This document shows positions 1 through 43,146 of a DNA stretch of 43,146 bases, one piece after another. Position numbers and translations under genes: made by a program. The stretch comes from a virus: positions 1 to 43,146 of IMG/VR virus record IMGVR_UViG_3300009481_003440. The stretch is one strand, 5' to 3'. The notes below the pieces were generated by a model that had not been told where the DNA came from, did no database searches, and saw only the letters and a program-made list of their open reading frames with translations. How positions within the stretch are numbered: position 1 is the first letter of the stretch; every line of letters begins with the position of its first letter.

Positions 1-609
1 AGCGGGTAGGTTGAGCTGGTCTATTAACTGTATCTCAATAAAAAAATTACCTTTTCCAAAAATGTCCTGATGCTTGTAGGCTAAGTTTTTTGTTTTAATA
101 AGCCAGTCTGGGCTAACGATTTTTCTGGCTTGCTCGTAAGTTCTTGCATTATAAGCTTCTTGAGGATCTTCAAAAACAGCGTTGGCCAGATCGCTTCCCA
201 TGTGGCCACTGAAAGAAAAGAGGTTGCCGTCAACGAATCTAGACAGATTCTCTAAATCAAGTCTGGGTTTATAATAGAAAAAATCTGGCTTGTTTGATTC
301 GGAGGTGGCGGCCAGCAAGCTTTTCCATCCAGCTATGTTCTTAGCTAACACGACAAGGTGGCTGAGCCTTCTCTCTTGTTTTTCTTCTGGGTTTTCTTTA
401 CATATGTAAAACTCACACCCCAGTATAGGCTTTTTGTTCTTGTTTTTCATAGCATTGACAAAAGAAACAGCACCGCTGATTGTCCCGTGATCAGTAAGAG
501 CAGAACCCTCTAGGCCAAGTTCTACGCAACGGTTGGCGATGTCCTTTGGCTTACTAAGCCCATCTAGAAGGCTATAGTGGCTATGAACATGCAATGGAAA
601 GAATTTCAT
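1..609 (-). CDS. dnaE: DNA polymerase III alpha subunit, N-terminal part (runs off window)
   Basis: This is the start of a replicative DNA polymerase of the bacterial PolIII alpha (DnaE) family; only the first 203 codons are in the window and the frame is open to base 1. The visible part is the PHP domain: HVHSHYSLLDG at residues 7-17, followed by the typical LTDHGTISG at about 38-46, both metal-binding segments of PHP phosphoesterases. The ATG overlaps the last base of the upstream stop (TAATG), which suggests translational coupling. The catalytic palm lies outside the window, so it cannot be checked whether the enzyme is full length. Confidence 0.9.
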   Translation of the reverse strand, partial: MKFFPLHVHSHYSLLDGLSKPKDIANRCVELGLEGSALTDHGTISGAVSFVNAMKNKNKKPILGCEFYICKENPEEKQERRLSHLVVLAKNIAGWKSLLAATSESNKPDFFYYKPRLDLENLSRFVDGNLFSFSGHMGSDLANAVFEDPQEAYNARTYEQARKIVSPDWLIKTKNLAYKHQDIFGKGNFFIEIQLIDQLNLPA

Positions 610-836
610 TATAGTAAATCCTCAATATCTTCAATAATTTGTATGACTTCTTTTTTAAAACTGCCGCCAAAGACTTTGCCTTTGTTTTTATCTCTTACTT
701 CAACAAGGCTTTCCATTATAGACCTAAGTCTTTTAATATCATGTGCTAGCTTGTACAGCACCGTTCCTTGTACGGCGTTGCCATTTCTTGTTATTTCTAA
801 CAGCTGCTCTAATTGTTCTTCTTTTAGTAGTCTCAT
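609..836 (-). CDS. Small helical protein of unknown function, upstream of dnaE
   Basis: A 75-residue protein of mostly charged, helix-prone sequence (MRLLKEEQLEQLLEIT at the start, QIIEDIEDLL at the end). No family is recognised. It is accepted as a gene because it fills the space between the nuclease and dnaE exactly: its ATG overlaps the nuclease stop as ATGA, and its TAA overlaps the dnaE ATG. A role with the polymerase or nuclease is suggested only by this tight coupling. Confidence 0.7.
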   Translation of the reverse strand: MRLLKEEQLEQLLEITRNGNAVQGTVLYKLAHDIKRLRSIMESLVEVRDKNKGKVFGGSFKKEVIQIIEDIEDLL

Positions 837-1861
837 GATCCGGGGGCATGATAGTGGTCGAATGTGTGGTTTTCGCTAATGTCCTCTATGATTGAGGCAT
901 TAATGCCTTTCTTTCTAATCTTGTTAGCCACATACTCACATATCGTATATGGAGACCCTGTTGCTGGGTCTATGTCTCCGCTTTCGTGTGTCGTTTTTCC
1001 AAAATGGCAGAACTTTGTACACTTCCACGACTTTATTAGTCTGGGCCTGTTGGAAGCCTTGATCTCCTCAAATCTTTTCTTTAACATCTCCATTGTATCA
1101 GAAAGATCATCCTTTGTAAAGGCCAAAGTGTAAGGGCCTCCGTCTTTTATGAAATAAATTGTCATTATAAACTGATCAACATCTGGGTACATCTTGGACA
1201 GGGCGTAGTGATATATCCTAAGCTGCGGGTCTGTGGTTAGTCGCTTGAAGTTCTTCTCCTTGCCAGTAGCCCAGTCAAGCCTTCTTCCTGTCTTCCAATC
1301 TATCACTTCATATACTTTTGGTCTCACTTCAGTTATTAAGTCTATTGTTCCCTTCATTGACAAGTTTCCAGACAGATTGGTTCCATCTGGAAGGTTGTAA
1401 TCATACTTAGCCCAAGGCTCATCTATCTCAAAATCAAACGCCCCTTCGGGAGAAACAACATTCCTGTTTCTTGGGTCAAAGGCGGCGTTGCAATGGGTGA
1501 TTGCTTCGTAGCTCCATTTAGTACATTCCTTTAGATGTCTGTTGGTATACTTGTGGGGTGATTTGGATGTATAATATGTGTAGCTAGATTCAATTAAGTC
1601 ATCTACAAATTTGTCCGAGTATATGTACTCGTGATCGCCCACCTCAAAATAACCGAGAGCATCGTCCGTAAAATCCACATGCCCTTCTTGGTGAGCAAGC
1701 TTTGCTGAGGCAAGACACTCCATCACCTTGTGCACAATCGTCCCTTTTTCTGCCGCAACACCAGAGGGAGACTGGTGTCCTAACACATATGTCAAATAAT
1801 ATGCTTGAGGACACATGCTATACTGGTTATAGGAGCTAGATCTAAAGTATGTTATAATCAA
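833..1861 (-). CDS. RecB/Cas4-like PD-(D/E)XK exonuclease with probable Fe-S cysteines
   Basis: A RecB-family nuclease. The motifs are in the usual order: GTIDLI, then EVIDWKTGR (the D-x-K catalytic strand) and DPQLRIYHYAL (the Q-x3-Y motif). One cysteine near the N-terminus (C17) and three near the C-terminus (C281, C285, C308, in the TTG-start numbering) resemble the four-cysteine iron-sulfur clasp of Cas4/AddB nucleases, although the spacing of the last one is long. I chose the TTG start, which overlaps the upstream stop as TTGA and gives the usual short leader before YFRSSSYNQY; an ATG at 1894 would overlap the upstream gene by 37 bases and has no ribosome-binding site. A role in recombination or DNA-end processing is likely. 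Confidence 0.85.
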   Translation of the reverse strand: MIITYFRSSSYNQYSMCPQAYYLTYVLGHQSPSGVAAEKGTIVHKVMECLASAKLAHQEGHVDFTDDALGYFEVGDHEYIYSDKFVDDLIESSYTYYTSKSPHKYTNRHLKECTKWSYEAITHCNAAFDPRNRNVVSPEGAFDFEIDEPWAKYDYNLPDGTNLSGNLSMKGTIDLITEVRPKVYEVIDWKTGRRLDWATGKEKNFKRLTTDPQLRIYHYALSKMYPDVDQFIMTIYFIKDGGPYTLAFTKDDLSDTMEMLKKRFEEIKASNRPRLIKSWKCTKFCHFGKTTHESGDIDPATGSPYTICEYVANKIRKKGINASIIEDISENHTFDHYHAPGS

Positions 1862-2646
1862 GCTTTTGTATACTCCATTTTTACCATATTCCATTGAAGC
1901 ATTAGATCATAAACAGACTCATTCGCTTCTTGGACCGTCATATTTTGGTTATCTATAATTGCGTCAAAATTTGACCAGTCAAAATTTTCCTCATCTAGAG
2001 CCGTCTCGCTATCATGATTATCTTCTCCATGATTGTTTCTGTTCATCCTGATTACCTTTCCTCCAGCGTCGTGTATGGCTTTTACTTCATTAGGAAATCT
2101 GCAATCACAGATCACCGCCAACGCCGAACCTTCTGTCTCTATTTGTCTTATGGTTGCATTTGCCCATATATCAGTATCAAACTTCCTGAAGATTTCTGTG
2201 CCAATGTACTGCATTACTTCTCGTGCTGTCATCTTGCCCTTCTTCTTGCTGCCTGTTGGAATGTTTTCCCACATCAGATGGGTCTTCTCATTCTTGCTTG
2301 AATCGGAGCCATAACACTGGTCGTAGGTTAATCCGAAGGCATTCATACATATACTGCTTTTCAATATATCGGCAAAAGAGTATAGCTTTATGAAAGGCCA
2401 AACAGTCGAAGACATGTAATCAACGAATTCCCAATCTTTTCTGTCTATACTAAAGACCCCATACTCAATTGACTCATTTCCATCGTCATCAAATTTCTGG
2501 GTTGGGACTACAAGATCTCCCTTGTCTGTAAACCTAAAGTTAGGAATAACTCCGCACTCAACCATTTGCATACCGTGAAGGAAGTTGGCTGTGGTATTTT
2601 TGCCACTCTGTTTTCTTCCCGATATCCCTAATATCTTTGTTTTCAT
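1858..2646 (-). CDS. Deoxynucleoside monophosphate kinase (T4 gp1-like)
   Basis: A 262-residue P-loop kinase that would phosphorylate dNMPs, including those from host DNA breakdown, to dNDPs. The Walker A loop is GRKQSGKNT at residues 10-18. The segment MQYIGTEIFRKFDTDIW followed by VICDCRFPNE is characteristic of the phage T4 gp1 family. The length fits the family (T4 gp1 is about 240 residues). It is the first gene after a likely promoter and has a clear CGGAG site upstream, so it probably begins a sub-operon with the nuclease and dnaE. Confidence 0.88.
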   Translation of the reverse strand: MKTKILGISGRKQSGKNTTANFLHGMQMVECGVIPNFRFTDKGDLVVPTQKFDDDGNESIEYGVFSIDRKDWEFVDYMSSTVWPFIKLYSFADILKSSICMNAFGLTYDQCYGSDSSKNEKTHLMWENIPTGSKKKGKMTAREVMQYIGTEIFRKFDTDIWANATIRQIETEGSALAVICDCRFPNEVKAIHDAGGKVIRMNRNNHGEDNHDSETALDEENFDWSNFDAIIDNQNMTVQEANESVYDLMLQWNMVKMEYTKA

Positions 2647-2666
2647 AATATTTTTCTCCGTAGAAG

Positions 2667-2675
2667 ATTATACCA
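2667..2675 (-). promoter_or_regulatory. Extended -10 promoter upstream of dNMP kinase
   Basis: On the minus strand the sequence reads TGGTATAAT, a perfect -10 hexamer with the TGn extension, about 20 bases before the kinase ATG. No good -35 hexamer is visible at 16-18 bases, as is usual for extended -10 promoters. It lies in the only gap (33 bases) in this part of the replication cluster. Confidence 0.55.
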
Positions 2676-2679
2676 CAAG

Positions 2680-3744
2680 TTACACGTAGATTCCGGCCTG
2701 ATCCAAAATTGGTCTAATATCGGCGGTAATTTCGTCTGAACCCATATCCCCTGCATCAGAACAAGAAAGCTGGGGAAAGAACATTCTAAACAACCTTTTA
2801 CATCTTTCGTTTATCTTGGAGGCTGCCTTTTTTCCTGCTTCATCATTATCCGTAAGGACAATAATCGAGTTTGCTCCAGACCCGTAAAGCAATGACATTT
2901 GTTGGTCGGAAAGGTCTGTTCCAAACATGGCTACAGACATATGAATTCCGTTTTCTTCAAGCCTCCAGACATCTCCGGGCCCCTCAACGAGAACCACACA
3001 CCCCGTTTCCATGATGTGTTCTTTGGCAAACCAATAATTATAAAGATGGTCGTTTGCAAGAAACCCAGTATTGTGTACCCACTTGTATTTGAAATCTTTA
3101 TATGTCGCCCTCCCTGTAAACCCAACAGCGTATTTATATTCGTTGTCATAGACTGGAACCACAGCTCTGTTATACATCCTCTTGCCTTTTGTTGAGCATA
3201 AGCCGACATCATACTTATCTAATACCTCTGGCGAGTACCCCCTGTCAATATAGTAATCGCAGGGTATCTTTAGACGACTTCTAACATGATCTCTAGTGAT
3301 TCCATCCTTCTTTTCCTTTTGGTTACTCTTAAGACCTCTTATGCTAGCTACAAACTTACGTTTCTCTATGTCTGACGAATTAGAGTCTACTTTTAAATTG
3401 TCAAGCGAAACCCCTAAGAACTTACATGCCCAGTCAACAGTTTTCGACCAAGGAAGCTCTAAGTACCCCCTGAGAAACGCCAGCAGGTTGTTACCATGTT
3501 TTTCTTCGCATTGATGGGTTCTGCACTTCCAGTTCCCAACTATTCCGTTTGGAAGCTCCTCTGTGTAAAGGTTAAATGCAGACTTATTATCTCCCCCGTG
3601 TATAGGGCAGGCACACATAATCATTTTGTGCGTTCTTGTATGCTCTATGTCGAGAGTGTCCAAAAGTTCATCAATATTATCTGTAAGCATTCCATTTATT
3701 TTGGTAAGCTTTGCCTGATCAAAATATTTATCTTTATCATTCAT
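2680..3744 (-). CDS. DNA primase (CHC2 zinc finger plus Toprim)
   Basis: A DnaG/T7-gp4-type primase of 354 residues that would synthesise RNA primers for replication. The N-terminus carries a zinc-binding CHC2-like finger (C44/C46, H49, then C74 and C79). The Toprim domain follows, with VEGPGD at about 253-258 and the metal-binding DND at about 299-301. There is no C-terminal helicase-interaction domain of DnaG size, so it is a compact form. I prefer the ATG at 3744; a TTG two codons upstream is also open. The start overlaps the helicase stop by 8 bases, which fits a primase-helicase pair. Confidence 0.9.
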   Translation of the reverse strand: MNDKDKYFDQAKLTKINGMLTDNIDELLDTLDIEHTRTHKMIMCACPIHGGDNKSAFNLYTEELPNGIVGNWKCRTHQCEEKHGNNLLAFLRGYLELPWSKTVDWACKFLGVSLDNLKVDSNSSDIEKRKFVASIRGLKSNQKEKKDGITRDHVRSRLKIPCDYYIDRGYSPEVLDKYDVGLCSTKGKRMYNRAVVPVYDNEYKYAVGFTGRATYKDFKYKWVHNTGFLANDHLYNYWFAKEHIMETGCVVLVEGPGDVWRLEENGIHMSVAMFGTDLSDQQMSLLYGSGANSIIVLTDNDEAGKKAASKINERCKRLFRMFFPQLSCSDAGDMGSDEITADIRPILDQAGIYV

Positions 3745-5269
3745 CTTCAATAATCATCTTATTAATAGTGTCTGGATTTAAGCCTCCTGATAAGTTATCG
3801 GGCTCTTCATCAAATATAACTTGATCGGACCCGTCAACAACGAAAGAAGGCCTTGCGTTTTGTTCTGAAGTTGTGTTTTTAAGTAGGTTGTTTCTTGTTT
3901 CTTTTTCCACAACAGACCCATACTGTCCTTCCAGAACCATATTTATGTAGTCTCCGGAATCAAGACCTGCACCGTGACGACACTTTAGAGTTATCATTTT
4001 TCTATTTCCGAATTCATCCCCACCATCATGGGCTATTTCTTCATCCGACTTTGGCTTAAAAACAGAGAGATTTGACGTAAGCCACACGACTCTATCTGAG
4101 CCAGAAACAATATCTGTACTTTCCCTATCAATACCGTCTCTGTTAAGCTGTATAAATGTAAGAATTGGCAGGTCATACCTAACAGCAAAGTTGTGTAGTG
4201 AGGTCATCATAAAGCCAAGAATCTGGTATTCTTTCATTGATGCAGATATTCCGTCCCCACTCATCATTTTTAGATAGTCATATATGACTAGGCAGTCATT
4301 TAAGTTTCCATTGTCATCAAAACCAACAACCTTGTGCAGCCATCTTCTCATGATAGATAGAACTTCCTCAAAGGGCTTACCCGAAACATTTAGGCAGTGA
4401 TGAGGAATGCCTTTAAGTTCTTCCGCTGCGTTTCTAATCTTTTCTGTTTGGAACTTATTTTTGGAGTATCTTCCAGATTCAATATTATTAATACTCACTC
4501 TTGCTTTCTTTGCGAGTATTCTATTCCAGTGATCTTCTGTTGGCATTTCCGTGTCTAGATATAAGACTGGTATTTTCATCTTTTCTGCTACGTGTATACC
4601 TATATTATCCGCAAGCATACTTTTACCAATTCCAGTTCTAGCCCCAATCATATTGACCGTCTTTCTCCTAAAGCCTCCGCCAATAGCAAAATCATATAAT
4701 GGGAAACCGCTACTGATTCCAACGACATCTCTGGGATTGTTTTCTAGTCCCTCTAGATATTCATCAATGCCTTCAGATATCTGCTGAGGATCGTCCTGAG
4801 ACCCCTGTTGTAGTAGGGTTGTAAAATCAAATATTCTCTTTTCGGCAATTCCAAGGATGTGTTCAACTGGCTCATTTCCATTGATGGATGAGATGTCGGT
4901 GCTGGCCGCATCTAGCTGTGCCTTTAGAAGATTGGCTATTTCAAGTTTCCTAGATTTCGCCGCCCAAGCCCTTATGTTGGCTAGGTTTATGGTTGTATTG
5001 AGTATGGCCTTAGCATGTTCTCTCTCTGTCTTCTTTTCAAATATCCAAGAAAAGCCAAGGTCGTGACAAGCAGATATCACGGAGGCCTCGTCTAGATCCA
5101 CTATCTCCTTTTGTTCAATGAGATACTTGAACGCCTTGAACAGAGCTTGATTTGATGGGTCTGTGAACGTATTCTCAGTTACTATATCCGCAATCTCTAG
5201 ATAGCCATCTTCTCCATAGGAAAAGATTCCTGCCAGTACATTTCTTTCAGCAATTAAATCACAAAGCAT
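3737..5269 (-). CDS. dnaB: Replicative DNA helicase, DnaB family
   Basis: A 510-residue hexameric 5'-3' helicase. The N-terminal DnaB domain is recognisable (residues about 1-75). The RecA-like motor domain has Walker A GARTGIGKS at 209-217, a Walker B region around CLVIYDYLKMM, and the DnaB motif with ILTFIQLNRDG. The length is close to bacterial DnaB (~470) with a longer C-terminal tail. It overlaps the downstream primase by 8 bases, and the pair would form the primosome. Confidence 0.92.
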   Translation of the reverse strand: MLCDLIAERNVLAGIFSYGEDGYLEIADIVTENTFTDPSNQALFKAFKYLIEQKEIVDLDEASVISACHDLGFSWIFEKKTEREHAKAILNTTINLANIRAWAAKSRKLEIANLLKAQLDAASTDISSINGNEPVEHILGIAEKRIFDFTTLLQQGSQDDPQQISEGIDEYLEGLENNPRDVVGISSGFPLYDFAIGGGFRRKTVNMIGARTGIGKSMLADNIGIHVAEKMKIPVLYLDTEMPTEDHWNRILAKKARVSINNIESGRYSKNKFQTEKIRNAAEELKGIPHHCLNVSGKPFEEVLSIMRRWLHKVVGFDDNGNLNDCLVIYDYLKMMSGDGISASMKEYQILGFMMTSLHNFAVRYDLPILTFIQLNRDGIDRESTDIVSGSDRVVWLTSNLSVFKPKSDEEIAHDGGDEFGNRKMITLKCRHGAGLDSGDYINMVLEGQYGSVVEKETRNNLLKNTTSEQNARPSFVVDGSDQVIFDEEPDNLSGGLNPDTINKMIIEDE

Positions 5270-5273
5270 ATTA

Positions 5274-5687
5274 TTATTTCTCTAGCTTACTACTTCTGTC
5301 TACTCTGATTTCTCCGTCTTGGTTAGACCTCTTAGCCGCAGGAGGTCTATTTCTTGCGACTGGGTTGGCAACACCGAGAGAGGGGTCTTTACTTACCATT
5401 TCATTTGCGGCAATGGTGCCATCATCAACCCAAGAATTTTTTCTATTGTTAATGTCCATCGCTTCCCTTCGAGCGGCTCCGGAAGTGTTTGTTTTTTCAT
5501 AAGATTCTCCGTTCTTATAGGAACTTGCGACAAAAGACTCACTTCCATCGCCCTTGTCTTCCTCTACAGTTTTATCAATTTCTGTAGAGTTAAGGATGCT
5601 TATTCCGGTAAGAAGCTTGTATGCCTCATCCACTTTATTCCAATCCCGTTCGTTTATACCCTGTTTCAGTAAGTCTGGCAAACTCAT
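5274..5687 (-). CDS. Hypothetical protein with disordered C-terminal half
   Basis: A 137-residue protein of unknown function. The first ~40 residues look folded (LLKQGINERDWNKVDEAYKL). The rest is rich in Ser, Asn, Lys and Glu and probably disordered. It sits between a possible recombination mediator and the helicase, 4 bases before the helicase gene and sharing its start with the upstream stop (TAATG-like junction). A helicase-loading or accessory replication role is possible from position only. Confidence 0.7.
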   Translation of the reverse strand: MSLPDLLKQGINERDWNKVDEAYKLLTGISILNSTEIDKTVEEDKGDGSESFVASSYKNGESYEKTNTSGAARREAMDINNRKNSWVDDGTIAANEMVSKDPSLGVANPVARNRPPAAKRSNQDGEIRVDRSSKLEK

Positions 5688-6175
5688 TATCCTTGGCTCC
5701 TTTTTGTTGTCTGTAACTCTATCAAAGTTTTTGACATGTAAGATATTTTATTCGGTATATATGACAGCCTGTCTATAACTTGTTGAGCCTTGACTATGAT
5801 CTGATAAAGCCTGCTGGTATAGTCGTTATCTTTTATAGCGAGTATCCTTCGGTTTTCATAGGGGGTATATTTACTGCCGTAAGAGTCTATGTTGCCAGCA
5901 ATCATAGTGTCTATGTTGGTCTTCGCCCAGTTTATTCTCTGGGTATGTTTGTTTATCTCTCTCTGTATATGAAGAGATTTCTGAGACAACACAAAGGCAA
6001 CCTCGCCACATTCTTCTGGACTCATCTTTCTAAGCTGTGCAGGTGTTGTGTTTAGAAAATTATAATCATCTGATTCAAGAGACAAATCTAAACCTAGAGA
6101 CTTTTCGTATTCACGAAGAATTGTCTCAACCTGTTCAAGCCTGTCCTCAACCTTTAAGTCTCTTTCTCCACTCAT
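5687..6175 (-). CDS. Helical protein, possible UvsY-like recombination mediator
   Basis: A 162-residue, strongly helical protein. Its middle part (long helices with QREINKHTQRINWAK, a short polar stretch with YGSKYTPYENRR, then further helices ending KISYMSKTLIEL) has the layout of T4 UvsY, the protein that loads the recombinase on single-stranded DNA. I cannot show homology by eye. The position among recA-like and nuclease genes supports a role in recombination. I chose the ATG at 6175 over a GTG at 6187 to reduce the overlap with the upstream nuclease gene (still 29 bases). Confidence 0.6.
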   Translation of the reverse strand: MSGERDLKVEDRLEQVETILREYEKSLGLDLSLESDDYNFLNTTPAQLRKMSPEECGEVAFVLSQKSLHIQREINKHTQRINWAKTNIDTMIAGNIDSYGSKYTPYENRRILAIKDNDYTSRLYQIIVKAQQVIDRLSYIPNKISYMSKTLIELQTTKRSQG

Positions 6176-6548
6176 CGTCTGTCTCACTATATGGCAATTC
6201 TATAAATTCAATATTGTTCATTTCACACCACTCTTGTTTTTTGGCGTCATTTCTTCTGGCTTTCAGGAAGTTGAGCCTATTACCGTGGAAGTGTCCTATA
6301 AAATTATAATGCTGCTCGCCATGACATTCCACAACCATTTTTCGGCAAGGTAAATAAAAATCAGCAGAGAGTCCTTTTGTCCCCGGAAGGACTACTTCCT
6401 CAAGCACTCTCTCTGTGGGATACATCTTTCTGAGTATTTCTCTGGCTCTTAAGTGTAGTGAAGACCTTTTTCTACCGTCGTTGTCGTTAGGCATTTTTCC
6501 TGAAGGCGGGAACGGATATTGTCTGTCATCAAATCCTAATACTTTCAT
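6147..6548 (-). CDS. Small endonuclease, PD-(D/E)XK (Vsr/DUF559-like)
   Basis: A 133-residue protein with the signature of small restriction-like nucleases: LSADFYLPCRKMVVECHG supplies Asp and Glu on adjacent strands, followed by a helix with basic residues (RRNDAKKQEWCEMNN) and the final strand IEFIELPY. This pattern is typical of Vsr/DUF559-type domains, which cut near mismatches or branched DNA. It is coupled to the next nuclease gene by an ATGA overlap. It could act in Holliday-junction or mismatch processing; the substrate is unknown. Confidence 0.7.
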   Translation of the reverse strand: MKVLGFDDRQYPFPPSGKMPNDNDGRKRSSLHLRAREILRKMYPTERVLEEVVLPGTKGLSADFYLPCRKMVVECHGEQHYNFIGHFHGNRLNFLKARRNDAKKQEWCEMNNIEFIELPYSETDDEWRKRLKG

Positions 6549-7045
6549 TTTGTTTGTTCAATCGGATAAAGCTCGGATATCTTGAGGTTGTAACAATCTG
6601 CCTTAACAACAAAATTATTAGACTTGTCAACGTCTCCTTTTTTAAGCTTAACAGCTTTTTTGAAATATTCTTTTTTATCAATCTGACCAAGAACCCAAGC
6701 CCTCTTCCATTCGTCTGGTTTATTCTTGTGCCACTCCACCCTAACAAAAACATACTTGTCACACTTTTGGTGTGTGCTTAAATCTGCGATAGAACAATCA
6801 TAGTGTTCTTTGGGAGGGGAGGTGCATCTCTTTGTTTTTACGTCAATCCTAACATCATCTTTGACTATATCATAGTCATAGGTGTTATTAATTTTTCCTC
6901 CTAAGAAAAGGTTTGCAACTTCTTCACCTATAAAACCAGCGATGTTACCTTGCCCGTGCGTAATGGAATTGTTAATTCTTCCCATTGACACAGCCTTTCT
7001 TTTTGCCTTTTCCAATATATTGTTTGTTATTTCTACTTCAATCAT
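6545..7045 (-). CDS. Restriction-endonuclease-like protein
   Basis: A 166-residue protein starting MIEVEITNNILEKAKRKA. The ATG overlaps the recombinase stop as ATGA, and this start is preferred over an open extension of 33 codons into that gene. The segment GFIGEEVANLF followed by DDVRIDVKTKR has the Asp-x-Asp/Lys arrangement of PD-(D/E)XK nucleases (a helix with Glu, then D...DVK). Similar small nuclease-fold proteins are common next to phage recombinases. The exact activity cannot be named. Confidence 0.7.
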   Translation of the reverse strand: MIEVEITNNILEKAKRKAVSMGRINNSITHGQGNIAGFIGEEVANLFLGGKINNTYDYDIVKDDVRIDVKTKRCTSPPKEHYDCSIADLSTHQKCDKYVFVRVEWHKNKPDEWKRAWVLGQIDKKEYFKKAVKLKKGDVDKSNNFVVKADCYNLKISELYPIEQTK

Positions 7046-8103
7046 CCTACAAGCATATCCTTTATATCTGAATTTAGTGCTTCGAACCAAAGGGGGTTTT
7101 GCATTAGGAGGGTTCTGACTTTTTCTTGACCCTGAGCCTTGCAAGACTTCTCTGCTTCTTCATCCCACGAATCTACTCCAAGTATGTCGAGATGGTTTTC
7201 CATAAACGAACAGGTCATCCAAGACCCCTTTTTAGTAATAAATCCCGTATCGACAGCAAGACCTATAATTTCAGTAACCTCATCAATCCCATTACCATAC
7301 CTAAGATATGACGTTATTTTTCTTCCGGGGGCTATAATTGCCGTTGACTGCGTTTCCCAAGTTACTATCTGTCCTATTGGAGAATCTTCGTCCTTACCAA
7401 CTGTCCATTTCTCTACTCTCTTTGCTTCTAATTTGATGTCTACGGCATATGCAATTTTTCTACCTCCGCTCTCCACCTTGCTTTTTCCATAGCCACTAAC
7501 ATTAGCTATCTGGTGGGTAATTGCCAAGACTATAGATCTGTTGACGGGTATTACGTTCGCCATTCTTTTGCAAAAATTTGAAAGAAGCTTTGCTCCCGGA
7601 GCACGATGAAGTTCACTAACACCACTGTTTATCTCCTTCTCTGTAATAAGCTGTGATACAGAGTCTATGATAAGAACACATCCGGGGTCATTTTTTATAA
7701 TTTGCTCTCCCGCGTCCAGATACTCTTCTGCTGACAGTATTCTACCTTTTCCCTCTCCTTCATCGAAATAAGATCCAACCACATGAATGTTTTCTAAGTC
7801 AAGACCATCTATACCACGCAAGTCTCTAGGCTTAAGCCTGCCTTCTATGTTTAAATAGTATATATTTCTAGAGCCGTTTTCTTCTTTTTGGGCTTTTGCT
7901 GCGAAGTGAAGGCAGGTTGTGGTCTTACCACACTTAGGCTCTCCTGTCAGAGTTACCCAGCTTCCTTCAGGTACTCCTCCACCTAATATAATGTCTAGAG
8001 CTGGAGACCACCCTATGATGTGTTTGTCTTCTTCTACGACCGCGCTTGCTGGCAATACTGCCTTATCTCCAAATTGTTTTATTATTTCGCTAACTGTGCT
8101 CAC
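7042..8103 (-). CDS. RecA/UvsX-family recombinase
   Basis: A 353-residue strand-exchange ATPase. Walker A is GEPKCGKTT at residues 54-62, the Walker B strand is GCVLIIDSVSQL, and AITHQIANVSGYGKSKVESGG covers the L2 region and the conserved glycine-rich segment after it. The fold continues to a RecA-like C-terminus. It differs from host RecA enough to be a phage gene (for example the Walker A variant and a different C-terminal tail). It is flanked by nuclease genes and a possible mediator, which together make a recombination module for recombination-dependent replication and repair. Confidence 0.9.
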   Translation of the reverse strand: MSTVSEIIKQFGDKAVLPASAVVEEDKHIIGWSPALDIILGGGVPEGSWVTLTGEPKCGKTTTCLHFAAKAQKEENGSRNIYYLNIEGRLKPRDLRGIDGLDLENIHVVGSYFDEGEGKGRILSAEEYLDAGEQIIKNDPGCVLIIDSVSQLITEKEINSGVSELHRAPGAKLLSNFCKRMANVIPVNRSIVLAITHQIANVSGYGKSKVESGGRKIAYAVDIKLEAKRVEKWTVGKDEDSPIGQIVTWETQSTAIIAPGRKITSYLRYGNGIDEVTEIIGLAVDTGFITKKGSWMTCSFMENHLDILGVDSWDEEAEKSCKAQGQEKVRTLLMQNPLWFEALNSDIKDMLVG

Positions 8104-8539
8104 TATCCAAATCCTTTAGCTTAGAGACGATTGATTTTTTGCCAACCTTCTTGGAAGGTCTGATGGTAGTTTTGTGTTTCGGGGTTTCTTTTATTGGTTT
8201 TGACTTCTGATAATTTATCTCTTTTTGATATTCCTCAACTACAGGAACAAGCATAAAATTAGCCCCCAAAGACCTTATCTTATTTTTAATCCTTCTGTCT
8301 TTCAACGCCTTTAGTATTGCGTCTATATCATATTTCTTCAGCAGCCTATTTGCTAGAGTCACTTGATGACGAAAGAATTTTGCCCACTCCTCACTCTCCC
8401 AGAATCTGTCGGGCAGGTTTATACCTCTCTGTCTGGCCACAAGGAAGCATAGAGCCTCCGTGAGGTACTGGGCTGGAGTTACAAAGCCATTACCATAAAT
8501 GGATTTGAACGTGCTCTTGTTTGTTCTATTCTTAGCCAT
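8090..8539 (-). CDS. Conserved-looking hypothetical protein with basic tail
   Basis: A 149-residue protein of unknown function. The first ~105 residues look globular (FVTPAQYLTEALCFLVARQ, then a Trp-rich helix FWESEEWAKFFRHQV). The tail is Lys-rich and probably disordered, which could bind DNA. I chose the ATG at 8539 over a GTG at 8545. It is the first gene after a strong promoter and overlaps the recombinase by 14 bases, so it leads the recombination operon. Confidence 0.7.
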   Translation of the reverse strand: MAKNRTNKSTFKSIYGNGFVTPAQYLTEALCFLVARQRGINLPDRFWESEEWAKFFRHQVTLANRLLKKYDIDAILKALKDRRIKNKIRSLGANFMLVPVVEEYQKEINYQKSKPIKETPKHKTTIRPSKKVGKKSIVSKLKDLDSEHS

Positions 8540-8545
8540 TAACAC

Positions 8546-8573
8546 ATTGTACCATAATATTTGGCCGTGTCAA
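8546..8573 (-). promoter_or_regulatory. Sigma-70-type promoter for the recombination operon
   Basis: Minus strand: TTGACA (consensus -35), 16 bases, then TACAAT preceded by TGG (extended -10). Transcription would begin within a few bases of the downstream ATG, so the leader is very short. The -35 box begins just after the stop codon of the upstream gene. Confidence 0.8.
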
Positions 8574-8576
8574 TGA

Positions 8577-8978
8577 TTATTCTTGAGAAATAATGGACCA
8601 TTCTGTAGACCTACCCGTTTCGGGGCCTACGTTATAGCTTTTTGAATAGGTGTCGCCATTAATTATTTTTTCAGCAACCACCACAAACCCATGGCCGCCT
8701 GAAGATTTATAGGAGTCAATTCTGATTCTACTCAGCATCTGTTCTGGGATTATTCCTGAAGCTATGTCGTTCCAAGAGAAGTCTTGGTCTGTCGGGCTTT
8801 CGCCTAGCTGGTCTGGAGCAGCGGCACTTTCATTGGATGGTGGCGAAGAGTGTGTGAATAAGCCTTGCCAATATCTGCCATTTTGAGAAAAATATTGCTC
8901 TTGTAGCTGTGTTATAACAGGTGTATATGATGCAATTCCACTGTCAATCTGATCTAGTATTTCTTGGACGTTAGCCAT
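8577..8978 (-). CDS. Hypothetical phage protein, possibly virion-associated
   Basis: A 133-residue protein of unknown function. It starts with a helix (VQEILDQIDSGIASYTPVITQLQEQYF), followed by GRYWQGLFTH and a Ser/Pro-rich linker. The C-terminal half is beta-rich with short alternating strands (GHGFVVVAEKIINGDTYSKS). This looks like a small structural or virion-associated protein rather than an enzyme. It is the last gene of a tightly overlapping cluster of small proteins. Confidence 0.65.
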   Translation of the reverse strand: MANVQEILDQIDSGIASYTPVITQLQEQYFSQNGRYWQGLFTHSSPPSNESAAAPDQLGESPTDQDFSWNDIASGIIPEQMLSRIRIDSYKSSGGHGFVVVAEKIINGDTYSKSYNVGPETGRSTEWSIISQE

Positions 8979-9393
8979 TTGGTCTTCCCTTAATCATATT
9001 AGGTTTATATTTCTTCAACTCCTCAGTAACTGTCTTATTTGTGATGAGTATATGGGGTATCATATACCACACCCTTGTAAGTTTTCCTGCCTTTAGGGTG
9101 CTAAAGATGAAGTAGTTTTCGTAATCCTCTCCAATCATACAGGCAATAGCCTTGGAGAAATGATAGTATTCGCCTGAACGAACTTTCTCTACATGGCTTC
9201 TGAATTTGATTGACAGTTCTTCTATGTAAAGACCATTCTCATCTACATATTCCTTCATCCTTAACCAAGAGCTTGGCTGGACTAGTCCCGGCCTATCATC
9301 GTCCTGATATACGGTTGTACCATCAGAAAGCTTGGCTACCCATATTGTTTTCTCTTTTAAGAATTTATCTTTTTCTTTTGTGCAGAGATTCAT
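8971..9393 (-). CDS. Hypothetical protein, beta-rich
   Basis: A 140-residue protein with no family I recognise. It begins with a beta-hairpin-like stretch (IWVAKLSDGTTVYQDDDRPG) and has aromatic-rich strands later (ENYFIFSTLKAG, VWYMIPHILI). It overlaps its neighbours by 8 bases on one side and 4 (ATGA) on the other, so it is translated as part of the same operon. Confidence 0.65.
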   Translation of the reverse strand: MNLCTKEKDKFLKEKTIWVAKLSDGTTVYQDDDRPGLVQPSSWLRMKEYVDENGLYIEELSIKFRSHVEKVRSGEYYHFSKAIACMIGEDYENYFIFSTLKAGKLTRVWYMIPHILITNKTVTEELKKYKPNMIKGRPNG

Positions 9394-9686
9394 TTTATCT
9401 TGTGTATTTTGTCTGAGTTATCAATCTTAATATCTTTTTGGGAATCTCTAAACTCGTCGGACATTTGGCTTGCATTCTCTGTCATGACGGCCACGCCCTT
9501 TTTGGTATCCCTTTCCATCATATCTCCCGAAGTAGTTTTTTGAGGCTCTTCGGGAGGTAAAGATCTTAAGTACTCGTTTACCACCTTTTCTGTTACGGCT
9601 TTTCTCATGTGTCTTGATATCTTATGCGGCTTGAGATGTCTGTGAGATTCTATATAAAATTTTTCTATCTCATTCAGATTAACCAT
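9390..9686 (-). CDS. Small protein with helix-turn-helix-like N-terminus
   Basis: A 98-residue protein. The N-terminal 45 residues (LNEIEKFYIESHRHLKPHKI onward, ending VVNEYLRSL) have the spacing of a small helix-turn-helix domain seen in many phage proteins. A Pro/Thr-rich linker follows, then GVAVMTENASQMSDE, a short motif that recurs in unknown phage proteins. DNA or RNA binding is plausible. The gene overlaps both neighbours. Confidence 0.6.
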   Translation of the reverse strand: MVNLNEIEKFYIESHRHLKPHKISRHMRKAVTEKVVNEYLRSLPPEEPQKTTSGDMMERDTKKGVAVMTENASQMSDEFRDSQKDIKIDNSDKIHKIK

Positions 9687-10116
9687 TTTTGACCTCTCTT
9701 TCGGCGTTGTGTAAGTATGATTTGTTTTTAGATTTAAGATACTGGAGATAATAGGTAAATGCTCTTCTGCTCACTTTTCTGAAATTCCAAGCCATCTTTC
9801 CAGCATGTTTTGCCTCTTTATGTTGTGTTCCTTCGCTATATATTCCCCAAGGATCGTACAGAAATCCGTTAACACCGAACTTCAGATAGTGGTTAGACCT
9901 TTTAGACTCTTTTAATTTTCCGTTTTCTCTAATAAGAAAGTCTACTCTCTTAGCATAGCAGTCATTGCTGTCCGGATCTATTGTTACGTTAACCATGCTT
10001 TGGTGAGATTGCGTAGACCCATCAGTATACCCAACAGAATACTCGAAGCTTTCGTCTGTTGGTATGTCTTCCTCGTGACTAGAACCCTTTTTCTTATTGA
10101 TCTTATATATGCCCAT
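9679..10116 (-). CDS. Hypothetical phage protein
   Basis: A 145-residue protein of unknown function with an N-terminal polar segment and a conserved-looking core (HYLKFGVNGFLYDPWGIYSE, then WNFRKVSRRAFTYYLQYL). Many aromatic residues suggest a folded domain. It overlaps the upstream zinc-ribbon gene by 14 bases and the downstream HTH-like gene by 8. Confidence 0.6.
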   Translation of the reverse strand: MGIYKINKKKGSSHEEDIPTDESFEYSVGYTDGSTQSHQSMVNVTIDPDSNDCYAKRVDFLIRENGKLKESKRSNHYLKFGVNGFLYDPWGIYSEGTQHKEAKHAGKMAWNFRKVSRRAFTYYLQYLKSKNKSYLHNAEREVKNG

Positions 10117-10477
10117 CTCTCTGTTTTCCTTTCTTACGTCCCGAAGTAGTGTTTTTTTGTGTATGAATTAGATAGCAAAGATCCACGTTACCTTCCAATA
10201 CGTCCTCATCTTGATCTATAGACTCGCAATGTGCTATTGATGTTTTGTTGGTTGCCCCAAGGTGAAAGATGCCTGTTATTATTTTTGAGAAAGACTTGTC
10301 TTCACAGAAGCAACACTTTGCAGACATTTTAAACTTCACACTAGCTTCTGGTTTTGTAATCCATATATCAACCAGAGGGGCGGCACAGGACGAACATTTT
10401 AATATTGTGTGTTCACCATCCTCAACCGAAGACTCCTTCATCTCTCTCTTTATTTTTTGTTTATGTTCTTCATCCAT
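10103..10477 (-). CDS. Hypothetical protein with zinc-ribbon cysteines
   Basis: A 124-residue protein with CSSCAAP followed about 25 residues later by KCCFCED, two Cys-x2-Cys knuckles that would form a zinc ribbon. Beta strands lie between and after the pairs. Nothing else identifies a function; nucleic acid or protein binding is usual for such domains. It overlaps both neighbours. Confidence 0.65.
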   Translation of the reverse strand: MDEEHKQKIKREMKESSVEDGEHTILKCSSCAAPLVDIWITKPEASVKFKMSAKCCFCEDKSFSKIITGIFHLGATNKTSIAHCESIDQDEDVLEGNVDLCYLIHTQKNTTSGRKKGKQRDGHI

Positions 10478-10662
10478 AGATCTTTTGTTTCCTTTATCAA
10501 TTTTGCAAGACCGTCAACACACCCTTCCTCTGAGTCGCTTTCTACAGTGAAAGTTAGACCTTTTCGAAACTTAGGTTGGGCGGAAAGTGATGCATCTTCA
10601 AGTTTTTCGTGAATATGTATATTGAATCCTACTATTGCTACGTGAGGAACTTTTGAATCCAT
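10450..10662 (-). CDS. Small hypothetical protein
   Basis: A 70-residue protein (VPHVAIVGFNIHIHEKLEDA at residues 5-24) with a beta-alpha pattern that would fit a compact ferredoxin-like fold. The function is unknown. It shares one base with the upstream stop (TAATG) and overlaps the next gene by 28 bases. Confidence 0.6.
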   Translation of the reverse strand: MDSKVPHVAIVGFNIHIHEKLEDASLSAQPKFRKGLTFTVESDSEEGCVDGLAKLIKETKDLWMKNINKK

Positions 10663-11063
10663 TATGCATCCCCATCCTTTATAAACTTTACCTTTTGGGC
10701 ATCAGACATGCTGTTGATCTTGTTAATCCTTTGGGCAGTTTTTTTATCTAATGTCTTACCATTCGATATCTTCATCCCCTCTTTAAGCTTAAGGGCGTTC
10801 CTCTTCTTGGTTCTATATTCTTCTGTCAGCTTTTCCACTTTGTTCTTACCCAGAAGTTTACTGTTCTTTTCAGCCAGACTCCCAAGAGACATAGACCCCT
10901 CTACATGACCCGCAGGAGGGTGATAAACTTGATGTACCTTGGCGGAGCCCTTACAACATATTGTATCAAGCTCGGAAGCCTTTTCCGGAAGTTTGTCTCC
11001 AAATTTTCTGTATATTTCCTGAACAGATCCGCAGGAGTCGCACTCAAAATCATACAACGGCAT
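10662..11063 (-). CDS. FmdB-like zinc-ribbon protein
   Basis: A 133-residue protein whose start, MPLYDFECDSCG, is the FmdB/CxxC-CxxC zinc-ribbon signature found in putative regulators and in many phages. The second cysteine pair is CC (residues about 36-37). The rest is a long Lys-rich helical region with repeated KL/KK motifs. It may be a DNA-binding regulator or a virion-associated nucleoid protein. It lies 13 bases after nrdB, so it is probably cotranscribed with the reductase genes. Confidence 0.75.
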   Translation of the reverse strand: MPLYDFECDSCGSVQEIYRKFGDKLPEKASELDTICCKGSAKVHQVYHPPAGHVEGSMSLGSLAEKNSKLLGKNKVEKLTEEYRTKKRNALKLKEGMKISNGKTLDKKTAQRINKINSMSDAQKVKFIKDGDA

Positions 11064-11076
11064 TTATAGGTATCCT

Positions 11077-12084
11077 TTAAAAATCGTCTTCTATATTTCC
11101 AACAGAATATTCTGTGACCCTTGTTTCAAAGAAGTTCTTACACTTCTCAAGATCTATAACTTCGCTCATCCAAGGAAACGGGTTTTTAGCCTCCCCATAA
11201 GGAGAGTCTATATTTAGATTATTAAGCCTTCGGTCAGCAATAAACTGAACGTAGTCAATAAACATGTCGGAGTTAAGTCCAAGTATACCGCTAGGAAGCA
11301 CGTCTCTTGAATAGGCAAGTTCCAACTCCATAGCGGCCTCTATGTGGGCAAGCGTCTCCTGCTCAAAGGATTTGGTCCAAATTTTAGGATGATCTTCTCT
11401 GATTCTGTTTATGAGTTTAGTTCCAAATTCTATATGAAGGCTTTCGTCACGCAAAGTATACTGAATTTGTTCGCCAATCCCCGGAAGTTTATTTTGACGA
11501 TTGAAAGAAAGAAGCATAGCGAAGCCGGAGAAGAAGAAGATTCCCTCGCAAATAATATAATATGTAATAATATTACGAAGGAACTCCCTCTTTCCTTCTA
11601 GTGTTCCAATGTTAAAATCTGGTCTATTGATATCTGAAGTGATATTCATTAGAAAGTCGTCTTTTGCTTTGATACTTGGTATTGAGTTATAAGCTTGATA
11701 CACCTCGTTAATATCTAGATTAAGAGAATCACACACATAAACTACTGTTAGGTTATGCAGACTTTCTTCATAGGCTTGCCTCAATATATACTGGCGACAT
11801 TCTGGGTCGGTTACGAACTTAAATACGGAGAGCAGTAGATTGTTGGCCACGAGAGACTCGCTTCCAGCAAAAAACCCTAGACATCTTTTTACAACCAACT
11901 TTTCGTCTTCTGAAAGCACAGACCCCTTCCACTGTCCAATATCTTTAGACATGGAAACCTCTGTGGGCATCCAGTTGTTGGCTGCTCCGTCAATAAACAA
12001 ATCCCAAGCCCACTTGTTTGTATGGGGCAGTATTTGGTTGACCACCGCAACCTTGTCCGAAATTATTTCCTTACTCTTTTTCAT
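11077..12084 (-). CDS. nrdB: Ribonucleotide reductase small subunit, class Ic-like
   Basis: A 335-residue ferritin-fold subunit that makes the radical for deoxynucleotide synthesis. Metal ligands are E76, E107, H110 (YEESLH), E180 (ICEGIFF), E214 and H217 (RDESLHIEF). A gap-free hand alignment with E. coli NrdB places E76 at D84 and V114 at the radical Tyr122. Glu at the first ligand together with loss of the tyrosine is the hallmark of class Ic (Mn/Fe) subunits of the Chlamydia type, which usually have Phe there. The C-terminal tail (TEYSVGNIEDDF) that docks on NrdA is present. The gene overlaps the small ORF before it by 14 bases. Confidence 0.93.
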   Translation of the reverse strand: MKKSKEIISDKVAVVNQILPHTNKWAWDLFIDGAANNWMPTEVSMSKDIGQWKGSVLSEDEKLVVKRCLGFFAGSESLVANNLLLSVFKFVTDPECRQYILRQAYEESLHNLTVVYVCDSLNLDINEVYQAYNSIPSIKAKDDFLMNITSDINRPDFNIGTLEGKREFLRNIITYYIICEGIFFFSGFAMLLSFNRQNKLPGIGEQIQYTLRDESLHIEFGTKLINRIREDHPKIWTKSFEQETLAHIEAAMELELAYSRDVLPSGILGLNSDMFIDYVQFIADRRLNNLNIDSPYGEAKNPFPWMSEVIDLEKCKNFFETRVTEYSVGNIEDDF

Positions 12085-12208
12085 TGTTTTTTATTCTCTT
12101 TATTATCTCATAAACCAAATCTTTAACCTCTTCAATTTCATCTGGAGTAAGCTCCAAATGATATCTTAGGGGTGACGTTTCTGATTGCCTAAATTCTATC
12201 AATCTCAT
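12071..12208 (-). CDS. 45-residue ORF wedged between nrdA and nrdB
   Basis: A short ORF, MRLIEFRQSETSPLRYHLEL onward, whose ATG overlaps the nrdA stop (ATGA) and whose stop lies inside the start of nrdB. The product has a short strand-like N-terminus and an acidic/basic amphipathic helix (PDEIEEVKDLVYEIIKR). It may simply couple translation of nrdB to nrdA, or may be a small RNR-associated peptide. There is no homology that I recognise. Confidence 0.6.
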   Translation of the reverse strand: MRLIEFRQSETSPLRYHLELTPDEIEEVKDLVYEIIKRIKNNEKE

Positions 12209-14649
12209 TGACAGCTTTCACAGTCTGGGTCGGTGATGGAGCAGGCTTGAGGTAGATCGTCACCAGAGATATCCTTATCCCTGTCTATTGTACTATCTAC
12301 TGTAGATTTTTCCAGTCTGGTTGCGGCTTTGCTTCTCAAATAGTATGTGGTTTTTAATCCTTTTTCCCAAGCATACATATACATATCATTTAAATATTTA
12401 AGGCTACTGCTTTTATTGTACAGGTTCAGGGACTGACCCATATCTATCCACTTTTGCCTTTCTGCTGCGGCATCAATGAGAATCTGGTGGTCTACATCAA
12501 ACGCTGTTTTGAATTCTTCTTGTATCTCTTGATCGAGGTCAATGGACATTACATCCCCATCCGCTGACTTAAGTGCCTCTACTAGTTCTTGACACCATAT
12601 GCCCTTTTTCTTTGCCATATCAACAAAGTATTCGTTGACCATAGTAAATTCTCCACTAAGCGTTGAATATACGTAAAGCATAGAATAGTCTGGCTCAATT
12701 GACTGTGTACACCCTTGTATGTAGGAGATCGTCGCCGTTGGGGCTATAGCCATAACATTTGAATTTCTCATCCCGTATTTTTCAACGTGCGATCTAACTT
12801 TGTTCCACTCTAAGGTCTCTAGTTTTTTTGCCTTGTAATTGTCCGTTGATAGTCTCGTGTTCATTAGGTCGCAGTATGTGTCAATGGGGAAGTTACCCTT
12901 AGACCACTCTGATCCATCGTATGAACTATACTTTCCCTTTTCTTTTGCTAATTTTGAGGATGTTAGTATTGCGTGATAAGATATAAACTCCTGAATCTGA
13001 CCGCAAAGCTCAATGGACTCTTTAGAACTATATGGTATTCCTAGCTTATGCAACACGTCGTGGGTTCCCATAACGCCCAGTCCGATAGGTCTGTTTTTCA
13101 AATTAGAATTCTTTGCCTCTTTTGTGGGGTAAAAGTTTATGTCTATTACATTATCTAAACCTCTAATTGATGTTTCTACAGTTTCTTGCAATTTTTTCCA
13201 ATCAATTGTGCGAATCTTTACGTGATTCGATAGGTTTATGCTAGCTAGGTTGCATACAGCAGTTTCTCCAATTATATCGACTTCGCCTGATTTATATGTT
13301 GTAGGCTTTGTGTGTAGCAATATCTCGGTGCAAAGATTAGACGAGTGGACTGTTCCTCTGTGTTTATTGCTATACCTAATGTTAGAAGGGTCTTTGAATG
13401 TAACCCAAGGATGGCCTGTTTCGTGTAGAGATCGCAGCATCTTTTTCCAGAGGTCTTTTGCTCCAGTCTTTCTAAAGGACTCTAAGGAGCCTTTCTCAGC
13501 CAGTCTTTTATATTTCCTGTACTGTTTTTTGAATTCCTTACCGTATGTTTCGTGTAACTCTGGACATTCAGAAGGATCAAAAAGATACCAATCTGCGTCC
13601 CTTGAAGCAGCCTCCATGAACTCGTCACAAATCCACAACGCAGTATTCATGTCGTGGCATCTTCTTCGGTCATCCCCAGTATTCTTTCTTAAATCCAAGA
13701 AGTCTTCTACGTCTAGATGCCAACACTCAAGATATGCACATCCAGCCCCCTTTCTTTTACCCCCCTGATTAACACCCACAAGAGTATCATTAAAAATCTT
13801 TAGCCAAGGAATTAGCCCAGAAGACTTACCGTTTGTTCCTTTTATGTAAGAACCTGAAGATCTAACTGGCGTCCAGTCCACACCGAGACCTCCGGCATAT
13901 TTTGATAGCCTTGCTTGCCCATGAATTGTTCCGAAAATTCCGTCGATAGAATCTTCGACTGTACTTAAGTAGCAGGACGAAAGTTGTGATCGTCGGGTTC
14001 CGCTGTTAAACAATGTTGGTGTTGATGGACAGTATCGAAATTCAGAAAGCATATGGTATACTTCTACCGCCTTCTGTTCCTTGTTTTCTTCCTCTAAGCA
14101 GAGACCCATAGCTACACGCATCCAGAAAGACTGAGGAGTTTCAGCTCTGGAACCAGATATGTGAATGAAGTATCTGTCGTATAGAGTTTGTATTCCCAGA
14201 TACTTAAACTTTTTGTCGTTATTAAGGTTTAATCTATTTGAAAGCTCTTTTAGATCGTAGTCGAGAAGCTTCTCGCTCAATCTCTCTTCCTTGATGAGCT
14301 TCTTAATATTTTGTACGAATGATTTTCTATATTGAAATTCAAAAGTGTCGCTGTCAACAGTTTCGCCAAAAACCTCTTTATAAAGATTATTAAGCAGCAT
14401 CCTTGCCGCCACATGAGAATAGTTTGGCTCTTTCTCTATTTTAGATCTAGCAGAAAGTATTAAAGCCTTGTCAATTTCTGTGGTCGTTATTTTATCATAC
14501 AGCTGTAGGCTTGCATCTAGCACAACCTCACTGACTGAAACGCCATCTAAATCTTTGCACGCCCTCTCGACGCACTTATTTACTTTATCTAAATTAACCT
14601 TTTGTAATCTTCCGTTGCGTTTTTTAACCCTGATGCTTGCTGGAGTCAA
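12205..14649 (-). CDS. nrdA: Ribonucleotide reductase large subunit, class I
   Basis: An 814-residue catalytic subunit that reduces ribonucleotides. An ATP-cone regulatory domain occupies the first ~90 residues (RVKKRNGRLQKVNLDKV), so the enzyme should respond to dATP. The catalytic core shows SQLSSCYLS, NLCTEILL (Asn/Cys/Glu), AVCNLASINLS, the Tyr-Tyr pair in LKTTYYLRS, and IAPTATISYIQG. The end carries CESCQ, the redox-active cysteine pair re-reduced by thioredoxin or glutaredoxin. The start codon is TTG, with AGGA ten bases upstream; no in-frame ATG is near. It lies just after a strong terminator, so a promoter in the ~50 bases before it is expected, but I see no clear one. Confidence 0.95.
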   Translation of the reverse strand: MTPASIRVKKRNGRLQKVNLDKVNKCVERACKDLDGVSVSEVVLDASLQLYDKITTTEIDKALILSARSKIEKEPNYSHVAARMLLNNLYKEVFGETVDSDTFEFQYRKSFVQNIKKLIKEERLSEKLLDYDLKELSNRLNLNNDKKFKYLGIQTLYDRYFIHISGSRAETPQSFWMRVAMGLCLEEENKEQKAVEVYHMLSEFRYCPSTPTLFNSGTRRSQLSSCYLSTVEDSIDGIFGTIHGQARLSKYAGGLGVDWTPVRSSGSYIKGTNGKSSGLIPWLKIFNDTLVGVNQGGKRKGAGCAYLECWHLDVEDFLDLRKNTGDDRRRCHDMNTALWICDEFMEAASRDADWYLFDPSECPELHETYGKEFKKQYRKYKRLAEKGSLESFRKTGAKDLWKKMLRSLHETGHPWVTFKDPSNIRYSNKHRGTVHSSNLCTEILLHTKPTTYKSGEVDIIGETAVCNLASINLSNHVKIRTIDWKKLQETVETSIRGLDNVIDINFYPTKEAKNSNLKNRPIGLGVMGTHDVLHKLGIPYSSKESIELCGQIQEFISYHAILTSSKLAKEKGKYSSYDGSEWSKGNFPIDTYCDLMNTRLSTDNYKAKKLETLEWNKVRSHVEKYGMRNSNVMAIAPTATISYIQGCTQSIEPDYSMLYVYSTLSGEFTMVNEYFVDMAKKKGIWCQELVEALKSADGDVMSIDLDQEIQEEFKTAFDVDHQILIDAAAERQKWIDMGQSLNLYNKSSSLKYLNDMYMYAWEKGLKTTYYLRSKAATRLEKSTVDSTIDRDKDISGDDLPQACSITDPDCESCQ

Positions 14650-14700
14650 TTTATATATATCCTATTCTTCCGTTGGTATCCTATCCGTGTTCTTGTAAAC

Positions 14701-14745
14701 AAAAAGCCCGCAGCGATTATGACCGTTTCATTCACGCTACGGGCT
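14701..14745 (-). terminator. Rho-independent terminator
   Basis: An 11-bp stem (14705-14715 with 14735-14745) around a 19-base loop, followed on the minus strand by TTTTTGTTT. In minus-strand RNA the one imperfect position is a G-U pair, whereas in plus-strand RNA it would be a C-A mismatch; this supports the minus strand. It ends the short transcript of the small membrane protein and separates it from nrdA. Confidence 0.8.
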
Positions 14746-14769
14746 ATCTTCTGCTTCGAGAGCTGTGAA

Positions 14770-14949
14770 CTATTCGGTGATTCTTAGGCTGTCGCCTACG
14801 ATCCAAGCACCCGCGATTAATACTACATTAGTCACCATTGTAGGGTCGAGAGTTCCTTCGCCCAACACAGTGTCTGCACAAACAATAACGAGACCAGATA
14901 CAGCTACCCAAAATCTTCGTGACTGGAGCATTGCCTTCAACTTGCTCAT
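14770..14949 (-). CDS. Small membrane protein, holin-like candidate
   Basis: A 59-residue protein with an AGGAG site 7 bases before the ATG. It has a basic N-terminus (MSKLKAMLQSRRF) and two hydrophobic segments (WVAVSGLVIVCA and VTNVVLIAGAWIVG) joined by a short polar loop. The size and two-segment layout fit a phage holin, but no holin family is recognised, so this is a suggestion. It has its own candidate promoter and a terminator directly after it. Confidence 0.7.
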   Translation of the reverse strand: MSKLKAMLQSRRFWVAVSGLVIVCADTVLGEGTLDPTMVTNVVLIAGAWIVGDSLRITE

Positions 14950-15024
14950 AAAATTACTCCTATAGTGTTAAAAAATTCAAAAAAATGACTTCCTTGTACT
15001 TAAGTTGCATCCTGCTCGTGTGTT

Positions 15025-15033
15025 ATTATAACA
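15025..15033 (-). promoter_or_regulatory. Extended -10 promoter for the small membrane protein
   Basis: The minus strand reads TGTTATAAT, a perfect -10 with TGn extension, inside a short hairpin-forming sequence (GTGTTA/TAACAC). No -35 match at the usual spacing. The leader to the ATG would be about 70 bases and ends in a good ribosome-binding site. Confidence 0.5.
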
Positions 15034-15058
15034 CCAAAACAGGCTGCCTCGTCCAACT

Positions 15059-15169
15059 TTACTTTTTTTTCGAGATTAAATCGTATCTTCTTCTTCGTTT
15101 GTCCCTCTCTGCCCTCATCTTCTTCTTTGTTCTCGAATCCCTCTGTTGACCCCTTAGAGTCTTTCCCAC
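15059..15169 (-). CDS. Tiny, very basic peptide (36 residues)
   Basis: A GTG-started ORF with AAGGAG six bases upstream. Of its 36 residues about 18 are Lys or Arg (for example RTKKKMRAERDKRRRRYD). It could bind nucleic acid, like other small phage basic peptides. The strong ribosome-binding site and the lack of any other reading in this gap support it. Confidence 0.6.
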   Translation of the reverse strand: MGKTLRGQQRDSRTKKKMRAERDKRRRRYDLISKKK

Positions 15170-15185
15170 AATATTCTCCTTTTAT

Positions 15186-15449
15186 TTAATTATCTATTTG
15201 TGACCTAAGTCCGGATATCTCCGCATTCAGCTTGTTTATCAGCTCGTTGTTCTTCTCTAGCTTGTTGTTCAAACTTTCAAGACTTCTCAAAACAAGTTGC
15301 TGATCTCTAGCATACGGAGATTCTTTTATTATCATTTCAGAAACTTCGCCTCTACTGACATAGGTGGCCCCAGTGGTTAACCAGAAGCCAGTCATAGTCA
15401 CTAGACACCCCGCTAGCCCTATAGAGCTTGTTTTCCACCAATCTCTCAT
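15186..15449 (-). CDS. Membrane-anchored coiled-coil protein, spanin-like layout
   Basis: An 87-residue protein: MRDWWKTSS, one hydrophobic segment (IGLAGCLVTMTGFWLTT, residues about 10-26), then a hydrophilic region ending in a clear coiled coil (SLESLNNKLEKNNELINKL). A short N-terminal anchor plus periplasmic coiled coil is the layout of phage inner-membrane spanins (Rz-like), but it is also seen in other small proteins. It has a GGGAGG ribosome-binding site just after the upstream terminator. Together with the holin-like gene it may form a lysis cassette. Confidence 0.75.
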   Translation of the reverse strand: MRDWWKTSSIGLAGCLVTMTGFWLTTGATYVSRGEVSEMIIKESPYARDQQLVLRSLESLNNKLEKNNELINKLNAEISGLRSQIDN

Positions 15450-15466
15450 ATCTTACCTCCCAAGAT

Positions 15467-15505
15467 AAAAAAAGAGGAAAGCGGGGGGATAAGCCCCGCA
15501 TCCTC
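15467..15505 (-). terminator. Rho-independent terminator after the 222-residue gene
   Basis: Minus strand: GAGGA and GCGGGG pair with CCCCGC and TCCTC (small internal bulge), followed immediately by TTTTTTT. It lies 12 bases after the stop codon of the upstream gene. Confidence 0.85.
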
Positions 15506-15517
15506 AGATTGTTATTC

Positions 15518-16186
15518 CTAGCCAGTCTTAGCTTCGTACTGTACAAAGTTACCGCTATTAACTGGATCTGCCCCAGAAATACCGCTACTAGTTTGCGAGA
15601 AGTCGGTATGGTCTGTTAGCATGAACAGGTAACCCGGAATTGCTCTAGTAGGACGTGCGGCAAGATCAACGTCGCCAGTTCCTGTAGCAGCCTTGTAGGT
15701 TTCGGTCAAAGCACTTGGGTAAGAGGACCAATTGTGTCGCTGATTAGCAACCCCGAGAGATCTCCAGTTACCAGCTGCGTGAGCAGTAAGCGTTTTGGCT
15801 CCGTACTGAGCAACTTTAAAGTGGAGAGCGCTTCTTCGAGCATTTGATCCTGCTCCATCTAAGAGAGTATTAACTAAGCCAGCAATAGTCCCCTGCTGAC
15901 TTCCACCACCAATCATAACGTATTTACCGGCGGCGCTATATTGGAACGCTGCGCCATCGTTACATTTTGCTGTGTGGAAAGCTCCGGTGGCAGAGTCGTT
16001 TTCTATAACGCCCTTCATTCCAACCGAGTCACTACCAAGAGATCTTCTTGTGGTAATTGCGGGAGAAGCAGATGTGCTTCCTCCATCCATGTAAACTCCG
16101 CCATAAGATTGCGCGGGATCAATCCCGGTGTTATCTGCGGATCTTGTGTGCGTAGTGGACGCACTGCCTTTAATCGGTACAGCCAT
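15518..16186 (-). CDS. Putative virion protein with shared N-terminal module
   Basis: A 222-residue Gly/Ser/Ala-rich protein. Its start (AVPIKGSASTTHTRSADNTG) resembles the start of the two ~600-residue paralogues upstream (GVPIKGNSSTSSI), and the similarity seems to continue (GVIENDSATGAF against EPIIKDDSAKAV) for about 110 residues. The rest is beta-rich, without catalytic motifs. It has GGAGG before the ATG, a promoter-like element upstream, and its own terminator, so it is probably made in large amounts. A structural or decoration role is inferred. Confidence 0.75.
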   Translation of the reverse strand: MAVPIKGSASTTHTRSADNTGIDPAQSYGGVYMDGGSTSASPAITTRRSLGSDSVGMKGVIENDSATGAFHTAKCNDGAAFQYSAAGKYVMIGGGSQQGTIAGLVNTLLDGAGSNARRSALHFKVAQYGAKTLTAHAAGNWRSLGVANQRHNWSSYPSALTETYKAATGTGDVDLAARPTRAIPGYLFMLTDHTDFSQTSSGISGADPVNSGNFVQYEAKTG

Positions 16187-16256
16187 TTCTAATGACCTCC
16201 ATATGATAAAATCATACTTTTTCCTAGTAGTCCTAAAATATATACTCCTGAATCTA

Positions 16257-16274
16257 TATATTATACCCCAAAAG
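16257..16274 (-). promoter_or_regulatory. Promoter-like element, copy 1 (GGGGTATAATATA)
   Basis: The minus strand has CTTTTGGGGTATAATATA about 70 bases before the 222-residue gene. The same 18 bases occur before the first large paralogue (20005-20022). It contains a perfect TATAAT but has GGG instead of the TGn extension seen at other promoters in the window, and no good -35 box. It may be read by the phage sigma factor. Confidence 0.6.
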
Positions 16275-16303
16275 GAATATTTTTCTTCAAGTATCGCTCC
16301 GGA

Positions 16304-18151
16304 TTACCCCAGCGCCCCCATTCTGCCGAGCCTAATAAGAGGGAGAATCTTACCACATGCATCGGATGCACACTTGCAAGAGTCTTTAATCGTGCTAACT
16401 TTGTGGGCTTCTCTTATATAAGGCCAAGCACTATCAAAATCTTCAAAGTTTGTGTTGTTTATAACTTCCGGTATATCATACAATGCAGGCCAGCATTCAC
16501 AAGGGCTTTGTTCACGGTTTACCCACGTCATGCCACAGCCGCATCCTTCGGGCCTATCGTCAGGAGCGATACACCGCATAACGTTGAGACCAACCCCCAC
16601 GATGTGATCCCCTTGCACCGGACTGTACTCAGGAATACTAATTTCGTATTCGAAGGTCTCCCCTCCCACATGTATCGAATCGGGGTGAATATATGCCCAG
16701 ACATTATTAAGAAGGTTGACAGTCCAGTAGTTTGTCTCCCGACCACGACTATCAAACCCGCTACCCCTTGGGGCATCTACCCAAGTACCATTATTCTTAT
16801 ATGCATTTACTGTAACAGTATTGCTTAAGGTGGCCGGTGATTGGCATGGATGATTAGAGGTGTGCCCCCATTTAAATATTACTTTATCACCAACTGGTAT
16901 GGGGCTAGTATATCCCCCCATATCCTGTTCTTCTGTGATTTCTTCTTTTGACTCTATTGTTATCCGAAAATAATGATTTTGGCGAGCCCCTCCCCACCAC
17001 CTTGGTCGAACAGGAGATACACCGGACCCCGAAGCTACATCTTCACCATCTAATTTTCCACTGCTATCAAGAATCTTTATTAATTCATAATTCGCATCCC
17101 CATCAACGGCACGCACCTTATCCAGCTTCCCATACGTACCTCCTCCAACTGGGGCATCAAAATAGTAGTGCTTAACGGCATGTTTCATTACTTTATCTAA
17201 ATCGCTACCCGCAGCCGTTGACCAATCCGCATCGGGGTCAGTATCCACATGGCAAAGGTTAGCCCGTCTTTCAGCTGTTCCATCCATAAACAAATCTTCG
17301 TGAAACCCGTCCTTCTTCTCCCACCATTTGCAATCATTGGAGCCAAGGTATTTCTCCTCATCATCCATCTTCCCTCCGCTGATGCCGAACGAGCCCGCAA
17401 GCACATTATTGAAAGTAAATTTGTTACCATTCCATGTGTAGTTGAATGGATTGTCCCATACATACTCCGAGTTCCTCAGTAGATTTAATGCGGCTGGCTC
17501 TGCCCAGACAATAGGGTCTCCATTCGAATAGGTCTTAGTGTGATCAATACACGACTTTATGAGGTCAAGCAGTGTACACTTATGTAACACCGGATCAATG
17601 GAGCCGATATGCAAAGGAATGTCACCAAGAATCGGGATCTTGAAAACAAATTTGCATGGCCCCTTATCCATGGTGTCGCAGCATTCGCAATCATCAGGTA
17701 AATAGTCATAATCCCATCTAGCGTTCATCGCCGCTTTGTCGCAGGGTTCAAAACCCTCTCCCTGTTCTGAAGGGAATGGCGTCCCATCTATGTCAGCACC
17801 TGCGCCAAAAGAAGCAACAAAACTGGTGTATCTTGTACCTCCCGCCGCTACCGCTCCAGACGAACCTATGATTGTACGTATAGTGTTGTACTTAGGGTTG
17901 ATAGACCTTACCCCCACAGCTTTTGCGGAGTCGTCTTTTATTATTGGTTCGTGTAGGCCTCCACCTTTTGCTCCAGCTCCGGGGGAAATACTGCCAATCA
18001 GCTCTGAATCTCCTACTGGACCTAGCCCCATCACGGAGCCCCCAAGGTCTTGAGGTTGGTCAACCGATCCTTCTTTTGGGTTGTGTATGCTGGAGGTAGA
18101 AGAATTTCCTTTGATCGGGACTCCGCCTCCCTTTGCTTTATTGTAAGCCAT
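16304..18151 (-). CDS. Large Cys-rich putative structural protein, paralogue B
   Basis: A 615-residue protein, closely similar to the adjacent 604-residue protein over most of its length. N-terminal module: GGGVPIKGNSSTSS and a Gly-rich region (SISPGAGAKGGGLHEPI). A cysteine cluster follows (DDCECCDTMDKGPCKF). The middle part is shared almost exactly with the paralogue (DHTKTYSNGDPIVWAEPAAL, then RPRWWGGARQNHYFRITIES), and the C-terminus has another Cys cluster (CKCASDACGK). No enzymatic motif. Many Trp/Tyr/Asp/Asn residues suggest a beta-rich surface or tail protein. Its ATG shares one base with the paralogue's stop (TAATG). Confidence 0.8.
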   Translation of the reverse strand: MAYNKAKGGGVPIKGNSSTSSIHNPKEGSVDQPQDLGGSVMGLGPVGDSELIGSISPGAGAKGGGLHEPIIKDDSAKAVGVRSINPKYNTIRTIIGSSGAVAAGGTRYTSFVASFGAGADIDGTPFPSEQGEGFEPCDKAAMNARWDYDYLPDDCECCDTMDKGPCKFVFKIPILGDIPLHIGSIDPVLHKCTLLDLIKSCIDHTKTYSNGDPIVWAEPAALNLLRNSEYVWDNPFNYTWNGNKFTFNNVLAGSFGISGGKMDDEEKYLGSNDCKWWEKKDGFHEDLFMDGTAERRANLCHVDTDPDADWSTAAGSDLDKVMKHAVKHYYFDAPVGGGTYGKLDKVRAVDGDANYELIKILDSSGKLDGEDVASGSGVSPVRPRWWGGARQNHYFRITIESKEEITEEQDMGGYTSPIPVGDKVIFKWGHTSNHPCQSPATLSNTVTVNAYKNNGTWVDAPRGSGFDSRGRETNYWTVNLLNNVWAYIHPDSIHVGGETFEYEISIPEYSPVQGDHIVGVGLNVMRCIAPDDRPEGCGCGMTWVNREQSPCECWPALYDIPEVINNTNFEDFDSAWPYIREAHKVSTIKDSCKCASDACGKILPLIRLGRMGALG

Positions 18152-19965
18152 TATCTAAATTCTCCTGAATCCCTACACGACTGGGTAGTGCACTTACAAC
18201 TATCTTTAATCCAACATATTTCATGGGCTTCTCTTATATAAGGCCAAGCACTATCAAAATCTTCAAAGTTTGTGTTGTTTATAACTTCGGGTATAGCATA
18301 CAATTCAGGCCAGCAATCGCAATCATTGTTCAGTTGCGCATCCCATCTCCTGACACATACGCATTTATACTCATCAGAATCACACTTGAGCAAATTAGCT
18401 CCTGAATCCATCACTATACCGTACTCAGGAATCTCCATTAAGAATTCCATGATATAACTGGGTTCACCACTAATCGGATCGACACCAATTGGGACTACAG
18501 TCTTAGGGTTTATATATGCCCAGACGTTATTCATAAGGTTTACAGTCCAGTAGAATTCCTCCCGACCACGACTATCAAACCCGCTACCCCTTGGGGCATC
18601 TACCCAAGTACCATTATTCTTATATGCGTTCACTGTAACAGTATTGCTTAAGGTGGCCTGCGCATCGCAGGGATGGTCAGTGGTGTGCCCCCATTTAAAT
18701 ACGAATTTATGGCCAACTGGTATAGGGGTGGTTATTCCGCCTCCAATGTCCTGTTCTTCCAAAACTTCTTCTTTTGACTCTATTGTTATCCGAAAATACT
18801 GGTTTTGGCGAGCCCCTCCCCACCATCTTGGCCGAACAGGAGACACATCGGGCCCCAGATCATTACTGGTTAATTCTCCACTGCTATCAAGAATTTGTAT
18901 TATCTCATTACCAAGAGCGCCCCATTTGGTCTGAGATAGCATATCTATCTTCATCAGTTCCCCGCCTCCCATTGGGTCATCAAAATAGTAGTGCTTAACT
19001 GCCTGCTTCATTACTTTATCTAAATCACTACCTATAGCCGTTGACCAATTCGCATTGGGGTCATAATCCACAGTACAACTTAGTAGACCTCCCGCTGGTT
19101 CGATTAGACGTTCCCTGCCTACTACCGGATTACTAGCCTTCCAAGGACCGTTTATAATAAAGTCATTGACTGTCATTCCATTATAGTCGTTAATTTCCAT
19201 GAGACCCCCGCCAGCAAGAATATTATTGAAGGTGAATCTGCTGCCATCCCATGTCCAGTTCTTTGGATGGTCCCATTCATAATGCGTGCCCATCAGTAGA
19301 TTTAATGCGGCTGGCTCTGCCCAGACGATAGGGTCTCCATTCGAATAGGTCTTGGTGTGATCAATACAGGCCGCTATGAGGTCAATTAATACACACCCCC
19401 ATTGTGCCGGATCAATGATACCTGAAGTATCTCTTAGCAGACCTCCAAGCTTCGGAAGGCCGTATTCATATTTGCATGGTCCATGATCCAAGCTGTCGCA
19501 GCATTCGCAACCGCTAGGTAAATAGTCATAATCCCATTTATCGTTATTCGCAGCTCTGTCGCAGGGGTCAAAATCATCTCGTGAAGGGAATGGCATTCCA
19601 TCTATGTCAGCACCTGCACCAAAAGAAGCAACAAAACTGGTATATTTTGTACCTCCCGCCGCTACTGCCCCCGATGAACCTATGATTGTTCGATTAGTAT
19701 TATACTTGGGGTTGATGTCTCTTGACCCAACAGCTTTTACAGAGTCCTCTTTTACTATTGGCTCATGTAGGCCACCACCTTTTGTTCCAGCTCCGGGGGA
19801 AATATTGCCAATCAGTTCTGAGCCTAGCCTCCTGCCTAAACCCATCACGGAGCCCCCAAGTTCTTGGGGGTGGTCAATTGATCCTTCTTTTGGGTTGTAT
19901 ATACTGGAGGTCGAGGAATTTCCTTTAATCGGAACCCCTCCTCCCTTTGCCTTGTTATAAGCCAT
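18151..19965 (-). CDS. Large Cys-rich putative structural protein, paralogue A
   Basis: A 604-residue paralogue of the next gene, with the same order of parts: N-terminal GGGVPIKGNSSTSS module, Cys cluster (SGCECCDSLDHGPCKYE), the shared core, and a C-terminal Cys cluster (CKCTTQSCRDSG). The two differ mainly in the segments around residues 190-330 and near the C-terminus, which would be the variable faces. It directly follows the second copy of the promoter-like element. A role as tail fibre, whisker or capsid decoration is inferred from size, composition and duplication, not from a known family. Confidence 0.8.
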   Translation of the reverse strand: MAYNKAKGGGVPIKGNSSTSSIYNPKEGSIDHPQELGGSVMGLGRRLGSELIGNISPGAGTKGGGLHEPIVKEDSVKAVGSRDINPKYNTNRTIIGSSGAVAAGGTKYTSFVASFGAGADIDGMPFPSRDDFDPCDRAANNDKWDYDYLPSGCECCDSLDHGPCKYEYGLPKLGGLLRDTSGIIDPAQWGCVLIDLIAACIDHTKTYSNGDPIVWAEPAALNLLMGTHYEWDHPKNWTWDGSRFTFNNILAGGGLMEINDYNGMTVNDFIINGPWKASNPVVGRERLIEPAGGLLSCTVDYDPNANWSTAIGSDLDKVMKQAVKHYYFDDPMGGGELMKIDMLSQTKWGALGNEIIQILDSSGELTSNDLGPDVSPVRPRWWGGARQNQYFRITIESKEEVLEEQDIGGGITTPIPVGHKFVFKWGHTTDHPCDAQATLSNTVTVNAYKNNGTWVDAPRGSGFDSRGREEFYWTVNLMNNVWAYINPKTVVPIGVDPISGEPSYIMEFLMEIPEYGIVMDSGANLLKCDSDEYKCVCVRRWDAQLNNDCDCWPELYAIPEVINNTNFEDFDSAWPYIREAHEICWIKDSCKCTTQSCRDSGEFR

Positions 19966-20004
19966 TCTGAAGCCTCTTCCTGTTTTTAGGGGTTAATATA
20001 TCTC

Positions 20005-20022
20005 TATATTATACCCCAAAAG
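20005..20022 (-). promoter_or_regulatory. Promoter-like element, copy 2 (GGGGTATAATATA)
   Basis: Identical over 18 bases to the element at 16257-16274. The copy overlaps the last codons and stop of the upstream gene and lies about 40 bases before the ATG of paralogue A. Confidence 0.6.
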
Positions 20023-20716
20023 AAGAGTCAGAGCAAAGAATGTGGCCTCCTAAAATAGCCTTGACTCTCGCCAAAAACGTTATTTTGTTGATCATTTCGT
20101 CTTCAGAGTCGTGCATAAACGTAGACAATGCTCCGTTTGGAAAAACAAATATAGACCACATATTAGAAGAAACAGAAAGGTCATCCTTGGCTTTATTTAT
20201 TTCCTCCTGAATCTCTAGGTCAAAATAAGATAAATCCACCTCATACCCATCCTCTTGAAAAAGGCTGGGTTCTTGTATAGAAGAGTCTATAAGATGCGCG
20301 GTTAGGTTGTCTTGTATATCAAGCTTTACTTTTCTATTGTCAAACAACCCCGCTTTTGTTAGACCAATTTTAGCACGATATCTAGTGACCTTTTGAAAGC
20401 TTTCCACTCCTTCGGTGTTTTGAATTATCTTCTCTATCTCTGGAGATAGGTCAAAATTAGTATGCAAAACCCAAAACTCAAAAGACTCCATAAACTTATT
20501 CTGCTCTATGAAGGCATGTATTAGCTGAACCGGAACTTTGTCCTGCATGTACACTTCTTCCCCATAAGCTTCCTCCACCATCTCCTCTAAATCGTCTGGA
20601 TCTAATCTTTCGGCGTCTTCTGCGGGCTTATGATATATCAGGGACTGGTGGTAGTCTTCGGTGGGTGTATTCCACTTTTCCCAGATAAACTTATATTCGT
20701 TTTTAAAATCTACCAT
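20009..20716 (-). CDS. Hypothetical phage protein (235 residues)
   Basis: An acidic 235-residue protein. The centre (FEFWVLHTNFDLSPEIEKII, then KVTRYRAKIGL) looks like a conserved domain that I have the impression of seeing in large phages without a known function. It is preceded by an acidic helix (DPDDLEEMVEEAYGEE). It lies between the sigma-factor region and the structural paralogues. The last codons contain the promoter-like element. Confidence 0.7.
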   Translation of the reverse strand: MVDFKNEYKFIWEKWNTPTEDYHQSLIYHKPAEDAERLDPDDLEEMVEEAYGEEVYMQDKVPVQLIHAFIEQNKFMESFEFWVLHTNFDLSPEIEKIIQNTEGVESFQKVTRYRAKIGLTKAGLFDNRKVKLDIQDNLTAHLIDSSIQEPSLFQEDGYEVDLSYFDLEIQEEINKAKDDLSVSSNMWSIFVFPNGALSTFMHDSEDEMINKITFLARVKAILGGHILCSDSSFGV

Positions 20717-20725
20717 TAAACTACC

Positions 20726-21136
20726 TCAAGCCGTTGTCATGGACTCTAAATGAAATTTATACATGGGTATTTTAACAAGCTCGTCATAATTTGACACACT
20801 GATCCAATTTATTTTTTCGGATATCTCGTGCGAATCGCTTACTTTAGCCACAAACCAAAGATAGGTTGTCGGTCCTGAATCCCCTATCCTCTTTCCAGAC
20901 TTTGCATCTATTATCGGGGGAAGTTTGTCATCAACAGAAAAAAACCCAGTTTTCTTAACATTTAGTCTATCTAGACTGACATTCACATATTTCATCGCCA
21001 GCTTAACGCCTGTAGATGCTGCTGTGTCAATGTCGTTTAAGTCACAGGTTATAGTTCTATTTTTTAAAAACCCAAGAAATGTCGATCTACGATTTATCTT
21101 TAAAATAGACAGGGCTACCTTAACCTTGTGTCCCAT
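20726..21136 (-). CDS. Hypothetical protein (136 residues)
   Basis: A 136-residue beta-rich protein (KVKVALSILKIN, then KNRTITCDLNDIDTA) of unknown function. It overlaps the sigma-factor gene by 17 bases and is 9 bases before the next gene, so the three are one unit. It could modulate the sigma factor; this is guessed from position only. Confidence 0.65.
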   Translation of the reverse strand: MGHKVKVALSILKINRRSTFLGFLKNRTITCDLNDIDTAASTGVKLAMKYVNVSLDRLNVKKTGFFSVDDKLPPIIDAKSGKRIGDSGPTTYLWFVAKVSDSHEISEKINWISVSNYDELVKIPMYKFHLESMTTA

Positions 21137-21746
21137 ACGATCTCCTTAGCTTTTTAACGGCTCTGTCTATAATACTATACACAAATTTATCGGTTCTATT
21201 AAGTTCTTGTGAGATTTCTTTTACATTCATATGATCTAAAAACCTCTTTTCAATACACTGTTTTTCCATGGTAGATAGAGAAGATCCTTCTAATAAAGAC
21301 CTGATTTCTGAGCGATCTTCCGTGTTTTTAGTGTCAGAAAACGAAAGGTCTCTGGTATCTTCTAGAATCTCATATAATTGTATCAGATTTTCGTCGTCAT
21401 TCAGGTCTTTGTTGACAGAAAGTAGGTTTCTTGTCTTAGATAATCTTGACATCCAGTTTTGTATAGCCCAAATTGCACATTGGTTGTGGTAGCTACGAAG
21501 TGTTCTTCCTCTTTCAGCAGACCACCTGCATGTAGCATACATCAAGTGTTCTGCGACAAAAGATATAGCATCCTCGCTTCTTAGCATCTGAATCTTTAGG
21601 TCTCGGTTAGCAAAGTGAGCTATACACCTCTCTGCTATCTTCAGATACTCATCCATGCCAAACATTCTAGCAACTGATTCTTTGTTGTTAAAAGTCCCGT
21701 TATCCTTTAGTTTTTTCGGGTCAATGTCTTTAATAATTAATTTCAT
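21120..21746 (-). CDS. Sigma-70-family sigma factor, probable late-transcription factor
   Basis: A 208-residue sigma factor. A region-2-like helix set (SEDAISFVAEHLMYATCRWS, then RSYHNQCAIWAIQNWM) is followed by an acidic linker and a region-4 helix-turn-helix (LSTMEKQCIEKRFL, then VKEISQELNRTDKFVYSIID). The compact size and lack of regions 1 and 3 match phage late sigma factors (T4 gp55-like) and ECF sigma factors. It would direct host RNA polymerase to phage promoters, perhaps the GGGGTATAATATA elements downstream. It overlaps the glycosyltransferase gene before it by 17 bases. Confidence 0.8.
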   Translation of the reverse strand: MKLIIKDIDPKKLKDNGTFNNKESVARMFGMDEYLKIAERCIAHFANRDLKIQMLRSEDAISFVAEHLMYATCRWSAERGRTLRSYHNQCAIWAIQNWMSRLSKTRNLLSVNKDLNDDENLIQLYEILEDTRDLSFSDTKNTEDRSEIRSLLEGSSLSTMEKQCIEKRFLDHMNVKEISQELNRTDKFVYSIIDRAVKKLRRSYGTQG

Positions 21747-22689
21747 TTAAAGTTTCCTTAATCTTATTTTTCCAATAGGTTAAATCCAATTTATCGTAGT
21801 TCCACTCGGTCTTAGACTTTATTTCATGATATTTTTCCTGTAAAAAATCAAAGTTCAACTCGCCTACATCCTCAATCTCAAGAATAGGAAGGTCTCTAAA
21901 AAACGAGGAGGTAGAACTTTTTTCCAATATTGGTATTGATCCTAAATATAACGCTTCCCAAGTTCTGTAGCAATCGACACCATTTCCGTTAGGGCTTAAT
22001 GTAAATTTGTGCTGAGCAATGTCTTTTAGATACTGGTCTAACGGTTTAGATGCTGATGGGACAAAAGTCATCCAATCTTTAAACTGTTCTTGTTTGCTAT
22101 CCAGATATCCCTTTATAAAAAACCTGTCTAGGGTATATGTTTGAAAGTTGACATACAACCACCCCGGCTTATTGCTTGGTATTTCAGTGTTTTTAATTTC
22201 GCTTTCAACGCCGGGATGCATACCAAATGGTAGGCATGTTATCTTTGGGTGGCTTGTCATGGCGTTGCTCAAAAACCAATGGGTAATATTAGCTGGTATA
22301 TAATCAAAGGTAAGGATAGTGTGGCTGTCGCATTTAACAGAGTATCTGTCATTTATATTGCACCTCTCTAATACACATCTAGGAGGTATGACCAAGGGTT
22401 TGTCATTAAACTCTCTAAAGTCTATTACTGAGCCGTCCATATGAAGGAGGCTTTCAACCCACTTTCTCATATCTTTCCATATCGGATGTTCTTCCTGATG
22501 GGCAAGTCCGTAGTCTGTCTTTGCGGTTACGACCACATACTTATTATTTGTCTTCTTGCATATCTCTATAAATTCATATAAAGACTCCATATGAACAAAT
22601 ATAAGTCCTGACTCAGGCGGGGTTGGGTCTTTGGGGTCAAATGCCCTAGGGCATAAATCTCTGTATTTCTCACATGAAAGATATTCCAT
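21730..22689 (-). CDS. Exostosin-like (GT47-type) glycosyltransferase
   Basis: A 319-residue protein. The segment HKFTLSPNGNGVDCYRTWEA followed by LYLGSIPILE is the nucleotide-sugar-binding signature of exostosin-like transferases (GT47 and related). The N-terminal half is the acceptor-binding Rossmann-like domain. There is no signal peptide or membrane segment, so it acts in the cytoplasm. The ATG shares a base with the upstream GT4 stop. It is the last of the glycosyltransferase run and directly precedes the sigma factor. Confidence 0.85.
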   Translation of the reverse strand: MEYLSCEKYRDLCPRAFDPKDPTPPESGLIFVHMESLYEFIEICKKTNNKYVVVTAKTDYGLAHQEEHPIWKDMRKWVESLLHMDGSVIDFREFNDKPLVIPPRCVLERCNINDRYSVKCDSHTILTFDYIPANITHWFLSNAMTSHPKITCLPFGMHPGVESEIKNTEIPSNKPGWLYVNFQTYTLDRFFIKGYLDSKQEQFKDWMTFVPSASKPLDQYLKDIAQHKFTLSPNGNGVDCYRTWEALYLGSIPILEKSSTSSFFRDLPILEIEDVGELNFDFLQEKYHEIKSKTEWNYDKLDLTYWKNKIKETLNEINY

Positions 22690-23762
22690 TACACACCAAC
22701 CTCCTCTATAGCGTTTATCATTTTACTTACTGTATTGTCCCAAGTAAGTATGTTTGCTGTCTCGATACCATTTTTATTCACGATGGAAGATCCATTCTTC
22801 TTGCTTTCATAAACGCTTCTCATATGTTCCGCACACTCTTCGACCTGTTCGTCTCCGATGGATGCCCATTTTCCTTGCCCCTTAAACCATATACCATCAA
22901 AGGCCTCTTCTTGTTCTTTTGGGGTTACTAATAATGAGTTCTTCATGTTGCAGAATTCTGTGTGGGCTGTACAGTTGGTAATAATGACCTGTTTTCCGCA
23001 AGCCATTAACTCTAGGGCTTCTAGGTTCCATCCTTCAGCCCTAGACATAAACACTCCACAATCAACTCTTCTCATAATATCGGCAACGTGATCGTGATTC
23101 TCCACTCTTTCTATAAAAAATATCTTGTCTCCCATCTTTGAGTTTTTGTATAGCCTCATCCATTCCTGCTCTTCTTCTTTGGAGATAAATGGGTTGTGGT
23201 TCATCATTAGAAGCTCAACGTCATCCTGCACGTCAAATGCTTTGTTAAAGGCCTTGACTAGCACATCGTGACCCTTTCTTATTTCCCACTTCCCTACATT
23301 GATAAACCTTGTCGATTGCCATGGATCATGCGGTTCTTTCGGGAAAAACGTGTCTGTATCCACCCCAAGAGGAACAACAAAAGATTTCTTGTCGTGGTTT
23401 GATATGACCCCTTTAGCCCAATGAGAACAGACAAACACAATATCTTGAGAGTGAATATGATGGACTTCTCTGTCTGTCAGTCTATCAAGTTCAAAGATAG
23501 GAAACCCACAACGAAGGCCATCTCCAACGTGTTGAGCTAGATCGTGTTGGTGCCAGATACGAATACTTGGCGATTGAAAATCGTAGAACGATTGATTGTT
23601 AACACACTGCTGAAATAATTGGGCATCACTAGTAGCGGGTGTTACTGGCCCGATAGGAAAAAAAGACACCTCATGTCCCTGAGTAACCAAGGCTTTAAGG
23701 ACGTTAGTTCCAACGACGCCGTATCCCAGTGGGTTCACTGGGGCTGTTAAGTTTATATCCAT
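22689..23762 (-). CDS. GT4-family glycosyltransferase
   Basis: A 357-residue GT-B enzyme. The C-terminal domain has FINVGKWEIRKGHDVLVKAF and the E-x7-E motif in AEGWNLEALELMACG, typical of retaining GT4 transferases. I start it at the ATG at 23762, which has GGAGG 6 bases upstream; the open extension to 23807 runs through the promoter and is rejected. A strong promoter lies directly before it, so it leads a unit with the exostosin-like gene and the sigma factor. Confidence 0.9.
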   Translation of the reverse strand: MDINLTAPVNPLGYGVVGTNVLKALVTQGHEVSFFPIGPVTPATSDAQLFQQCVNNQSFYDFQSPSIRIWHQHDLAQHVGDGLRCGFPIFELDRLTDREVHHIHSQDIVFVCSHWAKGVISNHDKKSFVVPLGVDTDTFFPKEPHDPWQSTRFINVGKWEIRKGHDVLVKAFNKAFDVQDDVELLMMNHNPFISKEEEQEWMRLYKNSKMGDKIFFIERVENHDHVADIMRRVDCGVFMSRAEGWNLEALELMACGKQVIITNCTAHTEFCNMKNSLLVTPKEQEEAFDGIWFKGQGKWASIGDEQVEECAEHMRSVYESKKNGSSIVNKNGIETANILTWDNTVSKMINAIEEVGV

Positions 23763-23779
23763 GTTATCCTCCGCTATAT

Positions 23780-23807
23780 AGTATAGCAGATGTGTCCTTG
23801 TTGTCAA
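23780..23807 (-). promoter_or_regulatory. Strong sigma-70-type promoter before the GT4 gene
   Basis: Minus strand: TTGACA, 16 bases, then TATACT preceded by TGC (extended -10). Predicted transcription start is about 10 bases before the ATG, leaving just the GGAGG site in the leader. It is the best promoter in the window. Confidence 0.85.
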
Positions 23808-23852
23808 GACCTTTTTAGCATTTTCTTCAAACTGAAGAGTATTTTATTGTCC

Positions 23853-24086
23853 TCAGCGGCGTCTTTTGGGCTTACGTATTGCTTGTGTCGGTTTCTTTGC
23901 TTTGTGGACGTTTCGGCCAAGCCTCCCTATTCTTTCGGGTTTCTGACCCTTGACACTCCTGTCCCACTGGCTGTAGCAGAAAGAGGCTCTCGACCTGCTG
24001 TCACTGAAGGTTTCGATGGACTCCTTGGATGACATGCATCTATAAATAAAATCGTTTCTTTTCTCACCTTGGTTTGGCGACGGCAT
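23853..24086 (-). CDS. Small phage protein with RCM...CYSQW motif
   Basis: A 77-residue protein. The N-terminal half, RNDFIYRCM ... RASFCYSQWD, matches a short motif (DFI-x-RC-x(n)-C-x3-W) that recurs at the ends of phage portal, protease and capsid proteins and in small stand-alone phage proteins. The tail is very basic (RKPKRRR). It has AGGAG before the ATG. The function is unknown; a virion-linked role is possible. Confidence 0.7.
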   Translation of the reverse strand: MPSPNQGEKRNDFIYRCMSSKESIETFSDSRSRASFCYSQWDRSVKGQKPERIGRLGRNVHKAKKPTQAIRKPKRRR

Positions 24087-24095
24087 ATATTGCTC

Positions 24096-24380
24096 CTATT
24101 CTAGTCTTTTAATATCAAAGACAATTCTCATTCTTTCTATAAACTTAATGCTTCTTTTCTGATGCTTTGCTTCGAGGTAGGCTAAGGTAGGACAATCCTT
24201 AAGAAGCCTGTATATCACATTGAGATCCTTTGCCTCTTCCATGTCTCCGTCTAGAATAAGTTCAGCTATGATTAACTCTAGGTCATCTACAAAATTTCTT
24301 TGACCTTGGCAATGGGGACAACTCATAAAGGAATCTTTGTGGTGGTAAACCCCGCTGTCTCCGCAAAACGAGCACAACAT
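24096..24380 (-). CDS. Small zinc-ribbon protein
   Basis: A 94-residue protein starting MLCSFCGDSGVYHHKDSFMS and continuing CPHCQGQ. The two Cys-x2-Cys pairs, each followed by a glycine, form a DnaJ-type zinc knuckle. The rest is helical (ELIIAELILDGDMEEA) with a basic end. It lies 9 bases before the next small gene. The partner is unknown. Confidence 0.7.
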   Translation of the reverse strand: MLCSFCGDSGVYHHKDSFMSCPHCQGQRNFVDDLELIIAELILDGDMEEAKDLNVIYRLLKDCPTLAYLEAKHQKRSIKFIERMRIVFDIKRLE

Positions 24381-24420
24381 TTTTATTCTCCAGTAATTAG
24401 GTATATACTACAATACACCA

Positions 24421-24813
24421 TTAGTAGTCCCTGTATACTAGCATCGTTATCGGGTAATAGTTGTCTCTGACTTTGATCTGAGTGTTTTTTGTTGCCTCTT
24501 TTGCTGCTTCTATATATTTTTCCTGAATCTTATCTGTGACAATAAGAAGAATAGCAGGAGCTTTGTCGGTACATCTAGCATAGTGACAGGACTGCCCCAC
24601 AGCCTCGTACCACTTCTTTGCAAAATCTACCTCAATTGCTAGGGTGTCGGTCAATATATCGACTCTGGTGGCGTCTGGGAGCCTGTATTCGACCTTTCCT
24701 TGGAGTATTTGATTACAGTGTAGTTGATAGTCACGCTCTGTTCTTAATCCCCCCTCTTGGAGGGGTAACATCTCTGGTTGTTTTTTGAACCAGTTAAGTA
24801 TTGTTTTGATCAT
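24421..24813 (-). CDS. Putative PD-(D/E)XK nuclease-like protein
   Basis: A 130-residue protein. RLPDATRVDILTDTLAIEVD followed by FAKKWYEAVGQ has the Asp, Glu and Lys order of a small restriction-like nuclease. The N-terminal hydrophobic stretch (MIKTILNWF) may be a weak signal or just a helix. Similar proteins of unknown role are found in bacteria. I use the ATG at 24813; one at 24828 would start inside the predicted promoter region (TATAAT at 24831-24836). Confidence 0.55.
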   Translation of the reverse strand: MIKTILNWFKKQPEMLPLQEGGLRTERDYQLHCNQILQGKVEYRLPDATRVDILTDTLAIEVDFAKKWYEAVGQSCHYARCTDKAPAILLIVTDKIQEKYIEAAKEATKNTQIKVRDNYYPITMLVYRDY

Positions 24814-24843
24814 AAACCGCCCAATCATAGATTATATCCATAG

Positions 24844-26238
24844 TTATATTAAATATACAGAAACATTTGAACAAATGTTGTCCCAAGACTTTACAGCTTC
24901 TGCTTTTTCATTGGTGGTGATTACTGTTGTAATTGGGCCAATACCATCGAAATCAATGACTTGGTATCCGTCCGGTATAGTCCATTTATTTCTTTGCTTC
25001 TTGTGTTCTGTGTCGTGGGCTACTATTATGTCGGAGCCTGTTAGTGCGGCATTAACCTGCTCTCCTCTCGTGTCTCCGTGACCGTCAACGAAAATCATGT
25101 CAAACTTTTCATTCTCAAATATCCCCAGACTATGGTGTATTGCTGGGGATGATCCTATTAACTGCTTATGGCTCCAGATATCTTTAGTTGATTTATTAGA
25201 AAGTTCTTTTACGGCATATTCATACCAACTCAAGTTTTTGCGGCGATGATTATTCATTTCTACCGAAACAACCTTATCGCACTTATCTAAAAATAATTTG
25301 GTAGAGTACGTGCCTATGCCGTACTCGAAAACAGATTTTATACTAAAAGTTTCTATTATTTTTTGCAATATTGGAAGATGGCTGGAGGTTGTTGTTAACA
25401 AAGGTTCTTGTGTCAACCCCAAATCTAAATCCTTGCATTCAGCGGCGGGCCTAATCTTATGTGCCCAGCTATGACCCTCTCCCGGTCTAACAGGAAAACA
25501 ATCTAAATAATACCCATCAGATCTCTTAGAGTTATCTTTGTTCCACCAGTCTTGTTTGGGCCAGTTGGATCTATCTATTCTGTCTGCGATAGAATAAACC
25601 AAGTTGCTGGGACGCGGTATGTGGACAACCATTGCCTCCTTCTTTTCGCTTTTTATCAATGATGAAAGCAGAGATTCGTCTGAAAAATTCGATGGGGGGT
25701 TGCAGGGATTTTCGTTGTTCCTGTATAAATTTCTCTTCCAACTTTCTACCAAGTCTGTATATGAAAGATCTTCTGGGTTTATAATTTCTTTTATTATATT
25801 TCCACGACCAAAAGTAAAATACATAGGCCATTTATTTTCGTCTTTAGATCCTGCATATACATTCGCACCGATAGCCCCTATTTTGTCTGGTTCTCCTTTG
25901 TTAATCAGATCTTTTAGCTTATCTTCATTTATAATCCATTGATCTATATCCATCAACATAAAATAGCAATTCATGTTTGATGCCATATACATTCTGGTTA
26001 TCTTCGCTTGGTTTCCAGTGGGAACATCCGGTATCGAATCAAAAATAACAATTTCACCACCTACTTTTTTAAGGTCATGAATAATTTGATTGTCTTTTTT
26101 TAATCCTTCAGTGATATAGCCAAGGTGAACATCTAATCCAAGCTTATGTTTTATATTATTGTATGTATATCTGTAGAACGAATAGTATCTAGAGTTACTG
26201 TTCGTAGTTAATATTATATTTTTAATTTTACTAAACAT
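24844..26238 (-). CDS. Fusion: GT-A-like glycosyltransferase plus SAM methyltransferase
   Basis: A 464-residue two-domain enzyme. Residues ~1-260 look like a GT-A fold with the metal-binding Asp-x-Asp (FMLMDIDQW) and a later GYYLDCFPVRPGEGHSWAHK segment. Residues ~285-460 form a class I methyltransferase-like domain: SVFEYGIGTYSTKLFL (SAM-binding loop), VVSVEMNN, FDMIFVDGHG, DIIVAHDTEH. It would add and methylate a sugar, or act as two linked activities. It overlaps the next gene by 8 bases. Confidence 0.75.
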   Translation of the reverse strand: MFSKIKNIILTTNSNSRYYSFYRYTYNNIKHKLGLDVHLGYITEGLKKDNQIIHDLKKVGGEIVIFDSIPDVPTGNQAKITRMYMASNMNCYFMLMDIDQWIINEDKLKDLINKGEPDKIGAIGANVYAGSKDENKWPMYFTFGRGNIIKEIINPEDLSYTDLVESWKRNLYRNNENPCNPPSNFSDESLLSSLIKSEKKEAMVVHIPRPSNLVYSIADRIDRSNWPKQDWWNKDNSKRSDGYYLDCFPVRPGEGHSWAHKIRPAAECKDLDLGLTQEPLLTTTSSHLPILQKIIETFSIKSVFEYGIGTYSTKLFLDKCDKVVSVEMNNHRRKNLSWYEYAVKELSNKSTKDIWSHKQLIGSSPAIHHSLGIFENEKFDMIFVDGHGDTRGEQVNAALTGSDIIVAHDTEHKKQRNKWTIPDGYQVIDFDGIGPITTVITTNEKAEAVKSWDNICSNVSVYLI

Positions 26239-27085
26239 AACTAAGTATTTTTTTTGCTCTTTCTAGATAGGTGTGTTTTTTAGAAAGGGCTAGTCCATTA
26301 CTGCCTATGCGGTTTAACTCTTCCTCATTGTCTTGATATTGAGCAATCATGTCGCCAACATCGTGAGGGATAATGGATGCATACTTATCATCATAAACTA
26401 GGCAGTTTTCTTTATCAATAAACCCAAGAGCCTCTAGCTGGTCGTTCCAGTTGGTTAGGAGGACTGTGCCACACCCGATGGTTTCAAAATGTCGGTAGTT
26501 AAAGTCATATGAGTGATTTCTATTCATGTGAATATGGTAGGAGTTAATGGCCTCTACCATATCGTCGCCAATAACGAATATGTCTAATTTTACATCGTAA
26601 CGCAATGATAGTATATTAACAATATTTGTTCTATTTCCCATGTTTCCGCAAAATCCAACAAAATGCTCTTTCTTGACGTTTGGCATGGGTTTGATGAGTG
26701 TATCATCAAATGCGTTGGGGAGCCATCTGTGATAGTCTTTTTCTACATATTTTCTGGTAGAATGGAAAAGAATGTCGTATTTTCCTTGGTGAAAAATATT
26801 TTCATAGGGATCTATGCCCCTGCAATGAGCATCAATACTCCAAAGAAACTTTTTAGGGTGTCGATAGGAGGATAGATCTGGCAGCCATTGTGTATTGTAT
26901 TGTTCTAGATTAAAAATCAAATCAAAAGAATTGAAGTCTACTTCTGAACCCCATCCCTCGTGCCCCATTCCCCACACCTCACACACACAACCAAGAGACT
27001 CGAACGCCCTTTCTAGGGAGAAGCACTCTCTGTATTTTCTGTTTCTGTCGTGCTTACCATTTTCTTGTATTATTAATATTTTCAT
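26231..27085 (-). CDS. CgeB-like glycosyltransferase
   Basis: A 284-residue GT-B-type protein. KILIIQENGKHDRNRKYREC begins the N-terminal domain. The C-terminal part (FGVN-like start HFVGFCGNMGNR, then YRHFETIGCGTVLLTNW and ENCLVYDD) is the signature of CgeB/Glyco_trans_1_2 transferases. It lacks an obvious E-x7-E motif, as is usual in that group. Sugar and acceptor are unknown. It lies 1 base from its upstream neighbour. Confidence 0.8.
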   Translation of the reverse strand: MKILIIQENGKHDRNRKYRECFSLERAFESLGCVCEVWGMGHEGWGSEVDFNSFDLIFNLEQYNTQWLPDLSSYRHPKKFLWSIDAHCRGIDPYENIFHQGKYDILFHSTRKYVEKDYHRWLPNAFDDTLIKPMPNVKKEHFVGFCGNMGNRTNIVNILSLRYDVKLDIFVIGDDMVEAINSYHIHMNRNHSYDFNYRHFETIGCGTVLLTNWNDQLEALGFIDKENCLVYDDKYASIIPHDVGDMIAQYQDNEEELNRIGSNGLALSKKHTYLERAKKILSYV

Positions 27086-27086
27086 G

Positions 27087-28466
27087 CTAGTAACTTAAAC
27101 ACCTCTCTATTTGTTCTGGTGAAAAATCAGGCCAATTATAAGGCATCCCAACAAATTCGTTTTCAATTCTATCCGTGGGGAACACCGACCAGAATTCATC
27201 GTTCAAAATTGCTTGCTCGTTACCTACATGTAACATTATTGACTCCTTTTTATTGTAGTCGGGCCACAATACGTTGCACAGAAAGTCCTGATCAGCACCG
27301 CGTTCCGACCCTATCCTACCTTGCCGAAAATAATTCTCAATGGCTTGTTTTATTTTTTTGTTCCTGCCTTTGATTCCCCACATACCCCCCAAAATCTTCA
27401 CATCGTGCCATTTGTGATCTCTCATCACATGCAGTGCTTTATCAGAAGAAAGCCATTCGTTTACTGCGTGCTTTTCTCTCCATAAAATTGGGCTATCAGC
27501 ATCTCTAAAAATAGTTACGTCTCCGTCTTCACAAGCATAAAACCTCCAAAACATCGACATTTCATCTTCGGGCAAGCCCTCCATTCTTATTGTCTTGCAT
27601 CCCTTGGATTTCAATTCATCTTCAATGCTTTTAGGAATAGAATCTCCCAAATAAAACCTGAACTCCCAATCGGGATACTTTTTTAGACCACTGTTTACCG
27701 CTTTAATGGCTCCGTCGTGATAAAAGGGATTTTCTCCATATAGGGAAAAGGAAACAATCTTCTTAGGTTTTGTGCTGTGTTTATAGCTTCTGTCTTCATC
27801 CAAACAGAAGTTGTTAGTTAGCTTTTCCGATGGAATACCCATAATATTTCTTTGTATTCTATGGAATGTGCTTTCTTCCTCATTGTAGTATATTTTTTTG
27901 CACTTAAATAAAGTCATCCAATCAGCAACCGCTCCAACACAATGGGCTTTCTCTCTTACTATGTTAAACCCTTCTGCCACCTTGCCATCGTCCTCATACC
28001 TAGGAACCTGATTTACTATTACTTTACTGCTCAACCTGTCTGCAAGAATATGGCTATCCGTAGCAAGAAATACATTTTCATATTCCGACAAGTGTTCGAC
28101 AGCAGAAATCCAGCGGGCATAATCCGATTCCCTGCCCCATGAATGGTGCATTCTTATGTGTACCCCAACGCAATCTTCTGGGATATCTGACATCAAGTTT
28201 TGTACTTGCGTGGATGGTTTTAGCGATTCAATGAATGGTTTAGAAATTCTAGCCGCATGTATATTATTAACATCATGCCACGCCCCCGATTTGTCGGAGC
28301 AATACACTATATTTAATCCGGCGTCTTGAAATATATCATGCCACTTGCAGTCAAAATGCCAGTCCGACCATCTAACGGTAATGTTGTCCGTTGTGCCGCA
28401 GTCGTGGATTGCGTTTACAATATTAGAAATCCTATTTCCTATCCCTCCATATACAACGCTAATCAT
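27087..28466 (-). CDS. Fusion: O-fucosyltransferase-like plus GT-A-like domain
   Basis: A 459-residue protein with two parts. Residues ~1-235: GGIGNRISNIVNAI, WHDIF, and CVGVHIRMHHSWGRESD, the donor-binding order of NodZ/FUT8-type fucosyltransferases. Residues ~245-459: KKIVSFSLYGENPFYHDGAI and the Asp-x-Asp in VTIFRDADSPILWRE, which is GT-A-like. The start at 28466 overlaps the upstream stop by 8 bases; an extension to 28505 is less likely. The first half has the same plan as the complete 253-residue protein at 31486-32247. Confidence 0.75.
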   Translation of the reverse strand: MISVVYGGIGNRISNIVNAIHDCGTTDNITVRWSDWHFDCKWHDIFQDAGLNIVYCSDKSGAWHDVNNIHAARISKPFIESLKPSTQVQNLMSDIPEDCVGVHIRMHHSWGRESDYARWISAVEHLSEYENVFLATDSHILADRLSSKVIVNQVPRYEDDGKVAEGFNIVREKAHCVGAVADWMTLFKCKKIYYNEEESTFHRIQRNIMGIPSEKLTNNFCLDEDRSYKHSTKPKKIVSFSLYGENPFYHDGAIKAVNSGLKKYPDWEFRFYLGDSIPKSIEDELKSKGCKTIRMEGLPEDEMSMFWRFYACEDGDVTIFRDADSPILWREKHAVNEWLSSDKALHVMRDHKWHDVKILGGMWGIKGRNKKIKQAIENYFRQGRIGSERGADQDFLCNVLWPDYNKKESIMLHVGNEQAILNDEFWSVFPTDRIENEFVGMPYNWPDFSPEQIERCLSY

Positions 28467-29940
28467 TATGATAGACACCCTGAGAAACCGTTTCTTTGGA
28501 GACATAATAAAAATCTTCTTCCTTGCCCAACAAGTAAGAATCGCCTATAAACTTAACGGTGGATCTGCATTTAAAAAATTCATCACACGCTGGTTTGCAT
28601 CCCACCCATAATTTGCTTGGGTGTATAAAGTCGTCAAACACAATTATGCCACCGTCCGACATGTTCTTGTGAGTTTTTTCTAGCATATCTAGGGTTGATT
28701 GATACAGGTCTCCATCGGACAACGCAAAACATATCTTATCGGGGATGTTATTTTTAGGTATATCTTTAAAAAACCCTTTGGTAACTGCTGGCATTTTGAT
28801 GTGATGGTTATTGATGTTGTCGGTAAAGTCATCTAATGAACAAGACATTTCTCCTTTTTGAGGACATTCACCGTTACTTCTTTTGTCGTGTTTTTTGTCT
28901 GAGTCTGGCAATCCCTCGAAAGAATCATATACATATATCTTTTTGTCTGAGTTGTTCAAATCAAGCAACCTTTGCATGGCAACTGTGGTGTTTCCACGAA
29001 AGCACCCAAATTCCACTATATCTCCTTCTACTTTGTTGTCTAGGACATGTTGAAGATATGTCAATACCACCTTATGTTCATTGTACGACATCATGTGGTC
29101 TATAGTGTCGCCCATTTGGTTATGATTAGTGTAGACGTGAGCGTAATTGGAGAAATACTGTTTTACTAAATCTCTTTTTTGTATATCTTTCTTTTTCAAC
29201 CTACTAAGAAAAGCATCAATATAATGTTGTGGCATAAAGCTTGGATCAACAACCTTATAATCTTCACCAAACCTTTCTAGCCTATGCCTGTCTGGGCTTG
29301 CCTTATGCCCTATCATATCGTGCACATGAACATGGCACAGTTTGGGCTCATAGAATACTTCCTCGCCCTTGTCGTGATTTACAGAACAATCTATTGTGTG
29401 GTTTACCTTATGATGATGGAGGGAATGATACCAAGCCTCATCTGTTGTTCTCCATACCCTAATGTGTGGATCATGCATGATGCCTCGCATGGAGGATACG
29501 TCGATCATGTGTATCGAGGGGGAAATAAAGTGATAGCAACTAAGGCTAACAACCTTTTCTATATTTTCACGTATCATGTGATCAAGTATCTCGCCCAGCA
29601 ATGGAGTGTAAAATTCATCTGAATCACACTGGATTAAAAACTCATTACCAAACTCTCTTGCCCAAGCAATACACTCATTTCTGCATTTAACCTCATCAAA
29701 ACCCCCGTCTTCTACAGACCTATCAAATCCGTGGCCATAGCTCTGCCACCTCTCTGTTACTTTGGGAAAATACTTTTCTGTAAGATCGCCCATCTGACTC
29801 GGCTTTTCGTCGTCTGTGTAGACGATAAGTATATCTGTCACCCAATCATACGCAGACATAGTTTTTACCGACAGATCTAAATAAAAGAAGTCTGAGCTGT
29901 GGGTAATATACCACACTGTTGACTTTGTACTATGAACCAT
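28459..29940 (-). CDS. Fusion: GT-A-like glycosyltransferase plus TylF/MycF-type O-methyltransferase
   Basis: A 493-residue enzyme. Residues ~1-260: a GT-A-like domain (TVWYITHSSDFFYLDLS, FLIQCDSDEFYTPLL with the Asp-x-Asp). Residues ~285-480: a macrocin O-methyltransferase-like domain, GDIVEFGCFRGNTTVAM (SAM loop), KIYVYDSFEGLPDSD, FFKDIPKN and GGIIVFDDFIHP. The TylF/MycF family methylates sugar hydroxyls, so the protein probably adds a sugar and methylates it or its neighbour. It overlaps both neighbours by 8-11 bases. Confidence 0.8.
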   Translation of the reverse strand: MVHSTKSTVWYITHSSDFFYLDLSVKTMSAYDWVTDILIVYTDDEKPSQMGDLTEKYFPKVTERWQSYGHGFDRSVEDGGFDEVKCRNECIAWAREFGNEFLIQCDSDEFYTPLLGEILDHMIRENIEKVVSLSCYHFISPSIHMIDVSSMRGIMHDPHIRVWRTTDEAWYHSLHHHKVNHTIDCSVNHDKGEEVFYEPKLCHVHVHDMIGHKASPDRHRLERFGEDYKVVDPSFMPQHYIDAFLSRLKKKDIQKRDLVKQYFSNYAHVYTNHNQMGDTIDHMMSYNEHKVVLTYLQHVLDNKVEGDIVEFGCFRGNTTVAMQRLLDLNNSDKKIYVYDSFEGLPDSDKKHDKRSNGECPQKGEMSCSLDDFTDNINNHHIKMPAVTKGFFKDIPKNNIPDKICFALSDGDLYQSTLDMLEKTHKNMSDGGIIVFDDFIHPSKLWVGCKPACDEFFKCRSTVKFIGDSYLLGKEEDFYYVSKETVSQGVYHND

Positions 29941-31489
29941 CTCTATCCCTCATAACATCATAGAATTTATGTATATTAAAGTTAATATTTCTATTTTTGT
30001 CTTCACACCAGTCTAGATAGTTATATAAAACAACGAGGTTGGGATTCATGAATATATTCCCCCCCCTTTGTATTATATCTAAATGAAAGGGTACATGTTC
30101 AGAAGCTTCCCCAGTATATGTAGAATTAATTACATCACCTATCTTGTATATAGCCATTCCACCAAAAGCAGAATTCACCTTTACCCAAGGATCTCCTCTG
30201 CCTGAAGTAGCATATTTACCATGATAACCCTTCATTCTTCCTCCGTGTGTACCCATCCCATGCCCAAGATCTCTGTGGGCAAATGTGTCCCAATATACAT
30301 GGTTGCCTCTTCTTGAGTTTTTCCCGTTAGCGGCAACTCCAGACCACAAAAATTCAGACCCGATAGTATTAGCTACTCCATCATAACTAAAGCCTCCGGT
30401 CAAGTCCATATCAATTAAAATATAATAATCATAATCTAAAAACTTTTCCCTAACCTTATCTAAGCATTTGTTTCTGTACTCAGCCATCCTAACCACCCTT
30501 TGTTGACCCATGCCACCAAGACGTTCCCTATCTAGCTTCTCGGTTGTAAGAGATATCCTTTCGGGGTCTTTCATCTGCCAGCTTTCAAGATAGTCAACTG
30601 TTTCGTCTTCTGAGTCGTTTTCATAAACTATGAAGGCATGGTCTTTAAACAGGGAGGCAAGGTGATTGAATCTTGCTTCTCCTGTGGCTCTCCAATGTCC
30701 AGCTATACCTCTAGCCAACCCGCATATAACAGCTCTGGACTCGGACATCTTCTTATAACCGGCTTCAACCGCCCTTGTGTAGTATGGAAGATCGCAGTGG
30801 TACTTATCTTCTGGAAACATGTGGCAGAATTTTGAAATGAGAGTCTCTGAGTCTTTTTTTGTTTCTGGGTAAAAGTTCTCTATTTTTTCGGCGTCATGAT
30901 ACACACAAACATCTGTGCTCAAATACACAAACTTATAGTCATTAAAGAATAATCTTAGGGTAAGGTCTTGTACAGAAGAGTTTATGCTGTCGTAAGAATC
31001 ATCGAGCCCTCCGATTTTTGACCACATCGACCTTGGTATACATGGAACCTGCAACGACGCTATTCCTATCGGGGTATAGCTAAACCTTTTATCTTTGGAT
31101 GATTCGTCTGTTAGTATAGAAACAGCCAGACATGAGTCTGGGTTTTGTGATGCTACTGACGCTATGTTTTGTAGCATGGAGGTGTGAAATTCCCCGTTCA
31201 CTAAAAATAAAATATGATTAGAAGATCCTTGGTCACAAAGAAAGTTTATCGTTTTTATTTCGCTTTCTTTGGGCTTGTAGAAGTTTATCTCTTTGAAGTT
31301 CCAGTGGGGCGAAGATTTAATGAAGTCTACGGCAGACTCCGGGCCCGAAAAGTATAAGTTAATTTCGTTGGAGATATTTGACGCTAGATTAAGCGTTTGG
31401 AGAGACTGTTGGTGTGAGCCGTTGTTGGACAGGAGGCAAACGTCTATAGATTCAGCTGGATTATTTTCTTTAGAAAATTCTATCTTCAT
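29930..31489 (-). CDS. Two-domain glycosyltransferase, C-terminal CAP59/GT69-like
   Basis: A 519-residue protein. The N-terminal ~230 residues resemble a GT2-type domain without a clear catalytic triad (DVCLLSNNGSHQQSLQTLNL, HILFLVNGEFH). The C-terminal part has FIVYENDSEDETVDYLESW and YYILIDMDLTGGF (Asp-x-Asp), then SGVAANGKNSR and NSAFGGMAIYKI. This order is that of the CAP59/CMT1 mannosyltransferase family (GT69), known from fungal capsules and also from bacterial and viral clusters. It is coupled to the next gene by an 11-base overlap. Confidence 0.78.
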   Translation of the reverse strand: MKIEFSKENNPAESIDVCLLSNNGSHQQSLQTLNLASNISNEINLYFSGPESAVDFIKSSPHWNFKEINFYKPKESEIKTINFLCDQGSSNHILFLVNGEFHTSMLQNIASVASQNPDSCLAVSILTDESSKDKRFSYTPIGIASLQVPCIPRSMWSKIGGLDDSYDSINSSVQDLTLRLFFNDYKFVYLSTDVCVYHDAEKIENFYPETKKDSETLISKFCHMFPEDKYHCDLPYYTRAVEAGYKKMSESRAVICGLARGIAGHWRATGEARFNHLASLFKDHAFIVYENDSEDETVDYLESWQMKDPERISLTTEKLDRERLGGMGQQRVVRMAEYRNKCLDKVREKFLDYDYYILIDMDLTGGFSYDGVANTIGSEFLWSGVAANGKNSRRGNHVYWDTFAHRDLGHGMGTHGGRMKGYHGKYATSGRGDPWVKVNSAFGGMAIYKIGDVINSTYTGEASEHVPFHLDIIQRGGNIFMNPNLVVLYNYLDWCEDKNRNINFNIHKFYDVMRDRDGS

Positions 31490-32247
31490 ATCAGAATAGT
31501 CTCTCTTTTGGTTGTGTTTAGCATCTGTGCCATCTGAGAGAAGCTACTATTTAAAGTGCCCACCATTTCTTGACACATAGAAAGAAGGCAGAAATCAGCG
31601 AGAGCCTCTTTCATTCCATCCACAGTTCTGTTTTTGTTTTTCTGCTCAAGATAAATCAATCTATCTCCATACATTTTAAATTCATCTAGATCACTAGGTG
31701 TGTCTACACAGACAAACACCTTGGAATTTGTGTAGGTATCTATGAACTCTTCTATCTTAGCAAATGTTTTAGAAGGAAAGCCCCCATATGTTCTTCTGAC
31801 ATGAACGCCGATTGTGTTTCCAGTAAAATTCTGCATACACTGATCTATCTTTTCGTGTATGTCTGGAAGAGGCACCACTAATTTTTTAAGATATGGGTTG
31901 AGCAGCTCCTTGTGATTCCATCCGTTACAGAAGTAACCAGCACAGGCCTCAATCCATTTGTGGTCAGAATCTTTGATGTGGTCTACTTGCTTACCTTCAT
32001 ATCTCTTTAAAAGGCCTTCTCTGTGTAGCTGTTGATGGTCGTGCCCCTCATAGCACCTATCTTCATCGCCCAGAAAGACAGCCATGTTTGTTTGAAAAAG
32101 ATCGTGCCAATGAGCATCGCAACCCCTTCCCGGAATCCACCTTATCGCAAAGGATCTTCCCATTTCTTCCGCTGCCGCCCAAGCTGAGGCTGTTAGTTTA
32201 ATCCTGTCTCCTAGACCATTCTTTGGCCAAGCTATCAAGTGTTTCAT
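31486..32247 (-). CDS. O-fucosyltransferase (NodZ)-like protein
   Basis: A 253-residue protein starting MKHLIAWPKNGLGDRIKLTA, the loop that opens NodZ/FUT8-like transferases. HWHDLFQ follows, and NTIGVHVRRTYGG carries the donor-binding arginine motif. The end (EMVGTLNSSFSQMAQML) matches the last conserved block, which includes a Ser in a G-x-x-x-S-S-F context. The ATG overlaps the upstream stop as ATGA; the open 26-codon extension is rejected. The likely donor is a GDP-sugar. Confidence 0.78.
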   Translation of the reverse strand: MKHLIAWPKNGLGDRIKLTASAWAAAEEMGRSFAIRWIPGRGCDAHWHDLFQTNMAVFLGDEDRCYEGHDHQQLHREGLLKRYEGKQVDHIKDSDHKWIEACAGYFCNGWNHKELLNPYLKKLVVPLPDIHEKIDQCMQNFTGNTIGVHVRRTYGGFPSKTFAKIEEFIDTYTNSKVFVCVDTPSDLDEFKMYGDRLIYLEQKNKNRTVDGMKEALADFCLLSMCQEMVGTLNSSFSQMAQMLNTTKRETILI

Positions 32248-32990
32248 TTTAAATTTCTTATAGACTGTAAGAAGGTTTCCATTTTTTGCTGAGGTGTCTT
32301 TTTTGAGAAGAAAAATTCTTGACACTTTTTAACCATATTATTTCTAGCCTCTCTATGCCCCGGTCTCTTATGCAATGCTTCTGATGATGGTAGCTGTCTG
32401 GTGGGTAGTTTCATTTGAAGAGGTTTGTTCTTATACGCAAACAGGGAGGCGTAAGCCAAGAAGATGTCTTCTCCATTCATGTCTCCATGATAACCCCACT
32501 TATTCAGTTCAGAATAGCTTAGGTTATTTTTCCTGAAGAAAAGTCTTTCAGACTCAACCAAAAAACCAATGAGACCTTTTGGTACGGAAGCTAAACAAGT
32601 TAGGCATATATCCACTTCTCCGTAGCAATTTTTTAGACTATAATTTCCTTTTTCATCTAAATTTCTACCCCAAGCACAATATACCCTATGAGGGTTATTA
32701 CAAAAACTATTCCACATCGAATCAAAAGCCTGCGGCTCTGCTACTAGATCATCGTCTTGAAAGACAAGGCAGTCATTTGATGCCAGAAGACCGTTGGCCC
32801 ATCTCGTTCTTAAACCAAAGTCTGTATTGCAATTAACTATTTTTACTTTGTCGTGGCAATAAGATAGGGAAACCTCTCTGTTGTTATTAAATACTATTAT
32901 TTCACCGATTATAGAATATTCTTTTTGTCTTTCTATAATCTTATATATATTATCCGGTCTTTTCCAGCTATTTATTAAAAGGCTTATCAT
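32244..32990 (-). CDS. Exostosin GT64-like glycosyltransferase
   Basis: A 248-residue GT-A protein starting MISLLINSWKRPDNIYKI. IIVFNNNREVSL and NTDFGLRTRWANGLLASNDC followed by LVFQDDDLV (Asp-Asp-Asp) are the features of the GT64 (exostosin C-terminal) family. NGEDIFLAYASLFAY is the late conserved block. The upstream open reading is only the translated 3' end of the tmRNA, so this ATG is the start. There are just 9 bases between the tmRNA end and the ATG and no ribosome-binding site, so translation may depend on an uncleaved precursor. Confidence 0.85.
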   Translation of the reverse strand: MISLLINSWKRPDNIYKIIERQKEYSIIGEIIVFNNNREVSLSYCHDKVKIVNCNTDFGLRTRWANGLLASNDCLVFQDDDLVAEPQAFDSMWNSFCNNPHRVYCAWGRNLDEKGNYSLKNCYGEVDICLTCLASVPKGLIGFLVESERLFFRKNNLSYSELNKWGYHGDMNGEDIFLAYASLFAYKNKPLQMKLPTRQLPSSEALHKRPGHREARNNMVKKCQEFFFSKKTPQQKMETFLQSIRNLK

Positions 32991-32999
32991 TTTTATAAG

Positions 33000-33336
33000 T
33001 GGAGGCGGCGGGAATCGAACCCGCGTCCTGTAATATTTCCTTAACAACCTCTACATGGTTAGCAAATTGTATTCACACAAAAAGCAAAGTTATCCGAATT
33101 ATCGGAGTCATTGGTTGCCTACAACCATCGGAGATAGAAACGAGTACCTCCTCTCGTTCGAGTTATCGACTTCATCGTGATTGGATAAAAAGGCTCACGA
33201 AGCCCCCGCAGCTTAAGCTGCCAATGCTAAACTAGGTTCGGCAATTGAAAAATTTGGTCAACTTTTATAGTGGCCTGTTGACCAGCCACTCCATGCAGCC
33301 ATTAATTAGATACCCAGTCGATGCCATTTCGCCCCC
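33000..33336 (-). ncRNA. ssrA: tmRNA (transfer-messenger RNA)
   Basis: A complete one-piece tmRNA of 337 bases. The 5' end GGGGGCG pairs with 3' CGCCTCC (7 bp), including a G3-U pair, the identity element for alanyl-tRNA synthetase. The 3' part has the T arm GCGGGTTCGATTCCCGC, and the conserved GGCATCGACTGGG follows the 5' strand. Pseudoknot 1 is clear: GTGGC with GCCAC and TGGTCAAC with GTTGACCA. The tag begins with GCC after AATTTTTCAATT and reads AEPSLALAA, then TAA, ending in the LAA needed for degradation. CCA is not encoded (the sequence continues A-CTTATA), so the host must add it. Its function is rescue of stalled ribosomes and tagging. Confidence 0.97.
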
Positions 33337-33346
33337 TAGGTATGCT

Positions 33347-33352
33347 ATTGTA
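33347..33352 (-). promoter_or_regulatory. Candidate -10 box for tmRNA
   Basis: The minus strand has TACAAT ten bases before the mature 5' end of the tmRNA, preceded by AGG. No convincing -35. The tmRNA could also be cut from a longer transcript. Confidence 0.35.
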
Positions 33353-33354
33353 CC

Positions 33355-33540
33355 TTACTCTTCATCCTTTTTCTTTTTGTTTTTTTTCTTAGTCCAGTCC
33401 GCTTCAGATTCATCTACCGGAACACACTTGCCATCCTTCTCCACATAGCCATCATTACAATTGGGGGGATAGCCAGCTTTTTCGTCTGCCTGAATTTCTA
33501 ATTGTTCTTGGACAGCCTTATAAAATTTTTCTCTTTTCAT
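33355..33540 (-). CDS. Small protein with a cysteine pair
   Basis: A 61-residue protein (MKREKFYKAVQEQLEIQADE at the start) with GYPPNCNDGYVEKDGKCVP in the middle, two cysteines 11 residues apart that could form a disulfide or a small metal site, and a Lys-rich tail. The ATG at 33540 has GGAG seven bases upstream and lies inside the end of the metalloprotease gene. The function is unknown; it might be a partner or inhibitor of that protease. Confidence 0.65.
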   Translation of the reverse strand: MKREKFYKAVQEQLEIQADEKAGYPPNCNDGYVEKDGKCVPVDESEADWTKKKNKKKKDEE

Positions 33541-34150
33541 TGTTATCTCCATAAAGTTTCTGTATTCGTTTTATATCATCTTTTCTAGGCTCTAATGCAT
33601 TATTAATATAGGGATACATCAGAGCATTTCTGTCATCCGAATGGCCGAGGCCTAATAGATGACCTATTTCGTGAGCAGCTACAGAAAGAAGCACGGTTCC
33701 ATATTCGTAGCGTTCGGGCAAAACCCAATTTTCCGCATTGTCAAACTTTGACAGAAGTGTGCCGTCAAATTTTGGCGATGGGGGCAGTTGGGCCCAAGCA
33801 AGAACCCCTCCGGATCGACCGAATTTTTCTTTTCTTCTACTGCTTGTTGTTATTATTATATCATATTCTTCCCCTTTATCAACTTGAGTAAAGGATAGGG
33901 GGGTAATGGCAGCCCAAGAGTCAAAAGCTAGGGAAAACTGTTTATCCCAAACCTCCTTCTCTAAGTCTGTATCTCTACCCGCTATAAAATATCTAAAATG
34001 TTTTCTATTCCACTTGTGTGGTTTTATAGCTGCGTTTTCAATATAACTGTCTTTTACATTACAAACTGGAGCCTTGCCCGCAAAAGCAGACCCAAGACCA
34101 AAGCCAAGAGTTGTAAGTAGACTAAGACACAAAAAATCTTTTCTTCTCAT
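33518..34150 (-). CDS. Secreted matrixin-type zinc metalloprotease
   Basis: A 210-residue protein with a signal peptide (MRRKDFLCLSLLTTLGFGLG, cleavage probably after SAFA; the RRKDFL start could be Tat-like). The catalytic motif is HEIGHLLGLGH (H160, E161, H164, H170), followed by a Met-turn at about M178 (NALMYPY). This is the full matrix-metalloprotease (metzincin M10) zinc-binding signature. The pro-region has one Cys (C30, APVCNVKD) but not the PRCG-x-PD switch. The product would act in the periplasm or outside. It lies directly after a terminator. Confidence 0.88.
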   Translation of the reverse strand: MRRKDFLCLSLLTTLGFGLGSAFAGKAPVCNVKDSYIENAAIKPHKWNRKHFRYFIAGRDTDLEKEVWDKQFSLAFDSWAAITPLSFTQVDKGEEYDIIITTSSRRKEKFGRSGGVLAWAQLPPSPKFDGTLLSKFDNAENWVLPERYEYGTVLLSVAAHEIGHLLGLGHSDDRNALMYPYINNALEPRKDDIKRIQKLYGDNNEKRKIL

Positions 34151-34162
34151 GACCAAACCTCC

Positions 34163-34196
34163 AAAAAAATAGAGCCCCCATTTTACTGGGGGCTCT
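34163..34196 (-). terminator. Rho-independent terminator between the metalloprotease genes
   Basis: A perfect 10-bp stem (AGAGCCCCCA with TGGGGGCTCT) around a 6-base loop, followed on the minus strand by ATTTTTTT. It ends the transcript of the first metalloprotease and the two small membrane proteins. Confidence 0.92.
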
Positions 34197-34209
34197 TGTG
34201 GAACAAGAA

Positions 34210-34389
34210 CTAGTTACCCAGTAACTTAGTGAGAACATCTAGGGACCACCATCCCTTGTTGACACCCAGAAAGAAAATTCCGGTGCCACTAAGCATCAAA
34301 AACATCAACGGTTTTTCTCTCGCCATCTGTAAAGGATGGGTAATTCCATAAATAAGATTCTTGACCAATTTACCTTTTTCAAAACCCAT
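34210..34389 (-). CDS. Small membrane protein
   Basis: A 59-residue protein with a basic, amphipathic N-terminal part (MGFEKGKLVKNLIYGITHPL) and one hydrophobic segment (PLMFLMLSGTGIFFLGV). It has GGGG 8 bases before the ATG. A longer reading from 34467 is open and would add MDGQNKKLFLIVCFVCLFVF, partly encoded by a GTTT-repeat tract; I treat it as chance. It may act with the upstream membrane protein in lysis or in delivering the proteases. Confidence 0.65.
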   Translation of the reverse strand: MGFEKGKLVKNLIYGITHPLQMAREKPLMFLMLSGTGIFFLGVNKGWWSLDVLTKLLGN

Positions 34390-34407
34390 AATCAAACCCC
34401 TTTGATT

Positions 34408-34434
34408 AAAAACAAACAAACAAACAAAACAAAC
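34408..34434. repeat. CAAA tetranucleotide tract
   Basis: About six imperfect copies of CAAA (plus strand; GTTT on the coding strand) lie between two small membrane-protein genes, just upstream of the second. Such tracts can change length by slippage and so alter spacing or an upstream reading frame. Confidence 0.6.
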
Positions 34435-34436
34435 GA

Positions 34437-34703
34437 TTAAAAAAAGCTTTTTATTTTGTCCATCCACCCGCCACCAAAACTAAATCCTCCTTTGAATATC
34501 ACAAGGTACGCCGCAATAGCAGCCACAATCATTAGTGTCAGCCACTTTCTTTTGGCTGCAACAGCATAAAATTTAGCTGTTAGTTCTTTGATTCTATCAA
34601 GTCTAAAAGTTCTTCTTTTTTCTTTTTTGTCTCCCCTCTCCTGTTTCTTATCTTCCTTCTTTTTATCTCTATCTTCTTTATCTTTATTGCCGAATAGGGG
34701 CAT
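34437..34703 (-). CDS. Single-pass membrane protein with charged N-terminus
   Basis: An 88-residue protein. The first 35 residues are almost only Lys, Asp, Glu and Arg (DKEDRDKKKEDKKQERGDKK). A predicted helix follows, then one hydrophobic segment (WLTLMIVAAIAAYLVIF) and a short Gly/Lys tail. The charged cytoplasmic head with one anchor is typical of some phage holin or antiholin proteins, but no family is recognised. Its ribosome-binding region (GGAGCTTTGCTATG) is nearly identical to that of the preceding metalloprotease gene (GGAGTTTTGCTATG). Confidence 0.7.
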   Translation of the reverse strand: MPLFGNKDKEDRDKKKEDKKQERGDKKEKRRTFRLDRIKELTAKFYAVAAKRKWLTLMIVAAIAAYLVIFKGGFSFGGGWMDKIKSFF

Positions 34704-34717
34704 AGCAAAGCTCCATA

Positions 34718-35290
34718 TTAATTATTTGGTTTTCCATAAATATCTTGTATGCGTGTTATATCGTCATCTTGTTGCGGCTCAAACACGTCTTTGTTATAAT
34801 AAGGAGCCATTAAGGCCAGCTTCTTTTCGGAATGTGTTAGACCTAATATATGTCCTATCTCATGAGCAGCGACATTTTTGAGAAGAGTTCCTTGAACAAT
34901 CTCTTTGTCTGCCCAAATTTCTTCTGTATCAAATTTCATTAGCAACTGACCTGAGTAATCTTCCTTTGGAGGTAAGTATGCCCAAGCCAATGTTCCGCTA
35001 GGCCCGTCAAAGTGATGGGTCTCACCGCTTCCTATATCTATAAGTATGTTGGCATTGTGTCTGTTATCAACTTTTTCAAACAACAGATTTGCAACCTTAG
35101 ACCAAGAGTCAAAAGCTTCTCTGATGAGACCGTCCCAAACTTCTTCGGGTAAATCGGAATCCCTTTGAAGGATGCAGTATGTCAGATTATTATGTGCCCA
35201 CCTTCTTTTTCCGGAAGAAAGGTTAAAGTCTGGACAACCACACCTAGGAACGCCATCATTACCAATATAAGTGGCAGCAATATTATTCAT
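34718..35290 (-). CDS. Matrixin-type metalloprotease with cysteine-switch propeptide
   Basis: A 190-residue protein without a signal peptide. The catalytic motif is HEIGHILGLTH (H143, E144, H147, H153) with a Met-turn at M161 (LALMAPYY). At residues 15-21 it has PRCGCPD, the cysteine-switch motif (PRCG-x-PD) that keeps animal and plant matrix metalloproteases latent by binding the zinc. That motif is rare in bacterial proteins. It begins the operon that ends at the downstream terminator. Its target is unknown: peptidoglycan-linked, surface or host-toxin proteins are possible. Confidence 0.88.
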   Translation of the reverse strand: MNNIAATYIGNDGVPRCGCPDFNLSSGKRRWAHNNLTYCILQRDSDLPEEVWDGLIREAFDSWSKVANLLFEKVDNRHNANILIDIGSGETHHFDGPSGTLAWAYLPPKEDYSGQLLMKFDTEEIWADKEIVQGTLLKNVAAHEIGHILGLTHSEKKLALMAPYYNKDVFEPQQDDDITRIQDIYGKPNN

Positions 35291-35312
35291 AGCAAAACTC
35301 CAAAAACATAAG

Positions 35313-35331
35313 TATAACCAACCGTTATACT
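35313..35331. promoter_or_regulatory. Inverted repeat, possible operator
   Basis: GTATAAC-CAACC-GTTATAC is a perfect 7-bp inverted repeat with a 5-base centre, 22 bases before the metalloprotease ATG. It overlaps TATAAC and TATAGT, which could serve as -10 boxes. The position suggests a repressor site over the promoter of the protease operon. Confidence 0.45.
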
Positions 35332-35350
35332 ATACACCAAGAGATTTTGC

Positions 35351-35911
35351 CTATAAGCTAAAAAACATCCATCTAGAATCTAGATTGCACTTACCCTCGT
35401 TGATATTATCTAAATACTGCTTAACTTGACCCCACTTACTGAAGATAGTTTCGTGCGGTATAGTTCCTAATAACCAGTCCGGAGTGTTTTCTTTTCCTTG
35501 TGGAATTCTTAGAATTATTGGTTTTTTTTGTCTGTTGGCCAAAAAGAGTTCTTCATACGTTCCACACGGCTGGTAGTCTAGGTCTAGATTTACGATTAAA
35601 AAATCGGACAGGTCTACCATTCTTAGGTCTGTGTTTCTTATGACCCTCATTGACTTAGAAACTTTTTCATAGTCACCCTGTTTTTTCCACTCTTTTCTAA
35701 GCGACCTGTTTTCTAAATCCTCTACTCCTATATTTATTGGTTTATTAGAAGGGTCTAAAACTGTAGCCTCCATACCCAAAAGATAATTACTCATCATCTT
35801 TCGCCATTTTACACCTCCATCAACAGCCCTGTCCATACAACCACAGAGATAAACTCTGAGGTTTTTCAATTTATTTGGCCTTCTCTTAAGAGACACTGAG
35901 TAGGTTTTCAT
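35351..35911 (-). CDS. Nucleoside 2-deoxyribosyltransferase-like protein
   Basis: A 186-residue protein of the nucleoside 2-deoxyribosyltransferase superfamily. LRVYLCGCMD begins the Rossmann-like fold. VDLSDFLIVNLDLDYQPCGT followed by YEELFLANRQKKPIIL is the family's Asp and G-T-x-E-E-x-F-A core. Such enzymes swap bases on deoxyribose or cleave nucleoside 5'-phosphates. Its place next to glycan genes, 25 bases overlapping the upstream gene, might mean a role in making or recycling an unusual nucleotide. Confidence 0.8.
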   Translation of the reverse strand: MKTYSVSLKRRPNKLKNLRVYLCGCMDRAVDGGVKWRKMMSNYLLGMEATVLDPSNKPINIGVEDLENRSLRKEWKKQGDYEKVSKSMRVIRNTDLRMVDLSDFLIVNLDLDYQPCGTYEELFLANRQKKPIILRIPQGKENTPDWLLGTIPHETIFSKWGQVKQYLDNINEGKCNLDSRWMFFSL

Positions 35912-36920
35912 TTATTATTCCTTCTTTAATGTGAGACCAAGCCTCTCCCGATTTTATTTCTTCATGTGTCCATTGGGAATAAGCTAAATTATAAAACCAC
36001 TGACACATATCTTCTTGTTCCCTCTTTGGATATTCCACCTCAGATAAATCATGACTTGATATGTCATATACCATAGACATAGGATCTGAAGTTATTACTG
36101 GGATACCAGCATATATCGCATCTACAGCGGCATTACTTGCTGAGGCAACAACACACCAGCAGTTATTTAGACAGAGTTGTAAGTCTTTAAATGGGCTGAG
36201 TTGAGAAAATTGTGGGATTGAATCTAGTTCTCGTAAAGAAGTCCGACAATACTGATGCCATTTTGATCGTCTGGTTGGATGTGGTCTATAACATATGCTT
36301 CTGTCTGTATGTTTTACCATTTCTTTAACCGTATTTACTACCCACTGTTCATACGACAGCCCTCTTTTTCTGATATTAGTAGTTCCAAAACCTCTAGGAT
36401 TTTGACCAACGATTAATATATGGTCTCCATCCTCTCTCCATTCACTGCAATGATTCCATCCTCTTTTCGACGCTTTGTCTTGAAGCTTTTTCCATCTATC
36501 TGGAGGACTGTTTTTATTAAAATAGTGTGCGTTCCTTTTAATTCCACCCACACCTAAAGATACATAATAATTTGATTCGTCTTTTTGATTAGACTTTCCA
36601 TGGAATACATAACCCTGTTCTGATACAATAGAGAATTTTTTACAATCCTCTATTTCTTTAATTAGCCTTGATCTAAATACCGACTCTTGAGGCTGCCTGT
36701 CGCCGTAGCTATATATATATTCTGGAGTTCCATCTGGTATTTTCGTGTAACTTAACCAGCAAGCGTGGTAACATATGTCTTGGCTGCTTACCTTCTCTAT
36801 GTCTGCATAGTCAGATACCAAACAGACCTCTTCTTCATGTAGCGTTAAACCTTCCGTAAAATATTCTCTCAAGAGCCTTGCGGCAGGAGTATGTTTTGTC
36901 TCGCAGACAGCGACCTTCAT
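35886..36920 (-). CDS. Capsule-polysaccharide-type glycosyltransferase-like protein
   Basis: A 344-residue protein. The C-terminal domain has ICYRPHPTRRSKWHQY and VVASASNAAVDAIYAGIPVI, the pattern of CDP/UDP-type transferases and capsule synthesis proteins (KpsC/LpsZ-like and polyglycerol-phosphate transferase-like). No signal peptide. Its substrate cannot be named. It overlaps the deoxyribosyltransferase-like gene. Confidence 0.7.
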   Translation of the reverse strand: MKVAVCETKHTPAARLLREYFTEGLTLHEEEVCLVSDYADIEKVSSQDICYHACWLSYTKIPDGTPEYIYSYGDRQPQESVFRSRLIKEIEDCKKFSIVSEQGYVFHGKSNQKDESNYYVSLGVGGIKRNAHYFNKNSPPDRWKKLQDKASKRGWNHCSEWREDGDHILIVGQNPRGFGTTNIRKRGLSYEQWVVNTVKEMVKHTDRSICYRPHPTRRSKWHQYCRTSLRELDSIPQFSQLSPFKDLQLCLNNCWCVVASASNAAVDAIYAGIPVITSDPMSMVYDISSHDLSEVEYPKREQEDMCQWFYNLAYSQWTHEEIKSGEAWSHIKEGIINENLLSVS

Positions 36921-36926
36921 CTTAAC

Positions 36927-37070
36927 TTAATTCCATGGGTTTGGGTGGTCTTCTAGTTTGTGATCATTTTTGCCATTACAATTACACATATCGCTTGTTT
37001 CTTCAGAGCTACAAGAAGTTAGTAAAAGACAAAATAAAAATATGAAAGTGTAAATATACTTGATTTTTAT
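36927..37070 (-). CDS. Small lipoprotein ORF without a standard start codon
   Basis: Following AAGGGAGG there is an open frame reading (M)KIKYIYTFIFLFCLLLTSC, a textbook lipoprotein signal with the lipobox LTSC, then SSEETSDMCNCNGKN and a stop after PNPWN (47 residues). The only codons at the right place are ATA (37070) or ATC (37064); there is no ATG, GTG or TTG. Either a rare start codon is used, or a start was lost by mutation. Size and lipobox would suit an outer-membrane spanin. It lies 14 bases after the DUF1501 gene. Confidence 0.5.
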   Translation of the reverse strand: MKIKYIYTFIFLFCLLLTSCSSEETSDMCNCNGKNDHKLEDHPNPWN

Positions 37071-37084
37071 TACCTCCCTTGTTT

Positions 37085-38296
37085 TTAAAATAAACTCTTG
37101 ATGATTTTGCCAGAGTTGGCAATTTTCATTGGTCTACCGCTGTTGCTTGTGAATGTAGTCTGCAACGATATTCCTAACGCTTTGCATATAGACGCCATAA
37201 CGTCTTGTGATGAATACGGCTCAGTATCAACGCGGGTTCCGTCTTTGTTTGTCGATCCGATAGCAACCCCACCATTCATGCCTGCTCCCCCAACAACCAC
37301 GCTCCAACTACGAGCCCAATGATCACGACCGGCATTTCCGTTAATGCGAGGCGTTCTACTAAACTCTCCCATCCAAATAATTGCCGTGTCTTTAAGGAGG
37401 TCTTTTTCCTCTAAATCTTCAAAAAGAGCACTCATTCCCTGATCTAATATAGGTAGCTTTGTGTCTCTTAGGGTAGGGTGTATGTTCTGGTGGTTATCCC
37501 ACCCTCCTAGATTGACCTCGATGAATGGAACTCCTGCCTGAACTAACCTTCTCGCCATCAAACACCCTTTACCGAATCCACTATTTCCATATCTCTCTTT
37601 GATAGCTTCCGGTTCGTTGGCAATCTTGAAAGACTCCATCTCTGCGCTAGTAATAACATCATAGGCCTGCTTTAACACATCCCTATGATCTTTGGCTATT
37701 GAACCTCTTTTTTGGTTAATAAAATTATTCTCGATGAGATCTAGTGCATATGCTCGTTGTAAAAATCTGGCATCAGGCTTGATATCTAAATTTTTTACCC
37801 TTCCATCACTATTTACTACAAAAGGAGAATACTTCATTCCCAGAAACCCAGCCCCAATACTAGCCCCTCCAACAGAGACAAATTGTGGAATTGATAGATT
37901 GTCTCGCTTTAACTGGTGTGACAGTACGGCTCCATAGCTTGGGTGTTGCATATTGGGGTTTGGTACATACCCAGTGTGCATATAGTACCGACCCCTAGAA
38001 TGATCTGCTTCCCGTGTACTCATGCTTCGTATGATTGCTGCATTATGCATCTGTTTTGCCATTAGTGGCATATGTTCGCTAATTTGTACATCTCCAGAAG
38101 TGGAAATTGGACGAAAGGGACCTCCTGTCGGAGCATTTGGTTTAAGATCCCATATATCCATAGTTGAAGGGCCTCCTCCCATCCATAGGAGGATGGCGGA
38201 TTTCCCGTTTTTCTTTAGTTCTTGCTGATTAGCCTTAAGCGTCTGGGTTAGACCGAAAACACTAGCGGTAGTAGTTAAGAAATTTCTTCTATTCAT
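37085..38296 (-). CDS. DUF1501 family protein, twin-arginine exported
   Basis: A 403-residue protein of the DUF1501 family, which has an alkaline-phosphatase/sulfatase-like fold. The N-terminus MNRRNFLTTTASVFG is a Tat signal. Family features include ILLWMGGGPSTMDIWDLKP, MSTREADHSRGRYYMHTGY, GWDNHQNIHP and WMGEFSRTPRINGNAGRDHW. The length fits typical DUF1501 proteins (~400-480). These proteins are very abundant in Planctomycetota and unexpected in a phage. Cellular location is predicted to be the periplasm. It is not overlapping with its neighbours (12 bases after the aminotransferase). Host origin by transfer is likely. Confidence 0.9.
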   Translation of the reverse strand: MNRRNFLTTTASVFGLTQTLKANQQELKKNGKSAILLWMGGGPSTMDIWDLKPNAPTGGPFRPISTSGDVQISEHMPLMAKQMHNAAIIRSMSTREADHSRGRYYMHTGYVPNPNMQHPSYGAVLSHQLKRDNLSIPQFVSVGGASIGAGFLGMKYSPFVVNSDGRVKNLDIKPDARFLQRAYALDLIENNFINQKRGSIAKDHRDVLKQAYDVITSAEMESFKIANEPEAIKERYGNSGFGKGCLMARRLVQAGVPFIEVNLGGWDNHQNIHPTLRDTKLPILDQGMSALFEDLEEKDLLKDTAIIWMGEFSRTPRINGNAGRDHWARSWSVVVGGAGMNGGVAIGSTNKDGTRVDTEPYSSQDVMASICKALGISLQTTFTSNSGRPMKIANSGKIIKSLF

Positions 38297-38308
38297 TGTT
38301 TTCCCTCT

Positions 38309-39394
38309 CTAGTAGTTGTTAACGGCGTCTACAATGTGTTTTAAATCTTTTTCAGTTAGCCACCATCCACAAGGAATATTCATTAGCTTACTATCGAATG
38401 ACTCTAGCTTTGTCAATTCAGGATCTCTAAATTGTTTGAACACAGAATATCTTAAGTTGCTTGTGTGGCAAGCGTCAGATTGTATTCCAAGACTTTCCAT
38501 ATATCTTTTAAATTCCTTCTTATCATCAACTAAAACACTGTATATCCAATAAGAAGACACTCTATCTTCTCTTAGGCAAAGAGGCTTGACTCTATTGTTA
38601 TTAATGTTGTCTCTGAGAAAGTTACTGTTTGCTACGTGTTTATCAATAAGACCATCTATGTATTTTAATTGCAACAAGCCTATTGCTGCGTTCGTATTGT
38701 TCATATGAAATTTGAAGCCAGACTCAGTTATATCCTGTTCCCATTTGGAACCCTTGTACGTTCTGTCTAGACCAAACCATCTGATCTTTCTTATTCTCTC
38801 CGCATCTTCTTTAGACTTGCAGGCAATCGCCCCTCCATCTGCCGTTGTAAGATGCTTCACTGCTTGAAATGAGTAACAAATAAAGTCTCCATGATTTCCT
38901 ATAAGCTTTCCTTTGTATGAAGACCTGAGTGCATGAGCTGCGTCTTCTACGACCTTTATATTATATTCTTCTGCTATTGCTAATATTTCATCCATATCAC
39001 ACGGCTGACCAGCCCAGTGGACAACAACTATGGCTTTGGTTTTGTCTGTGATCTTATTCCTTATGCTCTGTGGGTCAATGTTTCCGGTTTCTATGTCTAT
39101 GTCTGCAAAAACAAGCTTTGCTCCACAGTTAAAGAATGGTTCATTGGTGGCCATGCAAGTCATGGCAGTGGATATAACCTCATCGCCTTCCTTGATTCCG
39201 ATTACTCTTGCTGCCAACACCAATGCATTTGTGCAGGAATTAACTAGGCATGTGTTGGGGTTCCCTATATACTCAGAGAACTCCTTTTCAAATCTGTCGG
39301 AATATTCTCCTTCTGTTATGAAACCAGAGCCCCAGACCTCTGACATCGCTTCCGCTACTCCGGGCGGTGTATGAACCTTCATTAACGGTATCAT
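38309..39394 (-). CDS. DegT/DnrJ/EryC1-type sugar aminotransferase
   Basis: A 361-residue PLP enzyme that would transaminate a keto-sugar nucleotide. YSFQAVKHLTTADGGAI contains the PLP lysine (K180). EDAAHALRSS supplies the Asp that binds the pyridine nitrogen. Start: MIPLMKVHTPPGVAEAM, with the ATG overlapping the dehydratase stop as ATGA; a longer reading is rejected. With the 4,6-dehydratase-like neighbour it gives the usual two steps to a 3- or 4-amino-deoxy sugar. Confidence 0.9.
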   Translation of the reverse strand: MIPLMKVHTPPGVAEAMSEVWGSGFITEGEYSDRFEKEFSEYIGNPNTCLVNSCTNALVLAARVIGIKEGDEVISTAMTCMATNEPFFNCGAKLVFADIDIETGNIDPQSIRNKITDKTKAIVVVHWAGQPCDMDEILAIAEEYNIKVVEDAAHALRSSYKGKLIGNHGDFICYSFQAVKHLTTADGGAIACKSKEDAERIRKIRWFGLDRTYKGSKWEQDITESGFKFHMNNTNAAIGLLQLKYIDGLIDKHVANSNFLRDNINNNRVKPLCLREDRVSSYWIYSVLVDDKKEFKRYMESLGIQSDACHTSNLRYSVFKQFRDPELTKLESFDSKLMNIPCGWWLTEKDLKHIVDAVNNY

Positions 39395-40380
39395 TCTTCT
39401 AGCCACTCCTGATGTTGAATTGTCCATTGTATTGTTTTCCTTAGAGCATCTTCAAAATTAACGGGAAGCTTCCATCCTAAGCTATCCATTTTATCGCCAG
39501 ATAAAGCGTATCTTAAATCGTGTCCGGGTCTTTTAGTGTGGAAGTCAACCATTTTATATTTTAATGGTTTTCCTATTTCTTGGGCAATAAACTTGGCCAT
39601 TTCTAAATTGTCTACCTCTTTTTCACCAACCACATTATACTTTTCTCCAATATCACCTTTTTCTATTAAAAATAAAATAGCGTGCGCTATATTTCTTGCG
39701 TGGATATAGAACCTACTACCCGCTCTTTTCTTATCGGGATAAGAATGTATTAATACCTCTCGGTCGTGAATGACATTCTTTATCGTCATGGGTATGAATT
39801 TTTCTACATGCTGTCTTTCCCCAAAAGCATTCATTACATTGATGCTCATTATCGGCATCTTGTATGTGTTTTCATAAGCTACACATATTTGCTCTGCCGC
39901 TGACTTGCTTGCTGAGTATGGATTAGTAGGCTTATGTCTGTCCCATTCACCATAAGCGGTTCCATCGGGAGCATCCCCATAAACTTCGTCTGTACTGAAG
40001 TAAAAAAAGTTTTCCAAATTATTGAGACCTCTTGCATACTCAAGCATCTCTACTGTGCCATTGATGTTGTTTTGAAAAAATTCTCTAGGGCGAGAGATAC
40101 TATTGTCTACGTGAGACTCTGCCGCCATATGAATAACAATATTTACATCACCAAGCTCTCTGGCAATTCCTTCGCTTAATTTATAAGAGATGTCGGTAGT
40201 GTAGACACCCACCCTTTGGTTTGATAATGCCCCAAACGATCTAAGGCGATCAAACCCCATACTGGCGTAGTTTAACTTGTCTATAACCGACACTTCCCAG
40301 TCGGTCTTTCTTAAAATATGTTCTACTACATGATGCCCTATAAAACCACACCCTCCAGTAATCAGCACTTTTTTGCTCAT
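39391..40380 (-). CDS. NAD-dependent sugar 4,6-dehydratase (RmlB-like)
   Basis: A 329-residue extended SDR enzyme. GGCGFIG at 9-15 binds NAD; HMAAESHVDNS is the RmlB-type loop; the catalytic STDEVYGD gives Thr-Asp-Glu (130-132), and YSASK gives Tyr155/Lys159. Together these identify a dTDP-glucose (or other NDP-hexose) 4,6-dehydratase, which makes the 4-keto-6-deoxy intermediate. It overlaps both neighbours by 4 bases. Confidence 0.92.
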   Translation of the reverse strand: MSKKVLITGGCGFIGHHVVEHILRKTDWEVSVIDKLNYASMGFDRLRSFGALSNQRVGVYTTDISYKLSEGIARELGDVNIVIHMAAESHVDNSISRPREFFQNNINGTVEMLEYARGLNNLENFFYFSTDEVYGDAPDGTAYGEWDRHKPTNPYSASKSAAEQICVAYENTYKMPIMSINVMNAFGERQHVEKFIPMTIKNVIHDREVLIHSYPDKKRAGSRFYIHARNIAHAILFLIEKGDIGEKYNVVGEKEVDNLEMAKFIAQEIGKPLKYKMVDFHTKRPGHDLRYALSGDKMDSLGWKLPVNFEDALRKTIQWTIQHQEWLEE

Positions 40381-41708
40381 AAGGCTTTTCCTCTCTCATT
40401 TTTGAACCAGATATACCCGTACTTTGCTAGCCATCTCATAATATGCCCATTGTGATATTCTTTAGGTTTGCTTATGGACATCTGCAATCCTATCTCTGCG
40501 TTTTCCCATATGATTTTACCAACAAGTATTGCATCCAGCAAGGGTTTTGTTAGGGTGTGGGTGGTGTCCATTGTACCGCCACTTATTATTCCCCTGTTAA
40601 TCTCGATACTGACCCCCTCCCCGTCATCATCTTGTATCCTTATTTTAGATCCAATTATTTCTTCTTGGTAATTACCCAACCTTTTAATACTGGATACTAC
40701 ATAGTCATTAAATCCTTCCAGAAAAGATGCGATCTTTGCTGACCTTTCTTCTTTGGTTAATAGAATTTGATTGTTTACATAGCTATCGGTCATTTCGTAT
40801 TTTTTATAAATATCATAAAATTTTTCTGATGAAAGTTTTAAGCTGTCTTGTGTGGCGACATTTGAAAACTGACGAACAATACTTCTTGACCCTGTGTCAA
40901 ACGTGTCTCCCGGCAGCATCTCTAGGAAATCTATGTCCTTCCACTCTACAGCGTCCTTGTAAAAGCTGTGGGGTTGAGAACCACCAAGACCCATGATATC
41001 AGGATCTTTAGTATACGCCTTTGAATGACCAGCGTAAACAAAGAAGTGGTCAATACCCATGTCCACCATTTTCACATAGAGGTATTCGGTGATCAATCTC
41101 AGTTTTTCTTGCGCTATTTTCTCTCTCTCGTCTACGCTGTAATCATTGTATAAATAAGGCCAACCATTTGCAATGCCAATTTGCGTTGCCATCACCGATG
41201 TCAGACCATCTTTGTTCTTTATGATGTCTGTTACCACATCTTCTTCAAATCTCCAGTTGTCGTTTGAATGTACTATGTAGGAGTCTGATGTCTTTATTGT
41301 AATTATAGCATCTTCGTGTGATACATCGTGATGAATGTAGCAGTTGTATGTCACACCATCTATCGCGGCGGTCTTATCAATTTCTATTATATTGTTAAAT
41401 CCAGCCCTTTCCACCCTCTTTTTGAATCCGGGCGAACTAAACTTGGGTATGACCACCTTTATGTCGTTTGGGAATAGTTTTAAAAAGTCGTCGTCACAGT
41501 GATCATCGTGACCGTGAGATATTAGCAGCGTAAACTTGTGCTTATTCGACTCAGCTAGACTGGCTAGATATACCGGATGGTATATTGGGGGCGGAACTGG
41601 CAACCAGCTTCCAAACGCTGGCTTTTCAAACCAAGGGTCTGTTAGAATTATATTGTCCTGATTCTCAATCAATAAGGAGGAGTGATTGACCCATTTAACT
41701 GTTGTCAT
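40377..41708 (-). CDS. Metallo-beta-lactamase-fold protein (CMP-Neu5Ac hydroxylase/UlaG-like)
   Basis: A 443-residue protein. SHGHDDHCDDDF is the metal-binding H-x-H-x-D-H (H65, H67, D69, H70), and ILTDPWFEKPAFGSWLPVPP resembles the loop of CMP-sialic-acid-hydroxylase-like and UlaG-like members. The C-terminal ~180 residues are an additional domain with no recognised motif. There is no Rieske centre, so a plain hydroxylase is not indicated; a sugar lactonase or phosphodiesterase is possible. Start at ATG 41708 preferred over GTG 41717. It is found inside a sugar operon, so it probably works on a nucleotide sugar. Confidence 0.75.
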   Translation of the reverse strand: MTTVKWVNHSSLLIENQDNIILTDPWFEKPAFGSWLPVPPPIYHPVYLASLAESNKHKFTLLISHGHDDHCDDDFLKLFPNDIKVVIPKFSSPGFKKRVERAGFNNIIEIDKTAAIDGVTYNCYIHHDVSHEDAIITIKTSDSYIVHSNDNWRFEEDVVTDIIKNKDGLTSVMATQIGIANGWPYLYNDYSVDEREKIAQEKLRLITEYLYVKMVDMGIDHFFVYAGHSKAYTKDPDIMGLGGSQPHSFYKDAVEWKDIDFLEMLPGDTFDTGSRSIVRQFSNVATQDSLKLSSEKFYDIYKKYEMTDSYVNNQILLTKEERSAKIASFLEGFNDYVVSSIKRLGNYQEEIIGSKIRIQDDDGEGVSIEINRGIISGGTMDTTHTLTKPLLDAILVGKIIWENAEIGLQMSISKPKEYHNGHIMRWLAKYGYIWFKNERGKAL

Positions 41709-42201
41709 TATACTCACTTCTTAATATTGACATGTATAGATAATCCTCGTATTTTCCATTTCTATAAATTCTTTCCCTCAATCTTCCATCAATTGTCATT
41801 CCTAGCTTTTCATACACACGGATTGCTACTGCATTAGTATCTAAAACCTCCAAGTAAATTGTGTGCATGTTATATTGATAAAACAGATAGTCAAGTAGCC
41901 ATCGGTAGATTTGAGTTGCCAACCCCTTTCCTCGATAGGACTTGTCTATGTCAAGGCCAATCATGCAATTTGCATTAACACTATCTATGTTGTCTATCCT
42001 TATTAGACCTACAAAATTTTCTCCAGATGAGACTACTATTCTTTTAGATGAAGCCGGAAGGCTTTTTATCCATTCGACAGTCTGATCTTCGGAATATTGA
42101 TTTACATCCTTTAAACATAACAGCGTATCCAAATCATTTCTCATTAACGAGATTGCTTTTGCATCGCTTGTTTTAGCTGGCCTATACGACAAGCTCGTCA
42201 T
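41695..42201 (-). CDS. GNAT N-acetyltransferase (PseH/RimJ-like)
   Basis: A 168-residue acetyltransferase. YRGKGLATQIYRWLL is the acetyl-CoA-binding loop (R-x-x-G-x-G/A) and VYEKLGMTIDGRLRERIY is the usual late part of the RimJ/PseH group. Genomic context points to N-acetylation of the amino sugar made by the aminotransferase rather than ribosomal protein. It overlaps neighbours by 14-20 bases. Confidence 0.88.
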   Translation of the reverse strand: MTSLSYRPAKTSDAKAISLMRNDLDTLLCLKDVNQYSEDQTVEWIKSLPASSKRIVVSSGENFVGLIRIDNIDSVNANCMIGLDIDKSYRGKGLATQIYRWLLDYLFYQYNMHTIYLEVLDTNAVAIRVYEKLGMTIDGRLRERIYRNGKYEDYLYMSILRSEYNDNS

Positions 42202-42808
42202 AATATTTTCCTATCTCAAAAGCAACACCCTGAGTGATGCTTTTTTTGCCTGAGCGTTTGTATTTTGATTTTGGTAGCACCCGAAAATCAAAACTAACTC
42301 TAGTTGATCCGGTGTCGTTCTTCTTGTTTCCGTGGGTAAGGTTGGCTCCATTCCACATATAATATTCTCCGTATGAGGCCTCCATAGGAGAAAAATCTCC
42401 TTTATCTTCTTCACTCTCAACCCAAACTGTATTAGAGCCAAAGGCTTCGGTTAGTGGGACAAAAAAGTTTATCTCGTGCTCGGAATGATTATAATCCCTA
42501 TCCTTATGGTATCCACCAACAGCAACATTTCCTTTCATATGAACCCTAAAAGTCGGTTTTTTCTGAAATAGAATGTCTTCATCAAAAAGCGGACGAACCT
42601 CATCCTCCACAAACCTCTTGAAGTTTATGAAGAATTTATGGTCGTTTGACAGACTATAGAATATCTTATGGTATTTTGAAGATTGATCTGTATCGACATT
42701 AAACACCTCTATATCTTCGTGTAGGCAAGAAATATCCACACAAGAAAAAACGTCCTGTAGCATTGAAGCAAATTCATACTTGTTTGTATTATAGCTAAAC
42801 TTATTCAT
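42182..42808 (-). CDS. 2-oxoglutarate/Fe(II) dioxygenase-like protein (StrG-like)
   Basis: A 208-residue protein with the jelly-roll iron-binding order: GGYHKDRDYNHSEHEINFFV (H101, D103), then NLTHGNKKNDTGSTRVSFDF (H159 and the 2OG-binding Arg170). StrG of streptomycin synthesis and related sugar-operon proteins have this layout. It could hydroxylate or oxidise a sugar. The ATG at 42808 overlaps the upstream stop as ATGA; an open 11-codon extension is rejected. Confidence 0.75.
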   Translation of the reverse strand: MNKFSYNTNKYEFASMLQDVFSCVDISCLHEDIEVFNVDTDQSSKYHKIFYSLSNDHKFFINFKRFVEDEVRPLFDEDILFQKKPTFRVHMKGNVAVGGYHKDRDYNHSEHEINFFVPLTEAFGSNTVWVESEEDKGDFSPMEASYGEYYMWNGANLTHGNKKNDTGSTRVSFDFRVLPKSKYKRSGKKSITQGVAFEIGKYYDELVV

Positions 42809-43146
42809 TTCCAAAAATATAGTATACCTCCTTTTCCACACGCATGATTCGCTTCATACTTAACATTGAATTCTGATTCAATCCATCCTATTTGTACTTT
42901 GCTTATTGAGTTGTGCGTTATTCTATTATGTTTAGGCCACATCTTTCCTAAAATTATTCCCATATTGCATTTCCTTATAATCTTGTCAAAATAAAATTCT
43001 TGCACATCAGGACTTAACTCCGTGAAAGCGAAGTTAGATATAAATAGATCATAATGAGTTTTTAGATTGTCAATATCTTGGTATGGGTTTATGTAGATGA
43101 CATTTGGTGTTTTAAAGTTGGTCAGATAAACCGACTGTAGTTTTAA
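42805..43146 (-). CDS. Putative sugar O-methyltransferase, C-terminal part (runs off window)
   Basis: The last 113 codons of a gene open at base 43146. VIYINPYQDIDNLKTHYDLF followed by ISNFAFTELSPDVQEFYFDK is the C-terminal pattern of 'putative sugar O-methyltransferase' proteins, which have a class I SAM fold (the visible ISN-x-AFTEL follows motif 4). The SAM-binding loop is outside the window. Its position at the head of the sugar operon agrees. Confidence 0.7.
   Translation of the reverse strand, partial: LKLQSVYLTNFKTPNVIYINPYQDIDNLKTHYDLFISNFAFTELSPDVQEFYFDKIIRKCNMGIILGKMWPKHNRITHNSISKVQIGWIESEFNVKYEANHACGKGGILYFWK

Follow-up and report, generated by a model that had tools for sequence, protein, structure and literature searches.

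Large sets of glycan genes are already known from aquatic phages. In the T4-like cyanophage P-SSM2, two clusters together hold 24 such genes (PMC2984593), S-SCSM1 likewise carries many of them (PMC9602691), and in S-SRM01 fucosyltransferases, glycosyltransferases (GTs) and an FkbM methyltransferase lie together. Comparable cyanophage clusters were read by their authors as lipopolysaccharide (LPS) or cell-wall genes (PMC9602691, PMC2984593). Virus-encoded enzymes also build the capsid N-glycan of chlorovirus PBCV-1, where A064R, A061L, A075L and A111/114R make up the machinery (PMC9614988); A075L is the beta-xylosyltransferase of this capsid glycan and belongs to CAZy family GT114 (PMC11571054). 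For mycobacteriophages, glycans on the virion capsid and tail tube have been reported, as far as the citation of Freeman et al. 2023 in PMC12619734 conveys. The original prediction for the locus described here held that a phage-built methylated glycan would be new, a view contradicted by the comparable clusters of P-SSM2, S-SCSM1 and S-SRM01 and by a mycobacteriophage protein in which a GT is fused to a methyltransferase.

We analyzed a window of 43,146 nucleotides (IMG/VR record IMGVR_UViG_3300009481_003440). Between positions 21730 and 32990, nine glycan proteins are encoded, all on the minus strand and with open frames, and together they hold 11 GT domains and 2 methyltransferase domains within 11 kb, a density that rules out chance clustering. 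The run had been predicted as eight consecutive enzymes, five of them with two domains or functions. It is real and co-oriented, but it holds nine proteins, four of which have two domains (24844, 27087, 28459 and 29930; genes are named here by their lower coordinate). Nor is it strictly consecutive, because two small minus-strand genes without a glycan domain interrupt it: 24096-24380, which encodes a CxxC-containing protein, and 24421-24828, which has no family match (Pfam hits only at E > 0.06). These two genes and a 288-bp gap set the pair at 21730-23807 off from the seven glycan genes at 24844-32990, which form a single tight operon. Directly upstream of this operon lies a phage-encoded tmRNA (32997-33336, minus strand; ARAGORN; Rfam RF00023, 114 bits).

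Domain assignments draw on several kinds of evidence. Pfam matches above the cut-off were obtained for 21730 (RXYLT1_C), 22689 (Glyco_trans_1_4), 26231 (Glyco_trans_1_2, the CgeB type), 28459 (TylF and Methyltransf_24) and 32244 (Glycos_transf_2), and weak matches below it for 29930 (CAP59), 31486 (NodZ and GT11) and 32244 (GT64). As neither 24844 nor 27087 matched a Pfam family, their assignment rests on other evidence. PDB sequence searches with 24844, 27087, 29930 and 32244 returned no match, and single-protein scans of viral contigs found no relatives of 28459, 29930 or the protein at 18151. A motif scan of the cluster proteins located catalytic motifs for nearly all domains, and none of the proteins has a convincing membrane segment. 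The weak profile scores leave the sugar specificities of the cluster GTs unassignable.

The first operon gene (32244-32990) encodes a GT-A enzyme of GT2/GT64-like type with a DDD motif (Glycos_transf_2, 24.2 bits against a cut-off of 23.3; GT64, 16.4 bits, below cut-off). Its start codon lies 6-8 bases beyond the tmRNA 3' end; a longer reading frame from 33047 runs through that end, and the true start is probably 32990. We had considered the tmRNA 3' end as the mark of an integrated element and dropped this idea, as phage-lineage genes lie on either side. The second gene (31486-32247), which likely starts at the ATG at 32247 rather than at the GTG at 32325, encodes a fucosyltransferase-like GT-B protein of NodZ/GT11 type with GLGDR, HVRR and SSFS motifs and a PDB match to NodZ at E 0.013. 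It is followed by a two-domain protein (29930-31489) whose C-terminal GT69/CAP59-like half carries a DMD motif (CAP59, E 4.7e-4; Glyco_tranf_2_4 likewise below cut-off). The N-terminal GT2-like half is without DxD and may be inactive. Missing motifs had been named beforehand as an observation that would speak against the prediction, and they affect this one domain only.

Both methyltransferase domains are fused to GT-A domains. In 28459-29940, a GT-A half with a CDSD motif is joined to a TylF-type sugar O-methyltransferase (TylF profile, 96.1 bits against a cut-off of 23) that matches NovP (E 3.6e-16) and MycF (E 7e-11) and keeps the metal and catalytic ligands as well as the SAM loop: DGD 409, DDF 436 and VEFG 309 all align with NovP and MycF. 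The second fusion (24844-26238) combines a GT-A half with a DID motif and a class I SAM methyltransferase (EYGIG). Homologues of its GT-A half occur in phage contigs, and Asp99 of the DxD is invariant among them. An alignment-free AlphaFold model of this protein reached a pLDDT of 34 and was left out of the evidence. The same pairing of GT-A and methyltransferase is found at other viral loci, fused in L181 and as neighbouring genes in L166. These data, together with the conserved TylF ligands and the nearly complete set of motifs, support the predicted capacity for a long, methylated oligosaccharide.

Between the two fusions lie a CgeB-type GT-B glycosyltransferase (26231-27085; PF13524, 62 bits) and a two-domain protein (27087-28505). 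The CgeB-like family is nearly all viral: it was seen at 50 viral loci and in just 1 contig of the genome collection. In 27087, the N-terminal half is assigned as fucosyltransferase-like by its GIGNR and HIR motifs, and the C-terminal half (RDAD) adopts a GT-A fold with DxD in an AF2 model (pLDDT 86.6). Foldseek placed glycogenin (E 3e-7) and PBCV-1 A064R-D1 (E 2e-6) among the top PDB matches of this model, and the modelled likeness to A064R-D1, with a TM of about 0.5, is a generic GT-A trait. R95, D96 and D98 of the RDxD motif are invariant in 21 sequences, and homologues of the protein occur in 17 viral loci.

The pair downstream consists of a GT4 glycosyltransferase (22689-23807; 62.9 bits in Pfam, EX7E motif), which is kept in the phage lineage beside DUF1501 genes at about 50% identity, and a GT114-like protein (21730-22689). 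The latter had been called GT47-like; it is instead a relative of A075L (PDB 8q8i/8avq/8asa; phmmer E 5e-24 over residues 133-312). The A075L donor and acceptor residues Asn202, Gly203, Arg208 and Glu211 (PMC11571054; numbering offset by +2 in the PDB chain) are all matched, with GNGVDCYRTWE aligning with GNGIDTHRLWE. Near the donor residue Arg158 there is an Arg in a gapped stretch of the alignment, and the donor residue His183 pairs with Leu217. The catalytic base Asp73 falls in the N-terminal domain, which lies beyond the significant alignment and in the relatives is without an invariant Asp.

The contig is a fragment of a phage genome, and the source phage was probably tailed and marine. 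Replication genes lie at its left and the lineage marker DUF1501 at its right (37085-38296, minus strand; 335.8 bits), a gene common to 74 related viral contigs; five long relatives have TerL-type matches of about 660-700 aa. The cluster genes are mostly missing from the nearest relatives, which hold other clusters in the same region. Variability between related phages is high. In some relatives, glycan genes adjoin genes judged fibre-like from sequence (no PHROG match), and relatives also have a GT module located after DNA polymerase III. Glycan genes also continue beyond the run, all on the minus strand, with a DegT/PseC/WecE-like sugar-nucleotide aminotransferase (38309-39427; Pfam 299.9 bits; NCBIfam PseC 237.5, below the equivalog cut-off), an RmlB-like enzyme resembling dTDP-glucose 4,6-dehydratase (39391-40380; TIGR01181 276.8 bits, cut-off 365) and a PseH-like GNAT acetyltransferase (41695-42201; 63.5 bits, cut-off 93) that possibly acts on an amino sugar.

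Searching for the same gene order in other phages, as had been proposed, recovered the core families in that order: they recur in 34 non-redundant viral loci, which are not phylogenetically independent, and the GT-A gene lies upstream in 20/20 cases where it is present. This constant order is a stronger signal than how often 27087-type and CgeB-type genes are direct neighbours (4 against 1.4 expected), a figure only modestly above random. L132, L166, L181 and other uncultivated loci, whose flanking genes look T4-like in sequence, share the CgeB-like gene, the 27087-type GT-A upstream and a 24844-type GT-A nearby. Unlike in our locus, the GT-A of the 27087 C-terminal type is a separate single-domain gene there, with no fucosyltransferase fusion. 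A match to 'Acinetobacter phage MD-2021a' was discarded, as the record resembles a bacterial chromosome contig.

We wondered what such an island might make. Flippase (PF01943) and priming transferase (PF02397) were found in 0/32 related phage contigs with positive controls, and Pfam scans of window proteins recognised neither. Together with the lack of a convincing membrane segment in the cluster, this backs the predicted assembly route, which does without a lipid-linked polymerase. All 32 contigs also lacked PF00303 (thymidylate synthase/dCMP hydroxymethylase), again with positive controls, the window itself being a fragment; PF12851 gave 0/32 too, a result made uninformative by its silent control. 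The absence of flippase, priming transferase and PF00303 enzymes favours a soluble acceptor and disfavours T4-type DNA glucosylation, so that of the two acceptors originally proposed, virion protein or modified DNA, the second is unsupported.

We give an even chance to the idea that this accessory island makes a methylated oligosaccharide in a chlorovirus-like manner, with a protein of the virion surface as the most likely soluble acceptor. The island would have inserted at a variable site flanked by the DUF1501 and GT4 genes that the lineage conserves. During infection, the soluble GTs would work in turn in the host cytoplasm, drawing on host nucleotide sugars and probably an N-acetylated 4-amino-4,6-dideoxyhexose from the genes at 38309-42201, and would build one branched oligosaccharide. 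The two fused methyltransferases may methylate sugars during addition, while the fucosyltransferase-like and A075L-like enzymes may attach side residues. As in chlorovirus capsid glycosylation, the virus would make its glycan autonomously, and the product would differ from one related phage to the next. The A075L homology, A064R-D1 among the GT-A fold matches, the intact TylF ligands and the tight operon speak for this virion glycan, and the phage origin of the contig, the missing flippase and priming enzyme in 32 relatives, the recurrence of the core families and the fibre-like neighbours in some relatives are counted on the same side. Counted against it are the lack of an identified acceptor, the generic nature of the A064R-D1 likeness, the weak profile scores and the structural-looking genes at 15518-19965, among them those for the candidate virion-like proteins 15518-16186 and 16304-19965, which have no family match.

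A serious rival, which we hold to be possible if somewhat unlikely, is that during infection the enzymes lengthen or cap intermediates of host LPS, lipooligosaccharide or capsule; host machinery would then export the product, and superinfection or grazing would be blocked. This is the published reading of the P-SSM2 and S-SCSM1 clusters (PMC2984593, PMC9602691), the GT2, GT4 and FUT families are typical in LPS synthesis, and the variability between relatives fits surface-antigen diversification. The host LPS core can also be extended by soluble GTs with host export, which weighs against the virion glycan. In contrast, flippase and priming transferase were found in none of the 32 relatives, and both GT114 and the A064R-D1-like fold occur in enzymes that make viral capsid glycans.

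Glycosylation of modified bases to escape restriction, as performed by GTs of T4 and other phages, might be suggested by a deoxynucleotide monophosphate kinase at 1858-2646. However, besides the missing PF00303, 11 GT domains and two sugar methyltransferases are more than in any base-modification pathway known to us; we consider this very unlikely. About as hard to credit, and marginally less probable still, is a methylated small molecule or a modified host cytoplasmic protein instead of a structural glycan: the nearest solved relatives of the TylF domain, NovP and MycF, do act on natural-product sugars, but no aglycone-building gene was identified, the number of GTs suggests a chain, and GT-A-methyltransferase fusions of other phages lie among sugar-nucleotide genes. 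That the locus is a host genomic island or an assembly chimera could be argued from the linear fragment and the scarcity of cluster genes in the nearest relatives, but is most unlikely given phage-lineage genes on both flanks, uniform GC along the contig, the almost exclusively viral CgeB-like family and other clusters in the same region of relatives.

Returning to the virion glycan, a broader and more doubtful claim, which we offer tentatively, is that phages of a marine lineage assemble a large, branched and O-methylated glycan directly on the phage particle, using soluble enzymes with fused domains. This would parallel the autonomous glycosylation of chloroviruses and mimiviruses, with at least one enzyme family (GT114) shared with an algal virus and glycan cassettes swapped between unrelated phages. 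Should the virion prove to carry the glycan, phages would turn out to produce complex methylated coats like those of giant viruses, with consequences for how phages adsorb, for immune recognition and for the ecology of viruses in the sea. Since the same enzyme families occur across unrelated viral contigs, many loci could be annotated from a single biochemical study, and the failure to find either flippase or priming enzyme in this lineage advises caution before every such cluster is filed under LPS synthesis.

Compared with PBCV-1, the locus shares soluble virus-encoded GTs, multi-domain GTs, GT-methyltransferase fusions, methylated sugars and a fucose-linked branch (PMC9614988), the latter two as predicted features, as well as the A075L homologue at 21730-22689 and the A064R-D1 fold match of the 27087 GT-A half. 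In contrast to the dispersed genes of this eukaryotic virus, it forms one phage operon with another GT set and no overall orthology; the A075L relative was the only chlorovirus core GT homologue in PDB sequence searches with seven cluster proteins, the PDB covering part of the chlorovirus set. The T4-like cyanophage clusters (P-SSM2, S-SSM7, S-SCSM1, S-SRM01) likewise come from aquatic phages and combine long GT runs, fucosyltransferases and NodZ-like enzymes with FkbM methyltransferases and sugar-nucleotide enzymes (PMC2984593; PMC9602691), and the GT-A half of 27087 has a homologue in S-SRM01. They belong to another phage lineage, however, their enzymes are annotated mostly as single-domain, and here TylF takes the place of FkbM and a GT114 member is present. 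The mycobacteriophage fusion is 25% identical over the methyltransferase part, whereas its GT part is dissimilar and two or three genes stand against nine. Phage sugar clusters are already known, and fused enzymes in a lineage rich in such genes are a notable variant of them.

The run of glycan genes described in the original prediction is real, although its counts needed correction: instead of eight enzymes, five of them with two domains or a double function, we find nine glycan proteins between 21730 and 32990. All are encoded on the minus strand, and family matches and motif reading give 11 glycosyltransferase (GT) and 2 methyltransferase domains, with four two-domain proteins. Seven genes (32990 down to 24844) abut or overlap, the layout expected of one transcription unit, and are followed downstream by two small genes, a 288-bp gap and a GT4 (22689-23807)/GT114-like (21730-22689) pair. 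A strong terminator-like hairpin (34196-34171, minus strand; 10 pairs, 7 G-C, T tail) lies just upstream of the matrixin-tmRNA-glycan stretch, and a sigma-factor-like protein (21120-21746; relative in viral contig L107) is encoded directly after the GT114 gene.

Naming proteins by lower gene coordinate, we regard the evidence as strong for GT4, the CgeB-type enzyme (26231), TylF, GT114 and the GT-A half of 27087. It is moderate for GT2 at 32244 (profile score just above the cut-off), for the putative GT-A plus methyltransferase 24844, judged from homologues and pairing in other loci, and for the putative NodZ-like 31486 (weak profile, good motifs). It is weak for the FUT-like N-terminal half of 27087, for the CAP59-like half of 29930 and for the N-terminal half of the latter, which is without DxD. 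The protein called GT47-like was better identified as GT114: it matches A075L, the capsid-glycan xylosyltransferase of chlorovirus PBCV-1 (PDB 8q8i, 8avq, 8asa), with E 5e-24 over the C-terminal domain. In the alignment, equivalents of A075L Asn202, Gly203, Arg208 and Glu211 are kept, that of His183 is not, and Arg158 and catalytic Asp73 have no confident placement. GT114-like homologues are present in other phage contigs too.

The C-terminal half of 28459 is a TylF-type O-methyltransferase whose DGD and DD motifs line up with NovP and MycF, and a class I SAM motif is found in the C-terminal part of 24844. A GT-A homologous to the 24844 type is fused to a methyltransferase in viral locus L181 (Pfam Methyltransf_24, E 8e-7), and in L166 a methyltransferase gene directly follows the homologous GT-A gene. 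Finding it repeatedly supports a GT-A/methyltransferase pairing in use among other phages as well. Donor genes may lie at 38309-42201, which encodes an RmlB-like dehydratase, a DegT aminotransferase and a GNAT acetyltransferase. These would suit an N-acetylated 4-amino-4,6-dideoxyhexose donor, the exact sugar being tentative because all three score below equivalog cut-offs. The neighbouring 42182-42841 resembles 2OG-Fe(II) oxygenases of the 'sporadic carbohydrate cluster' family (46.5 bits against a cut-off of 150) and has a relative in L067 (47% identity).

The record is a linear fragment of 43146 bases. Its left part encodes the start of a DNA polymerase III-like PHP protein, a PD-(D/E)XK nuclease, dNMP kinase, primase, DnaB-type helicase, UvsX-like recombinase and both ribonucleotide reductase subunits; its right part encodes a DUF1501 protein (37085-38296). 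DUF1501 had no match among named phages of the collection searched and retrieved 74 other viral contigs, mostly at 70-82% identity. Identity to the window in these contigs reached ~89% for NrdB and ~75% for NrdA and was ~45% for replication genes, and five of the longest relatives carry a TerL-type match (~660-700 aa). The cluster thus belongs to part of the genome of a tailed phage that is uncultivated; the kind of relatives suggests a marine origin. In this lineage DUF1501 proteins have a twin-arginine-like N-terminus, and a single phage can carry as many as four diverged copies (L013, L024, L044, L069, L072).

In relatives, the GT4 gene lies within ~0.3-3.2 kb after DUF1501, and next come small genes that they share, together with relatives of 20009 and 15518, whereas in the window ~13 kb holding two matrixins, a tmRNA and the glycan operon separate the two. 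This difference identifies the island as accessory and inserted where the lineage varies. GT4-type matches occurred in all 32 relatives searched, GT2-type matches in 25 and TylF matches in two. Judged largely from reading of sequences plus family searches, a glycan module recurs after DNA polymerase III (L093, L095, L098, L100, L109), further islands adjoin fibre-like genes (L094, L097, L099), and a 180-kb relative has about four islands in the stretch read (L106-L109). One relative encodes a NeuB-family protein (L112:2941-3768, 214 bits), which suggests phage nonulosonic (sialic-type) acid synthesis. The phage-encoded tmRNA (32997-33336) has the tag AEPSLALAA, and tags differ in some relatives (L010 VENQVFALAA, L029 VEENFALAA, L064 GETQLALAA). 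Matrixin (M10) metalloproteases are unusual in phage; two are found here (33518-34156, with a signal-like N-terminus, and 34718-35290). A nucleoside 2-deoxyribosyltransferase-like protein (35351-35911, weak Pfam match) is shared with L107 and L111, where it is conserved.

What would such a glycan be built on? Convincing membrane segments are absent from the cluster proteins (top hydropathy 1.63, in 32244, within the GT core), and profile searches of the 32 relatives with positive controls gave no flippase (PF01943) or priming transferase (PF02397), which favours a soluble acceptor. We rank a virion protein first, at roughly even chances. Close to the GT4 gene, the candidates for this role are 15518-16186, which is conserved in relatives, and the paralogues at 16304-19965. 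The latter (16304-18151 and 18151-19965) are adjacent, cysteine-rich and ~600 aa long, with N-termini resembling that of 15518-16186; neither matched PHROGs or related loci, nor 16304-18151 Pfam. Ranked second, as a less probable but serious rival, the enzymes might extend the host envelope, for example the LPS core. Such extension needs no phage flippase, and the missing flippase is compatible with it. Similar cyanophage clusters were interpreted in publications as genes for LPS or the cell wall (PMC2984593, PMC9602691). T4-type DNA glucosylation appears unlikely, with PF00303 found in none of the 32 relatives by profile search with positive controls. PF12851 was absent as well, but there the control was silent.

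A pattern-based, non-exhaustive search located the CgeB-type family of 26231 in 50 viral loci, against one match among bacterial and archaeal genomes of the collection, which lay on a MAG contig of 3 kb. After removal of near-duplicates, 20 of 34 loci carried a 27087-type GT-A in the flanking sequence retrieved, in every case upstream and in the same orientation; a 24844-type GT-A was present in eight and a GT114 type in six, and in L166 all three occur, arranged as in the window. Several loci have T4-like neighbours, judging from sequence. CAKLQH020000005.1, labelled Acinetobacter phage MD-2021a, was rejected as phage: the inspected stretch carries chromosomal secG, tpiA, recN, gspE and tRNAs and is probably a mislabelled bacterial contig. 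A second record, CAKLQF020000005.1, bears the same name.

The original prediction took a phage-built methylated glycan of this complexity to be new, but complex glycan clusters are already known from phages and this one is not the first. Distinctive here are the fused enzymes, the GT114 member and the pair of sugar methyltransferases, along with the wealth of glycan islands in this phage lineage. A cluster of this kind also occurs in S-SRM01 (Kyanoviridae), a cultured Synechococcus phage, in which a 27087-type GT-A accompanies fucosyltransferases, an FkbM methyltransferase and GDP-fucose synthase.
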